Shown here one piece after another: positions 1 through 38,531 of a DNA stretch of 38,531 bases. The position numbers and the translations under genes were made by a program. Every line of letters begins with the position of its first letter. The first letter of the stretch is position 1. The notes beneath the pieces are model-generated. The model did no database searches. It had not been told where the DNA came from and worked only from the letters and a program-made list of their open reading frames with translations. The stretch spans positions 1 to 38,531 of the forward strand of contig JAVCCG010000084.1 of NCBI GenBank assembly GCA_030765605.1, given 5' to 3'. The stretch is from Candidatus Alcyoniella australis. GTDB lineage: Bacteria > Lernaellota > Lernaellaia > JAVCCG01 > Alcyoniellaceae.

Positions 1-737
1 CCGATTACGGTCAGGATCGGAATCGCCGCGTTGCGCATCACGTGCTTGAGCATTACCAGCCACTCGGGCATGCCCCGCGCGCGCGCCGCGATCACGTAGT
101 CCTCGCCGATCACCTCGAGCACTGCGCTACGCGTCATGCGCGAGAGCATCGCGGCCAAATGTACGCCCAGGGTTACGGCGGGGAGCACGATCGACAGCGG
201 CTGGCCGCGCCCGCTGGGCGGAAACAGCGGCAGCCAGATCGAGAACGCCAAAATCAGCAGCGGCCCCATCCAGAACACCGGCATGCTCACGCCCAGCAGA
301 CTGATGGTCATTGAGGCCTGGTCCACGACGCTCCCCTGACGCGACGCGGCGAGGATCCCCGAGGGCAGCGCGATTAATAGCGCGATCAGCAGCGAGACCA
401 AAGCCAGCTCGAGGGTCGGGCCGAAGCGCGTGAGCACAACGCCGCCGTTGACCAGCCGCAGCCCGTCGAACTGCGGCAGCACCGGCTCGCGGTAGAAGAA
501 CGACTCGCCCAGATCGAGGTGCGCCAGGCCGCCCAAGAACGCGACGTACTGTTCGCCCAACGGCCGGTCCAGGCCCAGCTGCTGCCGCAGCTGCTCTTTA
601 TCCACAGCCTGGGCGGTCTCGCCGAGCATCACCTCCACCGGGTCGCCCGGGATCATGTGCACAAAGAAAAACACGAGGGTCGACACGCCGAGCACCGTGG
701 GCACAGCCAGCAGCAGCCGCCTGAGAATGTAGCGCAT
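1..737 (-). CDS. ABC transporter permease, OppB/DppB family (3' end outside window)
   Basis: Inner-membrane permease subunit of a peptide/nickel-type ABC importer. Translating the minus strand from the ATG at 735-737 gives an uninterrupted frame of 245 codons to the window edge. It begins MRYILRRLLLAVPTVLGVS, the usual first transmembrane helix of this family, followed by a VFFFVHMIPGDPV segment that is the family's hallmark N-terminal GDP region. The cytoplasmic coupling loop that contacts the ATPase is visible near residues 215-240 (AARARGMPEWLVMLKHVMRNA), matching the EAA-loop pattern with its conserved Gly. Family members are about 305-340 residues, so roughly 60-90 are missing. Partner permease, ATPase and binding-protein genes are not in the window and would be expected to the left. 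A GGGGGA run lies upstream as a loose ribosome binding site. Family assignment is firm; the transported substrate cannot be told. Confidence 0.93.
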   Translation of the reverse strand, partial: MRYILRRLLLAVPTVLGVSTLVFFFVHMIPGDPVEVMLGETAQAVDKEQLRQQLGLDRPLGEQYVAFLGGLAHLDLGESFFYREPVLPQFDGLRLVNGGVVLTRFGPTLELALVSLLIALLIALPSGILAASRQGSVVDQASMTISLLGVSMPVFWMGPLLILAFSIWLPLFPPSGRGQPLSIVLPAVTLGVHLAAMLSRMTRSAVLEVIGEDYVIAARARGMPEWLVMLKHVMRNAAIPILTVI

Positions 738-898
738 CAAGTTTCGATCATCCCCCGCAAGACGGCCCACACAGGGCCGGGTCGAACTGTAGCCTGGAAT
801 ATTCGCGCGGCTTCGTCAACGAAACGGGCGCGCGTCCATTTAACTAATCGCCTCGCGGCCGTGTCTTAGCAAAGGACGCACGAAGGAGGTTTCACAAG

Positions 899-1429
899 AT
901 GATCCGTAATCGCAAATCGTTAATTCCGATGATCGTCGTGGTCGCGGTGGTCGCTATCGCGCTCTGGTCGGGAAACGCCCTGGCCCAGCAGCATCGCAAT
1001 CCCGTATGCCAAGCTGCGCTGGACAATCCGCAGCTGCTCGCTGAGCTGAACATCACCCAGGAGCAGGTAGCGCAGCTTCAGGAGATCAACCGCGAGATGC
1101 GGCGCCAGATGGCGCCGTTGCACTCCAAGCTTGAGGTGACGCGCATCGACCTGGAGGCGCTGCTCGACGCGGACAACCCGGACCGCAAGGCGATCGAGAC
1201 CAAAGTGAGTCAGATCAGCGATCTGCAAGGACAGATGCAGCTGATCAAGATCAACTCCCAGCTCGATGCCCGGCAGATCGTGGGCAAGCAGACAATGGAC
1301 AAGCTGCAACAGATGACGCGCGGTCGGCACAATCGTGACGCGCGCGGCAATCAGGGTCAGCAGGGACGCGGCGGACGCGGTGACCGTGGCGACCGCAGCG
1401 AACGCGGCGCGAAAAACAACGGCCGCTAA
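899..1429 (+). CDS. Spy/CpxP-like periplasmic protein with Arg/Gly-rich tail
   Basis: A 176-residue exported protein. An N-terminal signal peptide (about residues 1-29, ending in ALA) precedes a helical body. The body contains an LNITQEQVAQLQEINREMRRQM segment, resembling the LTxxQ-type helices of Spy, CpxP and the heavy-metal-resistance (CnrX-like) families, which act as periplasmic chaperones or metal and stress sensors. The last 35 residues are a low-complexity Arg/Gly/Asp tail (GRGGRGDRGDRSERG), absent from E. coli Spy and CpxP. A strong Shine-Dalgarno AAGGAGGT at 883-890 fixes the ATG. It is divergent from the permease and followed by a terminator, so it is probably monocistronic. No two-component partner is adjacent. 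Function by family resemblance only; the tail may bind anionic polymers, which is inference. Confidence 0.75.
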   Translation: MIRNRKSLIPMIVVVAVVAIALWSGNALAQQHRNPVCQAALDNPQLLAELNITQEQVAQLQEINREMRRQMAPLHSKLEVTRIDLEALLDADNPDRKAIETKVSQISDLQGQMQLIKINSQLDARQIVGKQTMDKLQQMTRGRHNRDARGNQGQQGRGGRGDRGDRSERGAKNNGR

Positions 1430-1453
1430 ATAAGCCCTTCCCCAAGATAATCA

Positions 1454-1487
1454 GGGCCCGACCATCTTCGGTCGGGTCCGCATTTTT
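1454..1487 (+). terminator. Rho-independent terminator after the Spy-like gene
   Basis: A 10-bp stem (GGGCCCGACC paired with GGTCGGGTCC, one G-U pair) with a six-base loop is followed by GCATTTTTC. It lies between the convergent Spy-like and catalase genes and serves the plus strand. Confidence 0.85.
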
Positions 1488-2945
1488 CTATTTCGACGAC
1501 ACCTCGCTTAACGCGATGCCCAGCGCCTTGGCCACGCCCGCACCGTAAGCCGGGTCGGCCTTGGCGCAGTTGCCGATGTGCCGGGCCTTAATCTCCTGGG
1601 GAGCGTCGCCCATGGCGCGGGCGGTGTTGTCGAACAACGCCTGCTGCTGTTCGGGATTCATCATCCGAAACAGATTGCCCGGCTGGGAGTAATAATCGTC
1701 GTCATCCTCGCGGTGATTCCAATGATCGGCCACGCCCTCCAGGGCCAGCGGCGGCTCGCGGAACTCGGGCTGTTCCTGCCACTGGCCGTAGCTGTTGGGC
1801 TCGTAGCCCAGGGTTGCGCCGCTGTTGTCGTCCACGCGCATCATCCCGTCACGGTGAAAAGTATTGACCGGACAGCGGGCGCGGTTGACCGGAATCAGGT
1901 GGTGGTTTACGCCCAGCCGATAGCGTTGGGCGTCGCCGTAGGAGAACAGCCGTCCCTGTAGCATTTTATCGGGCGAGAATCCGATGCCGGGCACGATGTT
2001 GGCCGGGTTGAAGGCCGCCTGCTCCACATCGGCGAAGTAGTTCTCCGGATTCTTGTTCAGCTCGAGCACGCCCACATCGATCAGCGGGTAGTCGCCGTGC
2101 GGCCAGACCTTGGTCAGGTCGAACGGGTTGAACGGGAAGTCCGCGGCCGCCTTCTCGGGCACGACCTGAATTTTCATCCTCCACCTGGAAAAGTCGCCCT
2201 GCTCGATGCTCCCGAACAGATCGCGCTGGTTGCTCTCGCGGCATTTGCCGACGACCTCTGCGGCCTGGGCGTCGGTCAGGTTCTTGATTCCCTGCTCGGT
2301 CTTTAGGTGGAACTTGATCCAGAAGCGTTCGCCCCCGGCGTTGAGCAGGCTGTAGGTGTGGCTGCCGTAGCCGTTCATGTGTCGATAGGAGTATGGGATG
2401 CCCCGGTCGCTCATGGTGATCGTCACCTGGTGCAGCGACTCGGGCAGCGAGCTCCAGAAGTCCCAGTTGTTGCGGGCGCTGCGCAGATTGGTCTGAGGGT
2501 CGCGCTTAACCGCATGGTTCAGATCCGGGAACTTGAGCGGATCCTTGAGAAAGAACACGGGCGTGTTGTTGCCCACCAGATCCCAGTTGCCTTCCTCAGT
2601 GTAGAACTTGATGGCAAAGCCGCGGATGTCGCGCTCCGCATCGGCCGCCCCACGCTCGCCGGCCACGGTGGAAAACCGCACGAACAGCTCGGTTTGCTTG
2701 CCGACCTCCGAGAAGATCTTGGCCTTGGTGTATTTGGTGATGTCGTGGGTGACGGTGAAAGTGCCGAACGCGCCGGAGCCCTTGGCGTGCATGCGGCGCT
2801 CGGGGATCACCTCGCGGTCAAAGTGCGCGAGCTTCTCCAGGAACCAAACGTCCTGCAGCAGCATCGGTCCGCGCGGTCCGGCGGTGATCACGTTTTGATT
2901 GTCGACGACCGGCGCACCGACGTTGTGGGTCAGCTTCTTTGACAT
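1488..2945 (-). CDS. katA: Catalase, small-subunit heme type
   Basis: Monofunctional heme catalase converting hydrogen peroxide to water and oxygen; 485 residues, the size of small-subunit catalases. The distal heme His lies in [12 protein letters not shown] (His53), the catalytic Asn in GNNTPVFF (near residue 126), and the proximal heme Tyr in [14 protein letters not shown], so all catalytic elements are present. The start chosen is the ATG at 2943-2945, with a GGGGGAG Shine-Dalgarno just upstream; the open frame runs further to 3068, but that part has no family similarity. It stands alone, with no OxyR- or PerR-type regulator adjacent, and ends convergently against the Spy-like gene's terminator. 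Family identity is secure. The symbol katA is by similarity to small-subunit enzymes and could equally be another kat letter. Confidence 0.96.
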
Positions 2946-3126
2946 GGGGCTCCCCCTTTTTACCTGGTTTGATACCCTCCCAACGCACCTGTGGCAGACG
3001 CCGCGCACTTGAGGAGGTTCGTATCTGCGTTGTATGTGTCCGGGTCTACCGCTCCAAGCTAACACCAACTGTAATAATTTTTCTGTGAGGCTCGGAGGCC
3101 GACGTAAGAAGACGAGTAATCCCGGT

Positions 3127-3318
3127 TCAGCCGATCTCCTCGGGCCTGATCAGTACGACCTGCTCCAGGAACAGCTTGACCAGCTGCGGATCGAGGGTGG
3201 TGCCCGCCTGCTTGTGAATCACGCCCGCGGCCACGCGTAGCGGCTCCTGGTCTTTGTAGGGACGCGAGATCTTCACCGCGTCGAGCACGTCGGCCACGGC
3301 GAGGCGGCCCTGTCCTGT
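3127..3318 (-). pseudogene. Remnant 3' end of an HD-GYP domain gene
   Basis: Minus-strand translation down to a TGA at 3127-3129 gives about 60 residues including GRLAVADVLDAVKISRPYKD, followed by a helix with TTLDPQLVKLFLEQV. This matches the C-terminal part of HD-GYP cyclic-di-GMP phosphodiesterases (consensus roughly AVADVYDALTSDRPYR, then FDPELVEAF). The HD and GYP catalytic motifs that should precede it are absent. Upstream of about 3318 the similarity stops and the DNA turns AT-rich. This is therefore a 5'-truncated relic with no usable start, cut by whatever brought in the AT-rich island. Codon use matches the GC-rich host chromosome. Confidence 0.8.
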
Positions 3319-3562
3319 GCCGCATGTCCCGAAAAACCGTTGTGGTTCGTATTTACAAGTGACCAGCCAATTCGTAATAAAACTTTTAACATGCTGTTAT
3401 AATTGGTCTTTATTTTCAGGACTCCGTGTATTGCCAGCGGCTTTTTTAATATATTTCTGTACTTTAATGTTGTTGCGCTTCATATTTGTGCTTTAGTAAT
3501 ATGTTGGCATTATTTGGTGCTGTGCCCAGCAGTCATGGGAAACGACTCTCCAAGTCAATCTG
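3319..3562. other. AT-rich intergenic stretch, no gene seen
   Basis: This stretch marks the left edge of the first AT-rich island. A 73-codon open frame crosses it, but it has no ribosome binding site and no recognisable domain. I see no RNA gene, integrase or clear inverted repeat. Confidence 0.5.
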
Positions 3563-3592
3563 TTGACAAAAAGATGCTGCTTATAGTATTTT
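3563..3592 (+). promoter_or_regulatory. Candidate sigma-70-type promoter for the first Asp-linker lipoprotein
   Basis: A perfect TTGACA at 3563-3568 is followed by overlapping -10 candidates: TATTTT with 18-bp spacing, or TAGTAT with 15-bp spacing. A similar arrangement (TTGACAAAA, then TTATAGT, then TATGC) precedes the unrelated Asp-linker lipoprotein gene at 28050-28532. Assignment of the -10 box is uncertain. Confidence 0.4.
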
Positions 3593-3616
3593 ATGCGTAT
3601 CGGGAGGATATCTGTC

Positions 3617-4906
3617 GTGATTAAATCAAGATTCAAAATGCACTATATAGTTCTAGGCTTGGCATTCATGCTCTGCTTCGTCGCCTGCGACACTGACGAT
3701 GCCAACGACGATGATTCAATCAATGATGATATTGACGACGATGACGACGACGACTATGATTCTCACGATGCCAACGACGATGATTCAATCGATGATGATA
3801 TTGACGATGATGACGACGATGACGACGATGAAGAACAATTGGCTGATTATTCGGGAACGCTGTTTGCTCTCTACGATCAGGATGATTATCGAACCCATTT
3901 TGCCAAATACACCAGGCAGGGTTGGTCCCTCTTTCCCGATATACAATTAGATGGTATTTATCTTCGCGACATCCAGTATTTTTCTGATTTCAATAAAGCC
4001 TACTTGGTCGGAGGTTGGCCTTTTGGAAAAAGCACCAACGGTAAAATATGTACGTTCCAGGAAGGAACAATCAATTGTATTACTCTTGATCAAAATGACG
4101 CACGTTGCATCGACTGTCTGGACGAAGACCACTGCGTGGTCGGCATCGCAGACGATTTGCTCCACCCTGGCCATTACTATGAGTTGGCTGACGGGGGCAC
4201 ATGGGTTGATAACGAAATTTCCGATGAAATCTACATGCCGTCGGTATACGATGTCTATCTCGAAGACGACGGCACATTGCATATCGCGGGCGTCTATCTC
4301 AAAAACTATGGTACTTTCGGGCAGTGGGAACCGCTGTTTGCCGAGAAAACCGCAGAGGGCTTCGTTCTTGAAGACCTATCGGTTATCGGCGATTTATATA
4401 ATATGAGCTTGTATAAAATGAGGGAAATCGATGACACCATCTGGTTGGTTGGTGGAAACTGTAACTATTATGAACCTGGACATATACCGGATAACCAGGC
4501 GGGATTCATCTTACAACAAAGCGCCGGGGGGTGGATAAAGGAAGACCTGCCAGAGGTTTCGGATAGCTGGCGCGTGCTCGATATACGGAAAATCGGCGAT
4601 GAGCTGATAGCTTTCGGGATCAACTTTTATAATCTCGCCTGCAACGGAGTTCTACTTCATAAACGGGACGGAGTTTGGCAAAACGCGACCCTTCCGCAGA
4701 ACAGTGAAGATGACTATCAGTATCTGACAAGTTTGTACGTTGATCAAAACCAAATCGCTTGGATCGGCGGGGCGATATGCCCGATCGGTCCGTACAGTTT
4801 TAATTCATATTTAACAAGCTATGATACCGAAGCCATCACCCAACACATGGGGTATCCATCGACGGAATATGTGGTCAATTATATCGATCACTGGGGATCA
4901 CAATAA
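3617..4906 (+). CDS. Asp-linker surface lipoprotein with repeated propeller-like motifs (copy 1)
   Basis: A 429-residue predicted lipoprotein. A hydrophobic signal peptide ends in LCFVAC (lipidated Cys24), followed by a linker of about 50 residues made almost wholly of Asp with Asn, Ser and Ile, containing a duplicated unit. The globular part has recurring segments such as LHIAGVY, IWLVGGNC, ELIAFGI and IAWIGGA. Spacing and composition suggest beta-propeller blades, but I recognise no named family. The start is the GTG at 3617 because GGGAGG at 3602-3607 is well spaced for it; an in-frame ATG at 3593 lies upstream of that site. A paralogue follows 17 bp downstream, so the two are likely co-transcribed. 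The gene is much more AT-rich than its surroundings, suggesting transfer. The protein is probably anchored at the envelope, with the acidic linker as a spacer; binding partner unknown. Confidence 0.8.
   Translation: MIKSRFKMHYIVLGLAFMLCFVACDTDDANDDDSINDDIDDDDDDDYDSHDANDDDSIDDDIDDDDDDDDDEEQLADYSGTLFALYDQDDYRTHFAKYTRQGWSLFPDIQLDGIYLRDIQYFSDFNKAYLVGGWPFGKSTNGKICTFQEGTINCITLDQNDARCIDCLDEDHCVVGIADDLLHPGHYYELADGGTWVDNEISDEIYMPSVYDVYLEDDGTLHIAGVYLKNYGTFGQWEPLFAEKTAEGFVLEDLSVIGDLYNMSLYKMREIDDTIWLVGGNCNYYEPGHIPDNQAGFILQQSAGGWIKEDLPEVSDSWRVLDIRKIGDELIAFGINFYNLACNGVLLHKRDGVWQNATLPQNSEDDYQYLTSLYVDQNQIAWIGGAICPIGPYSFNSYLTSYDTEAITQHMGYPSTEYVVNYIDHWGSQ
3698..3818 (+). repeat. Internal direct repeat in the Asp-linker coding region
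   Basis: A segment of about 52 bp starting GATGCCAACGACGATGATTC occurs at 3698-3749 and again at 3767-3818 with two differences (period 69 bp, in frame). It duplicates the linker unit DANDDDSI. Confidence 0.85.
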
Positions 4907-4923
4907 AAAAGATTGGACGAGAT

Positions 4924-6258
<1,335 letters not shown>

Positions 6259-6282
6259 GAGCCGCTGGATCGGGCATTGAAA

Positions 6283-6312
6283 TTGACATCGTGCGTCGGC
6301 CTGTGCTAAACG
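6283..6312 (+). promoter_or_regulatory. Candidate trp operon promoter
   Basis: TTGACA at 6283-6288 is followed at 18 bp by TAAACG at 6307-6312, with a TG one base upstream of the -10 box (extended -10 form). Transcription would start near 6319, just ahead of the Trp leader peptide and attenuator. Confidence 0.55.
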
Positions 6313-6319
6313 CATAGGC

Positions 6320-6391
6320 ATGGTGGATAAAGCGGTAGTTCAGGTTTTGCAAGCAGTCCAGATCAAAGGCTGGTGGCGCTCTATGCAATAG
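6320..6391 (+). CDS. trpL: trp operon leader peptide with tandem Trp codons
   Basis: This short frame ends IKGWWRSMQ-stop at 6389-6391, with adjacent TGG TGG codons at 6371-6376. The KGWWR core is the same as in the E. coli trp leader peptide (which ends LKGWWRTS), and the frame lies directly upstream of the attenuator and trpE. The ATG at 6320 gives 23 codons but would sit almost at the predicted transcript start. The in-frame TTG at 6347 gives a 14-residue peptide with about a 28-base 5' leader, close to the E. coli arrangement, but neither start has a strong Shine-Dalgarno. The peptide's role is regulatory: a ribosome stalling at the Trp codons when charged tRNA-Trp is scarce should favour the antiterminator. 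The tandem Trp codons plus context make the assignment strong; the exact start is open. Confidence 0.85.
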   Translation: MVDKAVVQVLQAVQIKGWWRSMQ

Positions 6392-6392
6392 A

Positions 6393-6450
6393 GGGGATGC
6401 CCAATCCGGTCACAAAGGCCACGTGGTTCCCGAGGAACCCGTGGTTTTTT
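6393..6450 (+). terminator. trp attenuator (antiterminator segment plus intrinsic terminator)
   Basis: The terminator stem at 6419-6444 pairs CCACG-T-GGTTCC with GGAACCCGTGG (11 bp, one bulged T, CGA loop) and is followed by six T at 6445-6450. GGGGAT at 6393-6398, immediately after the leader stop codon, can pair with GTTCCC at 6426-6431 inside the terminator's 5' arm. It is therefore a candidate antiterminator arm. The layout is that of ribosome-mediated attenuation. The alternative pairing was read by eye and not folded. Confidence 0.85.
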
Positions 6451-6496
6451 GCTTTTTAAGGGGTTGTTAAATAATGAAAATCGTGGAGAAGCCAAG

Positions 6497-7966
6497 ATGA
6501 TTAAACCCAGCCTGCAAGGATTTATCGAGCGCGCGCAGCGCGGAAACCTGATCCCGGTCTATCAGGAGATCCTGGCCGATCTGGAGACTCCGATCTCAGC
6601 CTATCTGGCGCTGAGCCGCGGGGCGTACGGGTTTCTGCTCGAGAGCGTGGAGGGCGGGACCAACGTCGGGCGCTACTCGTTTTTGGGGTTCGAGCCCACG
6701 ACGATCTTTTCCAGCAAGGGCGAACAGATCGAGATTCGTCGCGGCCGAGACGTTGAGCAGCGCAGGGGAAATCCGCTGGATGCGCTACGCGAACTGATGT
6801 CGGACTACCGGCCGGTGGTGGACGAGGGCATGCCGCCGTTTATCGGCGGTGCGGTAGGCTATTTGGCCTACGATCTGGTGCGCCACTTCGAACGCCTGCC
6901 CGATGCGCTGCCCGACGATATGGGCCTGCCGGATTGCCTGCTGCTGATCCCCCAGGTTCTGCTGGTTTTCGACCGCAGTAACAAGACGATCAAGGTGATT
7001 TGCGTGGCGCACGTCAACGGCGACCCGCAGGCCGCATACCAGCGCGCCGCGGCCAAGGTCGGCCAGGTGGTGCGCATGCTGCAAACCCACACGGTCAAGC
7101 GGCCGCTGGAGCCGTTGGAGATCGAGACCGGACAACAGATCGACAGCACCATGCGCCCCGAGCAATACATGGCGGCCGTCGAACGCTGCAAGGAGTACAT
7201 CCGGGCGGGCGACATCCTGCAGGTCGTGCTCTCCCAGCGCTTCTCAACGGAGTTCGCGGGAGACCCGTTCGATCTTTACCGGCGCCTGCGGATGGTCAAT
7301 CCCTCGCCGTACATGTTCTACCTCGATCTGGACGGCATGCAGTTGGTCGGCTCCTCCCCCGAGACCCACGTCAAGGTCGTGGGGCGCAAGGCCACGGTGC
7401 GGCCGATCGCGGGCACGCGTAAACGCGGCAAAACCGCGGGCGAGGATCGGGAGCTGGCCATCGACCTGCTCAGCGATGAGAAAGAGGGGGCCGAGCACAT
7501 CATGTTGGTGGACCTGGGACGCAACGACCTGGGCCGCATCTGCCAGCCGGGCACGGTCGAGGTCACGCAGCTGCGTAAGGTGGAGCACTACTCCCACGTG
7601 ATGCACATGGTCTCCAGCGTGGAGGGACTGCTCTCGGCGGACCAGGACGCGTTCGACGCGATCCGCGCCACGTTCCCGGCCGGGACGGTCAGCGGCGCGC
7701 CGAAGATCAGGGCGATGGAGATCATCGACGAATTGGAGACGACCAAGCGCGGCCCCTACTCCGGGATCGTCGGTTACTTCAGCTTCGACGGCAACCTGGA
7801 TAGCTGCATCACGATCCGCACGGCCCTGGTGCGCGACGGCCGTTTGCACGTGCAGGCCGGCGCCGGGATCGTGGCCGACTCCCAGCCTGAGCTGGAGCAC
7901 GAGGAGACGCGCAACAAGGCCCGCGCGGTATTCGCCGCACTGGGCCTGGAATGGAGCGGCCGATGA
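6497..7966 (+). CDS. trpE: Anthranilate synthase component I
   Basis: Catalyses anthranilate formation from chorismate with ammonia supplied by the TrpG glutaminase; first committed step of tryptophan synthesis. The product has 489 residues, normal for TrpE. The N-terminal regulatory site LLES (residues 47-50) that binds feedback-inhibiting Trp is present. The chorismate-binding half shows IAGTRKRG, DLGRNDLGRI, a FPAGTVSGAPKIRAMEIIDELE segment and QAGAGIVADS. The ATG at 6497 is chosen because GGAG at 6485-6488 is 8 bases upstream; the longer open frame from 6449 starts inside the terminator region. The gene lies 46 bases after the attenuator T-run and overlaps trpGD by 4 bases (ATGA), implying translational coupling in the expected 1:1 complex. 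Confidence 0.98.
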   Translation: MIKPSLQGFIERAQRGNLIPVYQEILADLETPISAYLALSRGAYGFLLESVEGGTNVGRYSFLGFEPTTIFSSKGEQIEIRRGRDVEQRRGNPLDALRELMSDYRPVVDEGMPPFIGGAVGYLAYDLVRHFERLPDALPDDMGLPDCLLLIPQVLLVFDRSNKTIKVICVAHVNGDPQAAYQRAAAKVGQVVRMLQTHTVKRPLEPLEIETGQQIDSTMRPEQYMAAVERCKEYIRAGDILQVVLSQRFSTEFAGDPFDLYRRLRMVNPSPYMFYLDLDGMQLVGSSPETHVKVVGRKATVRPIAGTRKRGKTAGEDRELAIDLLSDEKEGAEHIMLVDLGRNDLGRICQPGTVEVTQLRKVEHYSHVMHMVSSVEGLLSADQDAFDAIRATFPAGTVSGAPKIRAMEIIDELETTKRGPYSGIVGYFSFDGNLDSCITIRTALVRDGRLHVQAGAGIVADSQPELEHEETRNKARAVFAALGLEWSGR

Positions 7967-9549
7967 TTGCGGTGATCGATAATTACGACTCGTTCGTCTA
8001 CAACCTGGTGCAACTGTTCCGCAGCATCGGCTCGGAGGTGCGCGTATTTCGCAACGATGCGCTGAGCGTTGAACAACTGCGCGACATGAACCCCTCGCAG
8101 ATCGTGATCTCGCCCGGGCCCTGCACGCCGGATCAGGCGGGGATCAGCGTCGATGTGATCCGCAAGCTGGGTCCGCAGATCCCGATCCTCGGCGTCTGTC
8201 TGGGGCACGAGGCCATGGGCGCGGCTTTCGGCGCGCGACTGATGCGCAGCCACGAGATCGTTCACGGCAAAAGCTCGGAGGTCAAACACGACGGCCGCTC
8301 CCTGTTCCAGGGGCTGGACTCGCCGATGACCGTGGGCCGCTACCACTCGCTGGAGCTCGACCCAGATACGATTCCCGACGAGCTGGAGGTCAGCGCCTGG
8401 ACCGGCGACGGCAGCGTAATGGCCGTGCGCCATCGTCGCTATCCGCTGGAGGGGGTGCAGTTTCACCCGGAGTCGGTACTCACTCCCCAGGGGCGCTGGC
8501 TGTGCGAAAACTTCCTGCACGGCGGCAGGCCGCGCACCACGTTGAAAGCGGCGATCGGCAGGGTCGTGGACGGCCGCGACTTGGCGCGCCCCGAGGCTGA
8601 GGACGTGATGAAGCAGATCCTCTCCGGCGCGGCCACCCCGGCCCAAATCGCGGCGCTGATCATCGCACTGCGTCTCAAGGGCGAGACCGTGGAGGAGGTG
8701 GCGGGCTGCGCCAAAGTGATGCGCGAGTTCGCCGCTCCGTTGCGCGCGCCCGCAGTCCCGCTGCTGGACACCTGCGGCACGGGAGGCGATGGCGGCAACA
8801 CCTTCAACATCTCCACAGCCGCCGCCTTTGTGGCGGCGGGCGCGGGCTGCAAAGTGGCCAAGCACGGCAACCGCGCGGTGAGCAGCCGCTGCGGCAGCGC
8901 GGACGTGCTGCTGGAACTGGGCGTGAACATCAACTGCGGCCGGGAGCTGACCGAACGAGCGTTGGACGAGGCGGGAATTGCGTTTCTGTTCGCGCCCGCA
9001 TTCCACGCCGCGATGAAACACGCCATCGGCCCCCGGCGCGAGATCGGCGTGCGCACGCTGTTCAACATCCTCGGCCCGCTGACCAACCCGGCCGGCGCGA
9101 CCCGGCAGCTGATCGGGGTCTACGATCCGCGCCTGACCAAGCTGGTCGCCGGCGTGCTGGCCGAGCTCGGGTCGGAGCGGGCATTGGTGGTGCACGGCGC
9201 GGACGGCCTGGACGAGATCACCCTCAGCGGCTCGACCCGTGTGACCGAGCTCAAGAACGGACGGATCGAGACCTTCGAGATCAAGCCGTCCGACTTCGGC
9301 CTCGAGCCGTGTTCAGCGTCCGAGATGGCCGGCGGCGTTCCCCGCACCAACGCGTCGATCCTGCGCTCGATCCTCGAGGGCCGACGCGGGCCGACGCGCG
9401 ACGTGGTCCTGCTCAACGCCGGGGCGGCCCTTGCCTGCGCGGGACAGGCCGACGATCTGCAACAGGGGATCGCGATGGCCCGGGAGTCGATCGATAGCGG
9501 CCGGGCCCGGATCGCCCTGGACCGTCTGGTGGAGATCACCAATGGCTGA
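7963..9549 (+). CDS. trpGD: Fused anthranilate synthase glutaminase / anthranilate phosphoribosyltransferase
   Basis: A bifunctional protein of 528 residues. Residues 1 to about 190 are a class I glutamine amidotransferase (TrpG) that releases ammonia for TrpE. It has the nucleophile Cys79 in GVCLGHE and the His168/Glu170 pair in FHPES. After a short linker, residues from about 200 form TrpD, which transfers phosphoribose from PRPP to anthranilate. It has the PRPP-binding DTCGTGGDGGNTFNIST and the KHGNRAVSSRCGSADVLE-type motif. Such G-D fusions are known from enteric bacteria and some others. The start is the ATG in the ATGA overlap with trpE, giving the standard MIAVIDNYDSFVYN opening. It overlaps trpC by 8 bases. 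The conserved Gln after GVCLGH is Glu here (GHEA), a mild oddity; the catalytic triad is intact. Confidence 0.97.
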   Translation: MIAVIDNYDSFVYNLVQLFRSIGSEVRVFRNDALSVEQLRDMNPSQIVISPGPCTPDQAGISVDVIRKLGPQIPILGVCLGHEAMGAAFGARLMRSHEIVHGKSSEVKHDGRSLFQGLDSPMTVGRYHSLELDPDTIPDELEVSAWTGDGSVMAVRHRRYPLEGVQFHPESVLTPQGRWLCENFLHGGRPRTTLKAAIGRVVDGRDLARPEAEDVMKQILSGAATPAQIAALIIALRLKGETVEEVAGCAKVMREFAAPLRAPAVPLLDTCGTGGDGGNTFNISTAAAFVAAGAGCKVAKHGNRAVSSRCGSADVLLELGVNINCGRELTERALDEAGIAFLFAPAFHAAMKHAIGPRREIGVRTLFNILGPLTNPAGATRQLIGVYDPRLTKLVAGVLAELGSERALVVHGADGLDEITLSGSTRVTELKNGRIETFEIKPSDFGLEPCSASEMAGGVPRTNASILRSILEGRRGPTRDVVLLNAGAALACAGQADDLQQGIAMARESIDSGRARIALDRLVEITNG

Positions 9550-10318
9550 GGGGATTTTGCACACGATCCTGAGCGCCAAACGCGAGGAAGTCGCACTGCG
9601 CAAGGTGCAACGTCCCCTTGTGCAGACGCGCCTGACCAGCCCAATGGGGCTGTACTTTGAAAACGCACTGGCAGCGCCCGGGATCAGCCTGATCGCCGAA
9701 ATCAAGCGCGCCTCGCCCAGCAGGGGGGCGCTGCGGCCGGACCTCGATCCGGTTGCCCTGGCGCACATTTATAGGCGGGCCGGAGCAGCGGCGATTTCAG
9801 TGCTCACCGACGAGCCGTTCTTCGAGGGCTGTCTGGACGACCTGCGCCTGGCCGTAAAGGCCGGAGGGCTGCCGGTGTTGCGCAAGGATTTCATCATCGA
9901 TTGCTATCAGATCCTCGAGGCGGCTGACGCGGGCGCCGCGGCAGTGCTGCTGATCGTCGCCGCCCTTGACCAACCGCAACTCATCGGGTTGATCGACTAT
10001 GCGCACGAGCTGGGCCTCGCCGCGCTGGTCGAGGTGCACGACGCGCCGGAACTCGAGCGCGCGCAGGCCTCGGATGCGCGCGTCATCGGCATCAACAATC
10101 GCAACCTGACCAGCTTCAAAACCGACCTGCAAACCAGCTTCGATCTGCTGCCCCTGATCGACGAGGATCGGCTGACAGTGGCCGAGAGCGGCATCCACGA
10201 CGCCGGAGAAGTGCAAAGCCTGGAGCGGGCCGGGGTCAACGCGGTGCTCGTGGGCGAGGCGCTGGTCACGGCGATCGATCCGGCGGCCAAAATCGAGGAG
10301 TTGCTGAGCAGTGAATAA
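9542..10318 (+). CDS. trpC: Indole-3-glycerol phosphate synthase
   Basis: Converts carboxyphenylaminodeoxyribulose phosphate to indole-3-glycerol phosphate, the fifth step after chorismate. A TIM-barrel of 258 residues with typical motifs: the substrate-binding Lys in AEIKRASPSRG, SVLTDEPFFEG, LRKDFIIDCYQI, ALVEVHD, IGINNRNLTSF and AESGIH. The start ATG at 9542 overlaps the end of trpGD by 8 bases; frame upstream of this belongs to trpGD in another register. It overlaps trpF by 8 bases. Here trpC is a separate protein rather than the TrpC-TrpF fusion of E. coli. Confidence 0.98.
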   Translation: MAEGILHTILSAKREEVALRKVQRPLVQTRLTSPMGLYFENALAAPGISLIAEIKRASPSRGALRPDLDPVALAHIYRRAGAAAISVLTDEPFFEGCLDDLRLAVKAGGLPVLRKDFIIDCYQILEAADAGAAAVLLIVAALDQPQLIGLIDYAHELGLAALVEVHDAPELERAQASDARVIGINNRNLTSFKTDLQTSFDLLPLIDEDRLTVAESGIHDAGEVQSLERAGVNAVLVGEALVTAIDPAAKIEELLSSE

Positions 10319-10914
10319 GGTGCAGGTCAAGGTCTGCGGGATCACGCGGATCGAGGACGGCCTGGCCGCCCAGCGCGCGGGCGCGGAGATGATCGGGTTC
10401 GTGTTCGCGCAAAGCCCTCGAAGCATCGAGCCTGCTGAGGCCAAGCTGATTGCCGGGCAGCTTAGCTGCAAGAAGGTCGGCGTGTTCGTCAACGAGTCAG
10501 CCTGCACGATCAACCAAATCGCGCTGGAATGCGGCCTGGACTACGTGCAACTGCACGGCAACGAAAGCCAGTCCGACTGCGATGCAATCATCCGGCCGGT
10601 GATCAAGGCGATCCGCGTGCAGGGCCGGGCCGATGTGGAGCGTGCCATGCGCTTCAAGGTGTTTAGAATTCTGTTCGACGCCCATCTGCCGACCGCTTTT
10701 GGCGGCACGGGAACGCCCGTGGATTGGGCGCTGCTCGAGGGTTTGGAGCAGCCGTACATTTTGGCGGGCGGGCTGGGCCCGGATAATGTGGGCCAGGCCG
10801 TGGCGCGTCTGGCACCGTGGGGCGTGGACGCCTCGAGCAGATTGGAGTCCGCGCCGGGAATCAAGGACCACGCCAAGCTGACGGCGTTCGTCGCAGCCGC
10901 GAAAGGAGCAATAG

Positions 10915-10928
<14 letters not shown>
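10311..10928 (+). CDS. trpF: Phosphoribosylanthranilate isomerase
   Basis: Isomerises phosphoribosylanthranilate to the substrate of TrpC. A 205-residue barrel opening with VKVCGITR, which holds the catalytic Cys, followed by [11 protein letters not shown], a YVQLHGNES segment, LFDAH (catalytic Asp) and [11 protein letters not shown]. The start is a GTG inside the trpC stop region (8-base overlap). The 3' end overlaps trpB by 14 bases, the longest overlap in the operon, and carries the trpB ribosome binding site AAAGGAG. All family motifs are present. Confidence 0.97.
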
Positions 10929-12098
<1,170 letters not shown>

Positions 12099-12102
<4 letters not shown>

Positions 12103-12908
12103 ACCGCATTGACAAAGCCTTCGCGGACAACCGCCGGGCCGGGCGCAAGGGCCTGATCCCTTACTTCACCGCCGGGTTCCCCACGCTCGATGATTCAGCG
12201 GAACTGGTGCTGGCCGCGGACCGGGCCGGCGCCACAGTGGTCGAGTTGGGAGTGCCGTTCTCAGACCCGATCGCCGACGGCCCGGTGATTCAGCATTCCT
12301 CGCAAATTGCCCTGGAAAGGGGCGTGACCCTGGGACGGATTCTGGAGACGGTCGCCGGACTGCGCCAAAACTGCGACTGTCCGCTGGTGCTGATGGGCTA
12401 TGCCAACAGCTTCATGCGCTACGGGTTCGAGCGCTTGGTGCTCGACGCCAAGGACGCCGGGGCCGACGGCCTGATCATTCCCGACCTGCCGCCCGAGGAG
12501 GCCTCCGAAGTACTGGAGGCGGCGCGCAAGGCCGAGCTATCGATTGTTTTTCTGGTGGCGCAGACCAGCTCCGCCAAGCGCGCCGAGATGATCTGCAAGG
12601 CTGCCAGCGGATTCGTCTATTACGTGGCTCGCTTGGGCGTGACCGGAGTTTCAACCGGCGTCTCGCCGTTGCTCGCGAACAACATCGACGCGCTACGGCA
12701 ATATACCGACCTGCCGATCGCCGCGGGATTCGGCATTTCCACGCCCGAGCAGGCGGCGCAAGTAGTGCAGCACGCGGACGCGGCGATCATCGGCAGCGCC
12801 TTGATTCGCCTGGCGACCGACCATCACGGCCCGGGCTCGATGGTCGCGGCGATTGAGCAATTCATCGCGCAGTGCGTGGGGGCCTGCTCCGAGGCCGCCA
12901 GCGGCTAG
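12099..12908 (+). CDS. trpA: Tryptophan synthase alpha subunit
   Basis: Cleaves indole-3-glycerol phosphate to indole and glyceraldehyde 3-phosphate. A 269-residue barrel with both catalytic acids at the same numbering as E. coli: Glu49 in [10 protein letters not shown] and Asp60 in IADGPVIQ. The phosphate-binding end has [10 protein letters not shown] and IIGSALIR. The usual YxVSxxGVTG strand reads [10 protein letters not shown]. The start is the ATG of the ATGA overlap; the open frame runs upstream inside trpB in another register and is not part of the protein. It is the last gene of the operon. No clear terminator hairpin is visible in the 171 bases before the next gene. Confidence 0.98.
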
Positions 12909-13079
12909 GCTGAATTGTTGATGTGGGTTCGGACAAGGAGCTCAAACTCGCTGATTTGCAAAAGTACGCAAAGCCGTAGCGCCCATATCAACCAGCAGAT
13001 CGGCACAATGCGGTTGGCAGCGTAACGATAGAGTGCCAGACTCCCGGATCGAGTGATCCCGCAACAGGGGGCAGTTCAA

Positions 13080-14390
13080 GTGCGCGCCGGCCATTTTACA
13101 TTGCTGTTTATCATCAGAGCAGCGTTTCTGCTGGCCATGACGTTGCTGGTTCTGTTCCTGACCGGAAAATTGTCCTTGGCCTTGATCTGGTCGATCACCT
13201 TCCTGGTGTCGCTGAAATTGAACGAAATGCTGCTGAGAAAGCGAGTGACCCGCACGGCCATAGACAAACCTGTATGGCTGTTGATCGCTGGTTCGATCGT
13301 CGCCATGCTGCTGCTGGTGGGCGGCCTGAGCGTAGCCACAGGCCTGCGCCCAGCCATGGGAGGCCTGATCGCGCTGCTGCTCGCCGTGCTCCTTGTAATC
13401 CAGTCGCTCTATCTTTTGCCGCGATTGAGGATGGCCAATACCCTGCTCTTCCTGTTGGCTTGCTGCGCCCTATTGACCGTTGAAGGTCTGGTCCGAGCCG
13501 GTGGGCTCGAAGTCTACGCTCAGCCCCAGGGCGTGCCGCGCTCGATGATCAGGGATTCGAGGCTCGGCTGGATCACGCCCAACCTGGATGATGTGTTTAA
13601 TTTTCAGGAAGCCTCGTCAATGGGCATCGGCCAGCGGCTACAATCCGATGCGCAAGACAGCCAAAAGCTCGTGCTCTGCCTCGGAGGAAGCAGCACCGCG
13701 GGCCAGCGAAATGCCGATGCCGATGACAATCGCTGGTGGCCCGAGGAACTGCAGGATGTGTTCGCAGCCGACGGGGAGCAGGTAAAAGTGCTTAACGCCG
13801 GAGCTTCGGGCTACGCCAGCTTCCAAATACTGGTCCTTTTCAAAGAGTTCCTGACAGCCGTGCGGCCGGACCTGGTAATCGTTTACTCCGGTTTTAACGA
13901 CTTCTGCCAGGCTCAGTCAGCGCCCATGACCCAGCGCGAGTGGTTCGAATTGAGCCGTCGCGCCCAAAACGGCCAAGCCGGCGGCTGGATCGTCAGCCTG
14001 CAACGCCTGCTCTCGCATTCGCATCTGTATAACCTCGCAGTCCGCGCCGCGATGGTCGGCCGAGCCAAATTAGGCGATGCCAGGGCCAACTCGCCGGTGG
14101 AGTTTAAGCACAATTTGATCGAACTGTGCCAGGAGATCCACAGCCGGGGCGGCAGAGCCCTTTTCGTAGCCGAGGCATCACCGACCGTTCCGCCCGAGTA
14201 TGGCGAACAGATGGTATCAGCGGCCGCTGAGTGCGACGCGCTGTTCCTGGACATTCAGCCGCGACTTTTGCAGGGGCATCAATGGGGCGAGCTGTTTTCC
14301 GACGATGTGCACACCACGCCTTTTGGCGCGCAGATCATCGCCCAAGTCATGGCCGACTTTATCGATGAGCAAAATCTCATTACCCAATGA
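13080..14390 (+). CDS. Membrane-anchored SGNH/GDSL hydrolase
   Basis: A 436-residue protein. Its first 140 residues contain about four transmembrane helices, and a C-terminal SGNH-hydrolase domain follows from about residue 150. The four family blocks are visible: the nucleophile Ser204 in LGGSSTAGQ, the Gly of NAGASGY, SGFND (Asn block), and Asp408/His411 in DDVHTTPFG. Such enzymes remove or transfer acyl groups from sugars or lipids, and the membrane anchor suggests a cell-envelope substrate, perhaps a polysaccharide. The GTG at 13080 is chosen because AGGGGG ends 8 bases upstream; an earlier in-frame GTG at 13053 has no such site. It follows trpA but shows no functional link, and substrate and side of the membrane are unknown. 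Confidence 0.82.
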   Translation: MRAGHFTLLFIIRAAFLLAMTLLVLFLTGKLSLALIWSITFLVSLKLNEMLLRKRVTRTAIDKPVWLLIAGSIVAMLLLVGGLSVATGLRPAMGGLIALLLAVLLVIQSLYLLPRLRMANTLLFLLACCALLTVEGLVRAGGLEVYAQPQGVPRSMIRDSRLGWITPNLDDVFNFQEASSMGIGQRLQSDAQDSQKLVLCLGGSSTAGQRNADADDNRWWPEELQDVFAADGEQVKVLNAGASGYASFQILVLFKEFLTAVRPDLVIVYSGFNDFCQAQSAPMTQREWFELSRRAQNGQAGGWIVSLQRLLSHSHLYNLAVRAAMVGRAKLGDARANSPVEFKHNLIELCQEIHSRGGRALFVAEASPTVPPEYGEQMVSAAAECDALFLDIQPRLLQGHQWGELFSDDVHTTPFGAQIIAQVMADFIDEQNLITQ

Positions 14391-14395
14391 TATAG

Positions 14396-14423
14396 AAAAC
14401 CCGGAATCATTTTTGATTCCGGG
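14396..14423 (-). terminator. Terminator of the initiator tRNA gene
   Basis: A perfect 10-bp stem (CCCGGAATCA paired with TGATTCCGGG, four-base loop) is followed on the minus strand by TTTTC. It sits 9 bases past the tRNA 3' end. On the plus strand there is no T-run, so it mainly serves the tRNA, though the hairpin also follows the SGNH gene. Confidence 0.8.
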
Positions 14424-14432
14424 TAATTAACT

Positions 14433-14509
<77 letters not shown>

Positions 14510-14521
14510 TCAGGGAGCGAT

Positions 14522-14550
14522 AACTTAGCCGCTTGCCTGGCCTTTGTCAA
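14522..14550 (-). promoter_or_regulatory. Promoter of the initiator tRNA
   Basis: On the minus strand TTGACA (14545-14550) is followed by exactly 17 bases and then TAAGTT (14522-14527), placing the transcript start a few bases before the tRNA 5' end. Confidence 0.75.
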
Positions 14551-14635
14551 CAGCAATCGCGGTGCCCCGCAGGCCCTGCGCTTGCGGCCTTACGCGCGCC
14601 GGCCGTAGAATGGCTAAAATCTCCAGGAGGCGCTG

Positions 14636-15688
14636 ATGCCCACTGTCGGCATAGTTACCAGCCCGTTATTTACCGAGCACGACACCGGCTCGATGCATCC
14701 GGAAAGCCCCCAGCGTCTGGTCGTAATTCAGCGCATGCTGGAAAGTTCCGGCCTGATCCACCGTCTCAAGCAGCTGCCGTTGCGCGACGCTAAACGCGAC
14801 GAGCTACTGGCGATCCACGACTTCTCCCACATCCGGCGCGTCGAATCGACCGCGGGCGTACGCTCCTCGGCCCTGGACATGGACACGCCGCTGAGCGCGC
14901 GCAGTTACGACGCGGCGCTGCAGGCCGCGGGAAGCTGCTGCGAGGCGGTTAAATTGATCCACGAGGGCGTGGTCGACAGCGCCTTTGCCCTGGTGCGGCC
15001 GCCGGGACATCACGCCGAATCCGACCGCGGCATGGGATTCTGCCTGTTCAACAACGTGGCCGTAGCCGCCAGGTACGCACTGGACCGACTGGGGCTGCAA
15101 CGCGTGGCGATCGTCGATTGGGACTTGCATCACGGCAACGGCACACAACACTCGTTTGAACAAAGCGACGAGGTGCTCTACGTCTCGACCCACCGCTCGC
15201 CGTTCTACCCGGGCTCCGGCGACTTCTTCGAGGTCGGCAGCGGAGTCGGCGAGGGCTTCTCCCTCAACCTGCCGATGGGCATCGGCCACGGCGACGGCGA
15301 TTACGTCACACTGTTCGATCAGGTGATCTGCCCGGTGCTGCGCGAGTATCAGCCGCAGCTGCTGCTGGTCTCCGCCGGATTCGACACGCACATCAACGAT
15401 CCGCTCGGCGGCGAGAACTGCACGCCGCTGGGCTATCAGCAAATGACGTTACGGCTGCTCGAGGTCGCGGACGAATGCTGCGGCGGCAAGATGCTGGTCA
15501 CGCTCGAGGGCGGCTACGATCTCCAGGGCCAGGCCGACAGCATCCAGGCCGTGCTCGAGACGATGTTGGCGCAGCCCGCAGAACGCGGGCGTGTGGAGCT
15601 CGAGCCGGAGAAGCCGCGGATCATCGGCCAGCTGGTGGCCCAGGCGCTGATGGTCAACGGCAAGTACTGGGAGACGCTGGCCCAGTGA
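14636..15688 (+). CDS. Class II histone deacetylase-like / acetoin-utilisation-type amidohydrolase
   Basis: Zinc-dependent deacetylase of 350 residues. The active site is complete: tandem His125-His126 in RPPGHHAE, zinc ligands Asp163 and His165 in DWDLHHGNGTQ, and Asp250 in SAGFDTH. Bacterial members act on acetylated lysine, acetylpolyamines or acetoin-pathway proteins, so the substrate is not determined by sequence. A good GGAGG precedes the ATG. It overlaps the prenyl diphosphate synthase gene by 4 bases (GTGA), so the two are translationally coupled and probably co-transcribed with archease. A lysine-rich histone-like protein is encoded 8 kb downstream; a link between them is speculation. 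The last 40 residues lie beyond the catalytic core. Confidence 0.93.
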   Translation: MPTVGIVTSPLFTEHDTGSMHPESPQRLVVIQRMLESSGLIHRLKQLPLRDAKRDELLAIHDFSHIRRVESTAGVRSSALDMDTPLSARSYDAALQAAGSCCEAVKLIHEGVVDSAFALVRPPGHHAESDRGMGFCLFNNVAVAARYALDRLGLQRVAIVDWDLHHGNGTQHSFEQSDEVLYVSTHRSPFYPGSGDFFEVGSGVGEGFSLNLPMGIGHGDGDYVTLFDQVICPVLREYQPQLLLVSAGFDTHINDPLGGENCTPLGYQQMTLRLLEVADECCGGKMLVTLEGGYDLQGQADSIQAVLETMLAQPAERGRVELEPEKPRIIGQLVAQALMVNGKYWETLAQ

Positions 15689-16581
15689 GCCTGGACCTCG
15701 CCGGATATCTCGAACTCCAGCGCGACCGGGTCGACGCATTTCTCAAAGAATATCTTCGGACGCTCGAGGCCCCCTCGCAACTGGTCGAGGGCATGCGCTA
15801 CGCGCTGCTCGGGCCGGGCAAGCGCATTCGTCCGATCCTCGCATCGGCCGCTGCGCGTTGCGTGGGCGAGAAGCAGGACCAGGTACTCCCCGCGGCCTGC
15901 GCCCTGGAGATGATCCACGCCTACTCGCTGGTGCATGACGATCTGCCCGCCATGGACGACGACGAGCTGCGGCGCGGCCGACCCTCGACCCACGTGGCGT
16001 TCGGCGAGGCCCAGGCCGTGCTGATCGGCGACGCGCTGCTCAGCGAGGCGTTTGTCCTGCTCGGAGACCTGAGCCGCCATCCGGGGATCTACGCCCACGA
16101 GCTGCTCGAGGTCAGCGGACGCGTGGCGCGCGCCGCCGGCGCCTGGGGCATGGTCGGCGGGCAATGGCTCGACATCGTCAGTCAGGGAGCTGCGCCCGAC
16201 ATTGCAGACGTCGAGCGCATCCATCTGGGAAAGACCGCGCGGCTGATCCAGGTCGCGTGTTATCTGGGCGCGCGCCTGGGCGGAGGGGCCGAGGCCGAGG
16301 TCCAGAGCCTAAGCAATTACGGGCTCAAGCTCGGCCTGTTGTTCCAGCTTCAGGACGACGTACTGGCCGAGGTCGGCAGCGAACAACAGACCGGCAAACG
16401 CCAAGGCCGCGACCGCGAGCTGCACAAGGCCACGGCCGTGGCGGCATTAGGTCTCGACTCGGTTCGTCTGCGCGCCAAGCAGCTGGCCCACGAGGCGCTG
16501 GGCTGCCTCTCGAACCTCGACGAACAGCGCTACGATCCGTTGCTCAAGCTGGTGCGTTACGTGCTCGACCGAGCGGATTAA
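15685..16581 (+). CDS. ispA: Farnesyl/geranylgeranyl diphosphate synthase
   Basis: Class I trans-prenyltransferase of 298 residues condensing isopentenyl diphosphate with allylic diphosphates to give C15 or C20 chains. The first Asp-rich motif is DDLPAMDDD (Asp85, 86, 91, 92) with the two-residue insertion typical of bacterial enzymes, followed by RRGRPSTH; GKRIRP and GGQWLDI are present. The second Asp-rich motif reads QDDVLAEVG: the last Asp of DDxxD is replaced by Ala, with Glu next to it. It starts at a GTG overlapping the deacetylase stop; frame further upstream is inside that gene. It overlaps archease by one base. Product chain length cannot be read reliably. A geranylgeranyl-reductase homologue and phytol-kinase homologues lie downstream in the window. 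Confidence 0.92.
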   Translation: MSLDLAGYLELQRDRVDAFLKEYLRTLEAPSQLVEGMRYALLGPGKRIRPILASAAARCVGEKQDQVLPAACALEMIHAYSLVHDDLPAMDDDELRRGRPSTHVAFGEAQAVLIGDALLSEAFVLLGDLSRHPGIYAHELLEVSGRVARAAGAWGMVGGQWLDIVSQGAAPDIADVERIHLGKTARLIQVACYLGARLGGGAEAEVQSLSNYGLKLGLLFQLQDDVLAEVGSEQQTGKRQGRDRELHKATAVAALGLDSVRLRAKQLAHEALGCLSNLDEQRYDPLLKLVRYVLDRAD

Positions 16582-17003
16582 TGACCGACCCGACATATCG
16601 CGTGCTCGATCATCCGGCGGACCTCTATCTGGAGCTCGAGGCGCACGACGAGCGCGAGCTGTTCGTCGCGGCCGCGCAGGCGCTATACGATCTGACGGTC
16701 GGCGATTACGCGGCGCCGGCTGCCGAGCGTCTGGAGCTCGAGGTCGAGGGACGCGACCTGGAACACCTGTTGCAACGCTGGCTGAGCGAACTGCTGTTTG
16801 TGCTCGACGCGCAACGGATCGCCGTCAGGCAGGTCGAGGTTACGCGGCTCGAGACGGGCCGGGTCAGCGGCAGCGCCCAGGGCGTGAGGCTGGCCGACCT
16901 CCAAGAGCCGCCCAAACTCGAGATCAAGGCGGCGACGTTTCACGGCCTACAGATCGATCGCGGCGATGGCAAAATCGTTGCACGGGTGCTGTTCGACGTA
17001 TAG
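16581..17003 (+). CDS. Archease family protein
   Basis: A 140-residue protein opening YRVLDHPADLYLE, matching the archease N-terminus (LDHTAD-type metal-binding motif), with the matching C-terminal KAATFHGLQI and ARVLFDV segment. Archease activates the RNA ligase RtcB by promoting its guanylylation, in tRNA splicing or RNA repair. No rtcB is in the window. The ATG shares one base with the ispA stop (TAATG), so it is the third gene of a coupled set with the deacetylase and ispA. Length is normal for the family. The metal-binding His and Asp residues of the first motif are kept. Confidence 0.85.
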   Translation: MTDPTYRVLDHPADLYLELEAHDERELFVAAAQALYDLTVGDYAAPAAERLELEVEGRDLEHLLQRWLSELLFVLDAQRIAVRQVEVTRLETGRVSGSAQGVRLADLQEPPKLEIKAATFHGLQIDRGDGKIVARVLFDV

Positions 17004-17050
17004 CTTGTTGGATCAATCGGTCCAAGCTGTGCGCATGGAGTCGCCGGGCA

Positions 17051-19258
17051 ATGGATGTTGACGAGGCCTACCTGACATACAACGAAGACGACGACGAGCT
17101 CGAGTTCGACGCCGGCGGCGTGGACCTGTTGCTGTTTGCCGCGGCCGGCGCTGCGTTCTTCCCGTTGCTGCGCGGCCTACACGCTGTGCTGGCGCACTCC
17201 GTGGTCCCGCCGACGTCGGCCCTGGCGAGCTTGGGATTCGCAGGCGGCGCGCTGATCGCCGCACGGATCAGGCGTCGCAATCCGGACGCGCCCTGGCCCG
17301 CGTTCGCGTTTCTCGGACTCGCGGTCGGACTGCTGTTGTTCACGATTTTATTCCGGCTGTGGCCCGATCGCCTCGACGGCGTTCAGGGTCCGGCCTGGGT
17401 CGCGGTCGCGGTTTGGTCCCTGTGCCTGGCGGTCGTGTTGTTCTGGATCGGCTCGGCCCTGTCCTGGTCGCTGTGCATCGCTTCGCGCAACGCTGCCGGT
17501 CCTCTGGCGCGGGCGCTGTTCGGCTTGAGCCTGGGTCTGGGCATCGGCGCGGCGTTGCTCTCGCTGCTGGGCGGCCCGGGCGCAATGCTCGTGCTGGCGA
17601 TGGTCTGCTCGCTTTGCTGCGCCTGGATGGCGTTCAACAACGGCCCGCGCTGGATCGTCTGGTCCGGGCTGGGCCTAGCCTCGGCGTTGCTGGTCACCGG
17701 AGCGGTCGACTTGTTCCATCCCTACCTCGAACGTGGAACGGGCCGGGCGCATTGGAACAGCGCGGCGCGGGTTCAGCTCGAACCAAGTGCGGACGGAGAC
17801 CGGCTGTTGATCGACCGCCGCCTGCGGTTCCAGACCGGTCCGGGTTGGGACGCGCCGCCAGTGTCGAAACTGCCCGCCTTATTGCTGGACCCGACCGACG
17901 TGCTGGTCCTGGGTGCGGCAGGCGATCGCCAGGCGCGCTGGATGTTGCGCAACGGAGCGACCCGCGTGCTGACGCAGCCCGAGTCCGCGCTGGTCCCGAT
18001 GGCGCTGGGCAAGCCGACCGTTGAGCTGTCCTGGACCGCACTCCGCGGAATCGCCGCCCTGGGTCAGCAGCGTTTCGATCTGATCTGGCTGCCGCAGCGC
18101 GTCGATCTGCGGGCCGCACGCTCGGGCGAGCTGCTGTTTCACGCCGACCGGCTGCTGACGCGCGAGGGGATTGCGGCGGCTCTGGAACACCTGTCGGACG
18201 AGGGCCTGCTGGTGATTGAGGCTTGGCCCGGGGACGAGGGGCTGCTACTGGGTCTGCTGGCGCTGGTGCGCACGACGTTCGGCGATCTTGACGCGCGGCG
18301 TCACGTGTTCGCGGTGCAGGGCGACGAACTGGCGCTGATCCTGGTCCGCCGCTCGCCGTTCGAGGGCGGCCGCGCAGTGGGCGGGATCGACGCGCTGATC
18401 AGCGCCTGCACCTCTCGCGGTCTGACGATCCACCACGCGCACCTGCTGCAGGGCCGCGATCGCCTGACCCGCTGTGCGATCAAGTACGTCGGCGGCCCAC
18501 AGCTTGATCGCTCGCCCTCGCGCGATCGGCCGTTCTTTTTCGCCTTTACCGGAGCGCTGGGCGGAGCGGCCAACGACCCGCAACGGCTGATCCTGTTCTG
18601 CGCGATCGTTGCCGCAGCGCTGTTCGGCCTGTCGCTGGTTGCCTGCGCCTGGACGTTGCTTATCCCGTCGAGCCGTTCGCGCGCCGCCCAGCGCGTCCAC
18701 GCCTTTCGCAGCGGACTGGGCGCGGCCGCGGCCGCGTTGGCCATCGGCCCCTCGCTGTTCGTTCTGGGGCGAATGCTCGCGCCGCTGGTCGGACGCGACG
18801 GTCTGGCGCTCGCCGGTTGCGCAACAGCCGCAGCCCTGGGGCTGAGCATCGGCGCGGCCCTGTCACGCGCCCTGCCCCGCGATGCGGCCGGACGCTGGAT
18901 CAAGGTCGTGATGGCGCTGGAACTGGTCTACCTGATGTTGGCCGTCTACCTGGGACCGCGCGTCCTGCTTTCGCCGCCTGCCAATTCACTGACCGCCGCG
19001 GCGCTGGCCGCTGCGTTGCTGATTCCCGCTGCCGCGGGCTTCGGCACGCTGCTGGGAGCCGGCCTCACGGCCGGGGCCTCGGGCAGGCTCGGACCAGCCG
19101 GGTTGGTGGTCTGCTGCGCCCTGGCGTTGCCGGCCGGCGTTTTGCTATCACTGTTGCTGCCGCTGTACTTGGGGTTGATTAAGACCGCCCTTTGCGGCGC
19201 GGCCCTGGGTCTGCTCGCCGCCTTTGTGCTGCCCGAGGAGCTTGATCCCGAAGGCTGA
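17051..19258 (+). CDS. Large membrane protein with inserted spermidine-synthase-like domain
   Basis: A 735-residue protein. After an acidic cytoplasmic N-terminus (about 20 residues rich in Glu and Asp) there are six or seven hydrophobic helices, then a soluble region from about residue 230 to 500, then about seven more helices. The soluble part contains DVLVLGAAGDRQARWMLRNGATRVL, which resembles the nucleotide-binding strand-loop-helix of spermidine synthases and related methyltransferases, and DEGLLVIEAWP near the usual beta-strand 5. The acidic residue that normally ends the second strand and holds the cofactor ribose is not evident (VLTQPES), so catalysis is doubtful. The architecture recalls membrane-fused polyamine aminopropyltransferases of environmental bacteria. 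GGAG lies 10 bases before the ATG. It is convergent with the sensor gene. Confidence 0.6.
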   Translation: MDVDEAYLTYNEDDDELEFDAGGVDLLLFAAAGAAFFPLLRGLHAVLAHSVVPPTSALASLGFAGGALIAARIRRRNPDAPWPAFAFLGLAVGLLLFTILFRLWPDRLDGVQGPAWVAVAVWSLCLAVVLFWIGSALSWSLCIASRNAAGPLARALFGLSLGLGIGAALLSLLGGPGAMLVLAMVCSLCCAWMAFNNGPRWIVWSGLGLASALLVTGAVDLFHPYLERGTGRAHWNSAARVQLEPSADGDRLLIDRRLRFQTGPGWDAPPVSKLPALLLDPTDVLVLGAAGDRQARWMLRNGATRVLTQPESALVPMALGKPTVELSWTALRGIAALGQQRFDLIWLPQRVDLRAARSGELLFHADRLLTREGIAAALEHLSDEGLLVIEAWPGDEGLLLGLLALVRTTFGDLDARRHVFAVQGDELALILVRRSPFEGGRAVGGIDALISACTSRGLTIHHAHLLQGRDRLTRCAIKYVGGPQLDRSPSRDRPFFFAFTGALGGAANDPQRLILFCAIVAAALFGLSLVACAWTLLIPSSRSRAAQRVHAFRSGLGAAAAALAIGPSLFVLGRMLAPLVGRDGLALAGCATAAALGLSIGAALSRALPRDAAGRWIKVVMALELVYLMLAVYLGPRVLLSPPANSLTAAALAAALLIPAAAGFGTLLGAGLTAGASGRLGPAGLVVCCALALPAGVLLSLLLPLYLGLIKTALCGAALGLLAAFVLPEELDPEG

Positions 19259-19277
19259 GAAATAGCTGTCTGGGCGA

Positions 19278-21965
19278 TCAGGGTTGGGATTGCCGCCCGC
19301 CCTCGGCGGTCTGCTGTTCAAGCAGCAGGTCCAGCACCTCGAGCACCGCCACGGCGTCGCTAGAAGACGGAAGCACGCTGTGGATCCGCGCCTCGTCCTC
19401 ACTGCTCAACGTCGGGACCACTGAATCCGAGCGGATGGCGATCAAGGCCAGTTCCGGACGCAGCTCGCCGACCGCGTGCAGCACCTGTTGGGCCGAACCG
19501 TGGGGCAACCCCAGATCGAGCAGCACAATGTCGATGATCGGCCCCTGCTGTTCCACCGCCTCGATCGCCTCGCGAGCGTTGGAGGCTGGGATCACGCTGT
19601 AGCCCGCACGGGTCAACACCGACTGCAGCATGCCCGACATATGCCGCTTGGCGTGAGCCAGCAGTACGGTGCAGGTCAAGCCGCCGGAGATCAGCTGCTC
19701 GCGCCGCAGATCCAGGTTCTCGGCGGCGGGCAGGTAGATCGTAACGCAGTTGCCCGCGTCCCGTCGGCTCGTCGCCCGCACGTACCCGGAGTGGGACTTG
19801 ACGATGCCGTAGACCATCGACAGGCCCACGCCGTGACGCTGGCCGCGGCGGTCGATCGTGAACGGCATGAACAGCGTCTGCAGCGCCCGGGAGTCGATGG
19901 GCGGCCCGTGGTCGATGATTTCGACGGTGACGTATCTGCCCGGCGGGATTGTGTCCCGCTCGTCCGACAGCGCCTGTTGGAGATCGATCATGTCGACAAT
20001 CATCTCGGCCGAATCGGCGCGCGGCGCGGCCTGGCGCGCGTTGATCATCAGCGACAGCAGGGCCTGTTCGAACATCCCCGAGTCGAGGCGCACCGGGGCC
20101 GGCGCGCTGTTGATCTTGAGCTTCACCTCCCAGACGGGATCGATCGTCTTGTTCAGCTCGGGCAGCAAATCCTCGATCAGCCTGGTAACGTCGAACAGCC
20201 GCGGATGGGCGCGGGGTTCGGCCGAAATGTACTTGAGCTGCTCGGCCATGCGCATCACGCTGCGCCCGGCCTCCTCCATCGCCTCGAGGCTGCGGTAGAC
20301 CCGGTCGTCGGTGGGCAGGATCGACTTGGCCACCGCGCTGTGACCGAGGATCACGCTCATCTGTTCGGCCAGGCGGCGTGAGATGCCGCCGGCGAGGATC
20401 TCCAGCCCCTCGATCTTGGCCTCGGCGGTCAGCGCGCGCTCCATCCGCTTGCGCTCGGTGATGTCGCGGATGATCGTGATCACGCGCTGCACCTGGCCCA
20501 ACGAATCGTGGATCGGGATCTTGCTCGTCTCGGTCCAGAACTGCCGGTCCTCGGTCTCGGTGAACTCTTCGCTGATCTGCGGTTCGCCGTTCTCGAACAC
20601 CGCGCGATACTCCCGCAAGGCCTTTTCCGGGATAAAGGGAAAGACCTCGGAAATCTTGGCGCCCACCGGCGTAGCGGAGAAGCCCAACTCGGAGGCGACG
20701 CGTTCCAGCGCCTCGTTGCACAACACGATCCGCAGATCGCGGTCGGCCACGTGAACGATGTCGTCCAGCGCGTCGATCGTCGTGCGGTAGCGCTCCTCGC
20801 TTTGACGCAACGCCTCCTCGGCCTCGCGGCGCTTGGTGATGTCGCGGATAACCGCCAGCACGCGATCCTCGCCCAGGCGTTTGGCGTTGATCTCGACCTG
20901 GACCGAGCTGCCGTCCTCGCGGGCGATCACGGCCTCGGTCAATATCCGCTCGCCGCGCAATACCCGCTTGAAGTTCTGCTGGTGAAGCTCTCTGTCGTCA
21001 GCCCGGTGCAGGTCGGTCAGCAGCTTGCCGATCAGCTCGTTGCGCAAGCGGCCCGCCAACTGACAGGCTGCTTGGTTGACGTCGGTGATCCGCCCCTTGG
21101 AGTCGTAGACCAAAATCGCGTCGGAGGCCTGCTCCATCAGTTGGCGATACTTTGCCTCGCTACGGCGCAACGCCTCCTCGGCCTGCCTGCGCTCGCTGAT
21201 GTCGCGGATGCTGGCCTGAAAGGTGTTCTCGTCGATGCGCGAGGCCGTAATTTCGACCGGTATCACCCGACCGTCAGAGCGTCGCAGCTCGCGCTCGTGG
21301 CGCACCACCTTGCCTTGCATCACCTCGGCGATGCGCAGCGGACTGTGCTTAAGGTTCTCGTGGGTGATAAATCCGGGGGCTCCCTCGCGCTTTAAATAAT
21401 CAAGGGGGCGATCGAGCAGCTCGAGAAACTTGGGATTGGCGTCGAGCATCTTGCCGTTGACGTCGGCGATAAGGATCGAGTCCGAGGCGTTCTCGAGCAG
21501 CAGGCGGTAGCGTTGTTCGCTCTTTCGCAACGCTTCGTCCGAGACCTTGCGTTCTGTGACGTCCTGGCCGAAGACCAGAAACAGCTCTTGTCCGTGCCAG
21601 CCGCGAAACAGCGTCGAGTTCCATGCCAAGCAGCGCAGCTCGCCTGAGCGAGTGACGATCGTCGCCTCGTGATAAGAAAGCCGACCCTGCTCAAGCATGG
21701 AATTGAAAACGGTCTTCGCCTTTTCACCCATGCCCTGCGGCACGAAGCGCTCAATGAAGTCCCGATCGACCAACTGCTCCAGAGCGTAGCCGGAGAGCTC
21801 GATGAAAAACCGGTTGGCGTAACGGATCTTGTGATCTGTGGTCAACGCAATGACGCAGATGCCCAGCATGTCCAGGCCGCGTTTGAGCAGGTCGACGTCG
21901 AAGCTGCCCAGGTCGCTGGGAAGCTCGATCGCCTTGAACGACTTGTTGTTATTTTCTTCAGCCAA
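19278..21965 (-). CDS. Multi-PAS hybrid sensor histidine kinase, apparently degenerate
   Basis: An 895-residue cytoplasmic sensor with no transmembrane segment. Four PAS modules are visible, beginning near residues 27, 150, 272 and 392, each joined by an RDI(S/T)(E/K)R-type PAC end. A DHp-like helix follows at 510-580, a HATPase domain at about 590-745, and a receiver-like domain at 764-885. The DHp segment reads LAGGISRRLAEQ where active kinases of this type have LAGGIAHDFNN: Arg530 occupies the phospho-His position. The ATPase keeps the N-box Asn (MINARQ) and GHGVGLS, but its G1 box is DHGPPI rather than DxGxG. The receiver keeps a phosphorylatable Asp817 (LLDLGLP) but lacks the N-terminal acidic pair (LLAHAK) and the usual KP motif. 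The TTG at 21965 (AGGGG upstream) avoids overlap with the divergent gene; an ATG at 21869 is an alternative. Confidence 0.85.
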   Translation of the reverse strand: MAEENNNKSFKAIELPSDLGSFDVDLLKRGLDMLGICVIALTTDHKIRYANRFFIELSGYALEQLVDRDFIERFVPQGMGEKAKTVFNSMLEQGRLSYHEATIVTRSGELRCLAWNSTLFRGWHGQELFLVFGQDVTERKVSDEALRKSEQRYRLLLENASDSILIADVNGKMLDANPKFLELLDRPLDYLKREGAPGFITHENLKHSPLRIAEVMQGKVVRHERELRRSDGRVIPVEITASRIDENTFQASIRDISERRQAEEALRRSEAKYRQLMEQASDAILVYDSKGRITDVNQAACQLAGRLRNELIGKLLTDLHRADDRELHQQNFKRVLRGERILTEAVIAREDGSSVQVEINAKRLGEDRVLAVIRDITKRREAEEALRQSEERYRTTIDALDDIVHVADRDLRIVLCNEALERVASELGFSATPVGAKISEVFPFIPEKALREYRAVFENGEPQISEEFTETEDRQFWTETSKIPIHDSLGQVQRVITIIRDITERKRMERALTAEAKIEGLEILAGGISRRLAEQMSVILGHSAVAKSILPTDDRVYRSLEAMEEAGRSVMRMAEQLKYISAEPRAHPRLFDVTRLIEDLLPELNKTIDPVWEVKLKINSAPAPVRLDSGMFEQALLSLMINARQAAPRADSAEMIVDMIDLQQALSDERDTIPPGRYVTVEIIDHGPPIDSRALQTLFMPFTIDRRGQRHGVGLSMVYGIVKSHSGYVRATSRRDAGNCVTIYLPAAENLDLRREQLISGGLTCTVLLAHAKRHMSGMLQSVLTRAGYSVIPASNAREAIEAVEQQGPIIDIVLLDLGLPHGSAQQVLHAVGELRPELALIAIRSDSVVPTLSSEDEARIHSVLPSSSDAVAVLEVLDLLLEQQTAEGGRQSQP

Positions 21966-22053
21966 TCGCCCGATCCCCTGCTTCCGGCCCGCAACCTCGA
22001 CGAATGATATTGCAGGCTGGCTCCTTACCGTTCTCGATGCTACGCTCCGCGCA

Positions 22054-23199
22054 ATGGGTTGTCGATACACCAAGGTTGCGATCATTGGGGGAGGTCCCGC
22101 GGGCGCGGTCTGCGCGGAGTACCTGGCGCGCGCAGGCTGCGATGTCACGGTGTTCGAGGGACGCGTCTGCTGGGAGAAGCCCTGCGCCGGCGGACTGACC
22201 CCGCTGCTGTTCGACGAGTTTCCCTGGATGCACGCACTGGATCAAAATTGCACCAGGGCCGACCGCGCGCGGATCGAACTGTTCGACGACAAAATCGAGA
22301 TCGAGCTTTCCCGTCCGATCCGCATGGTGACCAGGGCCGACCTGGCGCGCCTGCTTCGGGGGCGCACCCAATCCGCGGGTGCGCGTTGGGTCGATCGTTT
22401 CGCGCGTACGATCGAGCCCGCAGGACCATCGGTGCTGGTCGAGGGCGAGCGTTTCGACTGCGTGGTCGGCGCGGACGGCGCAAGCTCGAGCGTGCGCCGC
22501 AGGCTCTCCACGCCGTTGTCGCGCGAGGACATGGCGCTCAGCTCAGGTCTCTACGTGCCCGCGCGATTCCAGCGCGGGATCGTGGTGCGCATGCTGCCGC
22601 AGCTGTGCGGCTACGCCTGGATTTTCCCCCGTCCGGACTGCACCAGCGTCGGAGTGGTCGGCGCCTACGCCGCCACTGACGGCCGCGAACTGCGGCGCGA
22701 AGCCGAACGTCTGGCGCGCGATTATTTGCCGGCCGCGGCGGTGGATGCCGCGCGTCCCTTCGGCCATCCGCTGCCCGCGGTACGCGGCGGGCTGTTGCTC
22801 GACGACGGATTGTGGAGCGATCGCTTCGCGCTGGTGGGCGACGCTGCGGGGCTGTGCGACCAGCTCACCGGCGAGGGCATTCGCTGGGCGATGCTCTCGG
22901 GCAAGCTGGCGGCCGAGGCGATCGCCGCCGGCGAGATGCGGCGCTACGCTGACGCACTGCGTAAACGCGTGCTGCCCGAGCTCGCCCTCTGCGGACGTTA
23001 CGTGTCGCGCATTTTGCGTCGCGGCCCGCTGCGGTTGGCTGGATTATTCGGTCCGCGATCGAGTTTGTTGCGGCGCGCGATCGACGATTATCTGACCGGC
23101 AGCTTGAGCTATCCGAACTTCAAGCAGCGCTTGATTTACCCCGCGCCGTTGTTCTTCGGTCAACTCGCCGTGCAGTTTTTATTTTCCAAACGTAAGTGA
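22054..23199 (+). CDS. Geranylgeranyl reductase-like FAD-dependent oxidoreductase
   Basis: A flavoprotein of 381 residues. The N-terminal FAD-binding motif is VAIIGGGPAGAVCAEYLAR with acidic end VFEG. It is followed by KPCAGGLT, the signature of the geranylgeranyl reductase family (usually KPCGGGL). The second half has CVVGADGASSSVRR and the FAD-ribityl motif LVGDAAGLCDQLTGEGI. Family enzymes saturate double bonds of geranylgeranyl chains in chlorophyll, tocopherol, quinone or lipid precursors; related members act in other polycyclic oxidations. The ATG at 22054 is the first codon giving the standard fold; no strong ribosome binding site precedes it. It is divergent from the sensor gene across 88 bases. 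A prenyl diphosphate synthase and phytol-kinase homologues nearby favour a prenyl substrate. Confidence 0.85.
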   Translation: MGCRYTKVAIIGGGPAGAVCAEYLARAGCDVTVFEGRVCWEKPCAGGLTPLLFDEFPWMHALDQNCTRADRARIELFDDKIEIELSRPIRMVTRADLARLLRGRTQSAGARWVDRFARTIEPAGPSVLVEGERFDCVVGADGASSSVRRRLSTPLSREDMALSSGLYVPARFQRGIVVRMLPQLCGYAWIFPRPDCTSVGVVGAYAATDGRELRREAERLARDYLPAAAVDAARPFGHPLPAVRGGLLLDDGLWSDRFALVGDAAGLCDQLTGEGIRWAMLSGKLAAEAIAAGEMRRYADALRKRVLPELALCGRYVSRILRRGPLRLAGLFGPRSSLLRRAIDDYLTGSLSYPNFKQRLIYPAPLFFGQLAVQFLFSKRK

Positions 23200-23203
23200 A
23201 TTG

Positions 23204-23233
23204 TTGACATAGCCAAGTGCGCTTCGATATAAG
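23204..23233 (+). promoter_or_regulatory. Strong promoter for the histone-like gene
   Basis: TTGACA at 23204-23209 is followed by 18 bases and TATAAG at 23228-23233, just after the stop of the preceding gene. The predicted transcript has a leader of about 260 bases. Confidence 0.65.
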
Positions 23234-23239
23234 TTTTTT

Positions 23240-23501
23240 AACAGTTCTTTGAAACATCAGGAAAAAAACGAAAAACGATATGGGGAAATCGTTCGGCGCT
23301 TCCAAAGCCCTATTTGACGGGCATTTTCGGGCGCCGTACGGACAGGCCGTTGCCGAGTAGGCGTCGCGTGTCTGTCGAGCGGGTCGCGAAGCTGCATGGG
23401 AAAAGACAACGAGAATTCGCGGCGCGTCATTCACAGCATGGTTTGGTCTCGCCTCTCAACGGTTCGACTGAGGGAGCTAACCATAACAGGAGGTCAGGAA
23501 A
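23240..23501 (+). other. Long 5' leader, possibly structured, of the histone-like gene
   Basis: This stretch of about 260 bases lies between the promoter and the start codon and has no convincing gene; open frames here lack ribosome binding sites. Several short hairpins can be drawn by eye, for example CGAT/ATCG near 23276-23294 and CCTCTCA pairing with TGAGGGAG at about 23451-23476, ending just before the AGGAGGT at 23490. I do not recognise a riboswitch or known ncRNA class. Confidence 0.4.
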
Positions 23502-23972
23502 GTGCCTGTGAAAAAAACTGCTGCGAAAAAGAAGGTAGCCAAAAAGCCCGTAGCCAAGAAGGCTGTAGCCAAGAAGGCTGTGGCAAAGAAGGCTCCGGCA
23601 AAGAAGGTCGTGAAAAAGGCCGTTGCAAAGAAGGCTCCGGCAAAGAAGATCGTGAAGAAGGCCGTCGCCAAGAAGGCCCCGGCAAAGAAGATCGTGAAGA
23701 AGAAAGCCGTCGCCAAGAAGGCCCCGGCGAAGAAGGCCGTGAAGAAGGTCGTGAAGAAGAAAGCCGTCGCCAAGAAGGCCCCGGCAAAGAAGGCCGTGAA
23801 GAAGGTCGTGAAAAAGAAAGCCGTTGCCAAGAAGGCCCCGGCGAAGAAGGTCGTGAAGAAGGCCGTTGCCAAGAAGGCCCCGGCAAAGAAGGCCGTGAAG
23901 AAGAAAGTCGTTGCCAAGAAGGCCCCGGCTAAAAAAGTCGTAAAGAAGAAAGCTCCGGCCAAGAAGAAATAG
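23502..23972 (+). CDS. Histone H1-like lysine-rich DNA-binding protein
   Basis: A 156-residue protein made almost only of Lys, Ala, Val and Pro, with iterated KKAVAKKAPAKK-type units, like the C-terminal tail of eukaryotic H1 and bacterial AlgP, HctB and Hc1-like nucleoid proteins. About half of the residues are Lys. It is expected to bind DNA or RNA through charge and compact the nucleoid. There is no folded domain at either end. The GTG start follows AGGAGGT at the right spacing. The coding DNA is itself a degenerate tandem repeat, so length can change by slippage, and open frames on both strands through it are artefacts. A terminator follows, so it is a single-gene unit. Many Lys residues are potential acetylation targets. 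Confidence 0.9.
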   Translation: MPVKKTAAKKKVAKKPVAKKAVAKKAVAKKAPAKKVVKKAVAKKAPAKKIVKKAVAKKAPAKKIVKKKAVAKKAPAKKAVKKVVKKKAVAKKAPAKKAVKKVVKKKAVAKKAPAKKVVKKAVAKKAPAKKAVKKKVVAKKAPAKKVVKKKAPAKKK

Positions 23973-24001
23973 TCGGTCGCTTTAATCTGAGCTAGATTAG
24001 A

Positions 24002-24036
24002 AGGGCGTTCCCGAGAGGGGCGTCCTTTCTTCTTTT
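24002..24036 (+). terminator. Intrinsic terminator after the histone-like gene
   Basis: A stem of about 10 bp with one bulged T (AGGGCG-T-TCCC, GAGA tetraloop, GGGGCGTCCT) is followed by TTCTTCTTTT. Confidence 0.8.
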
Positions 24037-24054
24037 CAAGAGGTCCGCAACAGA

Positions 24055-24513
24055 ATGGATGACGAGGGCGTCAAGGTCGTATCCAGAAACCGCAAGGCAC
24101 GCCACAACTACGCCATCGAGGACACACTGGAAGCCGGGCTCTCGCTGCAGGGCACCGAGGTCAAGAGCCTGCGCGAGGGACGCGCGAGCCTCACCGACGG
24201 CTACGTGTCTTTCGATAAGGGCCAAGCCTACTTGGTCTCAGTGCACATCGACGAGTACTCCCACGGCAACCGCTTCAACCACGAGCCGCTACGCAGGCGC
24301 AGACTGTTGTTGCACAAGGAAGAGATCCGACGCCTGTCGGTCAAGGTTGCGCAACGCGGCCTGTCGGTGGTGCCGTTGCAGATTCACTTCCGCCGCGGCA
24401 AAGCCAAGGTGCTGCTTGGAGTCGGTCGCGGCAAGCGCACGCAAGATAAGCGCGAGACGCTCAAGCGCCGCGACCTGGACCGCGAGATGGAGCGCGAGTT
24501 GCGCCGTCGCTAG
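24055..24513 (+). CDS. smpB: SsrA-binding protein
   Basis: A 152-residue SmpB, the partner of tmRNA in rescuing stalled ribosomes. It opens with RNRKARHNYAIEDTLEAG and has GTEVKSLREGRASLTDGY, then HIDEYSHGNRFNHEPLRRRRLLLHKEEI, all standard. The basic C-terminal tail (GKRTQDKRETLKRRD) that inserts into the mRNA channel is present. Length is normal. AGAGGT lies about 10 bases upstream of the ATG. I looked for the tmRNA gene in the flanks and did not see it. Confidence 0.97.
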   Translation: MDDEGVKVVSRNRKARHNYAIEDTLEAGLSLQGTEVKSLREGRASLTDGYVSFDKGQAYLVSVHIDEYSHGNRFNHEPLRRRRLLLHKEEIRRLSVKVAQRGLSVVPLQIHFRRGKAKVLLGVGRGKRTQDKRETLKRRDLDREMERELRRR

Positions 24514-24524
24514 CCCGTACTAAA

Positions 24525-25241
24525 TTAAATTAGAGCGTAGACGATCAGCGCCGCGGCAGCGGTCTGGGTGAAGTTCAGTGTCTCGTTGGGATCCAGGTGC
24601 CAGATGTCGAAGATCCCGCCGAGCACACTCTCGAAGTGGATCGCGACCAAGGCCGCGAGGGAGACGAGCAACACGCCGCTGCCATCGACCAATCCCAATA
24701 CGAATGCCAGAGCGGCGATCAACGCGCCGCCTAGTCCCCCAAGCACGGTGCCGGCCAAGCTGACCGCGCCCTCGGTGCCCACTGACACGCGCTGGAAGTT
24801 GTTGAGCGAGATGGGATGCTTGCCGTAGAGCTGCCCCAACTCCGAGGCGATGGTGTCGGCCAGCGCCGCGGCCATTCCCGCGGCCATGCACGGCAGCGGC
24901 CAGATCGCATCGGGCAACGCCAGGTGTGCGATGCCGACGATGGCCGTAACGCTGGTATTGGCCAGGGCGTGCTTGGCGCTACGGCGTCCGCCCTTTTTCT
25001 GGGCGATCCCCTTGGCTGCCTTGAGTGCGTACTTGTGGCGGCTGGCCGCAGTACCCACGATGAAGAACGTCAGCAGCAGCATGTAGCCTTGCCATCCGCC
25101 GCCGATCCAAATCGCGATGCCCACCAGCAGGCCGCCGATCACGCCCGAGATGTCCACGGCGCGCGCGCGATAACTCACCGCGGCGATCAGACCGTTGATG
25201 CCCAAGCCGAGTAAGAGGTTCAGCGGCGAGAAGGGATCCAT
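24525..25241 (-). CDS. DUF92 family membrane protein, phytyl-phosphate kinase (VTE6)-like
   Basis: An integral membrane protein of 238 residues with about six helices. It has the conserved GGRRSAKHALANTSVTAI and ADTIASELGQLYGKHP segments of DUF92/TIGR00297. In plants and cyanobacteria this family (VTE6) phosphorylates phytyl phosphate to phytyl diphosphate, using a nucleoside triphosphate, in reuse of phytol. Its ATG follows the stop of the phytol-kinase-like gene by only three bases, the same pairing as the two steps of phytol salvage. In a non-phototroph the substrate could instead be geranylgeraniol, farnesol or another polyprenol. Family assignment is firm; substrate is inference. Confidence 0.88.
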   Translation of the reverse strand: MDPFSPLNLLLGLGINGLIAAVSYRARAVDISGVIGGLLVGIAIWIGGGWQGYMLLLTFFIVGTAASRHKYALKAAKGIAQKKGGRRSAKHALANTSVTAIVGIAHLALPDAIWPLPCMAAGMAAALADTIASELGQLYGKHPISLNNFQRVSVGTEGAVSLAGTVLGGLGGALIAALAFVLGLVDGSGVLLVSLAALVAIHFESVLGGIFDIWHLDPNETLNFTQTAAAALIVYALI

Positions 25242-25244
25242 TGT

Positions 25245-25868
25245 TTAGGCGAGTTTCAACTGCAGCAGCCAGATCACCAGCGCGCCGCAGGCCGGGACCG
25301 TGATGTTGTCGACCACCGGCAGCGGCAGGCTCTCGACGATGGCGCAGCACAGTGAGGCGACCACCGCGATGGTCCAGATCTGACCGCCGTTTAAAAGCGG
25401 CATGCCCGGCACCGGCCACAGCCAAGTGAACCAGCCGATCAGCATCACGCTGCCCAGAATGCCGAAGAACACGAACGCCAGCGTGCCGATCCAACTCTTG
25501 TCGCGGTTCCACGGCAGCTTGTCTTCCCCGTAGCTCACGCCGAACAGGTTGGCGAAGGCGTCGCCGAAAGCCATGATCGACCAGGCGCCGGCCACGATCC
25601 ACATTTGCTCACGCGTGTGGAAAACCAAAATCAGCAGCAGCACCATCGCGCCGTAGGCGATCTTGCCCGCCGAGTATCCGCGCAGGCGTTCGTCCTCGCG
25701 CATCGTATCTTTGATCAGCAGCTTGGAGCCGACGATGCCGTAGATCACCGAGAGCACGGCAAGTACCAGCGCCAGCCAGATCGGCAGATATTTAAGCAGA
25801 AAGGCGAAGGCGATCGGCGCGATATGCTCGGCTTTACGCCGATGCTCGGAATAGGCGACGTTGTTCAT
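25245..25868 (-). CDS. Phytol/dolichol kinase-like membrane protein (VTE5-like)
   Basis: An integral membrane protein of 207 residues with about six helices. Near the N-terminus EHRRKAEHIAPI fits the RK-x-x-H motif of the dolichol kinase, phytol kinase and CTP-transferase superfamily. FGDAFANLFGVSYG, then KLPWNRDKSWIGTLAF, is the family's nucleotide-binding segment. It is expected to phosphorylate a long-chain prenyl alcohol using CTP at the membrane. It is directly upstream of the VTE6-like gene on the same strand and 13 bases downstream of a lipoprotein gene, so the three probably form an operon. I cannot exclude a phosphatidate cytidylyltransferase-like role. Confidence 0.82.
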   Translation of the reverse strand: MNNVAYSEHRRKAEHIAPIAFAFLLKYLPIWLALVLAVLSVIYGIVGSKLLIKDTMREDERLRGYSAGKIAYGAMVLLLILVFHTREQMWIVAGAWSIMAFGDAFANLFGVSYGEDKLPWNRDKSWIGTLAFVFFGILGSVMLIGWFTWLWPVPGMPLLNGGQIWTIAVVASLCCAIVESLPLPVVDNITVPACGALVIWLLQLKLA

Positions 25869-25881
25869 TCTGGATCGGATT

Positions 25882-26514
25882 TCAGTCCGTGGGCTCAGCC
25901 GCAGGTTGCTCGGACTTGACGAAGCCGCTGAGCACGATCGCGTAGCGCTCGCCGGGATAGGGATGCACGTCGGGCATGTCGCGGAACAGCCAGCCCTGCC
26001 AATCGACCTCGCCGCTGATCTTGACCTGGGCCGCGGGATTGAGCGGCTCGCTGGTCACGCTGGTGATCGAGTCTTCGCTCATCACGAATGCGGGCAAAAA
26101 GTTCAGCACCTCGATGGTCAGCTTGGGCTCGGTCTGCTCGACGGTCAGCTTGCCGTGGATCGGCACCTGGACCTGCAGCAGCTCGGCTTGCGTTTTGCGC
26201 TCGCTAATGGCGATCAGCACCTTGCTGTATGCCTGCTCCACCTGCTCGGACACCACCACCTTGCGCTCGATCGGCTGGCCCATGCCCTGCTGCCCGGTAG
26301 GAGCCATTTGCGGAGGCATCTGCGGAGGCATCTGCGGAGGCATTTGTGGAGGCATTTCTACGGCCGCCTGCTCGACCGGCTGCGCGTCCGCCGGAGTCGG
26401 CTCACTCTCGCGGCAACCGTAAAGCGGCAGCGCGCAGAGCAGCACAATGCTCAGACCGAAGGCGATCAGTGTAAACCGGTAGTTGGTCAATGTGGCTCGC
26501 AACTCGGCGTGCAT
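25882..26514 (-). CDS. Lipoprotein with MPPQ repeats and DUF2155-like domain
   Basis: A predicted lipoprotein of 210 residues: an N-terminal hydrophobic segment ending in LYGC (Cys34 lipidated), a Pro/Gln linker with four MPPQ units, then a beta-rich domain. The C-terminal part reads LPAFVMS, later VDWQGWLFRDMPDVHPYPGERYAIVL, resembling the GWLF/MF-x-x-x-P-x-x-x-x-x-HPxY pattern of DUF2155-type envelope proteins. GAGGAGG lies close upstream of two adjacent ATGs (26517 and 26514); the second has the better spacing. It is the first gene of the unit with the two prenyl-alcohol kinase homologues. Function unknown. Confidence 0.7.
   Translation of the reverse strand: MHAELRATLTNYRFTLIAFGLSIVLLCALPLYGCRESEPTPADAQPVEQAAVEMPPQMPPQMPPQMPPQMAPTGQQGMGQPIERKVVVSEQVEQAYSKVLIAISERKTQAELLQVQVPIHGKLTVEQTEPKLTIEVLNFLPAFVMSEDSITSVTSEPLNPAAQVKISGEVDWQGWLFRDMPDVHPYPGERYAIVLSGFVKSEQPAAEPTD
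26311..26358. repeat. 12-bp tandem repeat, four units
   Basis: CGGAGGCATCTG appears twice exactly and twice more with one or a few changes. It encodes the MPPQ repeats of the lipoprotein on the minus strand. Being a multiple of three, copy-number change would keep the frame. Confidence 0.9.
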
Positions 26515-26626
26515 CATTCCTCCTCGAAATCCAGTGCCGTGCGCCAAAAATGGCGACTAATAATACGCGCGCAATGCGTTGAATTCCAGCCCCGGCAATG
26601 CATTACCCGAGAAACCGGCGTACTTC

Positions 26627-26655
26627 TTGACTTTATATCAATAAATTGCTATATT
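26627..26655 (+). promoter_or_regulatory. Promoter of the zinc-ribbon gene
   Basis: TTGACT at 26627-26632 and TATATT at 26650-26655 are separated by exactly 17 bases in a locally AT-rich stretch. The start codon is at 26689, leaving a leader of about 27 bases. Confidence 0.7.
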
Positions 26656-26688
26656 GCAATACGTGAATATTTAATCGAGGATTACAAC

Positions 26689-26886
26689 ATGCCGTTGTAC
26701 GAATATAAGTGTAAAGAATGCGGCCTCGAGTTTGATGAACTCGTCAGCCTCTCCAAGCGCGACCAGGTGCGCTGCCCCAAGTGCCAAGGTGATCCCGAGC
26801 GCAAACTCTCGGGATTCGTCAGCAGCGGGGGCGGGGGCGGCCTTTCGAGCTCGTCGTGCTCCTCCGGGCCGACGGGCTTTAGCTGA
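26689..26886 (+). CDS. FmdB-type zinc ribbon protein
   Basis: A 65-residue protein starting MPLYEYKCKECG with two CxxC knuckles (Cys8/Cys11 and Cys29/Cys32) that should bind one zinc ion, as in the FmdB family of putative regulatory proteins. The tail is Gly/Ser-rich with one more Cys, common in this family. GAGG precedes the ATG by 8 bases. Open frame extends far upstream in the same register but is non-coding there. The family's function is poorly known; it is named after a protein near formamidase genes. Confidence 0.92.
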   Translation: MPLYEYKCKECGLEFDELVSLSKRDQVRCPKCQGDPERKLSGFVSSGGGGGLSSSSCSSGPTGFS

Positions 26887-27012
26887 GGCTCGTAAGCAGG
26901 CGCGGTCGCGCCTTCGATTTTCCGCACATCTCCCCGCCGAGGTTGGTCCTTGGCGATCTATATTGAATAATATCGATCACTCGCGCGTATAGCCCTCAAA
27001 GGGAGGCGGCGA

Positions 27013-27471
27013 TTGATAAACACATGGCAGATCGTACTGCTGGTGGTTGGCATCGTTGGGACGCTGATGCTGGCCAGCGTGCTGGTGCTTGGAAAGGTGC
27101 GCAAGGTCGGCCGGTCCAAACGCGACGCGCTGCTGGCCCGCGTGGGCGAGCACAACCTGCTGCGCTTCGAGCCCGCGGCCAACTGCTTCGGCCGCAAGTC
27201 CTTAGGGCTGGCCCAGGTGCGCGGCAACGGCTGCTGGGCCCTGACCGCCGATCGGATCGTGTTCGACTATTGGGTCGGGGGCAAGGATTTCGAGATCCCC
27301 CTGAGCAACGTCACGGCAACACGCACCGGCAAGAGCTTCCTGGGCAAGACCAAGGGACATCCGCTGCTGATCGTGGAGTACACCAACGAGTCGGGGCAAG
27401 CCGACGAGGCCGCCTGGCTGCTGGCCGACGTCGATTCGGCCAAGGCCGAAGTCGACCAACGTAGAGGCTAG
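27013..27471 (+). CDS. Single-helix membrane protein with PH/GRAM-like domain
   Basis: A 152-residue protein. One N-terminal transmembrane helix (residues 5-27) is followed by a basic stretch and a beta-rich domain. Its GCWALTADRIVFDYW and FEIPLSNVTATRTGKSF pattern resembles bacterial PH or GRAM-like domains, in which a residue pattern of LT-x-x-x-L-x-F precedes IPL-x-x-I. The start is a TTG with GGGAGG six bases upstream. The stop shares one base with the GTG of the next gene, so the two are coupled. No family name can be given with certainty; likely a cytoplasmic domain tethered to the inner membrane. Confidence 0.65.
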   Translation: MINTWQIVLLVVGIVGTLMLASVLVLGKVRKVGRSKRDALLARVGEHNLLRFEPAANCFGRKSLGLAQVRGNGCWALTADRIVFDYWVGGKDFEIPLSNVTATRTGKSFLGKTKGHPLLIVEYTNESGQADEAAWLLADVDSAKAEVDQRRG

Positions 27472-28049
27472 TGAACCCTGTCTCGCACTTCCTCATCGGC
27501 TGGGTCACGGCCAACACGGTCGAGCTGACCCGACGCGACCGCGCACTGATCGTGATTGCCGGAGTTGCCCCGGACCTCGACGGCCTGGGGATTGTGGCTG
27601 AGAAAGCCACGCAGCACAGCGAGCAGCCCCTGCTCTGGTGGACGCAATATCATCACGTGCTGTGCCACAACCTGGGGTTCGGCCTACTGCTGACTGCCCT
27701 GGCCCTGGTGCTTGCCAAGACCCGACGCGCGATAACCGCGCTGCTGGCCCTGCTGGCGTTCCATTTGCACCTGCTCGGCGATTTGGTGGGCGCACGCGGC
27801 CCTGAGGGCGACCAATGGCCGATCCCCTATTTGCTGCCCTTCTCCGACAAATGGGAACTTGCCTGGTCGCACCAATGGGCGCTCAACGCCTGGCCCAACT
27901 TTGCGATTACCGCCGCCATGCTCGCCGCTACATTCTACCTGGCAGCCAAACGCGGCTACTCCCCCCTGGAGTTCGTATCACAAAAGGCTGATAAGAAGTT
28001 CGTCGAAACGCTGAGGAAGCGGTTTGGGGAAAACTGGCCCAGCGGGTAA
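27471..28049 (+). CDS. YdjM/DUF457-type membrane-bound metal-dependent hydrolase
   Basis: An integral membrane protein of 192 residues. Family features are HFLIGW near the start, GVAPDLDGLG (metal-binding Asp), YHHVLCHNLGFG and FHLHLLGDLVGARGPEG, giving the conserved His and Asp set of the LexA-binding inner-membrane hydrolase (YdjM) family. It starts at a GTG overlapping the previous stop by one base. Its TAA (28047-28049) directly abuts the TTA of the convergent lipoprotein gene. Decayed copies of its last 30-45 codons recur at 28612-28695 and 29206-29340, so its 3' end has been duplicated around inserted genes. The biochemical substrate of this family is not established. Confidence 0.85.
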   Translation: MNPVSHFLIGWVTANTVELTRRDRALIVIAGVAPDLDGLGIVAEKATQHSEQPLLWWTQYHHVLCHNLGFGLLLTALALVLAKTRRAITALLALLAFHLHLLGDLVGARGPEGDQWPIPYLLPFSDKWELAWSHQWALNAWPNFAITAAMLAATFYLAAKRGYSPLEFVSQKADKKFVETLRKRFGENWPSG

Positions 28050-28532
28050 TTATTCGCATTCGGCCCAGTTCCACCCGGGTGTGGGCTGGAAAAGAGATCG
28101 ATCAGGATCGCACTTTAACGCTCGACAGACCCTCTCCAGACAATTAAGCCCCTCTTCCTCGTGGCGATAGCAATGCATTTCCTCGGAATCGGCTTCGCAC
28201 GAGGCGACGCACTCAGCAATCGAAGGTTGTTCAAAAATCCTTTGGGCGTCTGAGCAATTCAACAACATATCGCAACGCTCGACACAAGCGTCGTGCCCGA
28301 AATCCTCCTCGTCATCGTTGCCCTCGTCGTCTTCGTCATGATCATCATCATTGTCATCGATATCGTCGTCGCCATCGATATCGTCGTCGCCATCGATATT
28401 CACGTCATCATTGTTGTTGTCTTCTGACCTGCTGTTGTCATCGCTATCATCGTCGCTGGTGCAAGAGAGGCAACCGAACAGCAGTAATACAATACAAATA
28501 TAATATATTATCGACCTATACTTATTCCCCAT
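28050..28532 (-). CDS. Asp-linker, Cys-rich lipoprotein
   Basis: A 160-residue predicted lipoprotein. The signal peptide ends LLLFGCLSC, so Cys21 or Cys24 could be lipidated. An Asp/Asn linker of about 60 residues follows. The C-terminal domain has paired cysteines (ACVERC, LNC, CVASC, LNCLERVC, LKC), suggesting several disulfides and a small helical fold exposed outside the cytoplasm. The start is the ATG at 28532 with GAGGG upstream; the longer open frame from 28589 begins inside the promoter. The DNA is AT-rich relative to the host. It ends exactly at the DUF457 stop codon, an unusually tight junction. The function is not recognised. Confidence 0.75.
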   Translation of the reverse strand: MGNKYRSIIYYICIVLLLFGCLSCTSDDDSDDNSRSEDNNNDDVNIDGDDDIDGDDDIDDNDDDHDEDDEGNDDEEDFGHDACVERCDMLLNCSDAQRIFEQPSIAECVASCEADSEEMHCYRHEEEGLNCLERVCRALKCDPDRSLFQPTPGWNWAECE

Positions 28533-28560
28533 CGCGCCCTCATTTACCTTGATTGCATAC

Positions 28561-28589
28561 AAACTATAATAGCTACACTGTTTTGTCAA
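28561..28589 (-). promoter_or_regulatory. Candidate promoter of the Asp-linker, Cys-rich lipoprotein
   Basis: On the minus strand TTGACA (28584-28589) is followed at 17 bp by TAGTTT (28561-28566), overlapping TATAGT at 15 bp. It resembles the promoter region at 3563-3592. Confidence 0.45.
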
Positions 28590-28611
28590 TATTTACATTC
28601 GCTCGATGTTT

Positions 28612-28695
28612 CAGCTTGAATTCATCTCGTAAAAGGTTGGCAAATACCTCTGTGAGACGCTGAGGAAGCGGTTTAAAACCGATGGCGGGTGTTAA
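28612..28695 (+). pseudogene. Decayed second copy of the DUF457 gene 3' end
   Basis: The frame QLEFIS-stop-KVGKY, then CETLRKRF and a final TAA, parallels the true C-terminus PLEFVSQKADKK, then VETLRKRF. A TAA stands where the intact gene has CAA. Eighteen bases (ACGCTGAGGAAGCGGTTT) are identical at 28008-28025 and 28657-28674. The fragment has no start and is not functional. Confidence 0.8.
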
Positions 28696-29101
28696 CAGGA
28701 TGATATCGCACCTTGGTCCATACGATCTCATTGGCGCTTTGGGACTCGGCAGCCGGATTGTCCAACACAATGGCGTCTTTGCTTTTAATAGTGACGTATA
28801 TCTCCTGGTTGTCAATGACCACCACGGCCTTGTCGCCTGAACAGCTCGTCATTGATAGCGAGGCCACTTCAGGCCGACGCGAGGTCACTTCCAGGATCCT
28901 TTGGCCACTGCCAAATTCAAACGTGGTTCTGATCTTGATCCCCCGGCCCGCTTCGTGCTCCCAAGACCCGGACAGCCTGTCCTGACACGCTTTCAGGTCG
29001 TTCCCTGACGACCCCGGCAGCATTCCGCACGCTACACAGAATAACGCAGCGCTCCCGATCATCACGCAGACCAGCACCGCCCCGAACCTTTGGCTGTGCA
29101 T
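28673..29101 (-). CDS. Small lipoprotein of unknown function
   Basis: A 142-residue predicted lipoprotein: signal peptide ending FCVAC (Cys25), then a domain with GSWEHEAGRGIKIRTTFEF and YVTIKSKDAIVL, perhaps a small beta-barrel (lipocalin-like), though I recognise no family. Two ATGs (29107 and 29101) follow CAGGGGG; the second has proper spacing of six bases and is chosen. Its 3' end runs into the decayed DUF457 copy at 28673-28695, so its last residues (HPVNTRHRF) come from host-derived DNA. It is less AT-rich than the neighbouring accessory genes. Confidence 0.65.
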   Translation of the reverse strand: MHSQRFGAVLVCVMIGSAALFCVACGMLPGSSGNDLKACQDRLSGSWEHEAGRGIKIRTTFEFGSGQRILEVTSRRPEVASLSMTSCSGDKAVVVIDNQEIYVTIKSKDAIVLDNPAAESQSANEIVWTKVRYHPVNTRHRF

Positions 29102-29205
29102 TGCCATCCCCCTGATTCTGGGAAAAGTCCCTTTTCCGAACCCCGAAAACCCTCGCATGCTATTTCTTTTTATATTTTAACCTTATACTAACTGCACACG
29201 ATGAA

Positions 29206-29340
29206 AGCAACTCCTTTGCCGCCGCCTTCTACCTGGAAGCCAAACGCGGCTACTTCTCCCTGGATTTCATCTCACAAAGGGCGTATAATAAGTTTGTTGA
29301 ATTTTCAAGAAAGAGGTTCGGAAATGCATTGGATCACTGA
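29206..29340 (+). pseudogene. Third copy of the DUF457 gene 3' end
   Basis: Reading from 29206, the frame contains FYLEAKRGYFSLDFISQRAY, then KRFG and a TGA at 29338-29340, parallel to FYLAAKRGYSPLEFVSQKAD, then KRFG in the intact gene. The first 53 bases (29227-29279) match 27933-27985 with six differences. There is no start or upstream body. The start codon of the following gene lies inside it in another frame. Confidence 0.8.
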
Positions 29341-30448
29341 TATACAAAAATATTGGTCAGAGATGACTAAAACTGCTCGTTCTTTAATTAAAGCCGCTTT
29401 CGCGACGCTTATATTATTTTCCCTTATCGAATTTTTAAATTGCATACAATTTCCACCTTTATTTACTTTAGTACTTAATCATAGCGATAGCTTGTATGGC
29501 TTGCTTCTTACCGCTGCTTTTATAATCACTTTTTGGTATCTACGATTAAAGCATAAAGAAGAAGAGTTGATGAATGATAAACTTCATAAAGCTTTAAATA
29601 TGTTAGGGCATCCAAATAGCTCTACTCGTATTATTGCTATCTACTTATTGGGCCATATAATGAAAGAGTACACATTTTTTCATTGGACCATAGTGGTAAC
29701 ATTGGTCGATTACATCCGTGTTCATTCAGAGTGTAAGGGTGATGAGATATCTTCTGAACGTGCTGGTCGTGATATTGAGGCAGCAATCCGTGTACTAGGT
29801 AGACGAAACGACAACCTAGATCCCGAGGGTTCAAAAATCGATCTCGTTCGCTGCAATTTAAATGATGTAGGCTTTGGAAAAGAACTTGATGGGGCTAAAT
29901 TCCCGTATGCTTCGTTTCATGGCTCCTCCTTAAAAAGAGTAAATATGATGGAAGCTATTCTTAATAATGCCAGTTTTCATAGTACCGATATATCTGGGGC
30001 AAGCTTCTGCGGTGCAAATCTTGTTAACGCTAATTTTAGATATGTAATACAAGCGATTAGGACTAATTTCAGCAACGGCAAAAAACATATCGGGCCACCA
30101 GTTAGTCCTGCTAATCTCCGTGGCGCAGATTTTACTCGTGCCCATATAAGCGGAGCGAACTTTGAAGGCGCAACCTTGAATGAAGTTGTGTTTCATGGCG
30201 CAACATGTGTTAATACAATTTTTATCAAAGCATCCCTAAACAACGCCGATTTCTCAATTGCTGATAAAGGCACTCCAAAAGCCAAACCTGCTCATCTCTG
30301 TGGTGCCGACTTTAGAGGCGCACCATTGAATGGTGCAATTTTCAAAGACGCACTATACAATGACGACACAAAAGGTCTAGATCAAGCAACATTGGATACA
30401 ATGACAAGATGTACCCTCGAAGAATGCAATAAACAAAAGACAGAATAG
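29324..30448 (+). CDS. Two-helix membrane pentapeptide-repeat protein
   Basis: A 374-residue protein. Two transmembrane helices lie at about residues 20-42 and 52-72, then a soluble helical region, then pentapeptide repeats from about residue 190. These include GASFCGANLVNANF, ANLRGADFTRAHISGANFEGATL and AHLCGADFRGAPLNGAIF, which should fold as a right-handed quadrilateral beta-helix. The ATG at 29324 has AGAGG upstream and lies within the DUF457 3' relic; an ATG at 29201 in the same frame is less likely because it reads through that relic out of its frame. The gene is strongly AT-rich, typical of recent transfer. Pentapeptide proteins have varied roles, from DNA mimicry to scaffolding, and nothing here selects one. 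Confidence 0.82.
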   Translation: MHWITDIQKYWSEMTKTARSLIKAAFATLILFSLIEFLNCIQFPPLFTLVLNHSDSLYGLLLTAAFIITFWYLRLKHKEEELMNDKLHKALNMLGHPNSSTRIIAIYLLGHIMKEYTFFHWTIVVTLVDYIRVHSECKGDEISSERAGRDIEAAIRVLGRRNDNLDPEGSKIDLVRCNLNDVGFGKELDGAKFPYASFHGSSLKRVNMMEAILNNASFHSTDISGASFCGANLVNANFRYVIQAIRTNFSNGKKHIGPPVSPANLRGADFTRAHISGANFEGATLNEVVFHGATCVNTIFIKASLNNADFSIADKGTPKAKPAHLCGADFRGAPLNGAIFKDALYNDDTKGLDQATLDTMTRCTLEECNKQKTE

Positions 30449-30469
30449 CTCATTTATATACAAGCTGAT

Positions 30470-30607
30470 ATGAATACAGATAGTACAAATATCGATGCCC
30501 AACTCACCTCCTACAATCGCAACTTCGCCCGTTACAACAAGCGGCGGGTGCGGTTTTTCCGCTGGTTATTCAAGCACTACAATCGGCTTGAGGTGATCGG
30601 GGCGTAG
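30470..30607 (+). CDS. Small basic protein, copy A
   Basis: A 45-codon frame ending RRVRFFRWLFKHYNRLEVIGA. Its core is shared with the 47-codon frame at 31969-32112 (74 bases, six differences, most keeping the amino acid class). The C-terminal half is GC-rich host-like DNA inside an AT-rich island. There is no strong ribosome binding site. I do not recognise the family; the conserved Arg/Phe/Trp-rich segment could be an amphipathic helix. Conservation of the frame in both copies argues for coding. Confidence 0.5.
   Translation: MNTDSTNIDAQLTSYNRNFARYNKRRVRFFRWLFKHYNRLEVIGA
30526..30599 (+). repeat. Left member of a 74-bp direct repeat flanking the beta-helix gene
   Basis: It matches 32028-32101 at 68 of 74 positions, in the same orientation, 1.5 kb apart. 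Confidence 0.9.
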
Positions 30608-30684
30608 AACGTGCCCCAGGGGCTAAGTCAAACAACTCAAATCAATTGACATAAAAATATTGGGTAGTTTTTATTGAACTTGCC

Positions 30685-31863
30685 TTACTTGCGGCAAGTT
30701 CCTTGACCTGGATCTGGACCGTGATAGGTTGCTCCGGCGAGATAGCTATTCCCAACGCCATCCACGCAATATACGTTCTCTGATCCTTCATCAGATACTC
30801 TTCCATAATAGAAGTAATTGCCTACAAGTACATTCTCGCTTCCTTCCGACCCCAGTTCAATCACATCTGGTTGAGTTTGAGGACTACCATCATAATGAGT
30901 AATATACGTATTATTTGTAACCCAGTTATTCTCTCCCTTATAAATATGGCTCCCCTCTCCTCCGTACATCTCTACGTGGTTGCCCTCAACGATTGAATGC
31001 GATGTTTCAGATAGCCATATTCCATTACAAGCCGCCCCTCCCCTTGACACGATCTTGTTATTTCTGATTAGGACTTTTTGGCTATTCATTATTGCAATCG
31101 GAGATTCAACAGAAGGAAATTGATTCTCGTATCTGTTTTCAGAAATAGTCACATCCACACAATTCAAACAATCCACTCCATATCCAGATCCAATTTCATT
31201 TATAAAAGTGGAGTTGCATATTGCTGCTTTCTCTACGGGATGATCCCTTCCTTCTAAGTCAATAAATCTTCTCTCCGGATTATATATTTTAACTTCCGAT
31301 ATTTTACAGCCGTTACCTCCTCCAATAATTCCAGTTTGAAATTCATGCAACACACAGCCGGTAATAAAATCATTTTTACCATTTAGCATTATTCCTGCTT
31401 GGTCTTTTCTGCCTCTTAGGATTGTTCCGTCACAGTATAATCCAATATTGTTCGATTCAATGACTATCCCTGGTTCGTCGGTATTACTTAAATCATATTC
31501 CCCCGGACAGAAAACAGTTGTCTCTGTAATTTTCATTCCTGGCGTGGGTTTTACGCAAGTTATGTTATAATTATTGGGATCTCTGTTTTCACATCGATTG
31601 TCTATCTCGGGAGGAACTATCTTCTCGTCACCTTCTACAGAATCATTATCATCAAATTGTCTTTGGTGGCTTAAATGCTCATCATAATTATCATTGTTAA
31701 ATAGACCATTGACTAGCTTCCATGCCGGCATTTGTGGATTCGTTGCGGCAACCGCTGTAACAATTAAATACAGCAAGAATATGACTATTACAGATACTAC
31801 CGGAGCGATGAAAAACCATCTGCGAGCAATGGCATGATATCGGACTTTTTTTTGCGGCTTCAT
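30685..31863 (-). CDS. Membrane-anchored right-handed beta-helix protein
   Basis: A 392-residue protein with one N-terminal transmembrane helix (about residues 15-40), a linker of low complexity, and from about residue 130 a parallel beta-helix. Repeating short strands are visible: GIVIESNNIGLYCDGTIL, GIMLNGKNDFITGCVL, VDVTISENRYENQF, KVLIRNNKIVS, SIVEGNHVEM and NWVTNNTYIT. This is the pectate-lyase-like fold found in polysaccharide lyases, isomerases and surface adhesins. I see no catalytic set. The gene is AT-rich, has no clear ribosome binding site, is opposite in orientation to its flanks, and lies between the two copies of the small basic ORF. Confidence 0.8.
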   Translation of the reverse strand: MKPQKKVRYHAIARRWFFIAPVVSVIVIFLLYLIVTAVAATNPQMPAWKLVNGLFNNDNYDEHLSHQRQFDDNDSVEGDEKIVPPEIDNRCENRDPNNYNITCVKPTPGMKITETTVFCPGEYDLSNTDEPGIVIESNNIGLYCDGTILRGRKDQAGIMLNGKNDFITGCVLHEFQTGIIGGGNGCKISEVKIYNPERRFIDLEGRDHPVEKAAICNSTFINEIGSGYGVDCLNCVDVTISENRYENQFPSVESPIAIMNSQKVLIRNNKIVSRGGAACNGIWLSETSHSIVEGNHVEMYGGEGSHIYKGENNWVTNNTYITHYDGSPQTQPDVIELGSEGSENVLVGNYFYYGRVSDEGSENVYCVDGVGNSYLAGATYHGPDPGQGTCRK

Positions 31864-31968
31864 TTTTTATATTTGCAACTAACGTCCAGCTTGCGAGGCA
31901 TTGAACTTGATAATTCAAAATTAATTATACCACATTGTATTGCTTTACAAGGGTGATATTATTCTCTA

Positions 31969-32112
31969 ATGACAACTCAGGATTCTTTAATCATCAACCA
32001 CCGTCTCACCGCTTACCGCCAGGATTTCGCCCGTTGCAACCAGCGGCGGGTGCGGTTTTTTCGCTGGATGTTCAAGCACTACAATCGGCTCGAGGTGATC
32101 GTCGCGGACTAG
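31969..32112 (+). CDS. Small basic protein, copy B
   Basis: A 47-codon frame ending RRVRFFRWMFKHYNRLEVIVAD, paralogous to copy A. It lies just before the acyl-CoA dehydrogenase gene, so this copy may be the original chromosomal one. AAGGGTG occurs 15 bases upstream of the ATG, too far to be an ideal ribosome binding site. Function unknown. Confidence 0.5.
   Translation: MTTQDSLIINHRLTAYRQDFARCNQRRVRFFRWMFKHYNRLEVIVAD
32028..32101 (+). repeat. Right member of the 74-bp direct repeat
   Basis: Pairs with 30526-30599; see the left member. It lies in GC-rich sequence at the right edge of the AT-rich island. Confidence 0.9.
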
Positions 32113-32208
32113 CGATTGATCCGACACTCGGCTTTACCTGCTTGACATAGCCTTGCGGCTCCAACAAAGTTGCAAGACTTCCCCCGCACCAGATCAGGAG
32201 GTTTGCCG

Positions 32209-33906
32209 ATGATACTGCTCAACCCCAAGCAGCACACACGCCACTACCCGGACGAGCGCACCCGCGAGCTGATGCTCAAGACCATCGAATTCTTTGAGAG
32301 CAAGGGCAAGGGCAAGCTCAAGCAGGACGACCGCGAGCGCACCTGGTACCGCGACTTCCTCGATTTCAACAAGCAAGAGAAGCTGTTCGCCACGCTGCTC
32401 ACCCCGGCGGGGTACGGCGCCGAGGACTCGCGTTGGGACACTTGGCGCATCTGCGAGTTCAACGAGATTTTGGCGTTCTACGGCCTGCACTATTGGTACG
32501 CCTGGCAGGTCTCGATTCTCGGGCTGGGGCCGATCTGGATGAGCGACAACGAGCAGCTCAAGCAGCGCGCCGCACAGCAGTTGATCGACGGCGAGATCTT
32601 CGCCTTCGGCCTGTCCGAGCGCGCGCACGGGGCCGACGTCTATTCCACCGAAATGGCGCTGACCGAGGCGGGTGAGGGAAAGTACAAGGCCAACGGCAGC
32701 AAGTACTACATCGGCAACGGCAACGAGGCCAAGATGGTCTCGACCTTCGGCAAGTTCGCGGAGAGCGGCGACTACGTGTTCTTCATCGCCAACTACCTCA
32801 AACCGCAGTACGAGCTGGTCAAGAACATCGTCAACGCACAATCGTACGTGGCCGAGTACGCGCTGCACGACTACGAGGTCGGCGAGGACGAGATCCTAAG
32901 CAAAGGCCAGAACGCTTGGGACTCGGCGCTGAACACGGTCAACGTGGGCAAGTACAACCTGGGCTGGGCCTCGATCGGCATCTCCACCCACGCGTTCTAC
33001 GAGGCGATCAAGCATGCGGCCAACCGCGTGCTCTACGGCATGCACGTCACCGACTTCCCGCACGTCAAGCAGTCGTTCGTCGACGCCTACTCGCGGCTGG
33101 TGGCGATGAAGCTCTTTGCCCTGCGCACCGCCGACTACATGCGCACCGCATCGCGCGAGGATCGGCGCTATTTGCTTTATAATCCCGCGGTCAAGATGAA
33201 GGTCACCACCCAGGGCGAGGACGTGATCAACCTGCTGTGGGACGTGATCGCGGCCAAGGGGTTCGAGAGCGACATGTATTTCGAAAGCGCGGCCCGCGAC
33301 ATCCGCGCCCTGCCCAAGCTCGAGGGCACGGTGCACGTCAACATCGCGCTGATCCTCAAGTTCATGCCCAACTACTTTTTCAACCCCGGCCAGTTTCCGG
33401 AGATGGGCACTCAGGACCAGATCGGCGACGACGCGTTCCTGTTCGACCAGGGTCCGACCAGGGGCCTGGGCAAAGTCCAGTTCCACGACTACAACGTCGC
33501 CTACGGCAAGTTCGACCTGCCCAACGTCAGGCTGTTCCGCGAGCAGATCGAGATCTTCAAAGAGGCGCTGATGGCTGCCGCGCCAATGGGCGATCAGCAG
33601 AAGGACATGGACTTCCTGCTGACCATCGGCGAGATCTTCACCCTGGTGGTCTACGGCCAGCTGGTGCTGGAAAACGCCGAGCTGTACAAGCTCGAGAACG
33701 ACGTGGTCGACCAGATCTTCGACTTCATGGTGCGCGACTTCTCCAAGTTCGCGCTCCAGCTCTACGCCAAACCCAGCAGCACGGAAACGCAGCAGGAATA
33801 TTGCCTGAAGATGATCCGCAAACCCGCGGTCGATCAGCAGCGCTACGAGCGCGTCTGGAGCGAGTTCGTCTACCCGCTCAAGGACGCCTACGAGATGAAT
33901 CCCTGA
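32209..33906 (+). CDS. Acyl-CoA dehydrogenase family protein, long form
   Basis: A flavoprotein of 565 residues expected to oxidise the alpha-beta bond of an acyl-CoA. The middle domain shows FAFGLSERAHGADVYSTEM, the FAD/substrate segment usually seen as LTEPxxGSD. The helical C-terminal domain has LEGTVHVN, matching the EGT motif that holds the catalytic Glu in medium- and short-chain enzymes (Glu372 here). An extension of roughly 170 residues beyond the common 380-400 length is present, as in long forms. AGGAGGT at 32196-32202 fixes the ATG. It is followed on the same strand by PilZ, decarboxylase-like and ketopantoate-reductase-like genes. Substrate unknown. Confidence 0.85.
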   Translation: MILLNPKQHTRHYPDERTRELMLKTIEFFESKGKGKLKQDDRERTWYRDFLDFNKQEKLFATLLTPAGYGAEDSRWDTWRICEFNEILAFYGLHYWYAWQVSILGLGPIWMSDNEQLKQRAAQQLIDGEIFAFGLSERAHGADVYSTEMALTEAGEGKYKANGSKYYIGNGNEAKMVSTFGKFAESGDYVFFIANYLKPQYELVKNIVNAQSYVAEYALHDYEVGEDEILSKGQNAWDSALNTVNVGKYNLGWASIGISTHAFYEAIKHAANRVLYGMHVTDFPHVKQSFVDAYSRLVAMKLFALRTADYMRTASREDRRYLLYNPAVKMKVTTQGEDVINLLWDVIAAKGFESDMYFESAARDIRALPKLEGTVHVNIALILKFMPNYFFNPGQFPEMGTQDQIGDDAFLFDQGPTRGLGKVQFHDYNVAYGKFDLPNVRLFREQIEIFKEALMAAAPMGDQQKDMDFLLTIGEIFTLVVYGQLVLENAELYKLENDVVDQIFDFMVRDFSKFALQLYAKPSSTETQQEYCLKMIRKPAVDQQRYERVWSEFVYPLKDAYEMNP

Positions 33907-33923
33907 GCTGAGAACCGAGCCGT

Positions 33924-34235
33924 ATGAACGAAGAACGCCGCGGCTCAAGCCGAGTCCTCAAGCGCCTGATGCTGCTGTTCGGCACTGACGAGCCGCGCAA
34001 CCAGGGCTTTACGCGCAACCTCTCGCGCGAGGGAATCGAGATCGCGGCCAGGAAGGTCCCGCCGCCCAAGACCGAACTGCTGATCCGTTTGCAGACCGAC
34101 TCGGGCGACATCGATCTGCACGGAGTGGTGCGCTGGCGCAAGGCCGGCCAAAGCATGGGCGTCGAACTGCATGAGCGCCCCCTGGCCTACCTGGATCTGC
34201 TCAGCGAACTTTCGGGCAATCTGCGCGCGCGCTGA
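33924..34235 (+). CDS. PilZ domain protein
   Basis: A stand-alone PilZ domain of 103 residues, a receptor for cyclic di-GMP. The binding signature is present: an Arg cluster in RRGSSR (RxxxR) and NLSREGIEI for the D/N-x-S-x-x-G motif. It begins 17 bases after the dehydrogenase gene on the same strand. The window also has a relic HD-GYP gene, but no intact cyclic di-GMP enzyme. Effector partner unknown. Confidence 0.88.
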   Translation: MNEERRGSSRVLKRLMLLFGTDEPRNQGFTRNLSREGIEIAARKVPPPKTELLIRLQTDSGDIDLHGVVRWRKAGQSMGVELHERPLAYLDLLSELSGNLRAR

Positions 34236-34311
34236 GGTCCGCCTGCTTGACTGTCCCCACGGCGCAAGATAGCTTTTAAATCCCGCCCGCAATCCATTCG
34301 AGGTAAACCCC

Positions 34312-35202
34312 ATGGACCCGACCTTCAACATTGATCCCGGACTTTTAGACAACGCAAACGAGTTCAGCGACCCGTTCTTCGAGCGCTTTACGTTGCGCAG
34401 CGCGCCGCAGCCGCTGAAGCTTAACGACGCGGTGTCCAAGGACTACAAGTTTCCCACGTTCTACGGCGACGTGACCTGCGCCATGGCCGTGTTCCTCTGC
34501 TCGTACCAGCGGGCCAAGGAGCTGCTGCCGCACCCCAAGATGGAGCCGGTGCGCATGCCGCGCGGCCGCGCGCTGGTGGCGTTTTCGAACTACGTCTACC
34601 GCAAGGTGCTCGGCGTGGCGCCCTACAACGAGATCGCAATGACGATCCCGATCCAGATCGCGCCGCGCATCAACGTGCCGCTGCTGCCCATGGTGCTCGA
34701 CGTGTTTCCGCGCTTTGGCTACTACGTGTTCTCGATGCCCGTGACGTCGCTGGAAAACCAGATCCGCGGGCTCAAAATTTGGGGACTGCCCAAGGTCGTA
34801 CAGCGCATCGACATTGACGATGAAAACGGCGACTGCGTAACCCGCGCGTTCGAGGAATCGGGCGACCAGTACTTTGAGCTGCGCGTGCCCAAGGCGGGCA
34901 AGCCCACCGGGTTCGACGTCTGCTCCAATCTCTACAGCAGGCTGGGCAACGAGCTGAAACAGTCGCGCACCTGCTTTAAAGCCCAGTTCAACGTGACCAA
35001 GCGCATGGACCTGCTGTTTAAGACCAACGTCGAGCCCGACCGCGAATACCTCAAGCTGGGCAACGGCCCGTCGGCCGAGGTGCTCAAGCGGCTCGAGCTC
35101 GAGCGTCAGCCGTTCCAACTGCGATACGCCGAGCGCATGAGCTCGTGCTTCGACCTGTCCAACGCCGACTACAAACCCCCGTTCGGCTTCGAGGATAAAT
35201 AA
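34312..35202 (+). CDS. Acetoacetate decarboxylase-like protein
   Basis: A 296-residue protein related to the acetoacetate decarboxylase fold. The key segment LKIWGLPK contains Lys161 at the place of the Schiff-base Lys of decarboxylases (G-F/Y-P-K-K). The second Lys of that pair, which lowers its pKa, is Val here (GLPKVV), so it may carry out another reaction such as aldol-type chemistry or cyclisation seen in distant members. Its stop is one base before the start of the reductase gene, so the two are coupled and likely work on the same compound. Confidence 0.75.
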   Translation: MDPTFNIDPGLLDNANEFSDPFFERFTLRSAPQPLKLNDAVSKDYKFPTFYGDVTCAMAVFLCSYQRAKELLPHPKMEPVRMPRGRALVAFSNYVYRKVLGVAPYNEIAMTIPIQIAPRINVPLLPMVLDVFPRFGYYVFSMPVTSLENQIRGLKIWGLPKVVQRIDIDDENGDCVTRAFEESGDQYFELRVPKAGKPTGFDVCSNLYSRLGNELKQSRTCFKAQFNVTKRMDLLFKTNVEPDREYLKLGNGPSAEVLKRLELERQPFQLRYAERMSSCFDLSNADYKPPFGFEDK

Positions 35203-35203
35203 G

Positions 35204-36220
35204 ATGAAGATCGTCTTCTTCGGCTCCGGCGTAATCGGCGGCTGCGTGGCCGGCTGGATCACTCCCCACAACGCAGATACCTACGTGCTCGACCAGGGCG
35301 AAGTAGCCCAAGCGCTACGCGCGCGTGGCATTACGCTGTATCACGTCGACGACCGCAACCTGCTCTCGACCGTTAACCCGCAGGTGATCGACAGCCTCGA
35401 ACAGGTGCCCGACGCCGACCTGGTGGTGCTCGGGGTCAAGAACTACAGCATCGAGTTTGCGGCCGAGCAGATTAAAAAAACCATGGGCGATCGGCCGATC
35501 ATCATGGCGATGCAAAACGGCATCTATAACCAGCAGGTGCTGCCCAAGTACTTTTCCAAAGTCGTCTACTGCGTGATCTCCTTCAACGCCTGGGCCGACG
35601 AGCCGGGGCTGATCGGCTATCAGAAAAAGGGTCCGCTGATTTTGGGCACGCCGGACAATTCGCTGCGGCCCGAGATGGAGCGCATCGCCGAGATCTTCAA
35701 TCGCGGCGTGGAGACCGTGGTCACCGATCACTTCAACGACGCGGCGCACTGCAAGCTGGTCATCAACCTCACCAACTCGCTGACCACGCTGATCGGCCAC
35801 AAGCAGCAGCCGCTCTCGGACCCGGCGCTGTTCCAAAAGCTGCTCACCGGCATGATGTGGGAAGGCGTCGAGATTGTGCGCAGCGCGGGGATCAAGGAGT
35901 GCAAGCTCGGCGGCATGCCGCCGTGGCGCACGATGTGGGTCGGGGCCAAACTGCCGCGAATCATCACCAAGGGCATCTTCGAAAAAAACGTTAAAAAGAT
36001 GGTGCTCAGCTCCATGGCCCAGGACGTGCTGCAACACCGCCGCGGCCAGTCCGAGCTCGAGACGATCAACGGCGAGATCCTCACAATCGCCCAGCGCATC
36101 GGCCATCCCGCGCCGTACAACCGCGCGATCTACGAGCTGTGCAAAACCGAGTTTGGCAAGCCCGAGTTCGTGCCGCTGGACGTGCGGCAGGTCTGGCAGG
36201 AAGTGCAAAAACGGCTGTAG
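35204..36220 (+). CDS. Ketopantoate reductase-like (ApbA/PanE family) oxidoreductase
   Basis: A 338-residue NADPH-dependent reductase of the PanE family. The Rossmann motif is GSGVIGG (from Gly7), followed by DADLVVLGVKNY and MAMQNGI. The catalytic Lys is in HCKLVINLTNS, and ELETINGEI corresponds to the usual E-x-D-x-L-N-G. Many genomes have paralogues that do not act on ketopantoate; the coupled decarboxylase-like gene suggests another 2-keto acid or beta-keto compound. No pantothenate genes are nearby. Confidence 0.85.
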   Translation: MKIVFFGSGVIGGCVAGWITPHNADTYVLDQGEVAQALRARGITLYHVDDRNLLSTVNPQVIDSLEQVPDADLVVLGVKNYSIEFAAEQIKKTMGDRPIIMAMQNGIYNQQVLPKYFSKVVYCVISFNAWADEPGLIGYQKKGPLILGTPDNSLRPEMERIAEIFNRGVETVVTDHFNDAAHCKLVINLTNSLTTLIGHKQQPLSDPALFQKLLTGMMWEGVEIVRSAGIKECKLGGMPPWRTMWVGAKLPRIITKGIFEKNVKKMVLSSMAQDVLQHRRGQSELETINGEILTIAQRIGHPAPYNRAIYELCKTEFGKPEFVPLDVRQVWQEVQKRL

Positions 36221-36240
36221 GCGATGCGGATTAGGAGTAG

Positions 36241-36924
36241 ATGATGCTCGCCGCCAAACACAGAGTCGTACTGTTGATTGTCGCGGGATTGCTGCTCCTC
36301 ACGTGCTTCGCCTCGGCCCAGGAGCAGTCGGCGTATTTGCAGATCGAGCTCGAGATCAACAAGGACGTGCTGCCGACCAAAATCTGGGGAACCAACTACC
36401 CCAGCTACGCGGTGTGGGTCGTTGACGCGGCCGACGGCCGGGCGATCACGATCTATGTCAGCAAGAAGCTGGGGTACGACAAATGGTTCGGCACCAAGTC
36501 GCGCCCCTCGGCAGCGCCGGTCTGGGAGGCGGTGCGGGCCAATGAGCCGGGCTATAACCCGGACGCGGTCTCCTCGGCCACGCCCAAAAATTTGCAGACC
36601 ATCACCTGGCCGATCCCCAACGAGCTGATGAACAAAGAGCTCTCGGTGTTCATCGAGGCCAACTGCTCGTTCCAGTACAACGACTTCTATTCTAAAGACG
36701 CCAAAGAGGGCCAGCCCGGATATTGCGAGTTCAACGGCCAACCCTCGGTGATCTGGAAAGCGACGTTCACACCCGCCGACGCGCAAAGCACGGAACTCAC
36801 ACCCACGCTCATCGGCCACGGCCACGTCCTGGGCCTGGATCACAAGATCGACCCCGACCTTTCCAACCTCACCTCGGCCAAACAGATCTTCAGCAAGATC
36901 GAGATACGGTACCTGCGCCCGTAA
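36241..36924 (+). CDS. Exported DUF2271-like protein
   Basis: A 227-residue protein with a signal peptide (residues 1-26, ending ASA). The body reads YAVWVVDAADGRAITIYVSKK, then KWFG, PDAVSSATPKN, TITWPIPN and FIEANCSF. This follows the layout of DUF2271 (AVWxxDAxG, K-W, DAVSGAT, W-x-x-P/D, E). In that family the DAVSGAT segment resembles the flavinylation-type motif of electron-transfer proteins, though here the Gly is Ser. TAGGAG lies five bases before the ATG. It may belong to the same transcript as the reductase gene 20 bases upstream. Function unknown. Confidence 0.65.
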   Translation: MMLAAKHRVVLLIVAGLLLLTCFASAQEQSAYLQIELEINKDVLPTKIWGTNYPSYAVWVVDAADGRAITIYVSKKLGYDKWFGTKSRPSAAPVWEAVRANEPGYNPDAVSSATPKNLQTITWPIPNELMNKELSVFIEANCSFQYNDFYSKDAKEGQPGYCEFNGQPSVIWKATFTPADAQSTELTPTLIGHGHVLGLDHKIDPDLSNLTSAKQIFSKIEIRYLRP

Positions 36925-36927
36925 AGG

Positions 36928-37137
36928 CTACGGACAGGTATCAACCTGATAGCACTTCATCTGCCCTTCAGGACAGTCCCCTGGGCAACACTTGAATCCG
37001 ACGCCGCAATCGCTGTCCGTGGTGCACGCGCCACAGAACGAGTAGTCAGGCTGCGACGTCGCATCATAGATGAACACACCGACCCCCACAGACACGAACA
37101 ACACCACCACGATCACGGCCAACAGCAAACGGCGCAT
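36928..37137 (-). CDS. Small Cys-rich exported protein
   Basis: A 69-residue protein: a hydrophobic N-terminal signal or anchor (residues 3-24), then a compact domain with ten cysteines (CGACTTDSDCGVGFKCC, then CPEGQMKCYQVDTC). The pattern T-D-S-D-C-x-x-G-x-x-C resembles EGF/WAP-like disulfide knots frequent in myxobacterial surface proteins. The ATG at 37137 has AAGGAGG six bases upstream. Role unknown; perhaps a protease-inhibitor-like or structural knot. Confidence 0.75.
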   Translation of the reverse strand: MRRLLLAVIVVVLFVSVGVGVFIYDATSQPDYSFCGACTTDSDCGVGFKCCPGDCPEGQMKCYQVDTCP

Positions 37138-37169
37138 AGCAGCCTCCTTGGTTAACGGACTTCCAGAAT

Positions 37170-37796
37170 TTACTCCGCGAAAATATCCTTGAGCTCCAAC
37201 CCGAAGCCCATGATCTTGGCTCCCGACTCCTTGACCAACCCCAGCTCCGGATGGAAGTAGAGGGTCGCGGTGCCGTCGGAATCGGGCCACATGCCGAACT
37301 CCTGGTGCGCCGTGATGTTCACCTGCTTGCAGTGCTCCACCGTGCCGTATGGCACGTCCACGGTCACGTCCAGCGCGATGGTCTCGGAGGTCAGCTCCAC
37401 GTAGAAGTCGGTCTCATCGCCCCAGATTGTCCAGGTGCCGCTGCCGGTGTCGGTCTGCGGATCGTTCAACGTATCGCTGATGAACATGTAGATCAGCTCG
37501 TCCATCACGAAGATCCCGTCCGGGTCCGTATCAGCCTTGTCCTGATTGGTCCAGAAGATCTCCGCTCCGGCAAATCCCACCTGGTCCTCCACCGAGAAAT
37601 CGAACCAGCCGTGCAGGCCCACGATGTCAGCGGCATCAAAGTCGCCCAACTGCAACAGGGTGTACGTGTTGCCGTTGAACTCGTCATCGCCCAGCACCTC
37701 GGCCTCGAGCTCGTGACTGCCGCCCGACCACTCGGCCACCTGATAGAGGAAACTCAGCCCGGCCGGCGGCGGCCACCAGTCCTCGTCGTCATCGCC
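37170..37796 (-). pseudogene. C-terminal half of an Asp-linker lipoprotein, separated by an in-frame TAG
   Basis: This frame directly continues the lipoprotein gene at 37797-38498 past a TAG at 37797-37799. The Asp linker goes on after the stop (GDDDEDWWPPPAGLSF), and the stop lies inside a repeating DDDDSGD unit. The remaining 208 residues form a beta-rich domain ending in LYFHPELGLVKESG, with no recognised family. Read alone it would need a GTG at 37739 that has no ribosome binding site, and it would lack a signal peptide. It is therefore probably a remnant, or it is made only by read-through. Composition is GC-rich like the host, unlike the domain before the stop. Confidence 0.65.
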
Positions 37797-38498
37797 CTAG
37801 CAGTCGTCGTCCGAATCGCCGGAGTCGTCGTCGTCCGAATCGCCGGAGTCGTCGTCGTCCGGACCGCCGAAGTCGCCATCATCAATACGAAATGGCACAA
37901 GGAAATCAATAGTAACACAGGCATCATTATCTTCAAAAGAGTTCTTAAACTCAGGATAGTCATAGTCAATTTCCTCGTCACAACCTTCCCAATGACCCAG
38001 TACCACCTCATATTCCTCAGATTCAGATTGAATTTGCCACGAAAAGGTTCCTGATCCCTCAAATGAATATGAGTTTGTAGTTTCTCCACCAGGCGTGTCG
38101 CTTATACTAAAGAATGCTTCGGAAAACGAATATTCACCAGGATTGTAATCTTGAGCCCCATTACACCAATATCTAATATGGATGTGCTCTGATACATACC
38201 AAGCGCTTTTATTTTCCAGGTATGTGCCGGAAAAGATAAAATGCATATAATATGAGCCCATTGCTCCGCCAATATAAATAGGTTCTCCTTCCGGATCATC
38301 GAAATAGCATAAAAAATCATCATCAAATATCCGTCCTTCAACACGAATATATGGTTCATTTTCATCCAGATCGTCGTCATCATCGTCGTCTCCGCCATCG
38401 GAACCATCGTCGTCATCGCCGCCGCCGCTGCACGAGATCACCAGACCGACGCCGAGGCACAGCAGGGCAACAAGGGCCAGGAACAGTAAGCGCTTCAT
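37797..38498 (-). CDS. Asp-linker lipoprotein with AT-rich inserted domain
   Basis: A 233-residue predicted lipoprotein. The signal peptide ends LVISC (Cys23), followed by a Gly/Asp linker. Residues about 48-200 form a domain with YIGGAMGSYYMHFIFSGTYL and SYSFEGSGTFSWQI (beta-rich, no known family). A second Asp/Ser/Gly linker with a 24-bp tandem repeat ends at the TAG. The signal peptide and both linkers are GC-rich, while the domain between them is AT-rich, so the domain looks inserted into a pre-existing linker. AGAGGGG precedes the ATG at 38498. The product would be an outer-envelope lipoprotein lacking the downstream domain. Confidence 0.7.
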   Translation of the reverse strand: MKRLLFLALVALLCLGVGLVISCSGGGDDDDGSDGGDDDDDDDLDENEPYIRVEGRIFDDDFLCYFDDPEGEPIYIGGAMGSYYMHFIFSGTYLENKSAWYVSEHIHIRYWCNGAQDYNPGEYSFSEAFFSISDTPGGETTNSYSFEGSGTFSWQIQSESEEYEVVLGHWEGCDEEIDYDYPEFKNSFEDNDACVTIDFLVPFRIDDGDFGGPDDDDSGDSDDDDSGDSDDDC

Positions 38499-38531
38499 CG
38501 ATCCCCTCTGGATTGAGCGACTATGATTTAA

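Follow-up and report, generated by a model that had tools for sequence, protein, structure and literature searches.

Two small open reading frames flanking an AT-rich beta-helix gene are probably truncated 5′ ends of an acyltransferase gene

The window, the whole 38,531-nucleotide stretch of DNA from Candidatus Alcyoniella australis that was analysed, contains two small open reading frames on the forward strand, ORF1 (30470–30607, 45 aa, closed by TAG) and ORF2 (31969–32112, 47 aa). Between them, on the reverse strand, lies an AT-rich gene (30685–31863), the putative insert or cargo, whose product is a NosD-like right-handed beta-helix protein with a membrane anchor (PF13229, E 1.8e-13). This gene has paralogous places at three sites elsewhere in the genome (C21, C127 and C100) and relatives in genomes G006 and G002. 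The first intact GC-rich gene downstream encodes an acyl-CoA dehydrogenase (32212–33906, forward strand). ORF1 and ORF2 share a direct-repeat core of 76 bp (30524–30599 and 32026–32101, both forward) with 92.1% identity and an E value of 4.7e-25; a weaker extension of the repeat covers 30503–30604 and 32005–32106 at 83%. These two copies are the only ones in the 4.29-Mb genome. The gap between them has a GC content of 0.396 versus 0.615 in a genome sample, and about 1.5% of random intervals of the same length are equally AT-rich. The encoded proteins are 67% identical and both retain RRVRFFRW and FKHYNRLEVI. The preliminary description of the locus as two same-orientation frames of 45–47 codons on either side of an AT-rich opposite-strand gene, with 68 of 74 shared bases and these two common motifs, is borne out by the base and protein comparisons.

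Pieces of a second gene, which the preliminary description had overlooked along with the continuation of the frame past the ORF1 stop, lie 1–2 kb upstream of the small ORFs. An intact YdjM-family gene (PF04307; 27471–28049, forward) is followed by two minus-strand genes, with fragments of the YdjM C-terminus downstream. Its 3′ end (27924–28025) is repeated twice, with unrelated genes interleaved: once as a short C-terminal remnant (KVGKYLCETLRKRF; 28633–28674, forward), whose inner 21 bp are 95% identical to 28005–28025, and once as a remnant of residues 150–187 (29212–29325, forward; 63% amino acid identity). The AT-rich gene for a pentapeptide-repeat protein (29324–30448, forward) likely begins within the ORF as listed, with its true start immediately behind the latter remnant; the N-terminus that the listing gives this ORF (29201) is an out-of-frame reading of a YdjM remnant. 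Long aspartate runs after the signal region were also seen in secreted or lipoprotein-like proteins of the window (3593–6258, 28050–28589 and 37797–38498), and similar proteins are common in relatives (L022, L023).

The small ORFs resemble the segment that precedes the NHx4-5D motif in acyltransferases of the PF01553 superfamily (LPLAT/PlsC; MGAT/DAGAT-like subgroup). About five further recognisable codons stand 3′ of the ORF1 stop (30608–30622, forward); they encode NVPQG, which fits the acyltransferase motif G-x-E-N-V/I-P-x-G, and the homology ends there. ORF2 is truncated about six codons earlier. Read past its TAG, the ORF1 frame gives GA*NVPQG, with the asterisk at the stop, and the whole peptide is LFKHYNRLEVIGA*NVPQG, ending in ...RFFRWLFKHYNRLEVIGA*NVPQG. 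This peptide was searched against 386 genomes with X at the stop and with no family model, and matches were judged in frames of 200 or more residues with no stop codon. The top five such matches were L227 (FLWLYRHYFRVEAYGADRIPSG), L230, L231, L234 and L236. In all five, the acyltransferase NHSG/NHES motif lies directly 3′ of the match, and the four that were scanned (L234 lay outside the scan) returned PF01553 with E values of 1e-16 to 1e-26. Scored against a profile of the N-terminal parts of 12 same-phylum acyltransferases, which unlike the peptide search was built after the likeness had been noticed, the read-through peptide reached 19.6 bits versus a best of 9.2 in 10,000 shuffles, and the two ORFs ranked 1 and 2 of all window frames. 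The scores without the read-through are weak, at 10.6 bits for ORF1 and 6.9 bits for ORF2.

When aligned, the two ORFs stay in register with the stretch that immediately precedes the acyltransferase domain and fit the segment W-L-[FY]-x-x-Y-x-R-[VL]-E-x-x-G-x-x-[NR]-[VI]-P-x-G; the upstream motif Y-x-R-x-E-x-x-G-x-x-x-[IV]-P, used in judging PF01553 membership, is present. They differ from the superfamily in that the catalytic domain is missing, copy 1 carrying a stop codon and copy 2 being truncated. As the frames end before NHx4-5D, and neither this catalytic motif nor the acyltransferase domain is present, the ORFs are fragments and not PF01553 members. Pfam and NCBIfam scans called neither of them, a solved-structure search gave matches at chance level, and tblastn with 12 acyltransferases did not find the rest of the gene in the window. 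On the strength of the unmodelled peptide search and the profile ranking, the ORFs are best read as acyltransferase 5′ ends, a sequence-based assignment that is good but indirect. An ancestral acyltransferase gene beside the acyl-CoA dehydrogenase gene was considered and rejected: in G002 and G003 no acyltransferase gene directly adjoins the acyl-CoA dehydrogenase gene, the nearest being about 11 kb off (in G003), and only one of 80 acyl-CoA dehydrogenase loci examined has an acyltransferase-like match (L191).

The preliminary description had also offered a small mobile-linked gene of a new type, a proposal that finds no support: none of the window proteins scanned looked like an integrase, transposase or other recombinase, the ORFs stand in register with an acyltransferase, and stand-alone homologues are lacking. 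The last point covers the genome itself, its relatives (the phylum comparison set comprised seven genomes, all from other genera), 60 and then 386 other genomes, the genome_contigs (GTDB) collection, plasmids, phages and viral contigs, and an independent small-gene family was rejected on these grounds. The proposed search for homologues thus returned nothing as a gene in its own right, but did lead, through the read-through peptide, to acyltransferase N-termini. In the proposed comparison of the two copies, made with NG86, the last 28 codons, which form the core, have a dN of 0.089 and a dS of 0.29, hence a dN/dS of about 0.3, whereas the first 17 codons have a dN of 0.62 and a dS of 1.04; the core ratio rests on just two synonymous differences, so coding constraint or selection cannot be claimed from it. 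Together with the ATG starts and the open frames, this ratio is what speaks for a genuine, expressed and duplicated small gene, a basic amphipathic microprotein derived from an acyltransferase N-terminus. Such a gene is nevertheless very improbable, for its homologues occur in no collection searched, its promoter signal is not above chance, its dS comes from very few sites and copy 1 continues beyond its stop into the motif of the parent. A tract of recombination between two alleles, itself unproven, would account for a divergent start next to a near-identical core better than uniform decay does.

Loci of similar construction were sought in about 0.99 Mb of the genome, sampled by stretches and including the window. 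Short direct repeats (identity 80% or more) around 0.2–6 kb are few. The clearest other case (L095, G000:C113) has repeats at 17718–17800 and 19526–19608, with 98.8% identity over 83 bp, around 1.7 kb with a GC content of 0.41. Within 17697–19936 of this locus, the upstream copy consists of 43 codons from the 5′ end of an intact downstream gene of 143 aa, its first codons having diverged, and AT-rich genes of unknown family lie between fragment and intact gene; its anatomy is the same as that of the ORF1/ORF2 locus. At L101 (G000:C21), direct repeats at 8476–8585 and 9668–9774 surround a paralogue of the beta-helix gene that has a Fic/Doc gene as neighbour; further direct repeats at 13847–15364 enclose a poly-Asp lipoprotein gene. 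Of 30 AT-rich segments listed, four were masked and left out; 3 of the remaining ~26 are flanked by repeats (four if the poly-Asp paralogue pair is counted), compared with 15 of 400 control intervals. This difference is not significant, and the idea that AT-rich DNA is habitually framed by direct repeats across the genome was accordingly rejected; as the flanking repeats are not sufficiently enriched, no dedicated mobile mechanism can be claimed.

The same figures bear on whether the repeats could serve a cassette system for moving single AT-rich genes as its recombination sites (attC-like or att). Blocks of similar size (76–110 bp) and the same orientation do occur on both sides of a beta-helix gene at two loci, and around other genes elsewhere, but each locus has its own repeat sequence in place of a shared site. 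Moreover, the repeats form no stable hairpin (z −1.1 to +0.25) and fold no better than shuffled sequence, by which an attC or hairpin site was rejected; an RNA element was rejected likewise, there being no Rfam match, and inverted termini are absent. We therefore regard a cassette system as extremely improbable. It is also very unlikely, if marginally less so, that some lineages of this phylum acquire individual AT-rich genes encoding surface or secreted proteins via a recurrent, recombinase-free pathway that duplicates about 80–110 bp of the gene hit and so leaves locus-specific direct repeats.

The main competing explanation starts from a tandem pair of acyltransferase paralogues. Each would have decayed on its own, and the beta-helix gene would have been inserted between them later, with no duplication linked to its insertion. 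The N-termini are homologous throughout, as in two old paralogues, with aligned start codons, a one-codon indel and the high N-terminal dN given above, and the window has another tandem paralogue pair, the poly-Asp lipoproteins at 3593 and 4924. The core, however, is 92% identical with two synonymous differences in 28 codons and must therefore be young or homogenised, the ends of the two copies lie no more than about six codons apart, and the similarly built locus L095 keeps an intact downstream parent. Separate decay of paralogues is thus an unlikely account.

We consider it probable that the small ORFs are truncated 5′ ends (about 45–52 codons) of a gene of the PF01553 superfamily, left on either side of the AT-rich insert by recombination that used homology, the rest of the gene having been lost, and that they are not independent genes. 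Direct repeats of pieces of a resident gene flank atypical DNA here, as expected of an insertion scar. Of the earlier proposals, a target gene duplicated on insertion fits best, except that the duplicated unit would be a 5′ piece of an acyltransferase gene instead of a small gene. The foreign beta-helix gene most likely entered in or next to the acyltransferase gene, a short stretch of which would have served as homology, either by a single crossover of a circle carrying a piece of the gene together with the cargo or by homology-facilitated illegitimate recombination. Either route would place one partial acyltransferase copy on each side of the insert; loss of the gene body would need a further deletion, followed by decay. 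The route, the order of events and the fragments' lack of function are what we infer from the present arrangement. Counting the acyltransferase and YdjM pieces together, two resident genes are represented by fragments in the midst of four genes whose GC content is low or intermediate, and the repeated YdjM 3′ end probably reflects the same outcome, with AT-rich genes entering under partial duplication of resident genes. Against the insertion reading stand the genome's lack of an intact close parent (its best match reaches 44% over 27 residues), the lack of clear enrichment of flanking repeats around AT-rich segments, and the break of both copies at almost the same codon, which is unexpected under simple independent decay.

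Homology-facilitated illegitimate recombination is known from transformable bacteria and has been proposed to explain the effector/immunity arrays of the Vibrio cholerae T6SS (PMC5361080) and small variable segments (PMC2884548), 10–18% of which were reported to be flanked by direct repeats (PMC2884548). The likeness lies in a homologous anchor that joins foreign DNA and in the displaced 3′ ends or the fragments that resident genes leave beside new genes, as in orphan gene-fragment arrays of the T6SS kind. The present case differs in that both copies are 5′ fragments and in that the mechanism is deduced from one genome, without a relative that has the empty site. Since the ORFs are most likely the front ends of an acyltransferase gene, they would be scars of insertion and decay and not a new kind of small gene, and the cause is most likely ordinary, namely an acquired gene with gene fragments on its flanks. 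When raw sequence is all that is read, duplicated gene ends next to such a gene can mimic a new small-gene family. The locus also contributes, from a phylum with sparse sampling, a further case in which duplicated fragments border an AT-rich insert.
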